Assembly (NCBI RefSeq): GCF_000282575.1 | Contig: NZ_AKJA01000060.1 | Span: 1-64,000 of the forward strand | Direction: 5' to 3' | DNA length: 64,000 bases | DNA from: Herbaspirillum sp. YR522 | GTDB taxonomy: Bacteria > Pseudomonadota > Gammaproteobacteria > Burkholderiales > Burkholderiaceae_D | Shown: positions 1 to 64,000 of the stretch, piece after piece | How positions within the stretch are numbered: position 1 is the first letter of the stretch | Layout: every line of letters starts with the position of its first letter | Notes under the pieces: generated by a model | The model's database searches: none | What the model saw: only the letters and a program-made list of their open reading frames with translations | Told to the model about the DNA's origin: nothing | Made by a program: the position numbers and the translations under genes

Positions 1-78
1 CCGCTGGCGGCGGCCGCCGCCACCCATGCCATGATCGGCCAATTGCTGGCTGGCGCACCGTCCATGCCGGCGCCCTGA
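1..78 (+). CDS. C-terminal fragment of an unidentified gene
   Basis: An open frame enters from the left edge and stops at 76-78. Only 25 residues are visible, rich in Ala, Met and Pro (ending GAPSMPAP). This is too short to assign a family. Its GC-rich codon use matches the neighbours and it reads toward pyrG, so it is probably the tail of the upstream gene. It could also be a chance open frame. Confidence 0.35.
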   Translation, partial: PLAAAAATHAMIGQLLAGAPSMPAP

Positions 79-136
79 TGTTCTTGTGCGGCAATAGCGG
101 ATGCGGCCGCGACGCCAATTATCAGCGCAGGGGGGA

Positions 137-2710
<2,574 letters not shown>

Positions 2711-2813
2711 TCGCAACAAACGGCTGCCGCTGGCGGCCGTTTCATCGTGTGCGCGGCGCGGGCCCAGGCCCGCCTGGCACCGGATGCACCGCCAACAATT
2801 TTTAAAACCTTGA

Positions 2814-4109
<1,296 letters not shown>

Positions 4110-4156
4110 GCAGTCAGGGGCGCGGCCCACGCCGCGCTCCACGAAAGCTCCCGGCC

Positions 4157-4543
4157 ATGCGCCTGATCATCCTCTTCCTGTCGTTGCTCTTGGTACTGAT
4201 CCAGTATCCGCTTTGGCTCGGCAAGGGCGGATGGCTCAAGGTCTGGGAGCTGGACCGCCAGGCGCAGCAGGCGCGCAAGAAGAACGACGAACTCAAGCAA
4301 CGCAATGCCAAGCTGGCCTCCGAGGTGGACGACTTGAAGCAGAGTCGCGGCGCCGTCGAAGAGCGTGCGCGCTTCGAGCTGGGCATGATCAAGCAGAACG
4401 AGGTCTTCGTGCAGGTGCTCGATGGTGCCTCCGGCAAGCCCATGGCGTCGCCCAATCCCAATCCCTACATGCCTGGTTCAGGGCAACCCAACAGTGTCTC
4501 GGTGCCGGCTGCGGCACCCGAGCCGGCCAATCCGCCGCGCTAG
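4157..4543 (+). CDS. ftsB: Cell division protein FtsB
   Basis: Inner-membrane bitopic protein of the FtsBLQ divisome subcomplex. Residues 2-20 form one hydrophobic N-terminal membrane segment. A heptad-like coiled coil follows (about 32-75, [20 protein letters not shown] and onward), then the conserved [11 protein letters not shown] stretch. At 128 residues it is longer than E. coli FtsB (about 103) because of a Pro/Asn/Ala-rich tail after residue 95, common in betaproteobacteria. Its position 47 bases downstream of eno is the classical eno-ftsB pair. Confidence 0.93.
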
Positions 4544-4588
4544 TTTGCTTCCCTGGTCCTTTCCTTCCCTTGTCCTGCTCCGCTCCCG

Positions 4589-5209
4589 ATGCGCCTTGAT
4601 ACATCGCTGTCGCTGTTGGGCCTTGCGACCACGCCGCTGGAGCTGATTTCGTTCCTGCTGGCGGCGCTGACGGTACTGCTCAATATCGGCCAGAACCACT
4701 GGGCCTGGCTGTTCTCCATCCTCTCGTCCTTGCTGTATGCGGCCGTCTTCGCCAACGCGCGTCTCTACGGCGACTGCGGATTGCAGTTCGTGTTCGTGGC
4801 GGTATCGGTATGGGGCTGGCATCAATGGCTGCACGGTGGCACGGCGCAGCGCCGGCTCGAGGTGTCGCCGCTGTCGCGCACCGGATGGCTGTCGATGGCC
4901 TTGGCGTGGCTGGCCGGCTTCGGGTTGCTGTCGATGTTCCTGCGACGCTTCACCGATACCGATGTGCCTCACATGGATGGTTTCCTGACCGCCGGCAGCC
5001 TGGTCGGGCAGTTCCTGCTGTCGCGCAAGAAGATCGAGAACTGGCTGGTCTGGATCGTGGTCGATGTGCTCTACGTCGGCCTGTACCTGTACAAGCAGCT
5101 GACGCTCACGGCCATCCTGTATGGCCTGTTCGTGCTGATGGCGGCGGCAGGGTGGCGGCGCTGGCGGCTCGACGCCCGCCCAGCGGCTTCGCGCGTGCCG
5201 CCAGCGTGA
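4589..5209 (+). CDS. pnuC: PnuC-family nicotinamide riboside transporter
   Basis: Predicted inner-membrane facilitator for vitamin B3 compounds, usually nicotinamide riboside. The 206-residue, strongly hydrophobic protein shows several membrane segments. It has the family-typical early stretch LNIGQNHWAWLFSILSSLLYA and the Trp-rich substrate motif WGWHQW at about 75-80. Length and pattern match PnuC. The start ATG lies 45 bases after the ftsB stop, so co-transcription is plausible but no functional link is obvious. A related vitamin transporter (PnuT/PnuX type) cannot be excluded. Confidence 0.85.
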   Translation: MRLDTSLSLLGLATTPLELISFLLAALTVLLNIGQNHWAWLFSILSSLLYAAVFANARLYGDCGLQFVFVAVSVWGWHQWLHGGTAQRRLEVSPLSRTGWLSMALAWLAGFGLLSMFLRRFTDTDVPHMDGFLTAGSLVGQFLLSRKKIENWLVWIVVDVLYVGLYLYKQLTLTAILYGLFVLMAAAGWRRWRLDARPAASRVPPA

Positions 5210-5247
5210 CGACATCCGCGCCGCTTTCGTGACCTTTGCGGCCTCGG

Positions 5248-6846
5248 CTACTGCGCCACCGAACTTCCCGAGCCCGCCGGGTCGGCGAACACGATGCGGT
5301 TCTTGCCGGCATCCTTGGCACGATACAGGGCCATGTCGGCGCGCTTCAACAGGTCGGCCTGGGTTTCGCCGTTCTCGTGCAGCGCCACGCCGGCGCTGAA
5401 GGTGATCAACAGGCGCTGGCTCTCGTGCATGAAGATGCGCTTGGTCAGTTCGCGCTGGACACGGGTGATGATCTGCACCGCGTCCTGGGGCTCGGTCTCG
5501 GGCATCACCACCAGGAACTCCTCGCCGCCGAAGCGGGCGATCACATCCAGCTTGCGCAGGGTTTCCTTGATGACCTTGACCATGTGCACCAGCACTTCGT
5601 CGCCGGTGGCGTGGCCGTGGGTGTCGTTGATGCGCTTGAAATCGTCCAGGTCCAGCAGCGCGATGCACAGCGGCGCGTCGTGGCGCTGGGCATTGCTGAT
5701 CTCGCGCTCCAGCGACTCGTCCATGCCGCGCCGGTTCAGGCTGCCGGTCAGTTGGTCTTCGCGCACCAGCTCACCCATCTGCAGCAATTGCGATTCCAGC
5801 GTCTGGATGCGCGCTTCGGCACGTTCGACTTCCTGTTGCGCATCCTGCATGGCGTCGCGCGAGCGCTCGGCCTCGACCTGGGCATTCTGGGTTTCGCGCA
5901 TGATATCGGTGAGCACCGAATTGAGGTCGCTGATATTGCCGGACTGGCTGATCTGCTGCGAAAAGCCGCTGATGGTCTTCTGGTAGTTGCTGGTGGTCGA
6001 GACCATTGCCGAGAGCCGGTCGACGAAGGTCAGCATCATGTTCTTGACCACCACCTTTTCCTCGGACAGGGTGTTCTTGAGCAGGCCCTGCTTGTAGATC
6101 ACTTCCTTGAGGTTCTTGGTGGCGTCGGCCAGCGAGGTCTTGCTGATCGGACCGGTGATCAGGGCCTGTACCGCCTCGATCTGGCTCGACAGCCATGAGC
6201 CCGACTCCAGCAAGCCATTGATGTTTTCCAGCAGCAGCAGGAACAGCCGCATCAACAGCTCTTGCTGCTGCGCCATGTCGTCGGTCTTGAGCTCGATCTG
6301 GAAGCTCAACTGCTTGATGCGGCTGGAGACCTCGTTCATGGCCTGCTCGGAGAAGGCCATCTTCAGGTCCTGGCCGCTGTCGCGGGCCTCATTGGCCAGT
6401 TCCGGGGCGTTGTCGAGCAGCGAAGGCAGGTTGAACACCAGCACCCGTGCCAGCAATTCGCGCAGCATCTTTTCTTTCTTGCTGTCACGGATGAACTGGC
6501 GTTCCAGGTCGACCGGCATCAGTTCGCCATGCGCCACGGAGGGCCGGCCGCTCCAGTTCTGCTCGGCGAATTCGGTGAGCTGGCGTTGATATTCCTGCCA
6601 GTCGTCGATTTCCTGGGCGCGCACCAGGCGCGTGCCCAACATGCCGTTCTCGCCCGGCTGCTTGGCCAGCGCCGCGGCAAAGTTGATCAATACCGTCTCG
6701 GGACGCACCTCGGGCTGGTTGCCCATGATCTCTTCGTAGGCAATCCGATACGCCTCGGGCGTGGGGGCGATACGGCGAGTGCCGAGGCGCTGGAATGCTT
6801 CGCGTGCGATTTCGACGGGCGTGAGCGTGGACGGTTTCTTGGACAT
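5248..6846 (-). CDS. Diguanylate cyclase (GGDEF domain, GGEEF motif)
   Basis: Cytoplasmic protein of 532 residues predicted to make cyclic di-GMP. The C-terminal GGDEF domain (about 355-520) contains GGEEF at 440-444. An RKLD sequence lies five residues before it, matching the RxxD product-inhibition site, so the enzyme should be active and feedback-controlled. The first 350 residues have no membrane segment and no sensory domain I recognise. They are largely helical, with coiled-coil-like heptads around 290-345 just before the catalytic domain. It converges with pnuC and has no obvious partner gene. Confidence 0.9.
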   Translation of the reverse strand: MSKKPSTLTPVEIAREAFQRLGTRRIAPTPEAYRIAYEEIMGNQPEVRPETVLINFAAALAKQPGENGMLGTRLVRAQEIDDWQEYQRQLTEFAEQNWSGRPSVAHGELMPVDLERQFIRDSKKEKMLRELLARVLVFNLPSLLDNAPELANEARDSGQDLKMAFSEQAMNEVSSRIKQLSFQIELKTDDMAQQQELLMRLFLLLLENINGLLESGSWLSSQIEAVQALITGPISKTSLADATKNLKEVIYKQGLLKNTLSEEKVVVKNMMLTFVDRLSAMVSTTSNYQKTISGFSQQISQSGNISDLNSVLTDIMRETQNAQVEAERSRDAMQDAQQEVERAEARIQTLESQLLQMGELVREDQLTGSLNRRGMDESLEREISNAQRHDAPLCIALLDLDDFKRINDTHGHATGDEVLVHMVKVIKETLRKLDVIARFGGEEFLVVMPETEPQDAVQIITRVQRELTKRIFMHESQRLLITFSAGVALHENGETQADLLKRADMALYRAKDAGKNRIVFADPAGSGSSVAQ

Positions 6847-7021
6847 GCGGCTGATGATCTTGTTGGTTTCGTGCCAGGCCGCACCTCCCCGGGAGACGGC
6901 ATCGATTCGGTCGCCAGGCGCTCGAAAAATGACGGTTCATTTTACCGAGTTGCCATAGGGCGGGGGCGCTTTTTGCCGGGACTTGGGCTTGCCGCATGCA
7001 CGGGCGCGGCAAGTGTGGCTT

Positions 7022-7675
7022 TTATTCCACCAGTTTGTTCTTCAGGGCGTAGTGCGTCAGCTCGGCATTGTGTCGCATCTTCATCTTCACCAGCACCCGC
7101 GATCGGTACATGCTGATGGTCTTGACCGACAGCGACAGCTCGGCGGCGATATCGCTCACGGTCTTGCCGGAGGCGATCATCACCATGGTCTGGTATTCGC
7201 GGTCCGACAGGGTCTCGTGCAGCGGCGTATCGTGGTCGAAGCCGATCTGGTTGGCCAGTTCCTGGGCCAGTGACGGGCTGATGTACTTGCGCCCGCTGGC
7301 AGCCTGCCGGATCGCCGCCAGCAGCTCCGACGGCGCTACCTGCTTGTTGAGGAAGCCGGCGGCGCCTGCCTTGAGGGCGCGAATGGCATATTGGTCTTCA
7401 CGGTGGATCGACAGCATCAGCACCGGCAGTTGCGGGTGCTCCTTGCGGATCTGCTTGAGGATCTCGATGCCGCTGCGGTCGGGCAGCACGATGTCGAGCA
7501 GCATGACGTCGCCGTTGGCTTCCCGGGCCAGCTTGATCGCCTCCGAGCCATTGGCGGCATTGCCGCTGACGGCGATGTCCTTGGTGCCGGCGCAGATCTG
7601 GCGCAGACCCTCGCGCACGATGGCGTGGTCGTCGGCAATCAGGACCTTGATGGTGGCAATGGCTTTCTTGCTCAT
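7022..7675 (-). CDS. NarL/FixJ-type response regulator
   Basis: Two-component transcription regulator of 217 residues. The receiver domain (about 9-125) has the acidic pair Asp15/Asp16, the phosphoacceptor Asp61 (MLLDIVLPDRSG) and a C-terminal LuxR-type helix-turn-helix (about 148-210, LSDREYQTMVMIASGKTVSD). The usual receiver Lys appears as FLNKQV. It lies 53 bases downstream of the histidine kinase on the same strand, so the two form an operon and a cognate pair. Targets are not visible. Confidence 0.93.
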   Translation of the reverse strand: MSKKAIATIKVLIADDHAIVREGLRQICAGTKDIAVSGNAANGSEAIKLAREANGDVMLLDIVLPDRSGIEILKQIRKEHPQLPVLMLSIHREDQYAIRALKAGAAGFLNKQVAPSELLAAIRQAASGRKYISPSLAQELANQIGFDHDTPLHETLSDREYQTMVMIASGKTVSDIAAELSLSVKTISMYRSRVLVKMKMRHNAELTHYALKNKLVE

Positions 7676-7728
7676 GGGGGCAGGGTGCAGACCCTCGAGT
7701 CGATGAGCCCGTATTCTATAGCGTTCGC

Positions 7729-8394
7729 TCAGCCAGCAACAGGCAAGGTGAGCACGATGACCGTTCCCTGGCCCGGTGTGCTCAGCGTAAGCAGCGTGCC
7801 GCCCACGGCCTGCGCCCGATGGCGCATGTTGCCCAGCCCGTGGCCCAGGCGCGGCGGGGCGGCGCCATCGAAGCCGCAGCCGTCGTCGGCCACCTGCAGC
7901 CGAATCCCACGGCCATCGCGGCGCACGACCAGGCTCACCTGGCGCGCCCGGGCGTGGCGCGCGATGTTGGACAAGGCCTCGCGCACGATGCGCAGCACCA
8001 CCAGCACTGCAAATTCATCGATACCATCGAGCCGGGTCGGTGCATCCACACGGCAGGGCAGGCCGCTGTGGCGGGTAAAGTCGCGTGCGACCCATTGCAG
8101 GGTGTCGAGCAGCCCGAACTCGACAATGGGCGGGCGCAGCTCATCGATGATCGCATGCAAGCCCTCGTGCGCCTGCTCCAGCAGCGCCTGGGCATACTCG
8201 GCATGGCGCACGCCCTCGTGGGCGCCCAGGCTTTCGCGCAACTGGCCCAGCGCCATGCCGATACCGGTCAGGTGCGCGCCGAGGTCGTCGTGCAGGTCGC
8301 GTGCGATGCGCGCACGTTCCTGTTCGCGGATGCATTCTTCCCGCAGGCGGGGATCGCAGGGTGGGGTGGGGGTGTCGTCTGGCATGGCGGCCAT
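7729..8394 (-). CDS. Soluble sensor histidine kinase (HisKA_3 / NarX-type)
   Basis: Kinase partner of the adjacent NarL-type regulator. The HisKA_3 phosphoacceptor helix ERARIARDLHDDLGAHLTG puts the phosphorylated His at residue 35, and a HATPase domain follows with VADDGCGFDG and GHGLGNMRHRA boxes. It is only 221 residues, with no membrane segment or N-terminal sensor domain. The signal must therefore come from a partner protein or be sensed inside the cell. The start could also be Met4. Confidence 0.9.
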   Translation of the reverse strand: MAAMPDDTPTPPCDPRLREECIREQERARIARDLHDDLGAHLTGIGMALGQLRESLGAHEGVRHAEYAQALLEQAHEGLHAIIDELRPPIVEFGLLDTLQWVARDFTRHSGLPCRVDAPTRLDGIDEFAVLVVLRIVREALSNIARHARARQVSLVVRRDGRGIRLQVADDGCGFDGAAPPRLGHGLGNMRHRAQAVGGTLLTLSTPGQGTVIVLTLPVAG

Positions 8395-8440
8395 GATAGC
8401 CGCCTGTTAGCGATTGGTCACCGCCGTTGAAAAAGGGGCT

Positions 8441-8468
8441 TCCACAATGCGGGAAACCCGGTTATAAT
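8441..8468 (+). promoter_or_regulatory. Predicted promoter of tRNA-Arg
   Basis: A perfect TATAAT at 8463-8468 is preceded at 16 bp by TCCACA (8441-8446, 4 of 6 to TTGACA). It lies ten bases upstream of the mature tRNA 5' end, as expected for a stable RNA gene. Confidence 0.6.
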
Positions 8469-8478
8469 CTTTTCTTTC

Positions 8479-8555
8479 GCGGCTGTAGCTCAGCTGGATA
8501 GAGTACTTGGCTACGAACCAAGGGGTCGTGGGTTCGATTCCTGCCAGCCGCACCA
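8479..8555 (+). tRNA. tRNA-Arg (anticodon ACG)
   Basis: A complete 77-nucleotide cloverleaf. The acceptor stem GCGGCTG (8479-8485) pairs fully with CAGCCGC (8545-8551), followed by discriminator A and an encoded CCA (8553-8555). The anticodon stem CTTGG/CCAAG closes a seven-base loop with ACG at 8513-8515, read as ICG after deamination and decoding CGU/CGC/CGA. The T-arm has GGTTCGATTCC. Confidence 0.98.
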
Positions 8556-8560
8556 GATAT

Positions 8561-8592
8561 AAAGGGTCCATCGCAAGATGGGCCCTTTTGTC
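8561..8592 (+). terminator. Intrinsic terminator after tRNA-Arg
   Basis: A 12-bp stem (8561-8572 with 8577-8588, one G-T wobble) is closed by a GCAA tetraloop and followed by a T-rich tract. It begins only five bases after the tRNA CCA. Confidence 0.8.
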
Positions 8593-8690
8593 TTTCTGCT
8601 CTTGTCTTTTTGCCTTCCTCTTCTCGTCCTGGCTGCTTGATCGCCGGCACCGCTTGCCGGTAGGCGCCAGGTCATCCCGTATTCGCCTGC

Positions 8691-8728
8691 ATAAAAAAAC
8701 ACCAGCTCGCCGGTGGGCGAGCTGGTGT
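8691..8728 (-). terminator. Intrinsic terminator of the chemoreceptor gene
   Basis: A 13-bp perfect stem (8699-8711 with 8716-8728) has loop GGTG. On the minus strand it is followed by a run of seven T (complement of 8692-8698). It serves the chemoreceptor ending at 8792. Confidence 0.85.
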
Positions 8729-8791
8729 CGTTCTGCATTTGCGCCGGGCGCCGATCAGTTGCTGATCATGGCGCCCCGGCGGTGGTCGGGC

Positions 8792-10546
8792 TCAGAATGT
8801 TTCCCACGATCCGCTATCGTCGCTGGACGGCGGTGCCACCTTGCCGGCCGACGGCGCCGCCTTCAATGCCGGCTTGGGCGGCGTGACATCTTGCGTGCGC
8901 TGGCGTGGTGGCGGGTTGCGCGGGGCGAATGTGCTGGCCTTGGGCGCACTGGCGGCGGCCTTGGTGAAGGTGGAGCGGGATGGCGCCGTCACCGCGTTGC
9001 TGTCGAGCTTGAACACGCTGACGGTATCGGTCAGTTTCTCGGCCTGCTCCTGCAAGGACTGGGCGGCGGCCGCGGCCTGCTCGACCAGTGCGGCGTTCTG
9101 CTGCGTGACTTCGTCCATCTGCGTGATGGCCAGGTTGATCTGCTCGATGCCTTCGCTCTGTTCCTGGCTGGCCGAGGTGATCTCGGCCACGATATCGGTC
9201 ACCCGGCGCACGCTGTTGACCACTTCGGTCATGGTGGTGCCGGCTTCCTCGACCAGCTTGCTGCCCAGGTCGACCTGCGCCACCGAGCCTTCGATGAGCC
9301 CCTTGATTTCCTTGGCGGCGGCTGCCGAGCGCTGTGCCAGCGAGCGCACTTCAGAGGCCACCACGGCGAAGCCACGTCCCTGTTCACCGGCTCGCGCTGC
9401 CTCCACCGCAGCATTCAATGCCAGGATATTGGTCTGGAAGGCGATGCCATCGATGACGCTGATGATATCGGCGATCTTGCGCGACGATTCATTGATCGAC
9501 CCCATCGTATCGACCACCTTGCCGACCACGTCACCGCCGGCCGAGGCTACTTCCGAGGCCGACACGGCCAACTGGTTGGCCTGCTTGGCGTTGTCGGCGT
9601 TCTGCTTGACCGTCGAGGTCAGTTCTTCCATGGCCGAAGCGGTCTCTTCGAGCGAACTGGCCTGTTGTTCCGTGCGCGAGGACAGGTCGAGGTTGCCGGC
9701 GGCGATTTCGGTCGAGGCGGTGGTAATGGTGCTGGTGCCCTGGCGCACTTCGGCGACGATGGTCAACAGGCTGCCGTTCATGGTCTTGAGTGCATCGAGC
9801 AACTGGCCGGCCTCATCCTTGCTGGTGGACTGGATGTGGGCGGTCAGGTCGCCGCCTGCGACACGCTGGGCGACCGCGACCGCTTCTTCGATAGGGCGGG
9901 CGATCAGGCGCGATACCCACATGGCCAGCAGCATCGCCAGCGCGATACAGCTGGTCACCAGCACGATGATCCACAGCCGCGATTGGGCGTAGACGGTGTC
10001 GGCCAGTTTGTTGGAGCCATCGGCGCCGGTGTCGTTGACGTTGATCAGTTTTTCCAGGTTCTGCAACAGGGTGCGATAGGCACGCGTGGCTTCGCCCCGT
10101 TGCACGGCGCGTGCTTCTTCGTTCTTTTCCTGCCTGGACAGGGCGATGATCTTGTCGTGCTCGGTGAGGAAGATCGCGACCAGCTTCTGCACTTCGGGAT
10201 AGAGCGCCTTTTCCTCGGGTTCGGAGATCTGGCCTTCATACAGCGCCAGTTGCTTCCTGAGGGTGTCGATCTGCTTCAGGCTGCCTTGTTCGATCTCGGC
10301 AAATTCCTTGGCGTCGTTGGCCAGGATGTGCTGCATCTCGAAGCTGCGCACCCGGGCCAGCGTCAACTGGATCACCGACAAGGTGCGGATGCTGGGCAAC
10401 CAGTTGGTAGCAATTTCGGTGGAAGCGGAATTGACCTTGTCCAGCTGGCGTACCGCGAACACCCCGAGGCCCGCCACCATCATGACCACCACCAGGAAGG
10501 CAGTGATCAGCTTCCTGGAAATCTTGAGATCGTAAAACCATTTCAT
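8792..10546 (-). CDS. Methyl-accepting chemotaxis protein with C-terminal WETF tail
   Basis: Inner-membrane chemoreceptor of 584 residues. It has membrane segment 1 at about 11-31, a four-helix-bundle type periplasmic domain, membrane segment 2 at about 190-212, a HAMP domain and a long signalling hairpin whose tip contains [20 protein letters not shown]. The start at ATG 10546 is chosen because of the GGGGAGA ribosome site and the typical [10 protein letters not shown]-terminus; an upstream in-frame extension of 37 residues is unlikely. The protein ends GSWETF, resembling the NWETF pentapeptide that tethers CheR/CheB in E. coli Tsr and Tar. The ligand is unknown. A single receiver-domain gene lies upstream on the same strand. 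Confidence 0.94.
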
Positions 10547-10760
10547 GTGCTTCTCCCCGTAATGGACATCTGCTGGATGACCGAACTGCTGTGATTGATT
10601 ATTGTGAAAGAAATAACAAAAATCAAGAAAGACAACGTGATGCCGGGCCGCGCACATTGGTATTGTGCTACGGCATCGGGCGTTGTTGAAATCTTAATTT
10701 CTTACGGGAAGCGGCGTAATCGGGATTTTCCCGGGGTGGGGCAAAAAAGACGATCGGGGA

Positions 10761-11189
10761 TTATTTGCCGTTGGCAACATTGCGCCAATGGGTCACGGTG
10801 TCGACCACCAGGTGCATGAATTCCTTGGCATCCACCGGCTTGACCAGGAAGTCGTTGGCGCCTGCGGCAAGGGCGGCGGCCTGGTCGGCGGCATCGCCAC
10901 TGTTGCAGAAGATCACCACCGGCAAGTCGCGGGTGTGCGGGTGCTGGCGCAGCTGGCGTAGCAATTCGAGCCCATCCATGCGGGGCAGTTTGGGTTCGAG
11001 CAGCACGAGATAGGGGAGGGTGTCCTCGGGCGCCGTCATCGCGCTGGGCGAAAACAGCGATTCGACAGCCTGTTCGGCGTCTTCGAACCAGCCGAAGGCG
11101 CAGTCGAGCTTGCTGCGCCAGAGGCTGAAACGCGCCAGTTCGACCGACTCTGGGCTTGGATCGACCATCAATATGCTGGAACGGGTCAT
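10761..11189 (-). CDS. Stand-alone receiver-domain protein with Glu at the phosphoacceptor site
   Basis: A 142-residue one-domain response regulator fold. The start ATG 11189 gives MTRSSILMVD, matching receiver strand beta-1; a longer frame back to 11267 lacks support. The switch Lys is present (FLVKPVDAKEF), as is the LPRMDGLELL loop. The position normally held by the phosphorylated Asp is Glu65 (VLLEPKLPRMDG), and the usual acidic pair at beta-1 is reduced to one Asp (MVDPS). It lies 214 bases upstream of the chemoreceptor on the same strand, suggesting a chemotaxis-related partner role. Classical phosphorylation is doubtful. Confidence 0.85.
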   Translation of the reverse strand: MTRSSILMVDPSPESVELARFSLWRSKLDCAFGWFEDAEQAVESLFSPSAMTAPEDTLPYLVLLEPKLPRMDGLELLRQLRQHPHTRDLPVVIFCNSGDAADQAAALAAGANDFLVKPVDAKEFMHLVVDTVTHWRNVANGK

Positions 11190-11613
11190 TGCGAATGGGT
11201 GACAGTGTTGAGGCCGAGCTTGCACAAAGCGCCGAACAGTTTGACACAGGCAATTACATAATGCCATTGCCGCACGATCATTTGTTATGTCGGCAGGTAC
11301 ACCAACGCGCGTTCATCTTGTCATCGAGACAATGCATGCCTATTTTCCTTACAGCATCATTACAGCAACAGATCCAGCCCTCCTCCAGCCCGGGTTTTGC
11401 ATTGCAACATCAAGCTGGGCGCGACTTATCAAATTCATGAATGGCAGATATACGCGAATAAAATTACGCAAAGAACCGCTGGCAAATTGCTTTGCGGCTA
11501 TATTCCCAACGTGCGCGATAGTTACATCAACAGTTCAATGATGTCGACTAACAGGGACGCGTTGGCAAGTCATCGATATATTGTTGCGGTGCATGACCAT
11601 TACGGGGGTTGGG
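11190..11613. other. Divergent intergenic region
   Basis: About 420 bases, AT-richer than its surroundings, between the minus-strand receiver gene and the plus-strand patatin-like gene. A perfect TTGACA occurs at 11241-11246, but no good -10 is spaced correctly on the plus strand. I see no supported gene, only short open frames with unlike codon use. Confidence 0.5.
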
Positions 11614-12729
11614 ATGGACGATTTACAGCGGCGGGGCAAGCTTGGCCTGGTCATCGGCGGCGGGGCGCCCAATTCGACATTGATCGCGGGTGCGCTGGCG
11701 GCATTTCTTGCCGAAGGCATCGAATTCGACGTCATCTCGGCCTCGGGTGCCGGGGTATTGATGGGGTTGCTCTACACCGCGCCGCGCGACGTGTCGCCAC
11801 GCGAGGCGCTGATGCGCTGGGCCGAGGTGGGCGTGGCCGACAGTATCTACAAGCTGTTTCCGGTGAACTACAAGGTATTCAAGAAACCGGGATCGCAGGC
11901 CGAAAGCTATCGCGATTCGTTCATGCACCAGATGCAGGGCATGCCGGCCATGAGCGGCAACCCCTTCGCGCAGATGTTCACCCAGCAGTTCGCCGACGCC
12001 CAGTCCAAGTGGAACGACTGGATGCACCTGATGATGTCGGCGCTGTCGCCCTCCGACCTCAATTCCGGCAGCCTGGGCCTGTGCGCCCCCCTGCCGTTCC
12101 TGGAACAGTCGATCGACTTCGATGCGGTGCCACGCATGGCGCCCGAGTTCTATATCAACGCCTATAACGTCGACCGGCACGAGATGCGGGTGTGGGGCAA
12201 GCACGAGATCGGCGCGGCCCATGTACGGGCTTCGCTGTCGTTTCCGTTCCTGTATGCGCCCACCGAGATCGACGGCGAAAACTACATCGAGGGCGCCGCC
12301 CTGGATACGCTCAACTTCGAGCCCTTCATCGCCGGCAGCCACGGCCAGCCCGCGCGTCATCCCGAGGTCGACACGCTGGTGGTGCTCGACATCCTGGGCG
12401 ACGACCGCCTCATTCGCAAGCCCCGCAATCTCTACGATGCGTGGGTGCGTTCCATCATCACGCCGCTGGTCAAGATTTCCAAGTCCGAGCAGCGACTGTT
12501 CGAGCTCGAGCACAACACCGACCCGGTCACCGGCGCCCAGCGTCGACGCATGCTCAAGGTCGACCTGATGCGCGATGTGCCCGAGCAGCACTGGCCGGAG
12601 GTGCTGGACTGGTCGTCGTCGAACATGCAGCGCCTGTTTGACGTCGGCTATCGCGCCGGCCTGCAATTCTGTGCGCAGCACCGCGCGCTGCTGGCCAGCG
12701 CGCCGCTCGACGCTGCCCTGGCAGCCTGA
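11614..12729 (+). CDS. Patatin-like protein with altered nucleophile motif
   Basis: A 371-residue protein of the patatin alpha/beta fold. It opens with a Gly-rich LGLVIGGGAPNS loop where active patatins have GGGARG. The next strand reads DVISASGAG where lipases have D-I-x-G-T-S-A-G. Aligned without gaps, the nucleophile Ser column holds Gly45, though a Ser44 sits one residue earlier. The usual Asp of DG[GA] appears as Glu (YIEGAALDTLNFEP). Lipase activity is therefore uncertain. The start at 11614 has GGGGGTTGGG just upstream; ATG 11593 is an alternative. The cellular role is unknown and no partner is evident. Confidence 0.75.
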   Translation: MDDLQRRGKLGLVIGGGAPNSTLIAGALAAFLAEGIEFDVISASGAGVLMGLLYTAPRDVSPREALMRWAEVGVADSIYKLFPVNYKVFKKPGSQAESYRDSFMHQMQGMPAMSGNPFAQMFTQQFADAQSKWNDWMHLMMSALSPSDLNSGSLGLCAPLPFLEQSIDFDAVPRMAPEFYINAYNVDRHEMRVWGKHEIGAAHVRASLSFPFLYAPTEIDGENYIEGAALDTLNFEPFIAGSHGQPARHPEVDTLVVLDILGDDRLIRKPRNLYDAWVRSIITPLVKISKSEQRLFELEHNTDPVTGAQRRRMLKVDLMRDVPEQHWPEVLDWSSSNMQRLFDVGYRAGLQFCAQHRALLASAPLDAALAA

Positions 12730-12847
12730 AGCATCGGTGGCCAGCCGGCCGCCCAGACCTAGAGGCGACACGCCCACGTAACGCCATGCCAGGACGAAAC
12801 ACCGCCGGCACCGGAAGCATGATCCCGGGATTCAATCAATATCACTC

Positions 12848-14542
12848 ATGGATTCGCACATTATGACGATCACCAACCGCCTGATCATTACCCTGGCGAC
12901 CGCCTTGCTCGCCCTGCTGTTCGTCGGCGGCGACGGACTGCTGCAATTGCATCGCGCGCAGCAGCGCCTGGACACCATCCAGAATCGCATCATCCCCAGC
13001 ATCGAGGGACTCAACGCTGCCAAGAGCGCGCTGGTCAATACCCGGCTGGCCGGTTATCGCCTGGCGGTATTCGGCAACCTGCCCGACAAGAGCGCCTTGC
13101 AGAAGACCCTCGACGTGACCAACAAGACCCTCGACGACGAGCTGGCCCGTTACGAGAAGGAACGTGTCTACGACGACACCGACCGCGCCATGATCGTGGC
13201 CGACAAGGCGAACGTTGAAGCCTATCGCAAGGCGCTGATCCCATTCTTCGCCGCCGCCTACGAAAACAACATGGACGGCGTGCGCGCCACGCTGGAAGCC
13301 GGCACCCCGCTGGCCGTCACGGCTGGCGCCGCGGCCAAGGGTTTCGACGAGCACATCGCCTATAACGGCAAGCTGATCGCCGCCGTACGCGCCGAGAGCG
13401 ACGAAGCCTATGCCTTCGCCTTTCGCGCGATGGTCGCGGTGATCGTGGTGGCGGTGCTGGTGACGGCATTGCTGGGCATCCAGCTGCTGCGCCACCTGAG
13501 CCGCAGCCTGGGCAAGATCCAGGAGAACTTCGAGCATGTGAGCCAGACCCTCGACCTGTCGCGCCCGGTCCCGGTCGAGCGCATGGACGAGATCGGTCGT
13601 ACCGCCACGGCCTTCAACAAGTTGCTGGCGCGTATCGTCGACGTCATCGCCACCACCCGCGTGTCGACCGACTCGGTGAGCGTGGCCGCGCGCCAGATCG
13701 CTGCCGGCAATGCCGACCTGTCGGCCCGTACCGAACAGCAGGCAGCGGCCCTGGAAGAAAGCGCATCGAGCCTGGAGCAATTGACGTCGGTGGTGCAGCA
13801 GAACACCGAGAACGCCCGCGCTGCCAACAAGCTGGCACTGTCGGCCTCCAACATCGCATCGCAGGGTGGCGATGTGGTGCGCCAGGTGGTCGACACCATG
13901 AACTCGATCAACGATTCCTCGCGCAAGATCGTCGATATCATCGCAGTCATCGACGGTATCGCGTTCCAGACCAATATCCTGGCGCTCAACGCCGCCGTGG
14001 AAGCCGCGCGTGCCGGCGAGCAGGGGCGTGGGTTCGCCGTGGTGGCCTCCGAGGTGCGCTCGCTGGCCCAGCGCTCGGCCGCCGCCGCCAAGGAAATCAA
14101 GTCGCTCATCGATGATTCGGTCGACAAGGTCGGCACCGGCAGCAAGCTGGTCGAGCAGGCCGGCGCCACCATGAGCGAAATCGTCGATAGCGTCCAGCGC
14201 GTGACCCAGATCGTGGGCGACATCGCCAGCGCCAGCGAAGAGCAGAGCTCCGGCATCACCCAGGTCAACCTGGCGGTGTCGCAGATGGATCAGAGCACCC
14301 AGCAGAACGCTGCACTGGTCGAGGAAGCCGCTGCCGCCGCCCAGGCCCTGCAGCAACAGGCCGAGACACTGGAGCAGGTGGTCAGCGTGTTCAAGCTCGA
14401 CGCCGCGCGCCTGGCCTCGCCCCAAGCCCAACCCCAGCAAATGCCGAGCCGCGCCGCGATCGACATCACACCGGCCAATGCGCGCCTCAAGGCCAGCCAT
14501 CCGCAGGTCAAGAAGTTGAGCGTGGAGATGGAAGAGTTCTGA
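12848..14542 (+). CDS. Methyl-accepting chemotaxis protein
   Basis: Chemoreceptor of 564 residues. It has an N-terminal membrane segment (about 9-28), a helical periplasmic ligand domain, a second membrane segment (about 194-218), HAMP, and a signalling hairpin nearly identical at its tip to that of the other chemoreceptor in this window ([20 protein letters not shown]). The C-terminus ends SVEMEEF and has no WETF-like tether. Met6 (12863) is an alternative start. It stands alone between the patatin-like gene and a strong terminator. The ligand is unknown. Confidence 0.93.
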   Translation: MDSHIMTITNRLIITLATALLALLFVGGDGLLQLHRAQQRLDTIQNRIIPSIEGLNAAKSALVNTRLAGYRLAVFGNLPDKSALQKTLDVTNKTLDDELARYEKERVYDDTDRAMIVADKANVEAYRKALIPFFAAAYENNMDGVRATLEAGTPLAVTAGAAAKGFDEHIAYNGKLIAAVRAESDEAYAFAFRAMVAVIVVAVLVTALLGIQLLRHLSRSLGKIQENFEHVSQTLDLSRPVPVERMDEIGRTATAFNKLLARIVDVIATTRVSTDSVSVAARQIAAGNADLSARTEQQAAALEESASSLEQLTSVVQQNTENARAANKLALSASNIASQGGDVVRQVVDTMNSINDSSRKIVDIIAVIDGIAFQTNILALNAAVEAARAGEQGRGFAVVASEVRSLAQRSAAAAKEIKSLIDDSVDKVGTGSKLVEQAGATMSEIVDSVQRVTQIVGDIASASEEQSSGITQVNLAVSQMDQSTQQNAALVEEAAAAAQALQQQAETLEQVVSVFKLDAARLASPQAQPQQMPSRAAIDITPANARLKASHPQVKKLSVEMEEF

Positions 14543-14587
14543 CCTGCATCGTCCGTGATGCACCTGCAGTAACGGCGTGAAATTTAG

Positions 14588-14661
14588 GAACGCCCGGTGC
14601 CCGGGCCCTGCGTCGACATGCCAAATGTCGAGCCGGAGGCCAGGGCGCCGGGCGTTTTTTC
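14588..14661 (+). terminator. Intrinsic terminator with long compound hairpin
   Basis: Outer arms AACGCCCGG (14589-14597) and CCGGGCGTT (14648-14656) enclose GCCCTG/CAGGGC and a further CGACAT/ATGTCG inner stem (14614-14630), followed by a T-run at 14655-14660. It ends the chemoreceptor transcript and insulates the iron operon. Confidence 0.8.
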
Positions 14662-14739
14662 TTGTGTGGCGTGCCTTTGCGGGCCGCGTGCCCATCCTGG
14701 CCGGCCGGCATGCCGATCGGCATCAAAAATGGTGTTACA

Positions 14740-14758
14740 ATTAATGCTAATCATTATC
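14740..14758 (+). promoter_or_regulatory. Predicted Fur box upstream of the iron operon
   Basis: The 19-bp sequence here matches the consensus GATAATGATAATCATTATC at 16 of 19 positions, with the whole right half identical (AATCATTATC). It lies 26 bases before the ftrA start. It predicts iron-dependent repression of the four downstream genes. Confidence 0.8.
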
Positions 14759-14784
14759 ATTTGATCGACCAGGAGAACACAAAG

Positions 14785-15330
14785 ATGATTGGTATCAAGA
14801 AACTCGCCGCCGCCGCAGTCATGCTGGCCTGCACCGCAGGGGTGGCCAGCGCCGCCGAATATCCGATCGGCAAGCCGCAGATCCAGAATGGTTTTGAAGT
14901 CAATGCCGTCTATCTGCAGCCGGTCAAGATGGAACCGGACGGCATGATGCGCAAGGCGGAAGAGTCCGATATCCACCTCGAGGCCGATATCCGGGCCGTG
15001 GCCAAGAACCCCAACGGCTTTGCCGAAGGCGACTGGATGCCTTACCTGGTGATCAAGTACGAACTGACCAAGGCAGGTTCGAACAAATCGATCAAGGGCG
15101 ACATGATGCCGATGGTTGCCAACGATGGCCCGCACTACGGCGACAACGTCAAGCTCGACGGTCCCGGCAAGTACAAGCTGAAGCTGACCATCTCGTCGCC
15201 GGCGGCCAATGAGCACGCCCACTTCGGTCGCCACGTCGACAAGGAAACCGGCGTCGGTCCATGGTTCAAGACCTTCGAACTGAATTACGACTTCCCGTTC
15301 GCCGGCGTGGGCAAGAAGGGCGGTTACTGA
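14785..15330 (+). CDS. ftrA: Periplasmic ferrous-iron binding protein, P19/FtrA family
   Basis: A 181-residue secreted protein with signal peptide (residues 1-23, cut near ASA-AEY). It belongs by sequence to the P19/Tp34 iron-transport family, which binds Cu and Fe through His and Met. The conserved EYPIGKPQIQNGFEVNAVYL opening, MPYLVIKYEL and the late HAHFGRHVDKETGVGPW stretch are present. The AGGAGAA ribosome site at 14771-14777 fixes the start at 14785 rather than upstream codons. It is the first gene of a four-gene set matching the FtrABCD system described in Bordetella and Brucella. P19 is thought to present Fe(II) for oxidation and uptake. Confidence 0.9.
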   Translation: MIGIKKLAAAAVMLACTAGVASAAEYPIGKPQIQNGFEVNAVYLQPVKMEPDGMMRKAEESDIHLEADIRAVAKNPNGFAEGDWMPYLVIKYELTKAGSNKSIKGDMMPMVANDGPHYGDNVKLDGPGKYKLKLTISSPAANEHAHFGRHVDKETGVGPWFKTFELNYDFPFAGVGKKGGY

Positions 15331-15472
15331 TTCGAGGCTGGCGCCGGCCGGATTGGCGCTAGGCAAGTTCAGCAGTTCGACATTCGGCTGCCTGAAGCTG
15401 TGATGACAGGATGCGACCTGGCCTCATCGATCTTCAGTGCAGCCGCTTCCATTTGAAAGTACCGGAGCGTTC

Positions 15473-15820
15473 ATGTCCTTATCCAAAGTCCGCAAAGTCC
15501 GCCTGATATTGAGCGCAGCGTTGCTGGCCGCTTCCAGCATGGCGTTGGCTGCCGACCTGCCGACCTTCAAGCTCGAGATGCAGGATGGCAAGTTGATTCC
15601 GCCGCGTATCGAAGTGCCGACCGGCCAGCGCATCAAGATCGAGATCCACAACATCGGCAAGTCGGCCGCCGAGTTCGAAAGCATCGAGCTGCGCAAGGAA
15701 AAAGTACTGGCGCCGGGCGCGCAGTCGTTCGTCGTGATCGCGCCGCTGCGTGCGGGCGAATACAAGTTCTTCGATGACTTCCACCTGAACATGCCGCAAG
15801 GCGTGATCGTGGCCAAGTAG
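15473..15820 (+). CDS. ftrB: Periplasmic cupredoxin-like protein of the Ftr iron uptake system
   Basis: A 115-residue secreted protein. The signal peptide covers residues 1-26 (cut near ALA-ADL), followed by a single cupredoxin domain ending DDFHLNMPQGVIVAK. His and Met candidate copper ligands sit in that terminal loop, but the usual type-1 Cys is absent, as in EfeO/FtrB-type domains. In the FtrABCD model it oxidises Fe(II) before transport. The start is set by GGAG at 15464-15467 in front of ATG 15473. It lies between the P19 and permease genes. Confidence 0.85.
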   Translation: MSLSKVRKVRLILSAALLAASSMALAADLPTFKLEMQDGKLIPPRIEVPTGQRIKIEIHNIGKSAAEFESIELRKEKVLAPGAQSFVVIAPLRAGEYKFFDDFHLNMPQGVIVAK

Positions 15821-15983
15821 GTCGTCGCAGCAGCACGACTGCCGCCGGTCCGCGCCTGCGGCAGTGGCACAAGAAGGGCCGCCAAGGCCCGCAAGCGGGA
15901 CGCGAGCAGAGACAGCGTCATCCGGGTCCGCGGTGCGGCCGGAATGGTTCGAATGGTAGTTGGCTTAAAAGGGAAGCTTATCA

Positions 15984-16856
15984 ATGGGACAGGTCATGTT
16001 CATCGTCTGGCGCGAAAGCGTCGAGGCGCTTCTGGTGGTCGGTATCTTGTATGCCTGGCTGAAAAACGGTGATATCGCGGCACGTCGCGGCCTGCCTTAC
16101 CTGTGGGGCGGCGTGGTGGCCGGGGTGGTGCTGGCGGCGGCCCTGGGTGGCGCGCTGCTGGGCTTTTCCGAGCTGCTGTCGGGCGATGCCCAGACCTATT
16201 TCCAGATTGCCATCGTGCTGATCGCGGCCGTGCTGATCGTGCAGATGGTGTTCTGGATGCGCAAGCATGGCCGCACCCTCAAGAAGGACATGGAAAGCTC
16301 GATGCAGGGCAACGTCCAGAGCGGCAACTGGTGGGGCGTGTTCGTGCTGGTGGCACTGGCGATCGCGCGTGAGGGCAGCGAAACCGCGGTATTCCTCTAT
16401 GGCATCGGCCTGGGTCAGCAGCAAGCCAGTACCGCATCGCTGGTGCTGGCCGGCGTGATCGGTTTCGGCCTGGCCTTCCTGACCTTCTACATCCTGCAGC
16501 TGGGCGGCAAGGTGTTTTCGTGGCGCCGCTTCTTCCAGGTCACCGAGGTGATCCTGCTGCTGCTGGCCGCGGGCCTGTTGGTGACCGGCGTGGAAAAGCT
16601 GTTCGACGTGCTGCTCGAGAGTTCCGATGCGCTGGCCTCGGCCGACTGGACCATGACCCTGACGGCGCCGGTCTGGGACACCGCCTGGCTGCTCGACGAT
16701 TCGAGCACGGCCGGCAGCCTGGTCTCGACGCTGACCGGTTATCGCGCGCGTCCGGCGTTGTTGTCGGTGCTCGTCTATGCGGCTTACTGGGTTGTGATAT
16801 GCTCGGCCCTTTACCGCAAACCCAAGCCTCAAGCCAAGAGGCAACCTGCAGTTTGA
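15984..16856 (+). CDS. ftrC: FTR1-family high-affinity iron permease
   Basis: Inner-membrane permease of 290 residues with about seven membrane segments. Both RExxE iron-binding motifs of the OFeT/FTR1 family are present, R10-E11-S-V-E14 in the first helix and R129-E130-G-S-E133 in the fourth. These motifs are essential in homologues. It forms one operon with P19, cupredoxin and polyferredoxin genes, so it is assigned to the Ftr system rather than EfeU, whose partners (EfeO peptidase-like, EfeB peroxidase) are absent here. Confidence 0.93.
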   Translation: MGQVMFIVWRESVEALLVVGILYAWLKNGDIAARRGLPYLWGGVVAGVVLAAALGGALLGFSELLSGDAQTYFQIAIVLIAAVLIVQMVFWMRKHGRTLKKDMESSMQGNVQSGNWWGVFVLVALAIAREGSETAVFLYGIGLGQQQASTASLVLAGVIGFGLAFLTFYILQLGGKVFSWRRFFQVTEVILLLLAAGLLVTGVEKLFDVLLESSDALASADWTMTLTAPVWDTAWLLDDSSTAGSLVSTLTGYRARPALLSVLVYAAYWVVICSALYRKPKPQAKRQPAV

Positions 16857-16863
16857 GCCGCCC

Positions 16864-18252
16864 ATGAATACCTGTACGCAATCGCCGACCCTGCTCTCGC
16901 GTACGGGCGACTGGATGCGCCGCAACGGCGCATTGATCCGCGGCATCCAATGGATCGTGGTGGCGGTGTATGCGCTACTGATCCTGGTGCCGGTGTTCAT
17001 GCCGCTGCCCGACGAGACCGCCCACCTCTGGTCCAACCTGACCCTGATCGCCCAGTTTGCGTTCTGGGGTATCTGGTGGCCGTTCGTGCTGGTGAGCATG
17101 GTGCTGATGGGGCGCGTCTGGTGCGGCGTGCTGTGCCCCGAGGGAGCGTTGACCGAATTTGCCAGCAAGCACGGCCGCGGTCGCGCCATTCCCAAGTGGA
17201 TACGCTGGGGCGGCTGGCCGTTCGTCGCCTTTGCCCTGACCACCGTGTACGGCCAGATGGTCAGCGTCTACCAATATCCCAAGGCAGTGCTGCTGGTGCT
17301 GGGCGGCTCCACCGTCGGCGCCATGATCGTCGGCTACCTGTACGGACGCGACAAGCGGGTCTGGTGCAAGTATTTGTGCCCGGTCAATGGCGTGTTCGGC
17401 CTGCTGGCCAAGCTGGCGCCGATGCACTACAAGGTCGACGAAGACGCCTGGCGCGCCTCGTATCATCCCGAGCACAAGATCATCCCCATCAATTGCGCGC
17501 CGCTGGTGCCGTTGCGCAACATGAAGGGCGCCTCCGATTGCCACATGTGCGGTCGCTGCGCCGGGCACCGCGACGCCATCGCCCTGACTTTCCGGGCGCC
17601 TACGGTGGAGGTGGTGACCTTCGGCAAGACCAACAACAACCTGTGGGAAAGCGCACTGGTGCTGTACGGCCTGCTGGGTATCGCCATCGGCGCCTTCCAC
17701 TGGTCGGCCAGCCCCTGGTTCGTGACCATCAAGCAGGAGATCGCCGGCTGGCTGATCGAGCGCGACATCATGTGGCCCTTCGGTACCCAGGCGCCATGGT
17801 GGCTGCTGACCAACTACCCGCAGCAAAGCGACGTCTTCACCTGGCTCGACGGCGCCATGGTGGTGGGCTATATCTCGGCCACGGCCCTGGTGCTGGGCAC
17901 CGGCGTGACGCTGATGTTCGTGCTGGCCAACCGGCTGCTGGGCAAATGGGAGCTGGGCCGCTTCAACCACCTGGTGCAGACCCTTATCCCGCTGGCGGGC
18001 TGCGGCGTGTTCGTGGGCTTGTCGGCGACCACCATCAGCCTGCTGCGCGCCGAGCACTGGCCGGTCGACTGGGCCAACGACGTGCGCGCCGCATTGCTGT
18101 CGGCGATGACCCTGTGGAGCCTGCTGCTGGCGTGGAAGGTGATCGGTCGCTACGCCACCGGCTGGCCGCAGCGCTTGCTGGCGCTGGTGCCGGTGCTGGC
18201 CGCGCTGGCGCTGGTCGATTATGCGTGGCTGCTGATGTTCTGGCTGTGGTAG
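16864..18252 (+). CDS. ftrD: Membrane polyferredoxin of the Ftr iron uptake system
   Basis: A 462-residue inner-membrane iron-sulfur protein of the NapH/FixG-like family. It has several membrane helices and paired cysteine motifs WCGVLCPEG and WCKYLCPVNG, followed by a CHMCGRCAGH ferredoxin-type loop. In the FtrABCD model it passes electrons from or to the cupredoxin/permease unit. The gene begins eight bases after ftrC. It is followed by a terminator at 18278-18310. Confidence 0.88.
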   Translation: MNTCTQSPTLLSRTGDWMRRNGALIRGIQWIVVAVYALLILVPVFMPLPDETAHLWSNLTLIAQFAFWGIWWPFVLVSMVLMGRVWCGVLCPEGALTEFASKHGRGRAIPKWIRWGGWPFVAFALTTVYGQMVSVYQYPKAVLLVLGGSTVGAMIVGYLYGRDKRVWCKYLCPVNGVFGLLAKLAPMHYKVDEDAWRASYHPEHKIIPINCAPLVPLRNMKGASDCHMCGRCAGHRDAIALTFRAPTVEVVTFGKTNNNLWESALVLYGLLGIAIGAFHWSASPWFVTIKQEIAGWLIERDIMWPFGTQAPWWLLTNYPQQSDVFTWLDGAMVVGYISATALVLGTGVTLMFVLANRLLGKWELGRFNHLVQTLIPLAGCGVFVGLSATTISLLRAEHWPVDWANDVRAALLSAMTLWSLLLAWKVIGRYATGWPQRLLALVPVLAALALVDYAWLLMFWLW

Positions 18253-18277
18253 TCGCGCCGGTCCGGCCGGATCATCC

Positions 18278-18310
18278 ACGGCAAGTCCCGTACCGGGCCT
18301 TGCCGTTTTT
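18278..18310 (+). terminator. Intrinsic terminator of the ftr operon
   Basis: Stem ACGGCAAG (18278-18285) with CTTGCCGT (18299-18306), extended inward by TCCCG/CGGG, is followed by a T-tract. It is 25 bases after the ftrD stop. Confidence 0.8.
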
Positions 18311-18401
18311 GTTTGCATGGCAATGAGCTGCGCCGGGTCAAGGTAGTCGTCGCTGCCACGCGCTATACTTGCGTCCCTATTTTTCTATGCCAGGATTGTC
18401 G

Positions 18402-18743
18402 ATGAGTGCCTTGCCCGCATGCCCCCAATGCAGTTCCGAGTACACCTATGAAGATGGGCAGATGCTGGTCTGCCCCGAATGCGCCCACGAATGGAGCGCC
18501 CAGGCCGCGGTCCCCGCCGGCGAGGTGGCCCGGGTCTACCGCGACAGCGCCGGCAATGTGCTGCAGGATGGCGACGCGGTGACCGTCATCAAGGACCTCA
18601 AGCTCAAGGGCGGCGGTGGCGTGGTCAAGATGGGCACCAAGGTCAAGAACATCCGGCTGGTCGACAGCGACCACGATATCGATTGCAAGATCGATGGCTT
18701 CGGCAGCATGAGCCTCAAGACCGAATTCGTGCGCAAGTCATAA
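18402..18743 (+). CDS. yjdM: PhnA/YjdM-family zinc-ribbon protein
   Basis: A 113-residue cytoplasmic protein matching E. coli YjdM (once called PhnA). It has an N-terminal zinc ribbon with CPQC and CPEC, then a compact basic domain with [17 protein letters not shown] and [12 protein letters not shown]. The link to alkylphosphonate use is historical and weak, and no phn genes are nearby. The start at ATG 18402 follows an AGGATTG ribosome site; an in-frame upstream extension lacks one. Confidence 0.92.
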
Positions 18744-18777
18744 GCGCAGTACGACCAAGCAAAGGACCGACCCCATC

Positions 18778-19782
18778 ATGGCACGCCCCCGTTTTCTTCC
18801 CGACAACATGACCCTGCTGCTGGTGGCGGTGGTGATCACGGCCTCGATCCTGCCTTGTACCGGCACGGTCGCCGTCGGTTTCGACTGGCTCACCACCTTC
18901 ATGATCGGCCTGCTGTTCTTCATGCACGGTGCCAAGCTGCCGCGTGAAGCGGTGGTAGCGGGGCTGACGCACTGGCGGCTGCACCTGACGGTGCTGTTGT
19001 GTACCTTTGCGCTGTTTCCGCTGGTGGGCCTGCTGGCCGGCCCGCTGCTTACCCGGCTACTGGCGCCGGAGCTCTATATCGGCTTGCTGTACCTGTGCGT
19101 GCTGCCGTCCACGGTGCAGTCGTCGATCGCCTTCACCTCGGTGGCGCGCGGCAATGTGCCGGCCGCCATCTGCGCCGCCTCCGCCTCGAACCTGCTGGGC
19201 ATCTTCCTGACCCCCTTGCTGGTGGGCTTGCTGGTCACGGCCCACGGCGGGCAGCAGGTCTCGCTCGATTCCATTCTCAAGATCGTGTACCAGTTGCTGT
19301 TGCCGTTCGTGGCCGGCCAGGTACTGCGTGGCTGGATCGGCGACTGGATCGCCCGCAACAAGTCCTGGCTCAAGTTCGTCGACCAGAGTTCGATCCTGCT
19401 GGTGGTCTATGTGGCCTTCAGCGAAGCGGTGGTGCAAGGGCTGTGGCACCAGGTGCCGCCGACCATGCTGGTCACGGTGCTGGTGGTCAATGCGGTGCTG
19501 CTGGCGCTGATCATGCTGGTCACCACGCTGGGCAGTCGCCGTCTCGGCTTCGACAAGGAAGACGAGATCACCATCGTCTTTTGCGGATCGAAGAAAAGCC
19601 TGGCCAGTGGGGTGCCGATGGCCAAGGTCCTTTTTTCCAGCGGTAGTATCGGCATGGTGCTGCTGCCGGTGATGCTGTTTCACCAGTTGCAGCTGATGGT
19701 GTGCGCGGTGCTGGCGGCACGCTACGGCGCACGCCAGGACGAAGTGGCGAGGGCCGCCGCCACGGAAAGTGGCGGCGACTGA
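18778..19782 (+). CDS. Bile acid:sodium symporter-like transporter (YfeH type)
   Basis: A 334-residue inner-membrane protein with about ten hydrophobic segments. It has SBF-like features, namely FMIGLLFFMHGAKLP, the polar CVLPSTVQSSIAFTSVARGN and AASASNLLGIFLTPLL. It resembles the YfeH subgroup (SBF-like CPA family) rather than the ACR3 arsenite carriers. The substrate is unknown. The start has an AAAGGA ribosome site. It follows yjdM by 34 bases and may share its transcript. Confidence 0.85.
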   Translation: MARPRFLPDNMTLLLVAVVITASILPCTGTVAVGFDWLTTFMIGLLFFMHGAKLPREAVVAGLTHWRLHLTVLLCTFALFPLVGLLAGPLLTRLLAPELYIGLLYLCVLPSTVQSSIAFTSVARGNVPAAICAASASNLLGIFLTPLLVGLLVTAHGGQQVSLDSILKIVYQLLLPFVAGQVLRGWIGDWIARNKSWLKFVDQSSILLVVYVAFSEAVVQGLWHQVPPTMLVTVLVVNAVLLALIMLVTTLGSRRLGFDKEDEITIVFCGSKKSLASGVPMAKVLFSSGSIGMVLLPVMLFHQLQLMVCAVLAARYGARQDEVARAAATESGGD

Positions 19783-19813
19783 ATAGCGCGCCCCGGGTGC
19801 GCCGCAGGCGACG

Positions 19814-20863
19814 TTACGGCGCCGGGTTCGGCTGGCGCTTGTGAATGGCCTCGATGCCGGCAATCACCGCCTCGCTCAATTGCAGCTGGGTGCTGTCGAT
19901 ATTGGAGCGCAGCTGGTCCAGCGTGGTCGCGCCGATGATGTTGGAGCTCACGAACGGGCGGCTGTTGACGAAGGCCAGCGCCATCTGTGCCGGGTCCAGC
20001 CCGTGCTCGGTGGCCAGCGCCACATAGTCGGCGGTAGCGCTGAAGGCCTCCGGGCTGTTGTAGCGCTGGAAGCGTTCGAACAGCGTCAGGCGACCGGCGG
20101 CCGGGCGCGCGCCGTTGAGGTACTTGCCACTCAGCATGCCGAAGGCCAGCGGTGAATAGGCCAGCAGGCCGACCTGTTCGCGGTGCGCGAATTCGGCCAG
20201 GTTGATCTCGAAACTGCGATTGAGCAGGTTGTACGGGTTCTGGATGCTGACCACCCGTTCCAGGCCATGGCGTTCGGCCGCGCGCAGGAACTGCCCCACG
20301 CCCCACGCGGTTTCATTGGACAGGCCGATGTGACCGATCTTGCCGGCCCGCACGAACTCCGACAGCACCGTCAGGGTTTCGTCGATGGCCACCGTCTCTT
20401 CGTCGGCCACATGCTGGTAGCCCAGCTGGCCGAAGCTGTTGACGCTGCGGTCCGGCCAGTGCAGCTGGTACAGGTCGACGTGATCCAGTTGCAGTCGTTC
20501 CAGGCTGCCATGCAGGGCATCGGTCAGGCCGCGCCGGTCGAGGTTGTTGACGCCGCCGCGGATGTGACGCGGATTGTGCGGCTTGCGCGCCGGACCGGTG
20601 CACTTGGTGGCAATGAGCAGGCGCCCGCGCCAGCCCGATTTCTTCAGCCAGGTGCCCAGGTAGCGCTCCGACAGGCCTTGGGTCTCGGGCATCGGCGGCA
20701 CCGGGTACATCTCGGCTACGTCGATCAGGTTGATGCCGCGTTCGACCGCCAGGTCGAGCTGCGAATGGGCTTCGGCTTCGGTATTCTGCTGGCCCCAGGT
20801 CATGGTGCCCAGGGTGATCAGGCTGACCTTGCGGTCGGTGCGGCCCAGTTGGCGATACTGCAT
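19814..20863 (-). CDS. Aldo/keto reductase, Tas-like
   Basis: NADP(H)-dependent oxidoreductase with a TIM-barrel fold. Its 349 residues and the opening MQYRQLGRTDRKVSLITLGT match the E. coli Tas group. The catalytic tetrad is complete: Asp48 and Tyr53 (DVAEMYPVP), Lys87 (IATKC) and His in YQLHWPDR. The C-terminal cofactor region SNIIGATTLDQLRSNI is typical. AAGGAGA before the ATG supports the start. It is a single-gene unit convergent with the upstream transporter. The physiological carbonyl substrate is not evident. Confidence 0.92.
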   Translation of the reverse strand: MQYRQLGRTDRKVSLITLGTMTWGQQNTEAEAHSQLDLAVERGINLIDVAEMYPVPPMPETQGLSERYLGTWLKKSGWRGRLLIATKCTGPARKPHNPRHIRGGVNNLDRRGLTDALHGSLERLQLDHVDLYQLHWPDRSVNSFGQLGYQHVADEETVAIDETLTVLSEFVRAGKIGHIGLSNETAWGVGQFLRAAERHGLERVVSIQNPYNLLNRSFEINLAEFAHREQVGLLAYSPLAFGMLSGKYLNGARPAAGRLTLFERFQRYNSPEAFSATADYVALATEHGLDPAQMALAFVNSRPFVSSNIIGATTLDQLRSNIDSTQLQLSEAVIAGIEAIHKRQPNPAP

Positions 20864-21036
20864 ACGGGTTCTCCTTGTTCATTGTGCGCGGCGTGATGCA
20901 GGGATGCGGCAGGCCGGTTGGCGCAGGATCGGGTAGTATAGCCGGGCCGTTACGGCAGTGCAGGGCGGTCGACCTCGGCGCCATGACCGATGCCCGCCCA
21001 TGAAACGCATACTATTTATAACGATTTCGCCCAACC

Positions 21037-22323
21037 ATGACCACGGCCGGCGTCGCGCCGCCATCCCGACCATCATCCATGTCATCTTCCGCTTCCGCCG
21101 ACACCGGCTCGCTATTGCGTCATCACGCTCCCTTCAAGCTCTTCTGGGGGGCCAGCGTGGCCTCCACCATCGCGCTGCAGATGCAGATCGTCGCCGTCGG
21201 CTGGCAGGTCTACCAGCTCACCCATAGCGCCTTCGACCTGGGCCTGGTCGGGCTGGTGCAGTTCATTCCGTCACTGTTCCTGGTATTCGTGGTGGGACAC
21301 GTGGCCGACCGCTACGACCGGCGCAACGTGGCGCGCGTGAGCGCCCTGGTCGAGGCACTGGCGGCGGCTTGCCTGGCACTGGGCAGCATCGAGGGCTGGC
21401 TCAATCGCGAGATCATCTTTGCGGTGGTCTTCGTCATCGGCGCCGGCCGGGCCTTTTCCAAGCCGACCATGAGCGCCTTGCTGCCCAGCCTGATGCCGCC
21501 TGCGCTGCTGCCCCGCGCAGTGGCCGGCTCGGCCTCGGCCACCCAGTTCGCCATCATCATCGGGCCCGCCGTGGGCGGTTTCCTGTACGTGGCCGGGCCG
21601 GCGGTGGTGTATGCCAGCAGTTGCGTGCTGTTTGCCCTGTGCAGCCTGATGCTCACGCTCATCAAGCGCCCCCCGGCGGTGCCGCGCGACGCCGGCCGCA
21701 GCCCCGGCGCCAGCCTGTCGTCGGTGTTCGCCGGCCTGGCCTTCATCCGCAGCAAGCCCGCCATCATGGGCGCCATCTCGCTGGACATGTTTGCCGTGCT
21801 GCTGGGCGGCGCGACCGCGCTGCTGCCGGTCTATGCGCAGGATATCCTGCATACCGATTCTTCCGGGCTGGGCCTGTTGCGTTCGGCGCCGGCGGTAGGC
21901 GCGCTGGCGGTGGCGCTACTGCTGGCCCGGCGCCCGTTGCGCGGGCGGGTGGGGCGCACCATGTTCATCGCCGTCGGTGTGTTCGGCCTGGCCACCATCG
22001 TGTTCGGCCTGTCACGCTCGTTTGCGTTGTCGCTGGTGGCGCTGGCGGTGCTGGGCGCGTCCGACATGATCAGCGTGGTGGTGCGCTCTTCGTTCGTGCA
22101 GCTGGAAACGCCCGACGAGATGCGCGGCCGGGTGTCGGCCGTCAACTCGGTCTTCATCGGCACGTCCAACCAGCTGGGCGAGTTCGAATCGGGCCTGACG
22201 GCGGCCTGGTTTGGCGCGGTGCCGGCGGTGATGATCGGCGGTATCGGCACGCTGCTGATCGTGTTGCTGTGGATTCGCCTGTTTCCGGCGCTCTACCGGG
22301 TCGATCGGCTGGTCGGCAAGTAA
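21037..22323 (+). CDS. MFS exporter, EntS/MFS_3 type
   Basis: A 428-residue major facilitator with about 12 membrane segments. The loop 2-3 signature GHVADRYDRRNVARV, the QMQIVAVGWQVYQLT opening and the late SSFVQLETPDEMRGRVSAVN segment are typical of the DHA3/MFS_3 group that includes the enterobactin exporter EntS. No siderophore genes are nearby, so the substrate is open. Neither Met1 nor Met15 has a clear ribosome site, and the true N-terminus could be at 21079. It converges with the large GGDEF-EAL gene. Confidence 0.88.
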   Translation: MTTAGVAPPSRPSSMSSSASADTGSLLRHHAPFKLFWGASVASTIALQMQIVAVGWQVYQLTHSAFDLGLVGLVQFIPSLFLVFVVGHVADRYDRRNVARVSALVEALAAACLALGSIEGWLNREIIFAVVFVIGAGRAFSKPTMSALLPSLMPPALLPRAVAGSASATQFAIIIGPAVGGFLYVAGPAVVYASSCVLFALCSLMLTLIKRPPAVPRDAGRSPGASLSSVFAGLAFIRSKPAIMGAISLDMFAVLLGGATALLPVYAQDILHTDSSGLGLLRSAPAVGALAVALLLARRPLRGRVGRTMFIAVGVFGLATIVFGLSRSFALSLVALAVLGASDMISVVVRSSFVQLETPDEMRGRVSAVNSVFIGTSNQLGEFESGLTAAWFGAVPAVMIGGIGTLLIVLLWIRLFPALYRVDRLVGK

Positions 22324-22340
22324 GGTCCCGCCGCCGGCGT

Positions 22341-25300
22341 TCAGGCGCGCGGCGCGCGCTGCAGCAGTGGTTTGTCATGGTGCATCGTCAGCGAGCCCAT
22401 CTGCTGCTGCTGGTGCTGCAGCAGTTGCAGGAATTTATCCAGCGGCACCGGTTTGCTGAAGTAGTAACCCTGGTATTCGTCCGATCCGAATTCGCGCAGC
22501 GCATGCAGCTGCTTGGCCGTTTCCACCCCCTCGGTGACCACCTTCAGGTTCAGCGCATGGCCCATGGCGATGATGGCCTGGACGATGGCGCTGCCGTTGG
22601 GATCGTCGGGAATATCGTTGATGAACGACTTGTCGATCTTGAGCGTGTTGACCGGGAAGCGCTTGAGGTAGGCCAGCGACGAGTAACCGGTACCGAAGTC
22701 GTCGATCGAGATCGTGAAGCCTTCGGCGCGGATGCCGTCCATGATGGCGATGGCCTGGTCGCGGTTGTGCATCACCATGCTCTCGGTGATCTCGAACTCC
22801 AGGCAGGACGCGGGCGTGCCGTGCGCGGCCACCACTCGCTTGATGTCGTCGAGCAGGTTGGCGTCGCCGAACTGGCTGCCGGTGAGGTTGATCGAGATGC
22901 GCCCGAATTGCATGCCGCGAGCCAGCAACTGGGCGCTGTCACGGCAAGTGGTATCGAGCACGGCCAGCCCGATCTGGTCGATCAGGCGGGTCTCTTCGGC
23001 CAGCGTGATGAATTCGCCGGGCGGCAGCATACCGCGCGCCGGATGCTGCCAGCGTACCAGCGCCTCGGCGCCCACGATCAGGCCGGTGGCCAGGTTGACC
23101 TTGGGCTGGTAGTACACCACGAACTCGCCACGCTCGATGGCGCGCCGCAGTTCGGCTTCCAGGGCGATGCGCTCGACCGTATTGGTGTTGACCTCGTCCG
23201 AGAAGAACCGGTAGTCGTCCTTGCCATGATGCTTGGCGCGGTACATGGCGATATCGGCGTTCTTGATCAGCGCCTGCGCATTGTTGCCATCGCCGGGGTA
23301 GGTGGCGATACCGATACTGGCCGACAGTTGCGCCTCCTGGCCGTCGATGATGAAGGGCTTGCGCGCTTCTTCCAGCAACTTCTGGGCGATCTCGCCCAGT
23401 TGCAGCGGATCGTCGAAATCGTCGACCAGCACGATGAACTCGTCGCCGCCCACGCGCGCCAGGATATCGAGCTCGCGCAGGCAACCGCGGAACCGCAGGG
23501 CGATCTCCTTGAGCACCGCCTCGCCCGTCTCGTGGCCGAAGGTGTCGTTGATGTTCTTGAAGCGGTCCAGGTCCATCAGCAGCACCGCCACCATGCCGTC
23601 GCGGTGCTCGGCATGGGTGATGGCGTTGCTGACATGCTGGGTGCACAGGAATCGATTGGGCAGGCCGGTCAGTTCATCGTAGTGCGCCAGGTGGCGGATC
23701 CGTTCGTCGGCGCGCCGGCTTTCGATGGCCACGCTGGCCAGGTCGGCGGCGATGTTGGCCAGTTGCAGGTATTCGGAACTGGGCGCCTGGTTTTCCTTGA
23801 GCAAGGCCGAGAACACGCCCAGCAATTGCCCTTCCTTGCCGATGATCGGCCAGGCGGCGCACGAGGGGTACATCTCGGCGTCGATCAACGGGCGCAGGTT
23901 CTCGATCATCGGGTCGCGTGCGATATCGGTGACGATACAGGGCGCACGGCGCAGCGCCGCCTCGGCGCCGACCCCATTGCCGTGGCGGATGGCCATGCCC
24001 TGCAACAGCCGCATCAGGCTCTCGGGGTGGCGATGGCTCAGCACCGAGGTGAAGTGGGTGGCCTGCTCGTTGACCAGCAGCACGCAGCAGGCGGCATAGG
24101 GAATCTGCGAATCGGCGAAGCTGACGATCTCGGACAGGATCGCGTCCAGGTCCTGGTCGGCCATCACCATGTGCAACACCCGGTTCTGCTGGCTCTGGAG
24201 CAATTCGGCGCGCTTGCGTGCACTGATGTCGCGCAGGATGGCGAAGATCGCATAGCCGCGATCGAGCTCGGCGCGGTTGAGCGTGACATCGGTATAGATG
24301 ATCTTGTTGCGCCTTACCGTGACCCACTCGAACTGCTGCGGCTGGCCCGACAGGGCGCGGCCCACCAGGTCGTCGATATCGGGCTGTTCGATATGGATCG
24401 ATTTCTGGCGCGAGAACAGCCCGACCTTGCGGCCGACGATGCGGTCCTTGTCGGGCACCCCGAAGAAACGCACGGCGGCCACGTTGCAATCGAGATAGCG
24501 CAGATCCGACGAGATCAGCACGATCGGATCGGCACCTTCCTCGTAGAGCTTGCGGTAGCGGTATTCGCTGACCGTGAGCGCGTTGTCGATGCGCCGCTGG
24601 TAGCGGTAATACACCAGGAACGAGATGAGCGCGATCAGGATGAAGCCGAGTATGCCCGAGGCCAGCAGGATACGGTTCTCGGTGCGGCTGCGCCAGGGCG
24701 CCAGCACGTCGTCCATGCGGCGCGCATAGACCACCAGCACCGGCCAGTCCTGTAGCCGCTTGTAGGTAAACAGCAACTGCTCGCCGGTAAGGTGGGAAAC
24801 GTCCTCGAACCCGCCTTCTTCCGGGCCGCTGCGAATACGCGTCATGCTCCTGGCATCGCGCAGGTTGGTGTTGAGCCAGCGCGGCTCGAAGGGCGAGCGG
24901 ATCAGCATCAGGCCATCGTCGCCACGCAGCGAGACGATCGCCTCGAAGTTGGTGATGCGCTTGTAGAAGTCGAAGAAGTAGGACGCACGCAGCTCGGCCA
25001 CCAGCATGCCCAGGTGACCGGTACGGTTATCGTACAAATTCATGGCAATCGGCAGTACCAGTTCCTGGTTGTAGCGGCTACGGGTGAGGGGACCGACGAA
25101 CAGGCGCGGCCGGGCCGGGTCGGTATCGATGAAGCGCAGCTTGAGATCGTCCGGATTGAGTTCCTGGTCAAGCGGGCGCAACGAACTGGCGCGGTTGGCG
25201 CCATTGGCGTCGACCAGGCGCAGCGCCAGCACAGACTGCATGCGCTGCTTCTGCTGGCTGAGCAATTGGTAGAGGGCCTGGTTGTCCTGGAGCAGGCCTT

Positions 25301-25553
25301 CGCCATTGGCGAGCCGCTCGGCAGTCGTGGTGAGCATCGCGTCGACGTTGCGAAAGGCGCTGTCGGCGTGCTCCTGCACGCTGCGTACCGCCACCAGCGA
25401 ACCATTCTTCTCGGCATCGATGGTCAATTGCCGGTCCTGGCGGATCTCCCACCAGGTCTGCACCACGATGCAGGATCCGACGAACGCCACGAAAAGCAGG
25501 AGCGTTCGCAAGGTGTTACCCGTCCGCCCGGCCGTTTTTTTCTGATTTCCCAT
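22341..25553 (-). CDS. Cache-PAS-GAF-GGDEF-EAL signalling protein
   Basis: A 1070-residue inner-membrane c-di-GMP enzyme. Membrane segment 1 lies at about 14-35, with a large Cache-like periplasmic sensor to about 292 and membrane segment 2 at about 294-316. PAS follows (about 325-450), then GAF (about 460-610), a GGDEF domain with intact GGDEF at 702-706, and an EAL domain with EAL at 830-832 plus FEITES and IDDFGTGYSSLAYLK. Both cyclase and phosphodiesterase motifs look complete. An RELD four residues and more before the GGDEF (RELDILARVGGDEF) matches the RxxD inhibitory site. It stands alone, so inputs are small molecules sensed outside (Cache) and inside (PAS/GAF). Confidence 0.94.
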   Translation of the reverse strand: MGNQKKTAGRTGNTLRTLLLFVAFVGSCIVVQTWWEIRQDRQLTIDAEKNGSLVAVRSVQEHADSAFRNVDAMLTTTAERLANGEGLLQDNQALYQLLSQQKQRMQSVLALRLVDANGANRASSLRPLDQELNPDDLKLRFIDTDPARPRLFVGPLTRSRYNQELVLPIAMNLYDNRTGHLGMLVAELRASYFFDFYKRITNFEAIVSLRGDDGLMLIRSPFEPRWLNTNLRDARSMTRIRSGPEEGGFEDVSHLTGEQLLFTYKRLQDWPVLVVYARRMDDVLAPWRSRTENRILLASGILGFILIALISFLVYYRYQRRIDNALTVSEYRYRKLYEEGADPIVLISSDLRYLDCNVAAVRFFGVPDKDRIVGRKVGLFSRQKSIHIEQPDIDDLVGRALSGQPQQFEWVTVRRNKIIYTDVTLNRAELDRGYAIFAILRDISARKRAELLQSQQNRVLHMVMADQDLDAILSEIVSFADSQIPYAACCVLLVNEQATHFTSVLSHRHPESLMRLLQGMAIRHGNGVGAEAALRRAPCIVTDIARDPMIENLRPLIDAEMYPSCAAWPIIGKEGQLLGVFSALLKENQAPSSEYLQLANIAADLASVAIESRRADERIRHLAHYDELTGLPNRFLCTQHVSNAITHAEHRDGMVAVLLMDLDRFKNINDTFGHETGEAVLKEIALRFRGCLRELDILARVGGDEFIVLVDDFDDPLQLGEIAQKLLEEARKPFIIDGQEAQLSASIGIATYPGDGNNAQALIKNADIAMYRAKHHGKDDYRFFSDEVNTNTVERIALEAELRRAIERGEFVVYYQPKVNLATGLIVGAEALVRWQHPARGMLPPGEFITLAEETRLIDQIGLAVLDTTCRDSAQLLARGMQFGRISINLTGSQFGDANLLDDIKRVVAAHGTPASCLEFEITESMVMHNRDQAIAIMDGIRAEGFTISIDDFGTGYSSLAYLKRFPVNTLKIDKSFINDIPDDPNGSAIVQAIIAMGHALNLKVVTEGVETAKQLHALREFGSDEYQGYYFSKPVPLDKFLQLLQHQQQQMGSLTMHHDKPLLQRAPRA

Positions 25554-26082
25554 TAGACGAATATCGAAACCAACTGTCGTATACGTGTCGCTATATGCGA
25601 ATTATGCAGCGTTCTGCTGCAACCCCTTTTGATGTCCGGCCATTGCCGGACCTACGTTTTTTCGACAGACCACATCGGTCCATTACCTGCCTGGCGATCA
25701 AGCCCCTGCATGCGATGCCAGGCACTGCCGGCGTACGTGCAAATTACGTGGTCCCTGTCAATCGGATTAACTGCATTGGCAGTATGCCACTATCCGTTCC
25801 ATCAGATTATTTTTGTTAGTGTCGAGGTGGTGGTTAGCGCACGGTCTGTCGGTTTTCTGTTCACACCTGTCTTGTTTTGATGCGGCGCGTTTTGACATTG
25901 TCTGGTCGAACATTACCGCATGCGCCGACCTTTGTCACCAGCGCCGCGGCATGCCGCAACACCTGGCCGGCGAATTGTCAGTTTGCCATCGGGCACGCCG
26001 CCAGCGCTCGGCAATGCCCGGTTTGCAATGCGATAATGCACACATTACCGTTCAGCGACTTCAACCTCGGATCCAATCTCTA
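25554..26082. other. Long divergent intergenic region
   Basis: About 530 bases between the minus-strand GGDEF-EAL gene and fghA. It is AT-richer than the genes and contains the small palindrome CGTATACG at 25578-25585. Open frames here have codon use unlike the neighbours, including one in frame with fghA, and I do not support them as genes. It probably holds both promoters. Confidence 0.5.
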
Positions 26083-26982
26083 ATGAATACAAGCACCTCA
26101 GCAACAGGGCCAGCCAACACTGGTATCGGCGCCATGATCGAAACCCTGAGCGAACATGCCTGCTTCGGCGGCGTGCAGGGCTTCTACCGGCACGAGTCGG
26201 CCGAGATCGGCCTGCCGATGCGGTTTTCGGTGTACACGCCACCGCAGGCCAAGGCCGGCGCCAGGCTGCCGGTGCTGTTCTACCTGGCGGGCCTGACCTG
26301 TACCGAGGAAACCTTCATGATCAAGGGCGGGGCGCAGCGTTTCGCCGCCGAGCTGGGCCTGATCCTGGTAGCGCCCGACACCAGTCCGCGCGGCGCCGGC
26401 ATCGAAGGCGAAAGCGACAGCTGGGACTTCGGCGTGGGTGCCGGTTTCTACGTCGACGCCACCGAGGCACCGTGGGAAAAGAACTACCGCATGTATTCGT
26501 ACGTGGTGCACGGCCTGCGCCAGACGATCCTGCGCGAATTTCCTGCCGATCCGCAGCGTATCGGTATTTTCGGTCACTCGATGGGTGGCCATGGCGCCTT
26601 GACGCTGGCGCTGAAGAATCGCGACCTGTATCGCTCGGTCTCGGCGTTCGCGCCCATCGCCGCGCCCTCGAAATGCCCTTGGGGACACAAGGCGCTGGGC
26701 AACTACCTGGGGGCCGACCAGCAGGCCTGGCGCCAATACGATGCCAGCGAACTGATGCGCACGCTGAGCTCGCCGTTCCCGCAGGGCATCCTGGTGGACC
26801 AGGGGCTGGGTGACAAATTCCTGGCCGAGCAATTGATGCCGGAACACTTCGAAGCCGCCTGCCGGGCCGCCGGCCAGCCGCTCACCTTGCGTCGCCACGC
26901 CGGCTACGACCATGGGTACTACTTCATCGCCAGCTTCATGGAAGATCACCTGCGCTTTCATCACCGCATCCTCACGGCTTGA
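26083..26982 (+). CDS. fghA: S-formylglutathione hydrolase
   Basis: Alpha/beta-hydrolase that splits S-formylglutathione to formate and glutathione, the last step of glutathione-dependent formaldehyde detoxification. The family opening LSEHACFGGVQGFYRHES, nucleophile Ser166 in GHSMGG, Asp in QGLGDKF and His in GYDHGYYF are all present. From 26083 it is 299 residues; from the internal ATG 26134 it is 282, closer to the usual 277-285. The first 17 codons have atypical usage, so 26134 may be the real start. The normal partner, class III alcohol dehydrogenase, is not in the window. Confidence 0.93.
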   Translation: MNTSTSATGPANTGIGAMIETLSEHACFGGVQGFYRHESAEIGLPMRFSVYTPPQAKAGARLPVLFYLAGLTCTEETFMIKGGAQRFAAELGLILVAPDTSPRGAGIEGESDSWDFGVGAGFYVDATEAPWEKNYRMYSYVVHGLRQTILREFPADPQRIGIFGHSMGGHGALTLALKNRDLYRSVSAFAPIAAPSKCPWGHKALGNYLGADQQAWRQYDASELMRTLSSPFPQGILVDQGLGDKFLAEQLMPEHFEAACRAAGQPLTLRRHAGYDHGYYFIASFMEDHLRFHHRILTA

Positions 26983-26995
26983 CTGCGGCCCTCCC

Positions 26996-27040
26996 AAAAA
27001 AAAGCGCCGGTCCCTGCAGTGCAGGGCCGGCGCTTCTTTT
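26996..27040. terminator. Bidirectional intrinsic terminator between fghA and emrB
   Basis: A near-perfect inverted repeat (27002-27017 with 27021-27035, arms AAGCGCCGG/CCGGCGCTT extended by CCCTGC/GCAGGG) is flanked by an A-run on the left and CTTTT on the right. It can stop both converging transcripts. Confidence 0.85.
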
Positions 27041-27051
27041 CGCGTGCTGCC

Positions 27052-28617
27052 TCAGTGCGCCGCCGAGGCCTCGGCAGCGCCGGCGCCGCCCTTGGATGGC
27101 TTGATGATCCAGATCAGCGGGATGATGGCCAGGAAGATGATGGCCGACACGAAGAAGATATCGTTGATGCCCAGCATCGCTGCCTGGAACGTAACGGTGC
27201 GCTCGATCATGCCCGCCGCCTGTTCCGTATTGAGCCCCAGCAACGAGGTGATGTTGTCCAGGCTTTGCTGCAGCCAGGGGCTGTAGGGCGTGGCATGCTC
27301 GGTCAGCTGCGCATGGTGGGTGATGGTGCGGTTGTTCCAGGCGGTGGTCGAGATCGAGGTGCCGATGGCGCCGCAGAATACCCGTACGAACGAAGACAGC
27401 CCGGCGGCGGCCGGGATCCGCTCCGGCGGCAATCCCGACAGCAACAGCACCGTCAACGGCACGAAGAACATCGCCGTCGGAATGCCCTGCAGCAGCGTGG
27501 GCATGATCACGGTCCACTGGTCGACTTCGAGGTTGTAGCGCGAGCGCAGCCAGAACACGCCGGCAAAGCAGACGAACGACACGGTGGCCACCTTGCGCGC
27601 GTCGACCAAGGGCAGGAAGCGGCCGATCAAGGGCATCAGGATTACCGCGAAGATGCCGATGGGCGCGGTCGACAGCCCCGAGTCGATGGAGCGGTAGCCG
27701 AGGTATTGCTGCAGCCATTGCGGCAGGATCACCAGGTTGCCGAAGAACACCCCGTAGCCGATCGAGATGGCAATCGTGCCGCCGGCGAAATTGCGCCGTC
27801 CGAACAGGCGCAGGTCCACCACCGGATGATCGTTGTTGAGTTCCCAGATGATGAAGTAGGCGAACGCGACGGCGGCAATCACCCCCAGCGTGATGATCAC
27901 GGGCGAGGCGAACCAGTCCAGGTCCTTGCCCTTGTCGAGCATGATCTGGAATGCCGCGACCCAGGTCACCAGCAAGGCCAGCCCGATCTTGTCGATCGGC
28001 AGCTGGCGCTTGGGGGTCTCGCGGGAGCGATAGATGGCCAGCGTGATACCGGCTGCCACCAGCCCGACCGGGATGTTGATATAGAAGATCCAGGGCCAGG
28101 TATAGCTGTCGGTGATCCAGCCGCCCAGCGCCGGCCCGGCCACCGGCGCCACCACCGCCGTCATGCCCCATAGGGCCAGCGCAAAGGACGCCTTGGATTT
28201 CGGGTAGGCCCCCAATAACAGCGATTGCGACAGCGGCACCATCGGGCCGGCCACCAGACCTTGCAGTACCCGTGCGGCGAGCAGGATGGGCAGCGTCGGC
28301 GCCAGGCCGCACAACCACGATGCGATCACGAACAGCAGTACCGACGACACGAACAGGCGCACCGCGCCCACGCGCTGGGTCAACCATCCGGTGAGCGGGA
28401 TCGAGATGGCATTGGCGGCGGCAAACGAGGTGATCACCCAGGTGCCCTCGTCGATCGACACCCCCAGGTTGCCCGAGATGGTGGGAATGGCCACGTTGGC
28501 GATCGATGAATCGAGCACGTTCATGAACACGGCCAGCGATACCGACAAGGTACCGAGCACCAGCGCGCCGCCCGTCAGGGGCGGCGGCGGGCTATAAGGA
28601 GTAGGGCTGTTGGCCAT
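27052..28617 (-). CDS. emrB: EmrB-type MFS multidrug efflux permease (DHA2 family)
   Basis: A 521-residue inner-membrane drug/proton antiporter with 14 predicted membrane segments. It has the DHA2 features FMNVLDSSIANVAIPTISG in helix 1, GWLTQRVGAVRLF (motif A) and GPALGGWITDSYTWPWIFYI (motif C region). The product works with the EmrA adaptor and outer-membrane factor encoded just upstream in the same operon to pump compounds across both membranes. It is the last gene of the operon and ends at a bidirectional terminator. Confidence 0.94.
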   Translation of the reverse strand: MANSPTPYSPPPPLTGGALVLGTLSVSLAVFMNVLDSSIANVAIPTISGNLGVSIDEGTWVITSFAAANAISIPLTGWLTQRVGAVRLFVSSVLLFVIASWLCGLAPTLPILLAARVLQGLVAGPMVPLSQSLLLGAYPKSKASFALALWGMTAVVAPVAGPALGGWITDSYTWPWIFYINIPVGLVAAGITLAIYRSRETPKRQLPIDKIGLALLVTWVAAFQIMLDKGKDLDWFASPVIITLGVIAAVAFAYFIIWELNNDHPVVDLRLFGRRNFAGGTIAISIGYGVFFGNLVILPQWLQQYLGYRSIDSGLSTAPIGIFAVILMPLIGRFLPLVDARKVATVSFVCFAGVFWLRSRYNLEVDQWTVIMPTLLQGIPTAMFFVPLTVLLLSGLPPERIPAAAGLSSFVRVFCGAIGTSISTTAWNNRTITHHAQLTEHATPYSPWLQQSLDNITSLLGLNTEQAAGMIERTVTFQAAMLGINDIFFVSAIIFLAIIPLIWIIKPSKGGAGAAEASAAH

Positions 28618-28641
28618 AGAATCTAATTGGACTGGGACGGA

Positions 28642-29856
28642 TCAGGTATGCGGCACGACCAGCGCGGCCCGGCTCTTCCTGGGTGCGGCCAGGCCACTGG
28701 CGTTGTCGCCGATGATGCGCTCGACGATATCGTCGGCCTGGCGACCGAGGTCGTTGTAGACGCTGGTCTGGTAGTTGGTGGCAACGTTTTCCAGGGCCCG
28801 GCCGTCACCGTGGATGTCTACCGTGGCAGTGGTCGACAGGCCGACCCGCAACGGATGGGCGCGCACCTGTTCGGGGTCCAGTGCGATGCGTACCGGCACC
28901 CGCTGCACCACCTTGATCCAGTTGCCGGTGGCATTCTGCGCCGGCAGCAGCGAGAAGGCGCCACCGGTGCCGGCCGAGAAGCCGACCACGGTGCCCTTGT
29001 ACTTGACGTCGCTGCCGTAGACATCGGCGATCACTTCCACCGGTTGGCCGATGCGGATGTGCCTGAGCTGGCCTTCCTTGAAGTTGGCGTCGATCCAGAT
29101 CTGCTCCAGCGGCACGATCGCCATCAAGGGCGCGCCGGCGGCGATGCGCTGGCCGACCTGCACCGAGCGCTTGGAGACAAAGCCGGCGACCGGGGCGACC
29201 ACGTTGACGCGCGCATAGGCCAGGTAGGCGTTGCGTACGGCAGCGGCCGCCTGCAGCACATTGGGGTGCTCGGTGACGCTGGTGTGGTCGGTCAGGGCGC
29301 GGTTGGCGGCAGCGGCCGCACGCGCCTGGTCCAGCGCGGCGCTGGCGCTCTTGTGGGCGTCACGGGCATGCGACACGTCTTCCTGCGACACCGCGCCCGA
29401 GGCCAGGCCGGCCTGGCGCCGTTGCAGGTCGTCGCGGGCCCGGTTCAGGTTCGATTCGGCCGCCGCCACATTGGCCGCCAGCGTATCGTTGTTGAGGAAC
29501 AGCTGGCGCGTCTGGCGCACCGCCTGGGCCAGTGCGGCTTCGGCCTGCGACAGTGCCACGCGGCTATCGGCCGCGTCCAGCGTCACCAGTTGCTGCCCGG
29601 CCTGCACCACCTGGGTGTCGTCGGTCTTGACCGAGGTCACGGTGCCGCCGACCTGGGCCGAGATCTGCACCACGTTGCCGCCCACGTAGGCGTCATCGGT
29701 TTCTTCGAAGAAGCGCGAATGCAGGAACCAGTAGAGGAAGCAGGCCACTGCGATGATCAGCAGCACCAGCGTCAACAGCAGCAACTGCAACTTGCGGCGG
29801 CCGTTGGGTTTCTTGTTGGGCGCAGCGGGTGCGCCGGGGGCGGTGGTTTCACTCAT
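28642..29856 (-). CDS. emrA: EmrA-type membrane fusion (periplasmic adaptor) protein
   Basis: A 404-residue adaptor with a short cytoplasmic N-terminus, one membrane segment (about 24-45), the DDAYVGGNVVQISAQVGGTV lipoyl half, a long coiled-coil hairpin (about 100-215) and the second lipoyl/beta-barrel region APVAGFVSKRSVQVGQRIAAG. This is the EmrA/HlyD architecture. It lies between the outer-membrane factor gene and emrB, 24 bases before the latter, completing a tripartite pump. Confidence 0.94.
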   Translation of the reverse strand: MSETTAPGAPAAPNKKPNGRRKLQLLLLTLVLLIIAVACFLYWFLHSRFFEETDDAYVGGNVVQISAQVGGTVTSVKTDDTQVVQAGQQLVTLDAADSRVALSQAEAALAQAVRQTRQLFLNNDTLAANVAAAESNLNRARDDLQRRQAGLASGAVSQEDVSHARDAHKSASAALDQARAAAAANRALTDHTSVTEHPNVLQAAAAVRNAYLAYARVNVVAPVAGFVSKRSVQVGQRIAAGAPLMAIVPLEQIWIDANFKEGQLRHIRIGQPVEVIADVYGSDVKYKGTVVGFSAGTGGAFSLLPAQNATGNWIKVVQRVPVRIALDPEQVRAHPLRVGLSTTATVDIHGDGRALENVATNYQTSVYNDLGRQADDIVERIIGDNASGLAAPRKSRAALVVPHT

Positions 29857-29941
29857 GTTTTTTTTCCGTAACGTTTGGCGTAATAAGTCGATGGCGCAGC
29901 CGGCCGGGCAGGCACGGCGCGCGACAGGTCCCGGCAGGAAC

Positions 29942-31444
29942 TCAAGGGGTGTGCGGCAGCGCCGATGGTGCGTTCAGGGCCAGCCCGGCCTGGGCCGCCT
30001 CGAAGCCACCGCCGAGCGCCTTGAACAGGGCGATCTGCTGGTCGCGGCGCGCCGCTTCCAGCGTCACCATGGCCTGGCGCTGGGCCAGCACCGCGCTCTC
30101 GGCACTGAGCAATGTCAGCTGCGACACCAGTCCCAGGCGATAGCGCTCGCGCGCCAGCTGGAAGGCCCGTTCGGCCGCCTCCAGCGCTTCACGCCGGATC
30201 GGCAACTGGCGCTCGCTGGAATGGATCTGCGCAATCTGGCGCGCGACATCGGCATAGGCGTCGTCGAGCGTGCGGTTATAGGTCGCCACCGCCAGCTCGT
30301 AGTTGGCGTACTCGCCCTTGAGCCCGGCACGCAGTGCGCCACCTTCGAAGATCGGTAGCGAGATCGCCGGGCCGAAGGCGATGCTCTTGCTGGCAGCGGT
30401 GAAGGGATTGTTGTTGAGCAGGGTGTCGAAGCCGATCATCGCCGACAGGTTGATGTCGGGATAGAAACGCGCCCGTGCCACCTCGATGCCGCTGCTGGCG
30501 GCCTCCACCTGCCAACGCGCAGCGACGATGTCGGGGCGGCGGCCCAGCAGGTTCAGTGGCAGCTCGGCCGGCAGCGGCGGCGTCACCAGGCGTGTGACTT
30601 GCGGCGGCGCCAGTTGCAGGCCGCGATCCGGGCCGCGACCGCTCAAGGCGCCCAGTTGCTGGCGCGTGAGCAGGATCTGGCCTTCGCTCTGCTCCAGTTG
30701 CGCGCGGGCGTCGGCGCTGCTGCTGCGCGACTGGTCGCGCTCGATCTGGGTGTCCAGGCCGTTGCGCACGCGCTCGCCGGTAATGTTCTGCAACGAGGCA
30801 CGCTGGTCGGCGGTGCGTTGCAGGATGTCATGCAATGCATATTGCGTGGCCAGCTGGCTATAGGCCGAAACGATGGCCGCCGTCAGCACCAGGCGCGCTT
30901 CCTGCTCGCTGGCCTGGCTGGCCTTTTCATTGGAAATGGCTTGTGCCAGGGCCGTATGGTTCTTGTTCCACAGGTCGAGTTCGTAGCCGATGTTGAGCAT
31001 CGCCTTCTTCTCGTTGTACCAGTTGCCGCCATAGGGCTCGGGGTAGATGGTGGTGGCCGAGAACTGGTTGCGGGTAAATGAGGCGTCGGCGGTGACACTG
31101 GGCAGCAGCGGCGCGCCACGCGATTCGGCGATGGCGCCGGCGGCGGCAATTCGTGCGCGGGCCTGTTGCAGGCCCGGGTTGGCGGTCAAGGCTTCGTCGA
31201 TCAGGCGCACCAGCTGGTCGTCGCCGAACAGGCGTACCCAGTCGCTGCCGGGCCATTGGCCGGTACCGGCCTGGCTCGGGTCGGCCAGGCTGCGTTCGGT
31301 GGCGAAATCGGTCGGTCGGGCCATCTTGCGGTCGCTGCCGATGCCCTCGAAACTGGCACAGCCCGACAGGCCGACCATACCGATGAGGGCGGTGACGACG
31401 GCAATCGCCCGAAGCCGATGGGCGGGCGGTTTATTACAGTGCAT
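29942..31444 (-). CDS. NodT/OprM-type outer-membrane efflux lipoprotein
   Basis: Outer-membrane channel of the EmrAB pump. A lipoprotein signal ends LSGC (lipobox about residues 27-30). Two repeated outer-membrane-efflux domains follow, with the typical WPGSDWVRLFGDDQLVRLID and LLGRRPDIVAARWQVEAASS stretches. It is 500 residues from ATG 31444; a GTG at 31456 would add four. It is the first gene of the operon and starts next to the operator region shared with the divergent TetR gene. Confidence 0.93.
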   Translation of the reverse strand: MHCNKPPAHRLRAIAVVTALIGMVGLSGCASFEGIGSDRKMARPTDFATERSLADPSQAGTGQWPGSDWVRLFGDDQLVRLIDEALTANPGLQQARARIAAAGAIAESRGAPLLPSVTADASFTRNQFSATTIYPEPYGGNWYNEKKAMLNIGYELDLWNKNHTALAQAISNEKASQASEQEARLVLTAAIVSAYSQLATQYALHDILQRTADQRASLQNITGERVRNGLDTQIERDQSRSSSADARAQLEQSEGQILLTRQQLGALSGRGPDRGLQLAPPQVTRLVTPPLPAELPLNLLGRRPDIVAARWQVEAASSGIEVARARFYPDINLSAMIGFDTLLNNNPFTAASKSIAFGPAISLPIFEGGALRAGLKGEYANYELAVATYNRTLDDAYADVARQIAQIHSSERQLPIRREALEAAERAFQLARERYRLGLVSQLTLLSAESAVLAQRQAMVTLEAARRDQQIALFKALGGGFEAAQAGLALNAPSALPHTP

Positions 31445-31754
31445 GGAATTTTTCACGTTGAATTATTTTTGGCGATGCGAGTTTGTTGTTGCTTTCGCGT
31501 TTCAGTGTTGTCCGATGGTTGTTACTCTGGCCAGCCTCGTGCTTGCCTGTAGCGCTCGCAGGGGAGAAGCCCGACCACGGCCCCCCCTGCAAATCTTTAC
31601 GCGACGACGCATAGAATTCTGACGAGTAAAAACTCATTTTTGTATTATACTCGGGGATACGAACAATAACTCATGTTGTTCAACGCGAACAATAACTCAT
31701 GTTGCGAATTCGCATCGAAATCGGCGAATTCATTACGGTAAGCTGAACTGAACA
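31445..31754. promoter_or_regulatory. Divergent promoter/operator region of efflux operon and TetR gene
   Basis: About 310 bases. A plausible rightward promoter is CTGACG (31619-31624) with TATTAT (31643-31648), spacer 18. TATAAT is also readable on the minus strand at the same place (GTATTATAC is a palindrome), so both directions may fire from here. An 18-base direct repeat and interlocking palindromes follow at 31661-31704. Confidence 0.6.
31661..31704. repeat. Tandem 18-bp repeat forming overlapping TetR-type operators
   Basis: The 18-mer GAACAATAACTCATGTTG occurs identically at 31661-31678 and 31687-31704 (26-bp period). The joint creates the 17-bp perfect palindrome TTGTTCAACGCGAACAA (31676-31692), and a second inverted pair GAACAA/TTGTTC frames 31661-31681. 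It lies between the efflux operon and the TetR gene, the expected place for its binding site. Confidence 0.75.
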
Positions 31755-32372
31755 ATGAAACTGCAACCCCGCAAGGAACCCCGCCAGGCCCGTTCGCGCG
31801 CAATGGTCGACACCATTCTCGATGCCATGTCGCGGGTACTGGTCGAACGTGGCTATGCCAAGACCAACACCAACCTGGTGGCCGAGTCGGCTGGCATCAG
31901 CGTCGGTTCGCTGTACCAGTATTTTCCCAACAAGGATGCGTTGATCTTCGCGCTGCGCGAGCGTCATGTCTCGCGCATGCTGGCCCTGTTCGAGGATGTG
32001 GCGGCCCATATCGACGGCGCCGGCTCGCTGCGCGACGACTTCGAGGCCCTCATCGACGCGCTGGTGGCCGCCCATCTGCTGGAGCCCGAACTGAACCGCA
32101 TCCTCGAAGAAGAATTCCCGGCCTATAACCTGCCGGTGTCGGGCGAGGTGCGACAGCGTTTCTTCGACGCCATCCGCGGTGTGCTGCAAAAGCACCGGGG
32201 CGTGGTCACCCCGCCCGACCTGGACGTGGCCACCTTCGTCATCCAGCGCATGTTGAAGGCGCTGATCAATGCGGTGGTGCTGACCGGCCCCGGCGGGTTG
32301 TCGGCCGGCAGCGTGCGGCCCGAGATCCTGCCGGCGGTGATGGGCTACCTGACTTCGCCCCGTGCCGCCTGA
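31755..32372 (+). CDS. TetR-family transcriptional repressor of the adjacent efflux operon
   Basis: A 205-residue regulator. The N-terminal TetR helix-turn-helix (about 12-60) reads RGYAKTNTNLVAESAGISVGSLYQYFPNK, the family signature (quoted here in two overlapping parts: RGYAKTNTNLVAES and GISVGSLYQYFPNK). The C-terminal ligand-binding half is all-helical and variable. It is divergent from the emrAB-type operon with palindromic repeats in between, so it probably represses that operon and itself. The inducer is unknown. Confidence 0.93.
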   Translation: MKLQPRKEPRQARSRAMVDTILDAMSRVLVERGYAKTNTNLVAESAGISVGSLYQYFPNKDALIFALRERHVSRMLALFEDVAAHIDGAGSLRDDFEALIDALVAAHLLEPELNRILEEEFPAYNLPVSGEVRQRFFDAIRGVLQKHRGVVTPPDLDVATFVIQRMLKALINAVVLTGPGGLSAGSVRPEILPAVMGYLTSPRAA

Positions 32373-32521
32373 GCCGGCATCGATGGGGTAATACTGCCGT
32401 TTGGCAACTCAGAAAAGTCCTTATTTCTTTTCCGCAGCGCTGCCGTATAGTGAGTGAAATTGATTGCCGGGCGTACCGCATGGTGCGTGGGGCCGGCCCT
32501 GATTCCATTCACTTTCATTCA

Positions 32522-33142
32522 ATGATGCGGCACACGACAAGCGCCCGATGGCGGGCAGGCATGCTGGTGGCAGGGGCGATCCTGGCCGGGCCGCTCCAGG
32601 CAGCGGTAACGGTACAGGTGCTGGACGCGGCCGGGCAGCCGTTGCCCAATGCGGTGGTGTATGCCGAACCTCTGGTGGGCAGCAACGCCAAGCCGGCCCG
32701 CCAGGCCGTGATCGAACAGAAGGACAAGACCTTCTTTCCCCTGGTGTCGGTGGTGCAGGCCGGCACGGCGATCGTGTTTCCCAACAACGATTCGGTGCGT
32801 CACCACGTCTATTCCTTTTCTCCCGCCAAGACCTTCGAACTGAAGCTGTATTCCGGCACGCCCGGTAGCCCCGTGGTGTTCGACAAGCCGGGTACCGTGG
32901 TGCTGGGTTGCAATATCCACGACCAGATGGTGGCCTTCGTGCAGGTGGTCAATACGCCGTATTTCGGGGTGACCGACCGCAGCGGTACGGTACGCCTGGA
33001 TGGACTGGCCAACGGCGGCTACGCGCTCAAGGCCTGGTACTTCCGCATGCCGCAGGGCGAGCCGGCGGTCGAGCAGCCGTTGCAGGTGCAGGGAGAGGGG
33101 CGGGCATCGATCAAGCTGGGCGTCAAGGGCGTGCCGTTGTAG
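32522..33142 (+). CDS. Secreted amicyanin-like cupredoxin (annotated elsewhere as methylamine utilization protein)
   Basis: A 206-residue exported protein. The signal peptide ends near LQA-AVTV (residue 27). A beta-rich domain then carries a complete type-1 copper set: His95 (RHHVYSF), Cys130, His133 and Met136 in GCNIHDQMVAF. The C-x2-H-x2-M spacing is that of amicyanin. No methylamine dehydrogenase genes are present, so the inherited name is misleading. It is the first of four same-strand genes (cupredoxin, GGDEF-EAL, DUF3034-like, globin). Start chosen at ATG 32522 before the signal peptide; no clear ribosome site is visible. Confidence 0.88.
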   Translation: MMRHTTSARWRAGMLVAGAILAGPLQAAVTVQVLDAAGQPLPNAVVYAEPLVGSNAKPARQAVIEQKDKTFFPLVSVVQAGTAIVFPNNDSVRHHVYSFSPAKTFELKLYSGTPGSPVVFDKPGTVVLGCNIHDQMVAFVQVVNTPYFGVTDRSGTVRLDGLANGGYALKAWYFRMPQGEPAVEQPLQVQGEGRASIKLGVKGVPL

Positions 33143-33183
33143 GCGACCCCCGACCAACCATCAATACAACAAGGGGGATGTCG

Positions 33184-35574
33184 GTGCGTCTGTATCGTCT
33201 GGAAAGCAAGATCGTGGCGCTCTTCATTGCCTTGATCGTGGTAGTGCAACTGGCCGGGTTCACCGCCATTCGCACCGCCATCGATAGCAATGCGCGCACC
33301 GCCATCGTGGACGAACTGGCCATCGGCGAACGTGTGTTTGCCCGCCTGCTGGACCAGAATGCGCAGAAGCTGACCCAGGGTGCGCGCCTGCTGGCGTCCG
33401 ATTTCGGCTTTCGCCAGGCCATCGGCACCGACGATCGCGACACCATCACCTCGGTGCTCTCCAACCACGGCGCCCGCATCGGTGCCTCCATGGCAATGCT
33501 GATCGGCACCGACGGCCGCATCCGCGCCTCGACCATGGACTATCCCGATACCGACCTGCAGCGCAGCAGCCTGGAGTTGGTCGCCAAGCCCGAGTCCGAG
33601 AACGGCGCGGCCAATAACGTCATCGTCGGCGATAGCCTGTTCCAGATCGTGGCCGTGCCGGTCAAGGCGCCGGTGACCATCGCCTGGGTGGTGATGGGCT
33701 TTCCGGTCGACCAGCAACTGGTATCGGACATGCGCGCGCTGTCGTCGCTGCAGGTGTCGATCATGGTCAGCAACCGCGGCGCCACCGGCTGGGTGTCGGA
33801 TGTGTCGACCCTGCTGCCGCAGGCCAACGCCATGTTGACCGCGCAGATGGGGCGGCCCGAGTTGCACCATGCCCGCATCTCGGACTTGCGCCTGGATGAC
33901 AACGAATACCGCACCCGGCTCTTGCCGTTGGCGCGCTCTTCCAGCGGCCAGAGAGCGGTGGCGGTGCTGCAGCGCTCGGTGAGCGAGGCGGTCGCGCCTT
34001 ATCATCGCTTGCAACTGATCCTGTTGAGCATCAGCGTGCTGGGCATGATCATCGCGGCCTTGGCCAGCGCCGTGATGGCGCGCCGCATTACCAGCCCGCT
34101 GCGCGACCTGGCGGCAGTGGCCAAGCGGCTCGGCGCGGGTGACTATAGCGAGGGTGTGCATATCCGGCGCCACGACGAGATCGGTCGCCTGGCCGATGCC
34201 TTCGAGACCATGCGTGCCGAGGTCGCTTCGCGAGAACTGAAGATACTGCGGCTGGCCTACCAGGACCAGTTGACCGACCTGCCCAACCGGGTGCAATTCG
34301 CCAGCCTGCTCAACGATGCCATCGCAGCCACGCCGCAGAGCGCGCGCGGCTCGTGCCACGTGCTGATGATGGACCTGGACCGCTTCCAGCAGGTCAACGA
34401 TGTGCTCGGTCACAGCTTCGGCGATGACCTGCTGCGGCAGGTGGCACATCGCCTCGAGGCGCAATTGCAGCGGCCGATGGACCGCGTGGCGCGACTGGGC
34501 GGCGACGAGTTCGCCATCCTGCTGCCCGATACCGACCTCGACGAGGCATTGGAACAGGCAACCCAGATACTGCGGGCGCTGGACCATCCGCTGTCGCTGC
34601 AGGAGCAGACGGTCGACCTCGGCGCCGGTATCGGCATCGCCGGTTTCCCGTTGCATGGTCACACCAGCGAAGAATTGCTCTCGCGCGCCGAAGTGGCGAT
34701 GTACACGGCCAAGCGCAATGGCGCCGGGGTGATGGTGTACGACCATTCGATCGACCAGACCAGCCAGGAAAGCCTGTCACTGCTGTCCGAACTGCGACGC
34801 GCCCTGGAACGCGACGAATTCATGCTGTACCTGCAGCCCAAGCTGAACCTGGCCACCGGCGAGGTGGTCGGGGCCGAGGCACTGGTGCGCTGGGTCCATC
34901 CCGAGAAAGGCTTCATCGGGCCGGACAATTTCATTCCGTTTGCCGAGACCACCGGGTTCATCCGCCAGCTCACCACCTGGATGATGGATAAGGTGGGCCG
35001 GGTGTGCGGCGAGCTGAAGATGCATGGCATCGACCTCAAGTTCTCGGTCAACCTGTCGACCCGCGACTTGATGGACCTGGAACTGCCGGCCACCTTCCTT
35101 GGCATCCTGGGGCGTTATGGCCTCACGCCCGCGGCGTTCTGTTTGGAGATCACCGAGAGCGCCATCATGGACGACCCGGCGCGCGCGCAGCACACGCTGG
35201 AACGCTTGTCGGCCATGGGTTTTGCGCTGGGTATCGACGATTTCGGCACCGGTTATTCGTCCTTGGCCTACCTCAAGCGGCTGCCGGTGGACGAACTCAA
35301 GATCGACAAGTCGTTCGTCATGAAGATGGAGCAGGATCAGGATGACGCCAAGATCGTGCGCTCCACGGTCGACCTGGGCCATAACCTGGGCTTGCGGGTG
35401 GTGGCCGAAGGCGTCGAGAGCGAAGCGGTGTGGTTCTTGCTGCGCCAGATGGGCTGCGACCAGGGGCAGGGTTATTTCATGGGCAAGCCGATGCCGGTCG
35501 AGCGCTTCATCGAATGGTTCAATACCTGGCGTGCGCCGATGGCGCTGGACCAGTCGGAAAACGTGGCCGTGTGA
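33184..35574 (+). CDS. Membrane Cache-HAMP-GGDEF-EAL protein
   Basis: A 796-residue c-di-GMP enzyme. An N-terminal membrane segment (about 8-28) leads to a periplasmic double-Cache-like sensor (to about 275), then a second membrane segment (about 278-300), HAMP, GGDEF (GGDEF at 439-443) and EAL (EAL at 565-567, with EITES and IDDFGTGYSSLAYLK). Both catalytic signatures look intact. AAGGGGG at 33171-33177 abuts ATG 33178 but is ideally spaced for GTG 33184, so GTG is preferred. Flanking genes encode periplasmic or outer-membrane proteins, suggesting the sensor reads a periplasmic copper, haem or gas-related state. Confidence 0.92.
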   Translation: MRLYRLESKIVALFIALIVVVQLAGFTAIRTAIDSNARTAIVDELAIGERVFARLLDQNAQKLTQGARLLASDFGFRQAIGTDDRDTITSVLSNHGARIGASMAMLIGTDGRIRASTMDYPDTDLQRSSLELVAKPESENGAANNVIVGDSLFQIVAVPVKAPVTIAWVVMGFPVDQQLVSDMRALSSLQVSIMVSNRGATGWVSDVSTLLPQANAMLTAQMGRPELHHARISDLRLDDNEYRTRLLPLARSSSGQRAVAVLQRSVSEAVAPYHRLQLILLSISVLGMIIAALASAVMARRITSPLRDLAAVAKRLGAGDYSEGVHIRRHDEIGRLADAFETMRAEVASRELKILRLAYQDQLTDLPNRVQFASLLNDAIAATPQSARGSCHVLMMDLDRFQQVNDVLGHSFGDDLLRQVAHRLEAQLQRPMDRVARLGGDEFAILLPDTDLDEALEQATQILRALDHPLSLQEQTVDLGAGIGIAGFPLHGHTSEELLSRAEVAMYTAKRNGAGVMVYDHSIDQTSQESLSLLSELRRALERDEFMLYLQPKLNLATGEVVGAEALVRWVHPEKGFIGPDNFIPFAETTGFIRQLTTWMMDKVGRVCGELKMHGIDLKFSVNLSTRDLMDLELPATFLGILGRYGLTPAAFCLEITESAIMDDPARAQHTLERLSAMGFALGIDDFGTGYSSLAYLKRLPVDELKIDKSFVMKMEQDQDDAKIVRSTVDLGHNLGLRVVAEGVESEAVWFLLRQMGCDQGQGYFMGKPMPVERFIEWFNTWRAPMALDQSENVAV

Positions 35575-35633
35575 GCGGTGGTGCCAACGGTGGCGCAAGG
35601 CCCGTAGCGGGTCATGGGGATGGCGGGGGAAGA

Positions 35634-36680
35634 ATGATACGAATCGATACGCTGGCCGGCAGGCTGGTCATGGGGCTGTTGCTGGGCAGCGCGGCATTGC
35701 CGGCGATGGCGCAGCTGTCGCCCGAGGCGCAACGGGCCTGGGCGGCTGCCCAGGAACGCAAGGCCGAACAATTGATGCGCGGCGCCGGCCAGGAGCGCGC
35801 GGCCGCTGTGCCGGGCGCCGGCGCGCGCCATCCGACGCCGATGCCGCCCGAGCAACGCGATCGCTGGGTGGCGGACACGGGCAAGTTGCTTGCCACCGCC
35901 GGCGTGATCCAGGCCGAAGGCGCCGGCGGCGGCGGCCTGGCGCCCTGGGCACTGATCACCGGCTATGGCACCCGCGACAGCTATGGGGCCAATGCGCATT
36001 ACACCACCGTGCGCACCCAGGACTACACGCTCAAGTCATACGGGGTGGCGGTGGGCATCATGGACCGGGTCGAACTGTCGGCGGCCAAGCAGGAGTTCTA
36101 CGGCAGTGCCGCACCGCTGGACAAGCTGCGCATCAGCCAGGATATCTTCGGCATCAAGGTCAAGCTGGCCGGCGACGCTGTCTACGACCAGGACCTGTGG
36201 TTGCCGCAGATCGCCGCCGGTGTCATGTTCAAGCGCAACAATGGCATCGGTGGCCTGGGCGCGGTCAGCAACGTGAAGCAACTGGGCGCGGCCAGCGACA
36301 GCGGCGTCGATTACTACCTGGCGGCCACCAAGCTGCTGCTGCAACAGAGCCTGCTGCTCAACGGCACCTTGCGCCTGACCCGTGCCAACCAGATGGGGAT
36401 CCTCGGGTTTGGTGGCGACCTCGGCAACCGCTACCAGGCCATGGGCGAATTCTCGGCCGCCTACCTGGTGAACCGGCAGTTGGCCATCGGCGCCGAATAC
36501 CGCATGAAGCCACGCAACCTGTCGGCCGACAGCGAGAAGGATTACTACGATACCTTCATCGCCTGGTTCCCCGGCAAGAACCTGTCCTTGACGCTGGCCT
36601 ATGTATCGCTGGGCGATATCACCATCTATAACCCGAAGCGGCAGAACGGCGTCTACCTGTCGCTGCAAGCCGGATTCTGA
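35634..36680 (+). CDS. DUF3034-like predicted outer-membrane protein
   Basis: A 348-residue protein with signal peptide (cut near AMA-QLS, residue 25), an Ala/Gln/Arg-rich linker (about 27-80), and a beta-rich domain. That domain holds YGVAVGIMDRVELSAAKQEF, GDAVYDQDLWLPQIAAGVMF and the terminal YLSLQAGF, whose final Phe suits outer-membrane barrel assembly. I recognise this pattern as DUF3034 from memory, not from a search. GGGGGAAGA precedes the ATG. It sits between the GGDEF-EAL gene and the globin gene, 11 bases before the latter. Function is unknown. Confidence 0.75.
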   Translation: MIRIDTLAGRLVMGLLLGSAALPAMAQLSPEAQRAWAAAQERKAEQLMRGAGQERAAAVPGAGARHPTPMPPEQRDRWVADTGKLLATAGVIQAEGAGGGGLAPWALITGYGTRDSYGANAHYTTVRTQDYTLKSYGVAVGIMDRVELSAAKQEFYGSAAPLDKLRISQDIFGIKVKLAGDAVYDQDLWLPQIAAGVMFKRNNGIGGLGAVSNVKQLGAASDSGVDYYLAATKLLLQQSLLLNGTLRLTRANQMGILGFGGDLGNRYQAMGEFSAAYLVNRQLAIGAEYRMKPRNLSADSEKDYYDTFIAWFPGKNLSLTLAYVSLGDITIYNPKRQNGVYLSLQAGF

Positions 36681-36690
36681 GGAAGTCGAC

Positions 36691-37167
36691 ATGATTTCAC
36701 GCAACTTCAGCCTGTGCATCCTGATGGCTTGCCTGCCGCTGGTGGCGCCGGCCCAGTCCGCGCCACCCCTGCCACCGGCAGCATCCGCGCCGGCCGCAAC
36801 CCGGGCGGCCGACCCCAGCCTGTTCGGCGACCTGGGCGGGCTGCCGGTGATCCGGCAGGTGGTGAACGATTTTGTTGCCATCATGCTGGCCGATGAGCGT
36901 ATCGGCTTCACCTTCAAGGACACCAACCTGCCGCGCCTGCATGAAAAACTGGTGGAGCAGTTCTGCCTGCTCAGTGGCGGCGGATGTATCTATACGGGCG
37001 ATCCGATGAAGGAAGTCCACCAGGGTCTCAAGCTCACCAACGCCCACTTCAATGCGCTGGTCGAAGACCTGCAGCTGGCCATGGACCGCTCGGGCATTGC
37101 ATCGCGCACCCAGAACCGCCTGTTGGCGCTGCTGGCGCCGATGCAGCGCGACACCGTCACGCGCTGA
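36691..37167 (+). CDS. glbN: Secreted group 1 truncated haemoglobin
   Basis: A 158-residue globin. A hydrophobic signal-like N-terminus (1-22, cut near APA-QSA) and a Pro/Ala linker precede a truncated-globin domain. The proximal haem ligand is His110 in MKEVHQGLK, matching His81 of Mycobacterium tuberculosis trHbN, and GGGCIYTGDPM follows the family pattern. The position of Tyr B10, which normally stabilises bound O2, is Val62 (DFVAIM). A periplasmic truncated globin is unusual. AGGAAG before the ATG supports the start. It is the last gene of the four-gene cluster. Confidence 0.85.
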   Translation: MISRNFSLCILMACLPLVAPAQSAPPLPPAASAPAATRAADPSLFGDLGGLPVIRQVVNDFVAIMLADERIGFTFKDTNLPRLHEKLVEQFCLLSGGGCIYTGDPMKEVHQGLKLTNAHFNALVEDLQLAMDRSGIASRTQNRLLALLAPMQRDTVTR

Positions 37168-37175
37168 TGCGACCT

Positions 37176-39200
37176 CTATCGCGGCGCCTCGGAAGATGCA
37201 TCCGCAGGTGGATTGGCCACGGCGTCGGCCGGGGGCCAGAAGAACTGGGTCGGATGCGCCAGCAACCTGCCCAGCAAGGCGCGCAGTAGCTTGCCGGTCT
37301 GCGCAAAGCGCACCTGGCGCGAGCGCAGCGCCACCCACAGCGCCAGCGAAAAACTGACCCACAGGTTGACCAGGCCCACCGCCAGCACGCCGGCTGCCGA
37401 CAGCAGCAACAGGCGCGGTGCCACTGCCCAGTCGAGCGCCTCCAGGGCAATGGCCAGGTTGGCCGCCGAGAAGGTGATGTGGCGGATATCGATCGGAAGC
37501 CCCAGCATGAAACCGATGGTGCCGATGCTGCCCAGCATGATGCCGAAGGTGAAGTTGCCCATCAGGCCGCCCAGCCCGGTTTCGACATAATCGCCCAGCC
37601 GTTGCGTGCGCGGCATGCCCAGCAGCGACACCAGCCAGCGCGCCCGCACCAGCCGTTGCGACATGCGCGTATAGAGCGCCTTGTTGTCGTAGTAGCCCGA
37701 GACCAGCCCGGCCAGGAACAGGCACACGCCAGCGATGGCGGCATGCAGCAGGGCCAGGCTGCCCACCGGGTCGAGGTCGTGCAGCAGGTGGGCGGCCTTG
37801 TCGGCGTCGACGAAGTGGTGACCCGACAGCCAGCGATAGGCCATGGCCAGCAGCAACGCCACCGGAAACGCCAGCGACAGGTTGCCCAGCACGGCGATGA
37901 ACTGGGTGCGCCAGACCCGGGCGATCAGTTCGCACAGGCTGTCGAGGTCGACGTCACGGCTGTTGCCGATGCGATGGATGTCGGCGGCGATGCGCGAGGC
38001 GGTCATGGCCGGCTGCTTGGTGGCGACCGTGAAATGCAGCACGTGGATCAGCATGAACCCCAGCGAATAGTTGAGGCTGTACAGGAACGCCTCGACCAGC
38101 GGCGCGGCGCGCAGCCATGACATCATGATCTTGATCAGCGCCATGAAGCCGATGATGAAGCCCGCGCCTGCCGCCGAGCGGTACATGGCGGCGTATTCTC
38201 CGCGCGTCTCGGCGATATAGTGTTCGCCGGTACGGCTGGCGTTTTCGGTGACGTTGCGTGCCAGCAGGTTGATGTTGCCAGCCAGCAGCTGGCGCACGCT
38301 GTATTGCCGCATGCGCGCCGCCGCCAGCTCGTGCACCAGGGCCAGCGCCAGCGGCGCGCGCTGGCCGGGCGCTTGCGGCTCGACGATGGCCAGCAACTGG
38401 TTCAGTCGCTGCAGGTTCTGCTCCAGGCGCAGCAGCCGGTAGGTCAGCGAGATGCTGGTGCCCAGGCGTTGCGCCTGGCGCCGGATGCGGTCGATGACGT
38501 GCTGGCACTGGTCGAGCAGCACCAGCAGGTGGCGCGCGTCCTCGACCGGCGACAGCGGGTCTTCCAGCGCCAGGCGGCGCGATTGCAGCCAGCCGTGCAA
38601 TTCGACGTTCTGCATCAGGAAGGGCGATTCGAAGGCCCGCACATCGTCATAGATGCGCAGCAGTTCCGGTTCCATGCCGATGGCGCTGATACGATACGAC
38701 AGCACCTGGATCGCCTGCAGCAGTTCGGCGCCGACCGGGGTGGGAGCCGTGGCGGCCATGGCGGGCTCGGCATCGCGCAGGGTCTGCCACAGCGCCTGCC
38801 ATTGCGCCAGCGGCACCGCACTGAGCCACTGGCTGTCGTGCGGATCGCGAAAGACCACGTCCAGGCAATCCTCGAGCTTGCGGTGATCCAGCGCCGGCGG
38901 CAGCAGCCGATACGCCAGCCGCTTGAGCAGTTCATGCAGGAAGCCATCGTTGGACAGGATCCCGGTGTCGGCATACAGGCCGACCTGGCGCCGCACCGAA
39001 AGCTGGTGCAGCAGATGCCCGCGCAGGGCCACGGCATGCTCGGGATGGTCGCGCAGGAGCTGATCGAGTACGCGCAGCCTGGCCAGTGCCGGTGCGCTAT
39101 CGGCCGGATCATCGGGGCGGATGCTGTCGGCCAGTGCCGTGAGGGGCCCCAGGTCGGTGGCGAGCGGGTCGGAGGCGATGATGGCGAGGGCGTCGAGCAT
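37176..39200 (-). CDS. Gcr-type 'site-specific recombinase' family membrane protein
   Basis: A 674-residue protein. The N-terminal half is helical and soluble; the C-terminal part (about 330-640) has several strong hydrophobic segments, such as SAAGAGFIIGFMALIKIMMS and AVLGNLSLAFPVALLLAMAY. It matches the family named after Neisseria Gcr. That name is doubtful because the topology is an integral membrane protein and no tyrosine or serine recombinase catalytic motif is visible. The start is at ATG 39200, with GGAAA upstream. It converges with the globin gene. The role is unknown. Confidence 0.8.
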   Translation of the reverse strand: MLDALAIIASDPLATDLGPLTALADSIRPDDPADSAPALARLRVLDQLLRDHPEHAVALRGHLLHQLSVRRQVGLYADTGILSNDGFLHELLKRLAYRLLPPALDHRKLEDCLDVVFRDPHDSQWLSAVPLAQWQALWQTLRDAEPAMAATAPTPVGAELLQAIQVLSYRISAIGMEPELLRIYDDVRAFESPFLMQNVELHGWLQSRRLALEDPLSPVEDARHLLVLLDQCQHVIDRIRRQAQRLGTSISLTYRLLRLEQNLQRLNQLLAIVEPQAPGQRAPLALALVHELAAARMRQYSVRQLLAGNINLLARNVTENASRTGEHYIAETRGEYAAMYRSAAGAGFIIGFMALIKIMMSWLRAAPLVEAFLYSLNYSLGFMLIHVLHFTVATKQPAMTASRIAADIHRIGNSRDVDLDSLCELIARVWRTQFIAVLGNLSLAFPVALLLAMAYRWLSGHHFVDADKAAHLLHDLDPVGSLALLHAAIAGVCLFLAGLVSGYYDNKALYTRMSQRLVRARWLVSLLGMPRTQRLGDYVETGLGGLMGNFTFGIMLGSIGTIGFMLGLPIDIRHITFSAANLAIALEALDWAVAPRLLLLSAAGVLAVGLVNLWVSFSLALWVALRSRQVRFAQTGKLLRALLGRLLAHPTQFFWPPADAVANPPADASSEAPR

Positions 39201-39397
39201 GGGCCGTTTCCATGAAAAGGGGCAGAAGTGTAGCGTTGAAACCGCAAGCGGGGGGCGTGGCACCAAAATTTACACTTGAAAGATCAGGTAAGAACGGCCG
39301 TGGAACCGTAAAGAAGCGAGCTTGCCGCACCGTCAACAGTGTATCCCCGAGGTAATGCGTTTGGCGGGGATGTTTGCCACTTGTATAGGGAGTCATC

Positions 39398-39586
39398 ATG
39401 GAACTGGCAACAATTGCCGGCGGAGCCGCAACCGCCTGGCTGGCCAACAAGGCTGCGCAGTCGGTCGGGATCGACCTGACCAAGGTCGCGACGACTGCGG
39501 TGGACGAGGTGGCAGGGGCTGTCAAGTCGGCGTTGAAGTTGCCGGCCAATAGCAGCATCGGCCGCATCATCAACACCATCGCCTAG
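39398..39586 (+). CDS. Small hypothetical protein with LPANxxIGRxxNTxA tail
   Basis: A 62-residue protein preceded by AGGGAG at 39387-39392 and followed by a strong terminator, so it is very likely a real single-gene unit. It is amphipathic and Ala-rich (MELATIAGGAATAWLANKAA), with no signal peptide. Its end LPANSSIGRIINTIA resembles the end of the YjfB-family protein 310 bases downstream (LPANPNIGRNVNTTA). The family is not recognised and the function is unknown. Confidence 0.75.
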   Translation: MELATIAGGAATAWLANKAAQSVGIDLTKVATTAVDEVAGAVKSALKLPANSSIGRIINTIA

Positions 39587-39633
39587 GTCGAGCAACGACA
39601 CGCGAAAATTATTTTATAGGCAATCTTTACTTG

Positions 39634-39663
39634 ATCGCGTCTCGTTGAGGCGCGATTTTTTTT
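39634..39663 (+). terminator. Intrinsic terminator
   Basis: A 9-bp stem (39634-39642 with 39648-39656, one G-T wobble) with loop CGTTG is followed by a run of eight T. It ends the 62-residue small gene. Confidence 0.85.
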
Positions 39664-39896
39664 GACCACTGCGGTTCGGTCGGCGGCCAGGCCAGGCAAG
39701 CTGATCCGGGGCAAGGCCAGGCGCTGCGGGCGCTTCCGGAGATTTCCGTGAGGAAATATTAGTTTGCTATGCAAACTATGTGTGATATTTCATTTGTTTT
39801 GTTGGCGGAGATAAAGATTCGGGTTCCAATGTCGTTACAGGGATATCGCTGGTCGTTCCTGGCCGGCGGTGTTTTCTCCCTGCTAAGGAGGTGTAC
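39664..39896. promoter_or_regulatory. Upstream region of the yjfB-like gene with two palindromes
   Basis: Contains ATTTCC-GTGA-GGAAAT (39742-39757) and the 19-bp palindrome TAGTTTGCTATGCAAACTA (39760-39778), back to back. The run of AT-rich sequence after them probably holds the promoter. These may be regulator sites for the small gene at 39897. Confidence 0.55.
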
Positions 39897-40088
39897 ATGG
39901 AAGTTTCGCAAATTGCAGCACTGGCCACCGACATGGCTGCCGCCAAGACGGCGGACGCGGTCAATGTGACCATGCTCAAGAAAGCCCTCGACATACAATC
40001 GTCGACGATGCAAGGCTTGCTGTCGGCATTGCCGCCGACGCTTCCGGCCAATCCCAATATTGGCCGTAACGTCAATACCACGGCCTGA
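39897..40088 (+). CDS. YjfB-family putative motility protein
   Basis: A 63-residue protein opening MEVSQIAALATDMAAAKTAD, with VTMLKKALDIQ in the middle and NIGRNVNTTA at the end, all characteristic of the YjfB family, which often occurs near flagellar genes. The exact role is unknown. AAGGAGGT at 39885-39892 is a near-perfect ribosome site before ATG 39897; the in-frame GTG at 39891 is inside it. A terminator follows. No flagellar genes are in the window, although two chemoreceptors are. Confidence 0.88.
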   Translation: MEVSQIAALATDMAAAKTADAVNVTMLKKALDIQSSTMQGLLSALPPTLPANPNIGRNVNTTA

Positions 40089-40107
40089 TTGCCAGGCTGG
40101 CATCGGG

Positions 40108-40136
40108 ATCGCGCCGAAGTTGGCGCGATTTTTTTG
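40108..40136 (+). terminator. Intrinsic terminator of the yjfB-like gene
   Basis: Stem ATCGCGCC (40108-40115) with GGCGCGAT (40122-40129) is followed by a run of T to 40135. It isolates the hip promoter downstream. Confidence 0.88.
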
Positions 40137-40174
40137 GGATGCGTGCCAGCCCGTACGCAGAGTTTCAAGCTTGT

Positions 40175-40194
40175 TTGAACAATATATTGTTCAA
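40175..40194. promoter_or_regulatory. Perfect 20-bp palindrome upstream of hipBA
   Basis: TTGAACAATATATTGTTCAA is a perfect palindrome, and one more base pair extends it on each side. It lies about 50 bases upstream of the hip promoter. It could be a HipB site or serve another regulator. Confidence 0.6.
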
Positions 40195-40201
40195 AATATT
40201 A

Positions 40202-40278
40202 AATGACCAATTTAAATGGTATTTCAATGTGACTAGTAAATTAGGCTATAGTTAAAAAAGCTAATTTAAATGGTCATT
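40202..40278 (+). promoter_or_regulatory. hipBA promoter flanked by inverted operator repeats
   Basis: A TATAGT -10 (40247-40252) with a weak TTCAAT -35 (40223-40228, spacer 18) lies between two related sites. The first (40202-40220) contains ATGACC and AATTTAAATGGT; the second (40263-40278) contains AATTTAAATGGT and GGTCAT, so each is a partial inverse of the other. The second ends three bases before the hipB start. No Shine-Dalgarno site is visible. Confidence 0.65.
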
Positions 40279-40280
40279 GT

Positions 40281-40580
40281 ATGGTCAGTCTTCCCGAGAT
40301 AGGCGCCGCGATACGGCGCGCCCGCAAGCAACGCAAGCTCAGTGCCCAGGCACTGGCCGCGCTGACCGGCATGCATCGCAATACCTTGCTGGCGTTCGAG
40401 ACCGGCCGCGGCAACCTCGAACTGGTACGCTTGCTGGCGCTGTGCGAGGCGCTGGCGCTCGAGCTGGAGCTGGTGCCGCGCGCCGTGGCGGCGCTGCGTC
40501 GTGCCGATGCCCCCGAGGGCGCCGCCACCGAGCTGACCGAGCGGGTAGGCTGGTTGATGGACGCAGGGAGACACCGATGA
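40281..40580 (+). CDS. hipB: HipB-type antitoxin (Xre helix-turn-helix)
   Basis: A 99-residue DNA-binding protein with an Xre-family helix-turn-helix (about 8-60: AIRRARKQRKLSAQALAALT and RNTLLAFETGRGN). Such proteins bind and neutralise HipA and repress the operon. Its stop overlaps the hipA start by four bases (ATGA). The palindromic repeats before the gene are the expected autoregulatory sites. Confidence 0.9.
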   Translation: MVSLPEIGAAIRRARKQRKLSAQALAALTGMHRNTLLAFETGRGNLELVRLLALCEALALELELVPRAVAALRRADAPEGAATELTERVGWLMDAGRHR

Positions 40581-41908
40581 GCATGCTGCGTTCGTTGCGC
40601 ATTCGCCTGGGAACGGTCGAGCTGGGCTCGCTGTTCGCCCTCGACGATGGTCGCTGCTATTTCCGTTTCGACGACGATTACGCCATGAGCGGGGCACAAC
40701 ACCCGGTGCTGTCGCAACTGTATTGCGCCTCCAGCGAGCAGCGCACCCGCGCCCAACTGCTCGACCCGACGCTGGCGGCCAACCGTGGTGACGGTCGTGG
40801 CGGCTTGCCGCCGTTCTTCCAGAACCTGTTGCCCGAAGGACAGTTGCGCAAGCACCTGGTGCAGCGCGCCGGCTTGTCCCCGGATGACGAATTCGGCCTG
40901 CTCGCCTATTGCGGCCGCGATCTTCCCGGCGATGTCTCGGCGCTGGCCGAGCAACTCGACGAACCCGGCCTGGGTCGCTTGCTGGGGCAGGGGCATGACA
41001 GCTACGAGATGAGCTCGGGCCAGTTACCGGTGCCGGGTGGCGAATCGCTGTCGGGTGTGCAGCCCAAGCTGGCACTGGTGCGCCAGGCGGGAGGGCGGTA
41101 CGTGATGCGCTCGCGCGACCGCCAGGGCAGCCATTTCATCGCCAAGCTGCCGGCGACCGACTATCCCAACATGCCGCAGGTCGAGTTCTCGTCGCTGACG
41201 CTGGCCGCCGCCGCCGGCGTGACGGTGTGCGGGTTTGCGCTGGAGCCATTGAGCGTGATCGCCGATCACCTGCCGTTCGGCCTGCGCAACGACGCCAGCC
41301 GCTTCTTGCTGGTGCAGCGTTTCGATCGCGACGCACCCACCGCCACCGGCCGCCTGCACATGGAGGATTTCGCCCAGGTCACCGGCACCGCGCCGTCCGC
41401 GAAATATGCCGGTACCTATGCGGCGATCGGCGCCATCCTGATGGAGCGCAGCACACGCGGGGTGGAAGACGTGTTCGAGCTGCTGCGCCGGATCAAGGTC
41501 AACGAATTGCTGGGCAACTTCGACGCCCACCTGAAGAACTTCAGCCTGCTCTATCACACGCCGCAGCAGGCAGCGTTGTCGCCGGCCTACGATATCGTCG
41601 CCTATGCCGCCTATGTGGGCGGCAACGGACATGCGCTGGCATTGGTGCCGGGGCAGGGCGCGCGCCAATTGCTCAGCCCCGCGGTGCTGCGCCAGCTGGC
41701 CAACATATGGGGCGTGGCCGAGACCCGGCTGCGTACGGTATTGATCGATACGGTCGAGCGTGCCATGTCGCAATGGCCGGCGCTGATCGCCGAACTGCCC
41801 CTGACGCACGACCAGCGCCTGCGGCTGTGGGCGCACATCGACGCCAACCCCAGCGTCGTCGCCTGGCGGCGCAGGGCTGCCAGGCCGACCAGGAAAGCCC
41901 CGGCATGA
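40577..41908 (+). CDS. hipA: HipA-family toxin kinase
   Basis: A 443-residue serine/threonine kinase-fold toxin. In E. coli HipA phosphorylates glutamyl-tRNA synthetase and causes persistence. The N-terminal subdomain, the phosphate-binding stretch SLSGVQPKLALV, the catalytic loop NFDAHLKNFSLLY (Asp316) and the metal-binding Asp339 in SPAYDIV are all present, so it looks active. The start overlaps hipB. Its stop overlaps the start of the next gene, a pseudouridine synthase, again by four bases, making a three-gene coupled operon. Confidence 0.92.
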   Translation: MSMLRSLRIRLGTVELGSLFALDDGRCYFRFDDDYAMSGAQHPVLSQLYCASSEQRTRAQLLDPTLAANRGDGRGGLPPFFQNLLPEGQLRKHLVQRAGLSPDDEFGLLAYCGRDLPGDVSALAEQLDEPGLGRLLGQGHDSYEMSSGQLPVPGGESLSGVQPKLALVRQAGGRYVMRSRDRQGSHFIAKLPATDYPNMPQVEFSSLTLAAAAGVTVCGFALEPLSVIADHLPFGLRNDASRFLLVQRFDRDAPTATGRLHMEDFAQVTGTAPSAKYAGTYAAIGAILMERSTRGVEDVFELLRRIKVNELLGNFDAHLKNFSLLYHTPQQAALSPAYDIVAYAAYVGGNGHALALVPGQGARQLLSPAVLRQLANIWGVAETRLRTVLIDTVERAMSQWPALIAELPLTHDQRLRLWAHIDANPSVVAWRRRAARPTRKAPA

Positions 41909-42804
41909 AACCGATACCGACCCTGCCGGACCGTGATGGCCTGGCACCCAGCTACTTCTGGCTGCAACCGGGACCGTGGACCTGCATGCTCGATTTCCTG
42001 TGCCAGCGTTATGACGCCGTGTCGGCCGAGGCCTGGCGCAGCCGCATGCAGCGGGGCGAGGTGCGTAACCAGCACGGCGAGTGCCTGCAGCCGGACTCGC
42101 CCTATCGGGTCGGTGATTGCATCTTCTATTATCGGGAGCTGGCGCAACCGGAAGCGGTGATCCCGGTGCAAGAGCACATCCTGCACCTCGACGAGCATGT
42201 GCTGGTGGCCGACAAGCCGCATTTCCTGCCTGTGATCCCGACCGGGCGTTTCGTGCAGCAGACGCTCCTGGTCAGGCTCAAGAAGACCACCGGACTCAAG
42301 CACCTGGTGCCTATCCATCGGCTCGATCGCGAGACGGCCGGGGTGATCGTGTTTTCGCATCGCCCCGAGACCCGCGGCAAGTACCAGTCGATGTTCCAGC
42401 AGCGCACCATGCAAAAGGTGTACGAGGCGATCGCCCCGCTCAGGCCTGGCCTGGCCTTGCCGCTGCTGCACCGCAGCCGGATGGAGGAAATCCCGGGGCA
42501 ATTCTTCAGGATGCATGAGGTGGACGGGGAGCCCAATGCCGAGACCCGTATCTCGCTCATCGAGCCGCGCGGCCAGTGGGGTTTGTATCGGCTCGAACCG
42601 GTCACCGGCCGTCGCCATCAATTGCGGGTGCACATGGCGGGACTGGGGATGCCGATCGTCAACGACCTGTTCTATCCGCAGCCGGTGCCGGTGGGGGTGG
42701 CCGACGATCTCGATCGGCCGTTGAAGCTGCTGGCGCGTTCGCTGTCGTTCATCGATCCGCTTGACCAGTCGCCACGCCACTTCGAGAGCAGGCGGGCGCT
42801 ATAG
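41905..42804 (+). CDS. RluA-family pseudouridine synthase
   Basis: A 299-residue RNA-modifying enzyme. The catalytic Asp141 lies in PIHRLDRETAGVIVF, and the late motif GRRHQLRVHMAGLGMPI is typical of RluA-like enzymes. An N-terminal S4-like region (CMLDFLCQRY and onward) may bind RNA. The substrate (rRNA or tRNA position) cannot be told. The start ATGA overlaps the hipA stop, so it is translated from the toxin-antitoxin transcript, an uncommon arrangement. Confidence 0.92.
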   Translation: MKPIPTLPDRDGLAPSYFWLQPGPWTCMLDFLCQRYDAVSAEAWRSRMQRGEVRNQHGECLQPDSPYRVGDCIFYYRELAQPEAVIPVQEHILHLDEHVLVADKPHFLPVIPTGRFVQQTLLVRLKKTTGLKHLVPIHRLDRETAGVIVFSHRPETRGKYQSMFQQRTMQKVYEAIAPLRPGLALPLLHRSRMEEIPGQFFRMHEVDGEPNAETRISLIEPRGQWGLYRLEPVTGRRHQLRVHMAGLGMPIVNDLFYPQPVPVGVADDLDRPLKLLARSLSFIDPLDQSPRHFESRRAL

Positions 42805-42821
42805 CAAGGCGCCCGCGCTGG

Positions 42822-43532
42822 TCATTGATAGTACAAGGTGAGGGTGCTGGAGCCGGCGAGGACGATTTCATCGACCGAGGGAAGCTCGGCGCTGGGCCTG
42901 ATCAAGGTCTGGATCGCCAGCTCGCCGCTGACGGTATTGAACGCCGTGGGCAGCGCGGCCTGGCCTTCGGAAAACCCGACGGCATAGATGCCGTTGGCAT
43001 AGAGCGGCGCATCGACCGGGGTTTCGGACCAGCCCCGCATGCCGTCGCTGCGCAGCGTGCGCAGCGTGCCGGGCACGTTGCGGCCCGAGCCGGTGGACAC
43101 CCGCACATAGAAGATGCCGATGTTCACGCCGTTGACCGAACCCAGTCCATTGGCCATGAAATTGGCATCGGGTTCGTCACGTACTGCCTTGATCAGGTCC
43201 TGCACGATGGTGGCAGGGTGCTCGTCCTGCAACAGCAATGCCACCTTGGCGGGAGCATCGCAATTGATGGAAAAGGTGAGTTTCTGCTCGGGCAGCAGCG
43301 TGTGACTGTCGGTCGACAGCTGGGAATGCAGCATGCGGCCGTAGTCGACGGTGCTGCCGGCAGGCATCGTGAGATTGCAGGCGGGCGGCACCAGCGAACC
43401 CACCACCTTGATCTGGATACTGTTGCCGGTGCCGTCGGCGGCGGCCGTGGCAGGGGCGGTGGCAAGCAAGGCGAACAGGCAACTGCTCAATTGGACTGCG
43501 ACGCGACGCAGCAACGGGCTCGAGGTGGTCAT
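42822..43532 (-). CDS. DUF1120-like secreted, fimbrial-subunit-like protein
   Basis: A 236-residue protein with signal peptide (about 1-31, cut near ATA-AAD) and an immunoglobulin-like beta domain. A Cys pair (Cys52 in PPACNLTMP and Cys92 in FSINCDAPAKVALL) and an aromatic C-terminus (STLTLYYQ) suggest a chaperone-usher-like subunit. The sequence pattern is that of DUF1120. No chaperone or usher gene is adjacent. It converges with the pseudouridine synthase. Confidence 0.8.
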   Translation of the reverse strand: MTTSSPLLRRVAVQLSSCLFALLATAPATAAADGTGNSIQIKVVGSLVPPACNLTMPAGSTVDYGRMLHSQLSTDSHTLLPEQKLTFSINCDAPAKVALLLQDEHPATIVQDLIKAVRDEPDANFMANGLGSVNGVNIGIFYVRVSTGSGRNVPGTLRTLRSDGMRGWSETPVDAPLYANGIYAVGFSEGQAALPTAFNTVSGELAIQTLIRPSAELPSVDEIVLAGSSTLTLYYQ

Positions 43533-43656
43533 GGGATTCCTGGAAAAGTTGGGGAAGCCCGTATTGTCGAGGTCGTGCCAGAATTATTGCATCAAAGATG
43601 TCCGATAAAACACTCGAAGTCGAGCGAAGAAATTGTGGTTCGCCCCCTGTTGCGCG

Positions 43657-44325
43657 TTACGCCGCAGACTTCAACTGGTGCAGCGACGCCACCAGGTCGG
43701 CGAAGCGCTGACCCTGGATCATGATGTGCTGGCGCAGCACTTCCATGGTCTTTTCCTCGTCGCCGGCGATGATCGCATCGACCGCCGCGGCATGTTCGTC
43801 GAATGACATCCTGAGCCGGTCGCGCACCCGCAGCTGCAGTCGCCGGTACGGGCGCAGGCGTCGATGCAATGCACGCGCCTGCTCGGCCAGGAAACTGTTG
43901 TGGCTGCCCGCATAGATGCAGTCGTGGAAGGCTTCGTTGAGATAGAAGTAGGCGTCCGGATCGGCGCCGTCGCGGGCCGCCTGGCAAGCCAGGTGCGCCG
44001 CCCGCAGGCCGGCATGCTCATCGGCCGTCATGCGGCGCGCCGCCAGTCGTCCGCACATGGCCTCGAACTCGGCCATCACCTCGAACATCTCGATGAGCTT
44101 GTCCGGCCCCACTTCGGCCACGATGGCGCCGCGTCGCGGACGCATCTCGATGATGCCCATCGATGCGAGCTGGATCAACGCCTCGCGAATGGGCGTACGC
44201 GATACCCCGAACTGCTCGGCCAGCGAGGTCTCGTCGAGGTGCTGGCCAGGTGATAGCTTGCCCATGGCGATCAATTCCTCGATCGATTCGCGCAGGCTTT
44301 CGGCGCGGGTCTTGGCATTTTCCAT
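43657..44325 (-). CDS. GntR/FCD-family regulator of the malonate operon (MdcY/MatR-like)
   Basis: A 222-residue regulator. The GntR winged helix-turn-helix (about 8-70, LDETSLAEQFGVSRTPIREA) precedes an all-helical FCD ligand domain (about 85-210). Candidate metal-binding His residues sit in NEAFHDCIYAGS, FDEHAAAVDA and LRQHIMIQG. It is divergent from the TRAP-malonate decarboxylase operon. The promoter between them holds a site matching the MatR box of rhizobial malonate genes. GntR regulators (MdcY in Acinetobacter, MatR in Rhizobium) control malonate catabolism, so malonate or malonyl-CoA is the likely signal. Confidence 0.88.
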   Translation of the reverse strand: MENAKTRAESLRESIEELIAMGKLSPGQHLDETSLAEQFGVSRTPIREALIQLASMGIIEMRPRRGAIVAEVGPDKLIEMFEVMAEFEAMCGRLAARRMTADEHAGLRAAHLACQAARDGADPDAYFYLNEAFHDCIYAGSHNSFLAEQARALHRRLRPYRRLQLRVRDRLRMSFDEHAAAVDAIIAGDEEKTMEVLRQHIMIQGQRFADLVASLHQLKSAA

Positions 44326-44378
44326 CTTGCACTTTCTTCAATGTCTTGCGAGGACTGGCATCGAATGCCGCATTCTGC

Positions 44379-44417
44379 TTGACAATGTATTCTTTTGGGA
44401 AGAAATTGTATACACGA
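44379..44417 (+). promoter_or_regulatory. Predicted malonate operon promoter with MatR-like operator
   Basis: A perfect -35 TTGACA (44379-44384) has only a poor -10 near 44401-44407. The 14-mer AATTGTATACACGA (44404-44417) matches 12 of 14 bases of the rhizobial MatR box TCTTGTATACACGA, as I recall it. It overlaps the -10 to start-point region, so it should block transcription when bound. Confidence 0.65.
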
Positions 44418-44475
44418 TGCGACCATAAAAACACACGACGGCGCATCATCATTCCCATTTGGAGGAGACACCAAG

Positions 44476-45504
44476 ATGAACAGCATCACGCGCAGACATT
44501 TCCTGGGCACGCTGGCGGCCACTTCGCTGGCGGTCCAATGGCCCCTGGCCCGGGCTCAGGCCCAGGGCACCAGCCTGAAGATTTCGCACCAGTTTCCCGG
44601 CGGCACCATCAACGAGGGTGACTTCCGGGACCGCCTGGTGCGCACCTTTGCCAAGCAGGTGGGCGAACGCACCAATGGCGCGCTCAAGTTCGAGATCTAT
44701 CCGGGTTCGTCGCTGATGAAGACCAATGCCCAGTTCTCGGCGTTGCGCAAGGGCGCGCTGGACATGTCGCTGGTGCCGCTGAACTATGCCGGCGGCGAAG
44801 TCCCCGAGACCAATATTGGCCTGATGCCGGGATTGGTCACGTCCTACCAGCAGGGCGCATCGTGGAAGAACGCCGAGGTCGGCCGCGAACTGGCGCGCAT
44901 CCTGGGCGAGAAGGGCATCGTCATCGTCAGCTGGATCTGGCAGGCCGGCGGCGTGGCCTCGCGCGGCAAGCCCATCGTGGACCCGGCCGACGCCCGCGGC
45001 ATGAAGGTACGCGGCGGCTCGCGCGAGATGGACCTGATCCTCAAGGAAGCCGGGGCTGCCGTGGTGACCCTGCCGTCCAACGAAATCTATGCCGCCATGC
45101 AGACCGGCGCGATGGATGCGGCGATGACTTCGTCGACCTCGTTCATGTCGTTCCGCCTGGAAGAGGTGGCAAAGGCGCTCACGACCGGGCGCGACAAGGC
45201 CTATTGGTACATGTTCGAGCCGCTGATGATCTCCAAGGCGGTGTTCGAGCGCCTGCCCAAGGACCAGCAGGCTGCCATCATGGCCGTCGGTGCCGAGATG
45301 GAGCAGTTCGCCATGAAGGCCGCCCAGGCCGACGACGTGGCCGTGGCCCAGGTCTACCAGAAGGCCGGAGCGAAGGTGGTCGACCTGAATGCCGAGGTGG
45401 TCAGGAAGTGGCAGGACATCGCCCGCAATACCGCCTGGAAGGACTTCGCGGCGCGCAATGCCAATTGCGCCAACCTGCTCAAGCTGGCGGAGAAGACACT
45501 ATGA
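44476..45504 (+). CDS. dctP: TRAP transporter solute-binding protein (DctP), probably for malonate
   Basis: A 342-residue periplasmic binding protein. The N-terminus MNSITRRHFLGTLAATSLAV has a twin-arginine-like TRRHFLG motif, suggesting Tat export. The DctP fold shows ISHQFPGGTINE, the carboxylate-binding region ADARGMKVRGG and LPSNEIYAAMQTGAMDAAMT. GGAGGAGA at 44461-44468 sets the start. It is the first gene of a ten-gene malonate operon and overlaps dctQ by four bases. Malonate as ligand is inferred from the linked mdc genes. Confidence 0.9.
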   Translation: MNSITRRHFLGTLAATSLAVQWPLARAQAQGTSLKISHQFPGGTINEGDFRDRLVRTFAKQVGERTNGALKFEIYPGSSLMKTNAQFSALRKGALDMSLVPLNYAGGEVPETNIGLMPGLVTSYQQGASWKNAEVGRELARILGEKGIVIVSWIWQAGGVASRGKPIVDPADARGMKVRGGSREMDLILKEAGAAVVTLPSNEIYAAMQTGAMDAAMTSSTSFMSFRLEEVAKALTTGRDKAYWYMFEPLMISKAVFERLPKDQQAAIMAVGAEMEQFAMKAAQADDVAVAQVYQKAGAKVVDLNAEVVRKWQDIARNTAWKDFAARNANCANLLKLAEKTL

Positions 45505-46076
45505 GCCACGGCTTCGAGATGCCCGGCGCGGCACCGGCCGCGTCCACGGTACCGGCCAGCGCACCGGTGGCCTGGCTGGCCGCGGCGCTGGGCGTATTCC
45601 ATCGCGCCGCGGTGCTGCTGGCCATGATCGCGCTGGTGGTGACCTCGTCCATCCTGACCTATTCGGTGGTGGTGCGCTATTTCTTCCACCAACCCACCGA
45701 CTGGCAGGACGAGGCCTCGGTATTCATGCTGGTGGGCGTGATCTTCCTGTGCGCCGGGTACGTGCAATCGCTGCGCGGTCACATCGGCATCGAGGCGCTG
45801 GCCGGAATCCTGCCGGCGGCGGTGAACCGGGCGCGCCTGTTGCTGTGCGACCTGCTGTCGCTGGCCTTCTGCGTCTTCTTCTCGTGGAAATCGTGGACGC
45901 TCTGGCATGAAGCCTGGGTCGATGGCCAGACGACCTCGTCGACCTTTGCCCCGCCCTTGTGGATTCCGTACGCGATGATGGCGCTGGGCATGAGCGTGCT
46001 GACGCTGCAATTGCTGGTGCAGGTGCTGGTGCGCCTGACCGGGACCGTCCCCGCCACCCGCCAGGAGGGCGCATGA
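45501..46076 (+). CDS. dctQ: TRAP transporter small permease (DctQ)
   Basis: A 191-residue inner-membrane subunit with four membrane segments (about 28-52, 70-90, 108-127, 155-175). It has the typical VVRYFFHQPTDWQDEASVFM stretch, matching the small TRAP membrane component. It overlaps dctP (ATGA) upstream and dctM (ATGA) downstream. It partners DctM in sodium-driven uptake of the DctP-bound acid. Confidence 0.9.
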   Translation: MSHGFEMPGAAPAASTVPASAPVAWLAAALGVFHRAAVLLAMIALVVTSSILTYSVVVRYFFHQPTDWQDEASVFMLVGVIFLCAGYVQSLRGHIGIEALAGILPAAVNRARLLLCDLLSLAFCVFFSWKSWTLWHEAWVDGQTTSSTFAPPLWIPYAMMALGMSVLTLQLLVQVLVRLTGTVPATRQEGA

Positions 46077-47422
46077 GTCCGCTGGCCCTGGGCGCCCTGT
46101 ATGGCATCGTCACCATCGTGGTGATGTGTTCCGGCATGCCGATAGCCTTCGCGCTGGGGGTGGTGGCGACCGGTTTCATGTATTTCTTCATGCCGGCCTC
46201 GTCGCTCGACACGGTGACCCAGAACGTCTATGAAGAAATCGCCTCGATCACCTTGCTGTCGATCCCGTTGTTCATCCTCAAGGGCGCCGCCATCGGTCGC
46301 TCGCCGGCCGGGCGCGACCTGTATTCGGCGATCCATGCCTGGCTCAACCGGGTGCCGGGCGGCCTGGGCATTGCCAACGTGTTCGCCTGCGCGCTGTTCG
46401 CGGCGATGGCGGGTTCGTCGCCGGCGACCTGCTCGGCGATCGGTTCGGCCGGCATTCCCGAGATGCGCCGGCGCGGCTATTCACCCGGCTTCGCGGCCGG
46501 CATCATTGCCGCAGGCGGTACCCTGGGCATCCTGCTGCCGCCGTCGATCACCATGATCCTGTATGCGGTAGCGGCCGAGCAGTCGCTGGGCCGGCTGTTC
46601 CTGGCCGGCATCGGCCCGGGCCTGCTGCTGGTGCTGCTGTTCGCGGCCTATGCGATGTATCGCGCCCACCACGAGTACAAGCTGGCGCACGCCGTCTACA
46701 GCGCCGGCGGTGCCAAGTCGGCCTACCTCGACGACGAGCACTTCACGCTGGCGCAAAAGGTCGAGATGCTGCCCCGGGTGCTGCCTTTCGTGGTGCTGCT
46801 GATCGGCGTGATGGTGGCCCTGTACGGCGGGCTGGCCACGCCCTCCGAGACCGCCGGGCTGGGTGCATTGCTGGCGCTGCTGCTCATCGCCCTGGTCTAC
46901 CGCATCTACAAGCCGCGCGAGATCGCACCGTTCCTGTCGGCCACCATCAAGGAATCCGGCATGCTGCTGCTGATCATCGGCATGTCGCTGCTGTATTCCT
47001 ATGTGATGAGCTACCTGCACATCAGCCAGTCGGCGGCGCAATGGGTGGTCGACCTGCACCTGTCCAAATGGCTGCTGCTGGCCGTGATCCTGTTCATGGT
47101 GATCGTGCTGGGCTTCTTCCTGCCGCCGGTGTCGATCATCCTGATGACCGCGCCGATCATCCTGCCACCGCTCAAGGCGGCCGGCTTCGACCTGATCTGG
47201 TTCGGCATCGTCATGACGGTGGTCATGGAAATGGGCCTGATCCACCCGCCGGTGGGCCTGAACCTGTTCGTGATCAAGAACATCGCACCCGATATCGCAC
47301 TGGGTGACGTGATCAAGGGCACCATACCGTTCCTGGCGTTGATGTTCTTGGCGGTGGTGCTGTTGTGTCTTTTCCCCGGCATTGCGACCGGCCTGCCTGA
47401 CCTGTTGATGGGAGCGAAGTGA
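46073..47422 (+). CDS. dctM: TRAP transporter large permease (DctM)
   Basis: A 449-residue inner-membrane protein with about 12 membrane segments. Family features include CSGMPIAFALGVVATGFM, the MAGSSPATCSAIGSAGIPEM loop, GGTLGILLPPSITMILY and HPPVGLNLFVIKNIAP. It carries a slightly longer central cytoplasmic loop (about 200-225, HHEYKLAHAVYSAGG). It replaces the MdcLM or MdcF malonate carriers found in other mdc loci. Its stop overlaps the region of the mdcA start. Confidence 0.93.
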   Translation: MSPLALGALYGIVTIVVMCSGMPIAFALGVVATGFMYFFMPASSLDTVTQNVYEEIASITLLSIPLFILKGAAIGRSPAGRDLYSAIHAWLNRVPGGLGIANVFACALFAAMAGSSPATCSAIGSAGIPEMRRRGYSPGFAAGIIAAGGTLGILLPPSITMILYAVAAEQSLGRLFLAGIGPGLLLVLLFAAYAMYRAHHEYKLAHAVYSAGGAKSAYLDDEHFTLAQKVEMLPRVLPFVVLLIGVMVALYGGLATPSETAGLGALLALLLIALVYRIYKPREIAPFLSATIKESGMLLLIIGMSLLYSYVMSYLHISQSAAQWVVDLHLSKWLLLAVILFMVIVLGFFLPPVSIILMTAPIILPPLKAAGFDLIWFGIVMTVVMEMGLIHPPVGLNLFVIKNIAPDIALGDVIKGTIPFLALMFLAVVLLCLFPGIATGLPDLLMGAK

Positions 47423-47424
47423 CC

Positions 47425-49092
47425 ATGAGTGGTAACGAACGCGTCTGGAATGCGCGCGGGCAGGATCGCGACGCCCGCCTGCAGCGCGCTGCGAATGCGT
47501 TGGGCGGCCAGTTGCGCGGCAAGCTGGTGGCCGCCGCGCAACTGACCGATCTGCTGTATGCGGTGATCGAGCCGGGCGACCGGGTCTGCGTCGAGGGCAA
47601 CAACCAGAAGCAGGCCGATTTCCTGGCCCGCAGCCTGGCCGCGCTCGATCCGGCCCGCGTGCATGACCTGCACATGCTGTTTTCGGTGCTGGCCCTGCCC
47701 GAGCACCTGGACGTGTTCGAAAAGGGCATCGCCTCCAAGCTGGACTTCTCGTTCTCGGGGCCGCAGGCGGGGCGCCTGGCCAAGCTGGCCGCCAGCGGCA
47801 GGCTCAATATCGGCGCCATCCATACCTACCTGGAGCTGTTCGGGCGCTACTTCATCGACCTGACCCCGCGCGTGGCCCTGGTGGCCGCGCAGGCAGCCGA
47901 TCGCCACGGCAACCTCTACACCGGGCCCAATACCGAGGATACGCCGGCCATCGTCGAGGCCACCGCGTTCTCGGGCGGGATCGTCATCGCGCAGGTCAAC
48001 GAGATCGTCGACACCCTGCCGCGCATCGACATTCCGGCCGACTGGGTCAGCTTCGCGGTGCAAGCCCCCACGCCGCATTACATCGAACCGTTATTTACGC
48101 GCGATCCGGCGCAGATCTCCGAGATCCAGGTGCTCATGGCGATGATGGCCATCAAGGGCATCTATGCCGAATATGGCGTGCAGCGGCTGAACCACGGCAT
48201 CGGGTTCGACACCGCCGCCATCGAGCTGATCCTGCCGACCTATGGCGAGTCGCTCGGCCTGCGTGGCAAGATCTGCCAGCATTGGGCGCTCAATCCACAC
48301 CCGGCGCTGATCCCGGCCATCGAGGCCGGGTTCGTCGAATCGATCCATTCGTTCGGCTCCGAGCTGGGGATGGAAGACTATATCCGCGCCCGTCCCGATA
48401 TCTTCTTCGTCGGCCCCGATGGCTCCATGCGCAGCAACCGGGCCTTTTCGCAGACCGCCGGTCATTACGGCTGCGACATGTTCATCGGCTCCACGCTGCA
48501 GATCGACCTGCAGGGCAATTCGTCGACCGCCACGCTGGGGCGCATCGCCGGCTTCGGCGGCGCGCCCAACATGGGGGGCGACGCGCGCGGCCGGCGCCAC
48601 GCCAGCCCGGCCTGGCTCAAGGCCGGCGCCCAGGCGCGCGCCGGCAAGAACACCATCCCGCGCGGCCAGAAGCTGGTGGTACAGACGGTGGAAACCTTCC
48701 GCGAACACATGCAGCCGGCCTTCGTCGACAGGCTCGATGCCTGGCAGCTGGCCGAGCAGGCCAACATGCCGATTCCGCCGGTGATGATCTATGGCGACGA
48801 CGTGACCCATATCCTGACCGAAGAAGGCATCGCCAACCTGCTGCTGTGCCGCACCGAACAGGAGCGCGAGCAGGCCATACGGGGCGTGGCCGGTTATACG
48901 CCGGTGGGCATGGCGCGCGATCGGCGCATGGTGGAAAACCTGCGCGACCGGGGCGTGATCCGGCGCGCCGAAGACCTCGGCGTGGACAAGCGCCTGGCCA
49001 CCCGCGACCTGCTGGCGGCCAAGAACATGAAAGACCTGGTACGCGCCTCGCATGGCCTGTACCAGCCACCCAAGCGCTTTCGCAACTGGTAA
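47425..49092 (+). CDS. mdcA: Malonate decarboxylase alpha subunit (acetyl-S-ACP:malonate ACP transferase)
   Basis: A 555-residue CoA-transferase-fold enzyme that exchanges the acetyl group on the MdcC thiol for malonate, giving malonyl-S-MdcC and acetate. The length is typical (about 550), and the opening VWNARGQDRDARLQRAANAL and ending MKDLVRASHGLYQPPKRFRNW-like region fit MdcA. ATG 47425 is preferred over the overlapping GTG 47419, given GGAG at 47411. It follows the TRAP genes directly and precedes mdcC by 20 bases. Confidence 0.96.
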   Translation: MSGNERVWNARGQDRDARLQRAANALGGQLRGKLVAAAQLTDLLYAVIEPGDRVCVEGNNQKQADFLARSLAALDPARVHDLHMLFSVLALPEHLDVFEKGIASKLDFSFSGPQAGRLAKLAASGRLNIGAIHTYLELFGRYFIDLTPRVALVAAQAADRHGNLYTGPNTEDTPAIVEATAFSGGIVIAQVNEIVDTLPRIDIPADWVSFAVQAPTPHYIEPLFTRDPAQISEIQVLMAMMAIKGIYAEYGVQRLNHGIGFDTAAIELILPTYGESLGLRGKICQHWALNPHPALIPAIEAGFVESIHSFGSELGMEDYIRARPDIFFVGPDGSMRSNRAFSQTAGHYGCDMFIGSTLQIDLQGNSSTATLGRIAGFGGAPNMGGDARGRRHASPAWLKAGAQARAGKNTIPRGQKLVVQTVETFREHMQPAFVDRLDAWQLAEQANMPIPPVMIYGDDVTHILTEEGIANLLLCRTEQEREQAIRGVAGYTPVGMARDRRMVENLRDRGVIRRAEDLGVDKRLATRDLLAAKNMKDLVRASHGLYQPPKRFRNW

Positions 49093-49112
49093 CGCGACCC
49101 GGGACAGACGCA

Positions 49113-49427
49113 ATGGAAACCTTGAACTATCGTTTCGACGGCGGTACCCGCCGTCTCAAGCCGACGCCGCAACTGCTCGGCGTGGTCAGCTCGGGCAACC
49201 TCGAGGTGCTCATCGAGCAGGCGCCGCTGGCCGGCGGCTGCAGTGTCGAGATCAACACCGCCGCGCGCGGTTTTGGCGCCATCTGGCAAGCCGTGATCGG
49301 CGACTTCTTCGCGCGCTGGCAACTGGCCGATACCCGCATCGCCATCAATGACATGGGCGCCACGCCGGCGGTGGTCAGCCTGCGCCTGGACCAGGCGGTG
49401 CAAGCCATGCTGGAGGAGCAGCCATGA
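49113..49427 (+). CDS. mdcC: Malonate decarboxylase acyl carrier protein (delta subunit)
   Basis: A 104-residue carrier whose serine holds the 2'-(5''-phosphoribosyl)-3'-dephospho-CoA arm. The attachment site corresponds to LGVVSSGNLEVLIE, with Ser27 (or Ser26) the candidate by comparison with Ser25 of the Klebsiella and Malonomonas proteins. It overlaps mdcD by four bases. It works with MdcA, D and E as the catalytic complex and with MdcB, G and H for maturation. Confidence 0.95.
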   Translation: METLNYRFDGGTRRLKPTPQLLGVVSSGNLEVLIEQAPLAGGCSVEINTAARGFGAIWQAVIGDFFARWQLADTRIAINDMGATPAVVSLRLDQAVQAMLEEQP

Positions 49428-50326
49428 GCGCCAGCTATCTCGAGGCCAATGCCCGCGAGCGCATCGTGCAACTGTTCGATCCGGGCAGCTTCACCGAATT
49501 GCTGCCGCCGACGCAGCGCGTGGTCAGCCCGCACCTGGCGCAACTGGATGCGCCGGTCTCGTTCGACGATGGCGTGGTGGTCGGGCAGGCGCGCCTGGAC
49601 GGCATGGCGGTGATGGCGGCGGCCCAGGAGGGCGGCTTCATGGGCGGCGCCGTGGGCGAGGTCCATGGCGCCAAGCTGGTGGGGCTGCTGCATCGTGCCA
49701 TTGGCAAGAAGGTCGACGGCGTGGTGCTGCTGGTGGAGAGCGGCGGCGTGCGGCTGCACGAAGCCAATGCCGGCCTGATCGCCGTGTCCGAGGTCATGCG
49801 CGCGGTGCTCGAAGTGCGCGCCGCCGGTATCCCGGTGGTGGTGCTGGTGGGCGGCGCCAACGGCTGTTTTGGCGGGATGGGGATCGTGGCGCGCTGCGCC
49901 GATGCGGTGATCATGTCCGAGCAGGGGCGGCTGGCGATGTCGGGGCCGGAGGTGATCGAGACCGCCAACGGCGTCGAGGAATTCGATTCGCGCGACCGGG
50001 CGCTGGTGTGGCGCACCACTGGCGGCAAGCACCGCTATTTGATGGGCGATGCCCAGGCGCTGGTGGCCGACAGCATCGCCGCGTTTCGTGGCGCGGCGAT
50101 CCAGGCCCTGCGCCAGGCCGGCCCCAGCGGCTTGACGCTGCAGGGCCTGCAGGCCGAGCAGGCGATGCTGCAGCAGCGGCTCGAACGGTTCGGCGACGCC
50201 ATCGACCCCCAGGATATCTGGCGGGCGCAGGGCGTGGCCGCGCCGCAGGACCTGGCCATGCTGGAAGCCGAGCAATTCGTCAACACCGTCGACCCGCACC
50301 GCGTGCGCCTGAAAGGAACGATATGA
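49424..50326 (+). CDS. mdcD: Malonate decarboxylase beta subunit
   Basis: A 300-residue carboxyltransferase/crotonase-fold subunit, related to AccD. With MdcE it decarboxylates malonyl-S-MdcC to acetyl-S-MdcC. Visible are AAQEGGFMGGAVGEVHGAKL, VVLLVESGGVRLHEANAGL and the oxyanion-type GGANGCFGGMGIVARCAD. There is no biotin-dependent transfer here because this is the soluble, biotin-independent type (no MadF/MadB-like genes nearby). It overlaps mdcC and mdcE by four bases each. Confidence 0.95.
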   Translation: MSASYLEANARERIVQLFDPGSFTELLPPTQRVVSPHLAQLDAPVSFDDGVVVGQARLDGMAVMAAAQEGGFMGGAVGEVHGAKLVGLLHRAIGKKVDGVVLLVESGGVRLHEANAGLIAVSEVMRAVLEVRAAGIPVVVLVGGANGCFGGMGIVARCADAVIMSEQGRLAMSGPEVIETANGVEEFDSRDRALVWRTTGGKHRYLMGDAQALVADSIAAFRGAAIQALRQAGPSGLTLQGLQAEQAMLQQRLERFGDAIDPQDIWRAQGVAAPQDLAMLEAEQFVNTVDPHRVRLKGTI

Positions 50327-51075
50327 TCCCATCCCCGGACATCGCCGGCACCGCGCCGGACCAGGTCGACTGGCGCGCGCTGGCCGGCCGGCTGTTCCCG
50401 CAGGGGCATGACATCGCCGAGAAAGACAATTTCCTGTCTGGCAGCGCCCAGGTCGACGGCGCCACCGTGACCGTGGTCGGCACCACCGGTCATACGCCGA
50501 TCGGCATCGAGATCGCACTGGCCCAGGCCCAGGCGATCCTGGCCACGGTACGCGACCATCCGGGCCGCGCCATCGTGATCCTGGTCGATACGCAAGGCCA
50601 ACGGCTGCGTCACCGCGACGAGATGCTGGGTATCAACAGCTACATGGCGCACCTGGGCAAGTGCGTGGAACTGGCGCGGCGCAGCGGCCATCGGGTCATC
50701 GGCCTGGTCTACGACCAGGCGCTGTCGGGTGGCTTCATCACCAGCGGCCTGATCGCCGACGCCTGCTATGCGTTGCCAGCGGCGACCATTCGCGTGATGG
50801 GCTTGCCGGCCATGGCGCGCATTACCAAGGTGCCCGAAGAGCGGCTGACTGAACTGGCCCGGAGCAATCCGGTGTTCGCCCCCGGCCCCGAAAACTACCT
50901 GCGCATGGGGGGCGTGGCCGATATCTGGAGCGGCGACCTGGCGCAGTCCCTGCGCGACGCCCTGGCCGTGGACCGCTCGGCCGACCGTCGCGCGGTCGCC
51001 GGCCTGGAGCGCGGCGGGCGTCGCCTGGCCCAGCACGTGATCGACGCCGTGGCCGACGACGTGCCATTCAAATGA
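50323..51075 (+). CDS. mdcE: Malonate decarboxylase gamma subunit
   Basis: A 250-residue partner of MdcD in the decarboxylase, with a fold related to AccA. It has VVGTTGHTPIGIEIALAQAQ, LVDTQGQRLRHRDEMLGINSY, and YDQALSGGFITSGLIADACY lining the active-site interface. Length and order match mdcE of other loci. It overlaps mdcD and mdcG by four bases. Confidence 0.95.
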   Translation: MIPSPDIAGTAPDQVDWRALAGRLFPQGHDIAEKDNFLSGSAQVDGATVTVVGTTGHTPIGIEIALAQAQAILATVRDHPGRAIVILVDTQGQRLRHRDEMLGINSYMAHLGKCVELARRSGHRVIGLVYDQALSGGFITSGLIADACYALPAATIRVMGLPAMARITKVPEERLTELARSNPVFAPGPENYLRMGGVADIWSGDLAQSLRDALAVDRSADRRAVAGLERGGRRLAQHVIDAVADDVPFK

Positions 51076-51770
51076 TGTCTCGCGTGCCGGCCGCACTGCG
51101 CCGACGTCACCACCTGGCCTGGCTCGACGACGCCGGCTGGGCGCACCTGCAATCGCTCGCCGCCGATCCGCGTGAGCTGCAGGCGCTGCAGCGCTGGCAG
51201 CACCAACGGTGGCCGCTGGTGCTGCGGCGTGCCGACCCCGATGCTGGTGCCGATGAGGTCTGCGCCGGCCTGGCGCTGCCGCCCGACAGCGACGGCGACA
51301 AGCTGCGCATTGCGCTGCGGGTGCCGCAGGCGCATGTGCGGAAGGTGCGCGCGCCGCTGACGCTGGCCGAAGTGATGGCAGCCCAGCCAGCATTGCCCGG
51401 ACCATGGCATCTGCCGCTACTCGCGCTGCAGCAGGCCGGGCTGCCATTGCGGGTGTTTGGTTCGCTGTCGTGGCAAGTACTGACCGGCCAGGCTTATCTG
51501 CGGGCGCAGTCCGACATTGATCTGCTATGGCAGCCGTCGAATAGCAGCGCGCTGGAGCAGGGCACACGGTTATTGCAGCGCCATGCAAGAGACTTGCCGC
51601 TGGACGGCGAAATACTGTTTGCCGGCGGCGACGCGGTGGCCTGGAAGGAATGGGCGCAGGCCGACCAGCCCGGCGCACGGGTGCTGGTCAAGGGCGCTGG
51701 CGGCGTCAGGCTGGAACGTATCGACGCGCTGCATTGTGCATCCGACCAGGAGCAGCCATGCACCAGCTGA
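51072..51770 (+). CDS. mdcG: Phosphoribosyl-dephospho-CoA transferase
   Basis: A 232-residue nucleotidyltransferase-type enzyme that loads the prosthetic group made by MdcB onto the serine of MdcC, releasing pyrophosphate. The catalytic signature is FGSLSWQVLTGQ followed by AQSDIDLLW (GS...DxD). An N-terminal RRHHLAWL basic stretch may contact the carrier. It overlaps mdcE by four bases and mdcB by 13. Confidence 0.93.
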   Translation: MMSRVPAALRRRHHLAWLDDAGWAHLQSLAADPRELQALQRWQHQRWPLVLRRADPDAGADEVCAGLALPPDSDGDKLRIALRVPQAHVRKVRAPLTLAEVMAAQPALPGPWHLPLLALQQAGLPLRVFGSLSWQVLTGQAYLRAQSDIDLLWQPSNSSALEQGTRLLQRHARDLPLDGEILFAGGDAVAWKEWAQADQPGARVLVKGAGGVRLERIDALHCASDQEQPCTS

Positions 51771-52675
51771 GTCGCTCATCCCAGGTGCGAGCGGCACCGG
51801 CGCCACTGCTGGCGACGGCGCCGGCGCAGGGAAAACGCTTCTGCCGCCAACTAGCGCGCCTGGCGGTGCGCAGCCTGTACCAGGAACTGACGCTCTATCC
51901 CAAGCCCGGTCTGGTCTCGCTGGTGGATAACGGCAGTCACGCCGACATGAACGCCGCCACCTTCATGCGCAGCCTGTTTGCGCTGCGCCATTACTTCTAT
52001 CTGATTGCCCGGGCCGGCATGGGCGGCGCCCCGTTCGCCCAGCTGCAGCAACTGGGCGTGCAGGCCGAAGCGCGCATGCTGGCCGCCACCGGCGGCATCA
52101 ATACCCATCGCGGCGCGATCTTCGCGCTGGGCATGCTGTGCGCGGCCGGCGCTTACTGTCGTGGCCAGCATATCGGCTTGTCGGCGGCGGCGATGCGGGC
52201 CGCGCTGTTGATTCGATGGGGCGATGCGCTGGCGCGGCACACGCTGCCCGATGCGGGGCAGCACAGCCATGGCCTGCAGGTAGCCAGCCGGCATGCCGTT
52301 GGGGGCGCGCGCGAAGAGGGCGCGCTCGGTTTTCCGTCGGTGTTCGAGGTGGCCTTGCCGCGTCTCGAGGCCACGCTGGCGCAGGGGCGTAGCGAGCATG
52401 ACGCCCGCATCGATGCGCTGTTCGCCCTGATGGCCCAGCTCAGCGATACCAATGTCTATCACCGTGGCGGCGCGGCGCTCGCGCAGTGGGTGCGCCAGCG
52501 CAGCGCCGACTTCCTGGCCGCAGGCGGCACCGCGCACCCGCACTGGCAGGCCACGGCGCAGCGCTGTCATCGCGAGTTCGTGCAGCACCGCCTGTCGCCG
52601 GGTGGCGCAGCCGATCTGCTGGCGGCGGCCTGCCTGGTTCGCCAGGCCTGCCTGCTGGATGAGACCGCGCCATGA
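51758..52675 (+). CDS. mdcB: Triphosphoribosyl-dephospho-CoA synthase
   Basis: A 305-residue enzyme of the CitG/MdcB family. It joins dephospho-CoA to ATP, giving 2'-(5''-triphosphoribosyl)-3'-dephospho-CoA and adenine. The conserved ELTLYPKPGLVSLVDNGSHA, GGINTHRGAIFALGML and LSDTNVYHRGG segments are present. The start at ATG 51758 lies inside the end of mdcG, as expected in this tightly packed operon; a longer upstream frame would overlap mdcG by over 100 bases. It overlaps mdcH by four bases. Confidence 0.94.
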   Translation: MHQLSRSSQVRAAPAPLLATAPAQGKRFCRQLARLAVRSLYQELTLYPKPGLVSLVDNGSHADMNAATFMRSLFALRHYFYLIARAGMGGAPFAQLQQLGVQAEARMLAATGGINTHRGAIFALGMLCAAGAYCRGQHIGLSAAAMRAALLIRWGDALARHTLPDAGQHSHGLQVASRHAVGGAREEGALGFPSVFEVALPRLEATLAQGRSEHDARIDALFALMAQLSDTNVYHRGGAALAQWVRQRSADFLAAGGTAHPHWQATAQRCHREFVQHRLSPGGAADLLAAACLVRQACLLDETAP

Positions 52676-53610
52676 GCCTGCGCCTGGCCATTCTGTGCCC
52701 CGGACAAGGCGGCCAGCATCCGGGCATGTTCGACTTGCTTCGCAGCGACGCCCGCGCTGCCGACTTTCTGGCCCGGTGCCAGCTTGAACTGCTGCTAGGC
52801 GCACCGCTGCAGGAGGTGCTGTCCGAGCGTCAGGCCCTGTTTGCCAATCGCAACGCCCAACCGCTGGTGGTGGCGGCGCAGTTGGCGGCGTGGCATGCCC
52901 TGGCCGCGCCACTGCGCGCGACCGTCGGCGCGCCGGCGCTGGTGGCCGGCTATAGCGTGGGCGAGTTGTCGGCCTATGCGCTGGCCGGCTTGTTCGCGCC
53001 CGCGGCCACGGTCGCGCTGGCGGCCCGGCGTGCTGGCCTGATGGACGCCGCCGTGCGCCAGCCGCAGGGCTTGATGTCGGTCGGCGGCTTGCCGTTGGCG
53101 CGCATCATGGCTTGCCTGCCGCGCCATGACGCCCACCTGGCCATCGTCACCGGCGACGACACCGTGATCATCGGCGGCCGGCAGCAGGCCTTGACGGCAC
53201 TGGCGGCCGAGCTTGCCGGATACGGCGCGCACTGTGGCGAATTGCCGGTGGCGCTGGCCTCGCATACGCCGTTGATGCAACCCGCGCAGCCGGCTTTTGC
53301 GGCGCTGCTGGACGGCATGGCGCCGGCCGCACTTGAGCGCACCTTGCTGGCCGGCGTCAGCGGCCAGGCGGTGTCCGATCCGGCCCAGGCGCGCGCCCAG
53401 CTGGTGCGACAACTGTGTGAGCCGATCCAGTGGGCAGCCTGCATGGATGCCTGTGCCGAGCATGGCGTCAATGTCGTGCTGGAACTGGGGCCGGGCAACG
53501 CACTGTCGCGCATGTTGCGCGAACGCCATCCGGCGATTGCCTGCCGTTCGCTGGCCGACTTTCGCAGTGTCGACGGCGTCCTGGCCTGGCTGCAACGGCA
53601 GGCCGACTGA
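52672..53610 (+). CDS. mdcH: Malonyl-CoA:ACP transacylase of malonate decarboxylase
   Basis: A 312-residue FabD-like acyltransferase. It charges the free thiol of holo-MdcC with malonyl from malonyl-CoA to start the cycle. It has LCPGQGGQHPGM at the start, nucleophile Ser95 in AGYSVGELSAYA and the His region LPVALASHTPLMQPA. FabD of fatty acid synthesis usually has GHSLGE, and the GYSVGE variant suits MdcH. It is the last gene of the operon. Confidence 0.94.
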   Translation: MSLRLAILCPGQGGQHPGMFDLLRSDARAADFLARCQLELLLGAPLQEVLSERQALFANRNAQPLVVAAQLAAWHALAAPLRATVGAPALVAGYSVGELSAYALAGLFAPAATVALAARRAGLMDAAVRQPQGLMSVGGLPLARIMACLPRHDAHLAIVTGDDTVIIGGRQQALTALAAELAGYGAHCGELPVALASHTPLMQPAQPAFAALLDGMAPAALERTLLAGVSGQAVSDPAQARAQLVRQLCEPIQWAACMDACAEHGVNVVLELGPGNALSRMLRERHPAIACRSLADFRSVDGVLAWLQRQAD

Positions 53611-53661
53611 CGCGGTTGCAGCTTTCTGGCATCGGGCCTTTTCGGCTGCTATGGTGGAACC

Positions 53662-53694
53662 AGGGGGATCGCCTGAACCAAGTGCGCCCCCTTT
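53662..53694 (+). terminator. Possible hairpin after the malonate operon
   Basis: AGGGGG (53662-53667) can pair with CCCCCT (53687-53692), with a further GCG/CGC inside, followed by only three T. It is weak as an intrinsic terminator, and I give it mainly because no better one follows mdcH. Confidence 0.35.
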
Positions 53695-53801
53695 AGTCGG
53701 ACAGACACAAGCGGCGCATCGCGGGTGCCGGGCAAGCTCAGCCTTACCGTGCACACCGTTCGCCGCTTTGTTCAACCCCAACGCCACCAAGGAGGCTGAC
53801 G

Positions 53802-54050
53802 ATGAAAGTCGACGTGTATAAACGCCCGGACAGTGATGGATTGTTTTCTTATCTGGTCGTCCCGCACCAGAAGCCGATGCCGCAAGAGGTCACCAATACC
53901 GACTGGCAATTGCATGAGCAGGATGTCAATTTCGAGCGCGACGGTCGCAGGCATTTCACCTTGCAGTCAGAAGATGCCTACCGGCAGATCGGCGAAAAGG
54001 GCTATGCCATCAGCCATCTGAGCGAACGTGCCGGCGATGGCGCTGCCTGA
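53802..54050 (+). CDS. Small conserved hypothetical protein (DUF6139-like)
   Basis: An 82-residue soluble protein opening MKVDVYKRPDSDGLFSYLVV, with a charged middle (WQLHEQDVNFERDGRRHFTL). AAGGAGGCT at 53789-53797 is a strong ribosome site before the ATG. I believe it matches DUF6139 of Burkholderiales, from memory only. There is no signal peptide and no known function. It is followed 77 bases later by another small gene. Confidence 0.75.
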   Translation: MKVDVYKRPDSDGLFSYLVVPHQKPMPQEVTNTDWQLHEQDVNFERDGRRHFTLQSEDAYRQIGEKGYAISHLSERAGDGAA

Positions 54051-54127
54051 CACACACTGGCATGCGCACCGATATGGCGCCTGCGGGCGCCGTATCGTTC
54101 ATGGACTCATCAATAAGGCAGGGCACC

Positions 54128-54379
54128 ATGGCACACGAACTGATAGGCGATTACGAGATCGAGTATTCCGGCCAGCGCGTCATTGGTGCAGAAGGGTGGG
54201 TTGCCAATGTCGCCATTTTTGGCCATTCAACCAATCCGATGCACCGCAATGCGATATTTCCCGCACAGCGGGTCCTGGTCGACCAGACCTTCGATGATGA
54301 GCAGGCGGCGCAACAGGCGGCCCTGAAGGTCGCGCATGAGATGCTGCAGGCGCATGCACATGCCCCGGCCGGGCACTGA
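54128..54379 (+). CDS. Small hypothetical protein
   Basis: An 83-residue soluble protein, MAHELIGDYEIEYSGQRVIG and onward, ending in a His/Ala-rich tail (EMLQAHAHAPAGH). AAGGCAGGG lies upstream of ATG 54128; the frame is open from 54062 but without a ribosome site. I do not recognise the family. It may be co-transcribed with the preceding small gene. Confidence 0.65.
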   Translation: MAHELIGDYEIEYSGQRVIGAEGWVANVAIFGHSTNPMHRNAIFPAQRVLVDQTFDDEQAAQQAALKVAHEMLQAHAHAPAGH

Positions 54380-54584
54380 ATCTGCTGGCATCGATGTAGA
54401 GGGTGGCAGGGTGGCCGGGTGACGGCACAGTGGCAATCGAGATGTTGGCAGCGTGGCCAATAATCTTTGAGACTTTTCTGATAGTTCAGCGATGGGCGCT
54501 GGGCGAAGATGCTGCAGTTCGTCTGTCTCGCAGTGATGGAGTCTAGATGTGCAGCGCATATTCTTCTATCGATCGGATCCCATC

Positions 54585-55583
54585 ATGCATGCCAACTGCA
54601 CCGCCATTTCCGGCGCGTTCCTGCGCTATCGTCATGCTGCGCTTGCCCTATCAATCGCGCTGTTCTCCGTGCAGGCCCAGGCTGCACTGTATTGCGGTGG
54701 CACGAACGCATCGACCGGTTTCTCGTGGTTCGAGAGCAGTCCTCCTGCCGACCTGGTTATTCCCGCCACCACGCCCAATAACCGGATCATCTGGGAGTCC
54801 CCGCCCATCACCATCTCCGGGGTATGCTGGAACGCCCGCGGCCACGAACGGCTGACCTTGTGGATCAATCCGGACGCCAGCAGCGCCGGTCCCCATCTGA
54901 GCCTGGGGGTGCGCTATGGCGGGCGACTCGTGACCTATAACGAATACCGGCGCGGTACGCCATTGGAGACCAATGTGACCTTTGGTGGCCGCGGATTTCA
55001 TCCTTTCAGCATCAGCTTCACCTACGTCCTGATCAAGCGAACCGACATCCCGGCGCACGGCGCCTGGGTGCATCTGCCCCTGATCCAGCTGGATACCTAC
55101 GACGCCCTCAACAACATGCCCGGCACGCCGCGCGTGCGATTCCTGGTCACCGGGGGCTCGGTGAGAACATCATCGGGTACCTGCCAGCTTTCGGTCGGGA
55201 GCCGTGCCACGACGATCATGCTGCCCGTGGTCAGAAGCAGCACCATGGCGCAGACCGGCAGCACCGCCGGACGGGTGCCGTTCGCGCTCAAGGTCGAGAA
55301 TTGCAACGCGTCGCTACGCCTGGCACGATTCTCCTTCGCGGGGACGGCATCGACCAGCGATGCGCGTTATTTTGGCAACATCGGCACGGCCAATGGCGTC
55401 GATTTACGGCTGAGCACCGATACTGGCGCCGTCATCAGCCCGCTGGCGCCCGGTAACGTGATCGATGTGGCGCTGGCTGAGCAACAAGGCAATCTGCCGC
55501 TGGTGGCCGAATATGTGCGTACTGCGGAGATGACGCCCGGCACCTTGCGCACGCAGGCGACCGTCTCGATCAGCTACCACTAG
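54585..55583 (+). CDS. Orphan fimbrial-type adhesin/subunit
   Basis: A 332-residue secreted protein. The signal peptide (about 1-34) is cut near AQA-ALY. A middle domain has two Cys (LYCGGTN and SGVCWNARG). The C-terminal FimA-like domain begins near SSGTCQLSVGS, with a partner Cys in VENCNASL, and ends VSISYH, the donor-strand/chaperone-recognition style of pilus subunits. The two-domain length resembles a tip adhesin. No usher or chaperone gene is in the window. Codon use and lower GC than the neighbours hint at transfer or relaxed selection. Confidence 0.78.
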   Translation: MHANCTAISGAFLRYRHAALALSIALFSVQAQAALYCGGTNASTGFSWFESSPPADLVIPATTPNNRIIWESPPITISGVCWNARGHERLTLWINPDASSAGPHLSLGVRYGGRLVTYNEYRRGTPLETNVTFGGRGFHPFSISFTYVLIKRTDIPAHGAWVHLPLIQLDTYDALNNMPGTPRVRFLVTGGSVRTSSGTCQLSVGSRATTIMLPVVRSSTMAQTGSTAGRVPFALKVENCNASLRLARFSFAGTASTSDARYFGNIGTANGVDLRLSTDTGAVISPLAPGNVIDVALAEQQGNLPLVAEYVRTAEMTPGTLRTQATVSISYH

Positions 55584-55653
55584 CGCCGGCTCGGCCGTGA
55601 CCAGGGATTTGGACTAGAATGCTTCCAATTCCCTAGCCACGAACTGCCTCCAC

Positions 55654-56586
55654 ATGAAGCCGCCACTGCTCGTCCTGATCCATCTTTCCGAGGCCAGCGC
55701 CGCCACCATCGGCCAGCACTACGACATCCTCTACGCCCCCGACCGCCAGCGCCGCACCGACATGATCGCCGGCGCCGCCAGGAACGTGGCCGTGGTGCTC
55801 ACCAACGGCTCGACCGGCTTGAGCGCGGCAGAAATGCAGGCCATGCCCCGGCTGCAACTGGTATGCGCCTTCGGCGCCGGCCATGAAAACATCGATTCGG
55901 CGCATGCCCGGGCCCATGGCATCGACATCGCCACCGGTTCCGGCACCAACGAGGATTGCGTGGCCGACCATGCCATGGGCCTGTTGCTGGCCACGGTGCG
56001 GCACATCCCGGTGCTCGACCAGACCACCCGCGCCGGCGGCTGGCGCGACGGTCTGCCGCTGCAGCCGCAACTGGCCGGCAAGCGCCTGGGCATCGTCGGG
56101 CTGGGCAATATCGGCAAGAAGATCGCGCGTCGTGCAGCCGGCTTCGACGTCGAGGTGGCCTACAGCAACCGCAAGAAGCGCGACGATGTCGATTACCACT
56201 ATTTTCCTGACGTGGCCCAGCTTGCCGGCTGGGCCGATTTCCTGATCGTGGCCGCCCCCGGCGGCGCCGACACCCGGCACCTGATTTCAAGCCGGGTCAT
56301 CAACGAACTGGGCCCCAAGGGGTATCTGGTCAATATCGGGCGCGGCAGCATCGTCGACACCGCTGCCGTGGCCGCCGCGTTGCGCGAGGGCCGCCTGGCC
56401 GGGGCCGGGCTGGACGTCTACGAGAGCGAGCCGCAGCCACCGGCCGAGCTGATCGGCTTGCCCAATGTGGTCTTGACACCGCATGTGGCCGGCTGGTCGC
56501 CCGAATCGGTGGAAGCCTCGGTGCAGCAGTTCCTGCGCAACTGCGAAGAGCATTTTGCGGCGGCAGAACCAGCAGTGCGCGCCTGA
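55654..56586 (+). CDS. D-2-hydroxyacid dehydrogenase (NAD(P)-dependent)
   Basis: A 310-residue oxidoreductase of the D-isomer-specific family, possibly glyoxylate/hydroxypyruvate reductase. The Rossmann motif is GIVGLGNIGKKIA. Catalytic Arg lies in NIGRGSIVDTAAV, Glu follows in YESEPQPP, and the acid-base His is in TPHVAGWSPES. The substrate is not determined by sequence. It precedes the thioesterase gene by about 120 bases on the same strand. Confidence 0.92.
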   Translation: MKPPLLVLIHLSEASAATIGQHYDILYAPDRQRRTDMIAGAARNVAVVLTNGSTGLSAAEMQAMPRLQLVCAFGAGHENIDSAHARAHGIDIATGSGTNEDCVADHAMGLLLATVRHIPVLDQTTRAGGWRDGLPLQPQLAGKRLGIVGLGNIGKKIARRAAGFDVEVAYSNRKKRDDVDYHYFPDVAQLAGWADFLIVAAPGGADTRHLISSRVINELGPKGYLVNIGRGSIVDTAAVAAALREGRLAGAGLDVYESEPQPPAELIGLPNVVLTPHVAGWSPESVEASVQQFLRNCEEHFAAAEPAVRA

Positions 56587-56704
56587 AAGCCTGGAACCCC
56601 GGCCGCGAGACTGGTAATATCTGCGGCCGGCTGGCCCTGCGTGGGGACGCAGTTGCCCGCCAACCACACTCCACATTTCGACTGCACAGAGAAAGCCTAG
56701 CACC

Positions 56705-57184
56705 ATGGACCTGCCATCTCACCAACTCACCATGACGGTCCTGATGACCCCGGACATGGCCAATTTTGCCGGCAATGTACACGGGGGCACCATCCTCAAG
56801 CTGCTCGACCAGGTGGCTTACGCCTGCGCCAGCCGCTATGCCGCGCAATACGTGGTGACGCTGTCGGTGGACCAGGTGATGTTCCGCCAGCCGATCCATG
56901 TCGGTGAACTGGTGACTTTCCTGGCCAGCGTCAATCACACCGGCACCTCGTCCATGGAAATCGGCGTGAAGGTGGTCGCCGAAAACATCCGTACCCAGGA
57001 CACGCGTCACGTCAACAGCTGCTTCTTCACCATGGTGGCGGTCGACGACAAGCGCAAGCCGATTGCGGTGCCGCCCCTGCGCCCGTTCTCGCAGGAAGAA
57101 AAACGACGCTTCGAAGCCGCGGTCATCCGCAAGTCGCTGCGCCAGGAACTGGCCCGGCGCTACGAAGAGGTCAAGCCCAGTTAA
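56705..57184 (+). CDS. Acyl-CoA thioesterase (hotdog fold, YciA-like)
   Basis: A 159-residue cytoplasmic hotdog-fold enzyme that hydrolyses acyl-CoA. The opening MTVLMTPDMANFAGNVHGGT places the catalytic Asp/Asn-containing helix before LLDQVAYACASRYA, and VTLSVDQVMFRQPIHVGE follows as in the YciA/BACH group. Chain-length preference is unknown. It is followed by a good terminator. Confidence 0.9.
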   Translation: MDLPSHQLTMTVLMTPDMANFAGNVHGGTILKLLDQVAYACASRYAAQYVVTLSVDQVMFRQPIHVGELVTFLASVNHTGTSSMEIGVKVVAENIRTQDTRHVNSCFFTMVAVDDKRKPIAVPPLRPFSQEEKRRFEAAVIRKSLRQELARRYEEVKPS

Positions 57185-57205
57185 GGCACTGTGCGCGATC
57201 GAAAG

Positions 57206-57240
57206 GCCGGACCACGCATGACGCGCGGTCCGGCTTTTTT
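57206..57240 (+). terminator. Intrinsic terminator after the thioesterase gene
   Basis: Stem GCCGGACC (57206-57213) with GGTCCGGC (57227-57234) is followed by six T (57235-57240). Confidence 0.87.
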
Positions 57241-57253
57241 CATGGGCGAATCG

Positions 57254-58042
57254 TCAGTCCAGCGTGACCTCGACCCGGCCCAGGGGGCCGAGATCGCCGA
57301 CGATATGCTGGCCGGCCCGTATCGGCATGGGCACGATGGTCGAACCGCTGGCCACGATCTGGCCTTCACCCAGCGTCAAGCCGTGCTGGGACAACTCGTT
57401 GGCCAGCCAGGTCAACGCCGCCGCAGGGTCGCCCAGTACCTGCGCGCCGCTGCCCTCGCGCTGCTGGTCGCCGTCGATGCGGCAGGACGTGGCCAGCGTG
57501 GCCAGGTCCAGGCTGTGCCATGGGCCGGCGCAGGGCGCACCCAGCACGAACTGGTCGGCACAGCTGTTGTCGGCAATGAGCTGGTTGGCGCCCACGGTCC
57601 TGAATGTATCGTAGCGGGTGTCGGGGATTTCGAGGGCAGGGTGCAGCGAACCCACTGCATCGAGCACCTCGTCGCGGGTATAGGGCTTAGCACGTGGAGG
57701 CAGCGAGCGGCGCATGCGAAATGCGACTTCGACTTCGATGACGCGCATGAGGTTGTTGCCCAGGGCAATGCGCGCACCGCTGCGGTGCACCCGCTCGGCC
57801 AGCAGGCGCCCGGCCAGTGGCGCGTCGATGTTGAGCAATTGCTGGCCGCCGGGACCGGTGGCGCCGATCTTCCAGCCGGCCAGTGGCGCAAAACTGCGCG
57901 CCTCCAGCCGGCCCTGGATGGCATAGGCGTCGGCGCGCGCCGTCGGTTGCAGGGCCGGCGGCAGTTGTTCGATGCGTCGTCCGTGGGCCCAGCAATCCCA
58001 TAACAGGTCGGCCGCTTCCTGGCGTTGTGATTCTGTCAGCAC
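57254..58042 (-). CDS. 2-keto-4-pentenoate hydratase-like (FAA hydrolase family) protein
   Basis: A 262-residue member of the hydratase/decarboxylase group (MhpD/BphH/DmpH-like), which hydrates 2-hydroxypenta-2,4-dienoate in aromatic meta-cleavage. It has GWKIGATGPGGQQLLNID, VEVAFRMRRSLPP (metal-binding Glu residues) and LGDPAAALTWLANELSQHG with TIVPMPIRAGQHI. The start is the GTG at 58042, behind a GGGGGA ribosome site; an ATG further upstream at 58126 lacks one. No meta-cleavage genes are nearby, so the physiological substrate is uncertain. Confidence 0.88.
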   Translation of the reverse strand: MLTESQRQEAADLLWDCWAHGRRIEQLPPALQPTARADAYAIQGRLEARSFAPLAGWKIGATGPGGQQLLNIDAPLAGRLLAERVHRSGARIALGNNLMRVIEVEVAFRMRRSLPPRAKPYTRDEVLDAVGSLHPALEIPDTRYDTFRTVGANQLIADNSCADQFVLGAPCAGPWHSLDLATLATSCRIDGDQQREGSGAQVLGDPAAALTWLANELSQHGLTLGEGQIVASGSTIVPMPIRAGQHIVGDLGPLGRVEVTLD

Positions 58043-58146
58043 GTGGTGTTTCCCCCTTGTGGTTGGCCGATCTTGGTTTGCAATGCCCTCATCATAGCCA
58101 GGTTTGGCGGGCCTGGGCGCGCGCAATGTTCAAGGCCCGATACGGC

Positions 58147-58596
58147 TCAAGCCATCAGCGGGCCGAGTGCGCCGATGGCCAGCGTCAGCAGACCCAATAC
58201 CAGGTTCAGGCCCACCAGGGTGCGGATCTGCAGCAGGGCGCGGGCGGCGCGGTCCCAGTCCTGTTGGGCGCTGGCGCGGCGCAGGCGGCCGAATGGCGCA
58301 AAGAAGACATGGGCGAAGATCAGCATCATCGCCAGGCCGATGCCGGCCATCGCATGCACGTATGGCGGGACATGGCCGGCGCCCATCTTGAACATCATGT
58401 GCAGGCCGCTGCCCAGCACCAGCGCCACGGCGACCCACACCCAGACGAAAAATCGGGCCAGCACCGCTGCCATCAGGCGCAGCCGCTGCGGCGCCTGCAG
58501 TTCGACCAGCGCCGGCCGCAGCGCCATATGGGCAAAGAACATGCCGCCAACCCAGATGGTGGCACCCAACAAATGCAGGAATGTGGCAATCAACAT
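58147..58596 (-). CDS. CopD-like integral membrane protein
   Basis: A 149-residue protein with four membrane segments. It opens MLIATFLHLLGATIWVGGMF, with His and Met residues in helix 1-2 (FFAHMALRP) and helix 3 (GSGLHMMFKMGAGH) that resemble the CopD copper-resistance domain. Copper or haem handling is only inferred from the family. The start at 58596 is chosen at the first strong hydrophobic helix; an upstream ATG at 58641 is possible. Confidence 0.75.
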   Translation of the reverse strand: MLIATFLHLLGATIWVGGMFFAHMALRPALVELQAPQRLRLMAAVLARFFVWVWVAVALVLGSGLHMMFKMGAGHVPPYVHAMAGIGLAMMLIFAHVFFAPFGRLRRASAQQDWDRAARALLQIRTLVGLNLVLGLLTLAIGALGPLMA

Positions 58597-58785
58597 GGCT
58601 GTTCCGAAGTGTTGTTCATTGGATCGCACGGATTGTCGCACGACAGGCTACAGGATGGCGGTTTCTGTAGTAATGTCCGGAACGCTCGGGTGACGGCCCA
58701 TGAGACCGCGCGGCGCCGACACGGCAGGCCCGGAACCTGCTAGAGCGAATCGGTGTGACACAGTGCGAGCGACGAGGACAATGAC

Positions 58786-59940
58786 ATGCAATCCCCATTT
58801 CCGGTGCCCCGGGTAATTCGACACCTGCTGGCGGCGGGGCTGCTGGCCGCCAGCCTGGGCGTGCACGCCGAGCGGGTGGTCACCATCGGCCTGGCGGTGC
58901 CCCTGAGCGGGCCATCGGGCAGCACCGGCGCCAGCCTGGAGCAGGCCGCGCAGCTGGCCATCGATGACCTCAATGCCGCCCGTCCGGTGATCGATGGCGA
59001 GCCGGTGCGCTTTGCGCTGTTGGCGCAGGACGATCGCGCCGACCCCCGCACCGGCGAACTGGTGGCCGATTATTTCGTCAAGAGCCGGGTGGCGGCCGTG
59101 GTCGGTCACTGGAATAGCGGAGTCGGCATTCCCGCTTCGCGCATCTATGCCGCCGCCGGTATCGTGCAGGTAGCGCCGGCGGTCACCTCGCCGGCCTATA
59201 CCCAGCAGGGCTATGCCGGCGCCTTTCGCATCGTGCCCCACGACGGCGAGGGTGCGCGCCATATCGCGCAATACGTGGTGCGCGAGATGAAGGCGGCCAA
59301 TGTGGTGGTGATCGACGACCGCACGCCCTTCGGGGCCGGCTACGCGGCCGAGTTCGCCGGCAACGTAGTGGCATTGGGCGGCAAGATCGGTGCCCGTTTC
59401 GCACTGAGCAGCAAGAGTTCCGATTTCAATGGCATCCTGCGCACGGTGCGTTCGCTCAAGCCCGACGCGGTCCTGTTTGCCGGCCTCGACGCCCAGGCGG
59501 CGCAACTGGTCAGCGAGATGCGGCGGCTGCAGATCGGCGCGCCGCTGATCGGCATCGGCGGCCTGGTCGGCCCCACCTTCGTGCGCCTGGCCGGCAGTGC
59601 CGGCGAAGGCACCGTGGTACTGGAGCCGGGGCCGGCTTCTTATCGCGGCCCGCAATGGACCCATTTCGAAGCCGCCTGGAAGGCCCGCTACCAGGAGCCG
59701 ATCACCCTCTATGCGCCATTCGCCTATGATGCCGTGCGCGTGATCGCCGCGGCCATGCGCCAGGCCAATGCCACCGGGGGCGCGCCGCTGGCCCGGGAGC
59801 TGCATCGGATCCGCTATCGCGGCGTCACCGGCCCTATCGCTTTCGACCGCGAGGGCAACCTGCGCGACCCGGTATTCACGCTGTACGGCGTCAAGCAAGG
59901 CCGGTGGCAGGTGATCAAGACCATCGACGAGCGCAGCTAG
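58786..59940 (+). CDS. Branched-chain amino acid ABC transporter-type binding protein (LivJ-like)
   Basis: A 384-residue periplasmic binding protein with signal peptide (about 1-28, cut near VHA-ERV). It has a Peripla_BP_6 fold, visible as TIGLAVPLSGPSGSTGASLE, the VVGHWNSGVGIPASRIYAAAG ligand loop region and YAPFAYDAVRVIAAAMRQAN. No ABC permease or ATPase genes are adjacent, so it is an orphan that may use another system or act as a sensor partner. A terminator follows. Confidence 0.9.
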   Translation: MQSPFPVPRVIRHLLAAGLLAASLGVHAERVVTIGLAVPLSGPSGSTGASLEQAAQLAIDDLNAARPVIDGEPVRFALLAQDDRADPRTGELVADYFVKSRVAAVVGHWNSGVGIPASRIYAAAGIVQVAPAVTSPAYTQQGYAGAFRIVPHDGEGARHIAQYVVREMKAANVVVIDDRTPFGAGYAAEFAGNVVALGGKIGARFALSSKSSDFNGILRTVRSLKPDAVLFAGLDAQAAQLVSEMRRLQIGAPLIGIGGLVGPTFVRLAGSAGEGTVVLEPGPASYRGPQWTHFEAAWKARYQEPITLYAPFAYDAVRVIAAAMRQANATGGAPLARELHRIRYRGVTGPIAFDREGNLRDPVFTLYGVKQGRWQVIKTIDERS

Positions 59941-59964
59941 CCACGCCACAGGCCGGGCGCCAAC

Positions 59965-59992
59965 GAAAAACGCACCGCCATGGCGGTGCGTC
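59965..59992. terminator. Terminator between the binding protein and histone-like genes
   Basis: A perfect 22-bp palindrome (59970-59991, arms ACGCACCGCCA/TGGCGGTGCGT) is preceded by AAAAA. On the minus strand that gives a T-run, so it mainly serves the histone-like gene. Rightward it has only a weak T-tract. Confidence 0.75.
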
Positions 59993-60019
59993 TTGCGTGA
60001 TGCCGGCAGGTTGCCGTGC

Positions 60020-60505
60020 TTACTTCTTGGGACGGCCGACCTTCAATGGCGTGAGCCCGGCCAGGATATCCTTGATGTCGGCGATCTTCAGGTTCTTGAT
60101 CAACGACACGCCGATGCGCAGCAGGTCGCTCTTCTTGATCTCGACCCCGGCCTTCAGGCAGGTCTTCTTGACCTGCGCCAGCACCGCGTATTCGTTCTCG
60201 GGCATGGTGAAGCTGTCGCGCACCTGCTTGACCTTCTTGGGCTTTGCGGCCTTCTTGTCGGCCTTGCCGGCAGGCGCGGCGGGCTGGGGTGCAACCGGCT
60301 TGATGGCCGCCTTCGGCGCTGGCTTTGGAGCCGGTCTTGCCGGCCTGGCGCTGGTCGCGGGGGCGGGCTTGAGTGCGGCCTTGGGTGCCGGTCTGGTCGC
60401 CGGCTTGACAGGCGCCTTGGTGGCAGGCTTGCGCGCGGCGGTGGCGGCGCTTGCAGCAGTTGTGGACTTGACAGCTGGTTTTGCAGTCGGTGCCTTGGTT
60501 ACCAT
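60020..60505 (-). CDS. Histone H1-like protein with Ala/Lys/Pro tail and C-terminal conserved domain
   Basis: A 161-residue basic protein. Residues 1-95 are a low-complexity Ala/Lys/Pro tail with PAPK and KPA repeats like histone H1. Residues 96-161 form a conserved domain (VRDSFTMPENEYAVLAQVKK then KKSDLLRIGVSLIKNL) ending GRPKK, reminiscent of a ribbon-helix-helix fold and seen in many betaproteobacteria. It probably binds DNA as a nucleoid or regulatory protein. The AGGAGGGT ribosome site is strong. A palindrome sits within its promoter, pointing to autoregulation. Confidence 0.82.
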   Translation of the reverse strand: MVTKAPTAKPAVKSTTAASAATAARKPATKAPVKPATRPAPKAALKPAPATSARPARPAPKPAPKAAIKPVAPQPAAPAGKADKKAAKPKKVKQVRDSFTMPENEYAVLAQVKKTCLKAGVEIKKSDLLRIGVSLIKNLKIADIKDILAGLTPLKVGRPKK

Positions 60506-60524
60506 GAACCCTCCTCATAAATTT

Positions 60525-60552
60525 GATATAAACAATATATATTGTTTGACAA
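60525..60552 (-). promoter_or_regulatory. Promoter of the histone-like gene with an operator in the spacer
   Basis: On the minus strand, -35 TTGTCA (60547-60552) and -10 TATATC (60525-60530) are 16 bp apart. The spacer is nearly filled by the perfect 18-bp palindrome AAACAATATATATTGTTT (60530-60547). This layout is typical of a repressor-blocked promoter. Confidence 0.7.
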
Positions 60553-60692
60553 TCATGCGCAATGTGCTAGTGCGATGGCAACGATTTCACACCTGGGATT
60601 CGTGGTTGAAAACGTTTGCATCGCACCGATACCGCATATCGATCGGATCGCAGGGATGCTAACAAGGGCAGATGAACGCTTTGTGACAGCAT

Positions 60693-60727
60693 AAAAAATG
60701 CAGTCCGGCCGCAAGCGGCGGGACTGC
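60693..60727 (-). terminator. Intrinsic terminator of galU
   Basis: Stem GCAGTCC (60700-60706) with GGACTGC (60721-60727), plus inner GCCGC/GCGGC pairing, is followed on the minus strand by a run of T (complement of 60693-60698). Confidence 0.85.
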
Positions 60728-60771
60728 AAGGTACGTCGGTCTCTACTGGGATGCTGCTGGATTACTGCGAA

Positions 60772-61803
60772 TTACATGAAGCTGCGGCTGGCGGCCGGCT
60801 TGGTTTCGTTGGCCACCGGGCGCGCGTGCTGCACCGGATCGAATTCCTTGACTTCGGCGCTGCCGTCGCGCATGGCACCCATGGTGGCGGTGGCCTTCGA
60901 TTGGGTGGCCTGCTGCAAGGCGTTGTCTTCCTTGAACTCGCGCAGGAACTGCGAGAAGTTGCTGCCCACTTCGTGATGCTTGATGCCCATGGCCACGGCG
61001 GCCTTGAGGTAGCCCAGCTTGGAGCCGCAATCGAAGCGCTGGCCCTCATAGCGATAGGCCAGGACGTCTTCCTGCGTGAGCAGGGCCGAGATGGCATCGG
61101 TCAATTGCAGTTCGCCACCGGCACCGGTGCCGATCTTCTCGAGGTGATCGAAGATGGCCGGGGTCAGCACATAGCGGCCGGTCACGGCCAGCGTCGACGG
61201 CGCCACTTCGGGTGCGGGTTTCTCGACGATGCCGCTGACCAGTTCCAGGCGGTCCTGGTAGGCGCTGCCGCTGACGATGCCGTATTGGCGGGTTTCCAGG
61301 CGTGGCACATCCTGCACTGCCAGCAGGCTCTTGCCTTCGCGCTCGAAGGCGGCCGTCATCTGCGCCATTACATTGGGCTGGCCGGCTTCGACATCCATGA
61401 AATCGTCGGCCAGCAGCACGGCGAAGGGCTCGTTGCCCACCAGTTGCTTGGCCAGCAGCACCGCATGGCCCAGGCCCAGCGGTTCGGCCTGGCGCACGTA
61501 GACGCAATTGATATGCTTGGGGATGACGGTTTGCACCATCTCCAGCAGCTTGGTCTTGCCGGCTGCTTCCAGTTCGCTTTCCAGCTCGTAGGCCTTGTCG
61601 AAATGGTCTTCGATGGCGCGCTTGTTGCGGCCGGTGATGAAGATCATCTCCGTGATGCCGGCGGCCACCGCTTCTTCGACTGCGTACTGGATCAACGGCT
61701 TGTCGACGATAGGCAGCATTTCTTTCGGCTGTGCCTTGGTGGCAGGCAGGAAACGGCTGCCCAGACCGGCGACAGGGAAAACGGCTTTGGTAATCTTGGT
61801 CAT
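60772..61803 (-). CDS. galU: UTP-glucose-1-phosphate uridylyltransferase
   Basis: Makes UDP-glucose from UTP and glucose 1-phosphate for exopolysaccharide, lipopolysaccharide and trehalose synthesis. The signature [20 protein letters not shown] (residues 9-28), the PLGLGHAVL loop, and [20 protein letters not shown] are intact. At 343 residues it is longer than the usual 290-300. The extra about 45 residues after the [18 protein letters not shown] helix are polar, without a recognisable domain. The pgm gene, which supplies glucose 1-phosphate, begins 1.3 kb away on the opposite strand. Confidence 0.96.
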
Positions 61804-61869
61804 ATTAGGCCCAGGTAAAAGTTGGTCGACGTAACATCCTCACCCTTGCGAGTGACAGGCTCGATGCAA

Positions 61870-62253
61870 TCAGCCCGTTTTTTTCTTCAATAGCTTCAAA
61901 TGCAGGTAGGTGCGGCAGCTGTAGAACAGCGGCGCGGCAGTAGGGAAAGCGTTGCTCAGCAGGCCGGCGGTGATGTCCAGCATCGATCCGCTGCGCGCCA
62001 GGCGCGGCGCCGCGGGTGCCGCGGTAAATTCGATCCGCTGCGTGCTACCGCCTTGCTCGAGCTGGTCCAGCACGGCGGCCAGTTGCGGCGCCTTGATCGA
62101 GATCTGGCGCAGCAATTGCACGGATTCTTGCGTGTGGGCGGATATCTGGTCGATGGCGTCCATCTCGAGGTCCTGGTGACGGGCGGGGGCCGCCGGTGCA
62201 AACGGGGCACGCGGCGAGATGAAGGCTTGCAGGCGGGATGGCAGGGTAAGCAT
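61870..62253 (-). CDS. Hypothetical protein
   Basis: A 127-residue protein. The start MLTLPSRLQAFISPRAPFAP and an Ala/Pro-rich region precede a helical segment (about 30-70, QISAHTQESVQLLRQISIKA) and a basic tail ending YLHLKLLKKKTG. There is no signal peptide or membrane segment and no family I recognise. It lies 66 bases upstream of galU on the same strand. It is plausible as a gene because of its codon use, but support is modest. Confidence 0.55.
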   Translation of the reverse strand: MLTLPSRLQAFISPRAPFAPAAPARHQDLEMDAIDQISAHTQESVQLLRQISIKAPQLAAVLDQLEQGGSTQRIEFTAAPAAPRLARSGSMLDITAGLLSNAFPTAAPLFYSCRTYLHLKLLKKKTG

Positions 62254-62594
62254 GGCGTGTTGTCTTTCTTATGGGGCTATCGCATGTTCAACGGCATGCG
62301 GTCCATTTGCTGCACTGCATTGCCAAGGTGACGCAAGCTTAGGCAGAGCGGGCGCGCCGAGCTATCAGAAAGCGACTGTTTGCAATGTAGGAAAAACGGA
62401 AACGCCCACGCCCGTCGCGCAATCGTCGTGTCGTCGGGCAACGTCGCCGACAGCGGCCCTGGGCGCGCTTGTCCTACAAGGGAATGGGCCGCTGTCCGAT
62501 ATCGAGCGTCGCGGCGCTTGCCTACCATTGCCTCATCCGTTGGGCACTTCAACCCTGCGTGACGGGCCTTAAACACAACACGAAAGGAAGCATC
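62254..62594. other. Intergenic region between divergent small genes
   Basis: About 340 bases between the minus-strand hypothetical gene and the plus-strand GlsB-like gene. I see no clear promoter, repeat or supported gene. Short open frames on both strands lack ribosome sites. Confidence 0.45.
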
Positions 62595-62849
62595 ATGGAA
62601 CACGGAATCATCGTATGGCTGATCATCGGCGCCGTTGCCGGCTGGCTGGCAGGTGTATTGGTCAAGGGCGGCGGCTTCGGCGTGCTCGCTGATATCCTCA
62701 TCGGTATCGTCGGCGCCGTCATCGGCGGCTGGCTGGCGGGACTGCTGGGCATCGCAGTGGGCGGCGGCATCCTGGCTTCCATCGTCACCGCCACCCTCGG
62801 CGCGGTGGTGCTGCTGGTGATCGTCAGGGCCTTCCGCCGCCGGGCTTGA
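62595..62849 (+). CDS. GlsB/YeaQ/YmgE-family small membrane protein
   Basis: An 84-residue, very hydrophobic protein with three membrane segments and the Gly-rich repeats typical of the family (VWLIIGAVAGWLAGVLVKGG, IGIVGAVIGGWLAGLLG). The family is called transglycosylase-associated and is often stress-induced. GAAAGGAAG is upstream of the ATG. Confidence 0.93.
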   Translation: MEHGIIVWLIIGAVAGWLAGVLVKGGGFGVLADILIGIVGAVIGGWLAGLLGIAVGGGILASIVTATLGAVVLLVIVRAFRRRA

Positions 62850-63063
62850 TCCGACCCCGGTCGGCGGTTCTACCTGAAGCAGACATGCGCCCCAGTGGCG
62901 CATGTCTGCGTTGTGCGTCCAGCATCGCTCGCCATTGCCTGGCGACTGCGCCGCTGGGCAATGCCGTTACAATGCGACCTGATTTACATCCTCTGGTGCA
63001 ACGCAACAGTGACTCCAGGGTCCTACGCTGACTTCGTTTCCATTTATCAAGAAAACCAACATC

Positions 63064-64000
63064 ATGAGTAGCGTCAATCCACTGGCCGGCAAGCGTGCGG
63101 CACCCTCTTCGCTGGCCGACCTGCCAGTGCTCCTGTCCAACTACGCCAGCCTGCGGCCCGACGCCGGCTACGCCGCCCATCGTGTCGCCTTCGGCACGTC
63201 CGGCCACCGCGGCAATGCCAATGCGTGCAGCTTCAACGAGTGGCATGTGCTGGCCATCACCCAGGCCATTTGCGACTACCGGCGCCAGCAGGGGCTGACC
63301 GGCCCGCTGTTCCTGGGCATCGATACCCATGCCTTGTCGGAACCGTCATGGCACAGCGCGCTGGAGGTGCTGGCCGCCAACGAGGTGGTGACCATGCTGG
63401 CCGAGGGTAGTCCGTATGCGCCCACGCCGGCGGTGTCGCACGCGATCCTGGCGCATAACCGCCTGCATCCGGCGGCGCGCGCCGACGGCATCGTGATCAC
63501 CCCGTCGCACAACCCGCCCGACAACGGCGGCTTCAAGTACAACATGCCCAACGGCGGCCCGGCCGACTCCAATGTCACCGGCTGGATCGAGCAACGCGCC
63601 AACGGCTACCTCGAGGCGGGCCTCGACGGGGTTCGGCGCATGCTGTTCCAGAAGGCGCTCAAGGCCGACACCACGCGCCGCTACGATTACCTCGACAACT
63701 ACGTCAGCGACTTGCCCAACATCATCGACCTGGCCGCCATCTCGGGCGCCAACGTCAAGATCGGCGTCGATCCGCTGGGCGGGGCGGGGGTGCATTACTG
63801 GGGCGCGATTGCCGAGCGCTACAAGCTCAACCTGGAAGTGGTCAATACCGATGTCGACGCCACCTTCCGCTTCGTGCCGCTGGACTGGGACGGCCAGATC
63901 CGCATGGACCCGTCGTCACCGCATGCGATGGCCGAACTGATTGCGCTCAAGGACCGCTTCGATGTCGCCATGGCATGCGATACCGACCACGACCGCCACG
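63064..64000 (+). CDS. pgm: Phosphoglucomutase (alpha-D-glucose phosphate-specific), partial
   Basis: Interconverts glucose 1-phosphate and glucose 6-phosphate. The first 312 residues of an expected 545 or so are visible, and the frame runs off the right edge. The opening NPLAGKRAAPSSLADLPVLL, RVAFGTSGHRGNA, the phosphoserine loop ITPSHNPPDNGG (Ser148) and the metal loop CDTDHDRH at the edge match the E. coli Pgm type rather than the PMM/PGM AlgC type. With galU nearby it feeds UDP-glucose synthesis. Confidence 0.95.
   Translation, partial: MSSVNPLAGKRAAPSSLADLPVLLSNYASLRPDAGYAAHRVAFGTSGHRGNANACSFNEWHVLAITQAICDYRRQQGLTGPLFLGIDTHALSEPSWHSALEVLAANEVVTMLAEGSPYAPTPAVSHAILAHNRLHPAARADGIVITPSHNPPDNGGFKYNMPNGGPADSNVTGWIEQRANGYLEAGLDGVRRMLFQKALKADTTRRYDYLDNYVSDLPNIIDLAAISGANVKIGVDPLGGAGVHYWGAIAERYKLNLEVVNTDVDATFRFVPLDWDGQIRMDPSSPHAMAELIALKDRFDVAMACDTDHDRH

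Follow-up and report, generated by a model that had tools for sequence, protein, structure and literature searches.

Four adjacent genes in Herbaspirillum sp. YR522, encoding a secreted cupredoxin, a Cache-HAMP-GGDEF-EAL receptor, a DUF3034 protein and a truncated globin, probably constitute a cell-envelope sensing system with an output part that is exchanged from one species to another. The genes lie within the window analyzed here, a 64,000-nucleotide stretch of contig NZ_AKJA01000060.1 (Table 1). The function of the set appears to be unstudied; our literature searches found no description of it. In the literature searched, the name DUF3034 occurs in two papers, PMC4255298 and a paper on retrons (PMC12548924); in the consulted part of the latter it stands once in a legend that otherwise concerns DUF3037, where it is probably a slip.

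Table 1. Coordinates of the four genes, receptor domains and upstream stretch, numbered from the first base of the window.
Feature	Position	Strand	Basis
Upstream stretch, CTCAGAAA..TCC to TATAGTG	32408..32452	+	Similar in 9 of 12 aligned promoters of the genus
Secreted type-1 cupredoxin gene	32522-33142	+	Intact ORF
dCache_3-HAMP-GGDEF-EAL membrane receptor/enzyme, 798 aa	33178-35574	+	Intact ORF, Pfam
dCache_3, predicted periplasmic sensor domain (receptor residues 43-271)	33304..33990	+	Pfam
GGDEF domain of receptor	34255..34722	+	Pfam
EAL domain of receptor	34789..35490	+	Pfam
DUF3034 protein, signal-like N-terminus	35634-36680	+	Intact ORF, Pfam
Group 1 truncated globin, signal-like N-terminus	36691-37167	+	Intact ORF, Pfam

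The locus and its four products

The initial annotation described four genes on a single strand, which we confirm as intact reading frames, separated by gaps of 41, 59 and 10 bases, of which the latter two stand. The first gap is 35 bases with the receptor starting at the ATG at 33178; a gap of 41 would require a GTG start at 33184. The cupredoxin, DUF3034 protein and globin each have one match in the 5.1-Mb genome of the strain, all at this locus, and given that the set also recurs in distant genomes, chance can be excluded as an explanation for the arrangement. The proposal that the non-enzyme products act outside the cytoplasm is likewise supported, in that all look extracytoplasmic by sequence, signal peptides having been judged by a hydrophobic stretch and not by a trained predictor. 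The upstream stretch has eight occurrences with at most one mismatch in its own genome versus none in a reversed control; as to a regulon, the other seven places, inspected by eye, do not precede related genes. In 12 sequences searched for an FNR-type box ahead of the cupredoxin gene, the best matches had two to four mismatches and lay at scattered positions. A sigma-70 scan returned no sites versus 1.1 expected, and terminator-like sites numbered four versus 2.8 expected, counts with no bearing on whether the genes share a transcript.

The cupredoxin is the only one of the four products with a sub-threshold Pfam score (Cupredoxin_1, 14.4 bits, cut-off 27). Its structural model (mean pLDDT 89.1) matches structures of NirK, amicyanin and pseudoazurin, as does a profile search; the 50 structure matches listed are all cupredoxins or proteins with cupredoxin domains, and its nearest relatives of solved structure are amicyanin, pseudoazurin and NirK domains. 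As modeled, the fold is that of a cupredoxin. Residues H94, C130, H133 and M136 are invariant in 52 of 52 aligned homologs (window protein included; thinned from 58 cupredoxins above 100 bits, with small cupredoxins left out), so that Cys130, His133 and Met136 stand as previously named ligands and His95 gives way to the invariant H94. By fold and by these His/Cys/His/Met ligands the window protein is a type-1 copper protein, for which copper binding is predicted. Its C-terminal part is CarboxypepD_reg-like, and a Caballeronia homolog carries the annotation 'methylamine utilization protein'. We rejected membership in the amicyanin family (TIGR02657): the window protein has no NCBIfam match at 0.1, and weak matches to this model occur in five of the 52 homologs (best 0.00013).

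Pfam matched dCache_3, HAMP, GGDEF and EAL in the receptor. The window protein retains the GGDEF motif and an RPMD I-site, and a GGDEF-type motif has been lost from 12 of the 42 GGDEF-EAL family members. Ten EAL positions, which we take to be the metal and substrate residues, are all kept in the window protein and in 40 of the 42 members (window included), with nine of ten in the other two. On these residues the protein is an EAL phosphodiesterase with predicted hydrolytic activity, and because the EAL residues are kept while the GGDEF motif is often lost, c-di-GMP breakdown should be the common output among GGDEF-EAL members.

The third product was previously called 'DUF3034-like', an understatement given its match to the Pfam family itself (PF11231, 322.5 bits, cut-off 25, 2.7e-96). 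Eleven loci encode globin and DUF3034 in a single frame, with the globin N-terminal to the barrel; in a model of one such fusion (L125) the DUF3034 part is a 12-strand outer-membrane barrel similar to FapF and to KdgM and NanC, which are small porins. Judged from this model, the DUF3034 protein looks like an outer-membrane barrel. The globin part of the fusion has the trHbN fold (rmsd 1.2 A), and the window globin matches trHb1 structures, with Bac_globin as its sole Pfam match (58.9 bits, cut-off 21, 7.1e-16). Its proximal histidine, His110, is conserved in all 115 aligned rows. On family score, fold and this histidine it is a group 1 truncated globin, and a predicted haem protein. It has a Cys92/Cys99 pair, Val62 at B10 and Leu87 at E11; E11 is leucine in 106 of the 115 rows and B10 is L, V, M or I in 107. 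Such an apolar pocket suggests NO or CO rather than O2 as the ligand. An HbN-like NO dioxygenase of the trHbN type was rejected, since Tyr B10 and Gln E11 are replaced (V62 and L87 here).

Two apparent modules with variable output

The initial annotation had staked its proposal on conservation of the set beyond close relatives, and this is what we found: all four genes are present in 39 of the 120 DUF3034 loci examined, 16 of them outside the genus, in 13 family codes. Gene order and strand vary but linkage persists (L061, L074, L075, L142). A globin lies near DUF3034 in 113 of the 120 loci and was not found in seven (L060, L068-L071, L118, L166), although in the genome of L060 one is encoded ~11 kb away; a cupredoxin above 90 bits occurs in 56. 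An ORF resembling the receptor N-terminus adjoins the cupredoxin gene (within 300 bases) in 62 of 77 cases, on the same strand in 59 of the 62, leaving 15 cupredoxin genes with no adjacent receptor. Such pairs account for 49 of the 58 cupredoxin genes at DUF3034 loci and for 13 of the 19 at other places, the latter with neither DUF3034 nor globin found in the 7-10.5 kb stretch fetched. The set looks like two modules, one of DUF3034 barrel and secreted globin, the other of cupredoxin and Cache/HAMP receptor. The 80 named loci rank best among at least 548 confirmed relatives and lean to Oxalobacteraceae, and two pairs have identical DUF3034 rows (L091/L098 and L078/L152). Partner profiles were built from matches of the window proteins and may miss weak partners. 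Two loci with a broken DUF3034 (L056 and L073) were left out of the tree, in which partner labels were set by hand; of its 119 rows, 47 bear the label 'none', and some of these do have a cupredoxin or a kinase farther away.

Receptor output varies among loci, from GGDEF-EAL to Ser/Thr kinase, histidine kinase (HisKA-HATPase), class III cyclase or no output at all, and at L173 a globin and a small cupredoxin are followed by an MCP. Pfam was run on 49 different neighbor proteins from other loci, and domain labels in our scripts are single-sequence phmmer assignments. Up to 3 kb from the core we counted 58 signaling, 32 ECF sigma and 14 RskA ORFs; at 5-8 kb the counts were seven, none and one. 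This over-representation upholds the suggested link to signaling. The script search found no signaling, ECF or RskA ORF within 3 kb in 47 of the 120 loci, some of them on short contigs; in seven of the 47 (six Cache-only loci and L172) a receptor or kinase came to light by other means, leaving ~40 loci in which none was found, including ten of the 11 fusion loci. No recurring transporter was found among the annotated neighbors, a subset of the recurrent ones. We reject c-di-GMP as the general output, because other loci have kinases, cyclases, a chemoreceptor, receptors without output or ECF sigma genes in its place, with other output enzymes beside the cupredoxin. The c-di-GMP reading fits the genome of Herbaspirillum sp. 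YR522, not the whole family.

NO had been offered as a candidate signal, for which genome content gave no support. NnrS exceeded its cut-off in 12 of 28 DUF3034 carriers versus 18 of 27 non-carriers, and NirK was found in four of 28 versus six of 27, so neither of these two NO-metabolism markers is enriched in carriers. The test is weak because the 27 non-carriers were hand-picked: several came from a globin match list, and four have a cupredoxin of this family above 120 bits. Its result goes against the NO reading.

Comparison with known systems

Pairs of periplasmic binding protein and receptor have a similar layout, the gene for the secreted protein lying next to that of a receptor that senses in the periplasm; here the partner is a type-1 copper protein and not a solute-binding one. 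Group 1 truncated globins such as mycobacterial trHbN share the fold of the fusion model and the proximal histidine with the globin described here, which differs in its signal-like N-terminus, cysteine pair and apolar B10 and E11. Haem partner proteins of the H-NOX and FIST kinds are cytoplasmic. HnoX and NosP signaling, as presented in part of PMC8846402, has a stand-alone haem protein feeding a c-di-GMP enzyme or kinase, with c-di-GMP among the outputs, and resembles our locus in having a haem protein separate from the signaling enzyme. Those systems use H-NOX or FIST proteins, whereas here a globin and a copper protein with signal-like N-termini are accompanied by a predicted outer-membrane barrel; no HNOB or FIST match was found by Pfam among the four window proteins, and with the globin matching Bac_globin alone we rejected a haem partner of this type. 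In the globin-coupled sensors DgcO/YddV, also in the consulted part of PMC8846402, a globin is tied to c-di-GMP enzymes as a domain of the enzyme itself, unlike the separate secreted, or barrel-fused, truncated globin here. Haem-c Cache domains (DUF3365), as far as excerpts of a preprint describe them (PMC12889525), likewise sense outside the cytoplasm through a Cache domain, there with a metal cofactor and with NO proposed; here CXXCH is absent from the N-terminal/periplasmic part of all 42 receptors and the metal sites reside in separate proteins.

Proposed mechanism and alternatives

Of the proposed redox-to-c-di-GMP cluster, conservation, extracytoplasmic products and signaling neighbors have held up, and c-di-GMP as a general output and NO, O2 or copper as the signal have not. 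We hypothesize, with confidence evenly poised, that the genes form an extracytoplasmic sensing cassette of two modules with exchangeable output, the signal being relayed in this genome from the globin through the cupredoxin and the Cache domain to c-di-GMP. The DUF3034 barrel would hold a periplasmic, disulfide-type truncated globin at the outer membrane, where the globin may bind a small ligand or report haem redox state; the secreted blue-copper protein would be the redox or ligand-state partner of the Cache/HAMP receptor, the signal passing in the order given by electron transfer or docking. In YR522 the relay may then alter EAL phosphodiesterase activity and hence raise or lower the c-di-GMP level. 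The cassette reading draws on the gene content and long-range linkage of the set, on the natural fusions of globin and barrel, on the swapped outputs and on the kept metal, haem and EAL residues. It is weakened by the loci in which no signaling ORF or no globin (7/120) was found, by the cupredoxin genes lacking an adjacent receptor (15/77), and by the NnrS/NirK result.

Type-1 copper proteins are electron carriers and trHbN is an NO dioxygenase, and so, given the globin's trHbN fold and the cupredoxin's solved kin, the cupredoxin might instead pass electrons to the globin, which at the outer membrane would remove NO or peroxide, with the GGDEF-EAL enzyme only co-regulated. We consider such a redox/detoxification unit rather unlikely: apolar residues replace Tyr B10 and Gln E11 in most rows, NnrS and NirK show no enrichment among carriers, and the cupredoxin pairs with receptors even in fetched stretches that showed neither globin nor DUF3034. 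Those same pairs, with four output types beside the cupredoxin, would suit a copper-status sensor in which the cupredoxin, in its copper-loaded or its empty state, docks on the Cache domain, with barrel and globin as a separate unit serving under the same conditions; we judge this quite unlikely, as it leaves unexplained the joining of both modules in 16 loci from 13 families outside the genus. Import of a small molecule or haem by the barrel, with the globin as periplasmic acceptor and signaling to report supply, would accord with the resemblance to FapF, KdgM and NanC and with the fusions, for ten of 11 of which no signaling ORF was found within 3 kb, and yet is very improbable in the absence of any recurring transporter among annotated neighbors. 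That the genes are neighbors without joint function is scarcely credible, since linkage survives rearrangement over many families and signaling genes are in local excess near the core relative to the flanks.

It is tempting, if decidedly tentative, to extend the cassette reading to a new class of envelope receptor, in which the secreted blue-copper protein would be the general co-receptor for Cache/HAMP receptors whose output enzyme may be a c-di-GMP phosphodiesterase, a class III cyclase, a histidine kinase or a Ser/Thr kinase, and outer-membrane barrel and periplasmic globin its gas/redox antenna. If true, this would provide a function for DUF3034, for cupredoxins annotated as 'methylamine utilization protein' and for secreted truncated globins. 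Copper and haem proteins would inform bacteria about the redox, copper or gas state of their envelope, a reading that could feed c-di-GMP, cyclic-nucleotide, two-component or Ser/Thr kinase signaling, and the natural swaps offer a ready test design of one input with several outputs.

The four genes and their surroundings

Four intact genes lie together in the window, separated by 35, 59 and 10 bases (counted from ATG starts), with a purine-rich stretch ahead of each inner start. The truncated globin has a signal-like N-terminus, and queries with the cupredoxin, DUF3034 and globin proteins each return a single match in the genome, all within 32522-37167. Alignment of 52 cupredoxins gives H94, C130, H133 and M136 as the invariant set of copper ligands; His95, named as a ligand in the initial annotation, is the adjoining residue. 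The same annotation called the third product 'DUF3034-like', which had the family right but was too cautious, as the protein is a true Pfam DUF3034 member at 2.7e-96. Both GGDEF and EAL motifs are retained in the receptor, which could make or break down c-di-GMP.

Features of the window in and around the four-gene set
Feature	Coordinates	Strand	Remarks
Other GGDEF, chemoreceptor-like and GGDEF-EAL ORFs	5251-6936; 8795-10693; 12782-14539; 22344-25601
MFS, HlyD-type and outer-membrane efflux genes with TetR gene	27052-32372		Just upstream of set; efflux set divergent from TetR
TetR gene	31755-32372		149 bases upstream of set
Stretch CTCAGAAA..TCC to TATAGTG	32408-32452		Upstream of cupredoxin gene; alike in 9/12 aligned genus sequences
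Four-gene set	32522-37167	+	Four intact genes
Cupredoxin	32522-33142	+	Secreted
Receptor	33178-35574	+	dCache_3-HAMP-GGDEF-EAL membrane protein
DUF3034 protein	35634-36680	+
Truncated globin	36691-37167	+
Gene of Pfam SpecificRecomb family			Downstream of set; opposite direction

Conservation of the set

A class-wide draw of 369 genomes has 18 DUF3034 carriers and a phylum-wide draw of 249 has 19, four carriers being common to both. Within the genus, 18 of 25 genomes (this one included) carry DUF3034; elsewhere in the order, 16 genomes gave a single weak match. The genome is Herbaspirillum-like, its nearest named rows belonging to Herbaspirillum. Flanks were fetched for 120 loci (L-numbers below denote single loci from other genomes): 40 from the draws and the genus, and 80 named loci that are the best 80 of 548 confirmed relatives. 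Near DUF3034 we found a globin in 113, a cupredoxin above 90 bits in 56, a small cupredoxin alone in 6 and a full dCache-GGDEF-EAL protein in 40. The complete set occurs in 39 loci: 16/32 of the class/phylum draw, 8/8 of the genus, and 15/80 of the named loci (best 80 of 548). The 16 from the class/phylum draw are spread over 13 family codes, so that the neighbourhood check proposed in the initial annotation finds the cupredoxin-DUF3034-globin set recurring beyond the genus.

Gene order and strand vary: the barrel gene is divergent in L061, the two gene pairs are divergent in L074 and L075, and L142 has the order DUF3034, globin, cupredoxin, EAL. A Caballeronia plasmid copy is annotated in PLSDB as DUF3034 family protein, group 1 truncated hemoglobin, methylamine utilization protein and EAL domain-containing protein, and a Novosphingobium plasmid copy has a divergent gene order. 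Three Undibacterium loci (L100, L101, L122) carry two tandem DUF3034-globin pairs, with a second cupredoxin behind the second globin in L101 and L122. A DUF3034-globin-kinase-cupredoxin run (L172) comes from a metagenome bin named Bacteriovoracaceae (non-Pseudomonadota), and is possibly contamination.

Two modules

The first module pairs the DUF3034 barrel with the globin. In 11 loci the two are fused in a single frame, in the order signal-like stretch, globin, barrel. A model of one fusion (L125, mean pLDDT 87.9) places 12 barrel strands after the globin, the globin part matching trHbN at 1.2 A and the barrel part matching FapF, KdgM and NanC structures. A reverse search of the class draw gave 17 globin places above 120 bits across 16/369 genomes, with DUF3034 adjoining in 12, about 11 kb off in one and absent in three.

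The second module pairs the cupredoxin with the receptor. The class draw holds 30 cupredoxin places above 120 bits, of which 11 adjoin DUF3034; surrounding DNA was also fetched for the remaining 19. When both sets are pooled (77 cupredoxin genes), 62 genes have an ORF no more than 300 bases away that matches the N-terminal part of the receptor, 59 of these on the same strand. Six of the 19 are without such a neighbour: L240, L244 and L246 have a dCache-GGDEF-EAL protein within 0.9 kb, L255 has a kinase 1.8 kb distant, and L247 and L253 have neither in the fetched stretch. Cupredoxin-receptor pairs whose fetched surroundings showed neither DUF3034 nor globin are seen at L241-L243, L245, L248, L251, L254 and L256-L258.

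Exchangeable outputs

Receptor outputs next to the cupredoxin, as assigned by Pfam, include GGDEF-EAL, class III cyclase (L241, L242, L245, L248), HisKA-HATPase (L243) and Ser/Thr kinase (L060, L251, L254, L256-L258). In most of these receptors the sensor part is dCache_3 by Pfam; that of L254, L256 and L257 matches dCache_1 below the Pfam cut-off, and that of L241 is unnamed by Pfam and detected by phmmer. Nine receptors, mostly from Xanthomonadales, end after the membrane part, eight having no output domain in the Pfam run and the ninth (L151) being judged by eye. A 4HB-HAMP histidine kinase is found at L161 and L172, and a chemoreceptor behind the small cupredoxin at L173.

ECF sigma ORFs occur within 3 kb in 31/120 loci, 10 of which are genus relatives and hence not independent. 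An RskA-type anti-sigma accompanies 14 (L066, L103, L109-L113, L116, L123, L124, L128, L133, L162, L164, all beside the DUF3034-globin core); no GGDEF-EAL receptor lies within 3 kb in any of these 14. A control comparison by distance gives 58 signalling, 32 ECF and 14 RskA ORFs up to 3 kb from the core (691 kb scanned), versus 7, 0 and 1, respectively, at 5-8 kb (538 kb). By script, 73/120 loci have at least one such ORF within 3 kb and 47 have none detected. Of the 11 fusion loci, 10 belong to the 47; seven of the 47 do have a receptor or kinase, detected by other means. On a quick, long-branched tree of 119 DUF3034 rows, with partner labels assigned by hand, the label switches at least 27 times and the fusion state changes 4 times; counting starred branches only, EAL changes at least 5 times and ECF at least 9 times.

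Ligand and signal

All 115 aligned globin rows have the proximal His; E11 is Leu in 106/115, the B10 residue is one of Leu, Val, Met or Ile in 107/115, and Cys92 and Cys99 each occur in 113/115. In trHbN a polar pair holds O2. This pair is missing from the globin of the set, which, by analogy with NO-selective haem sensors, would favour NO or CO over O2 as ligand. Genome content speaks against the NO reading: NnrS is above cut-off in 12/28 DUF3034 carriers versus 18/27 non-carriers and NirK in 4/28 versus 6/27, the non-carriers being picked by hand, and neither is above cut-off in the Herbaspirillum sp. YR522 genome. In the class draw, 30 group 1 truncated globins (L188-L217) were compared: an E-F region Cys pair and a signal-like N-terminus are both present in 19 and both missing in 11, with no mixed cases; this co-occurrence fits a periplasmic disulfide. 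Because 8 of the 19 do not adjoin DUF3034, the pair marks secretion more than the cassette.

All ten EAL positions are kept in 40 of 42 GGDEF-EAL receptors (window protein counted) and nine in the other two, while the GGDEF-type motif is gone from 12 of the 42. Since the EAL residues are kept and the GGDEF motif is often lost, the shared output of these receptors is most likely c-di-GMP breakdown.

The name DUF3034 turns up in two papers of the library searched. Among the literature matches listed, no title, abstract start or available passage describes the set, PMC3770913, PMC6416229, PMC8846402, PMC12548924 and PMC12889525 included; a description elsewhere, for example in subscription papers, is possible. 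Nor do the listed matches on globin, cupredoxin, methylamine utilization protein, MauL, EAL/GGDEF, periplasmic globin and Cache, as far as these parts of them go, give a joint account. The linkage of the genes, the fusions and the output swaps are direct observations; contact between the products, the ligand and the direction of the signal are inferred. Two conserved modules are joined in the Herbaspirillum sp. YR522 genome, where they probably constitute a cassette for sensing in the cell envelope, the output of which can be exchanged.
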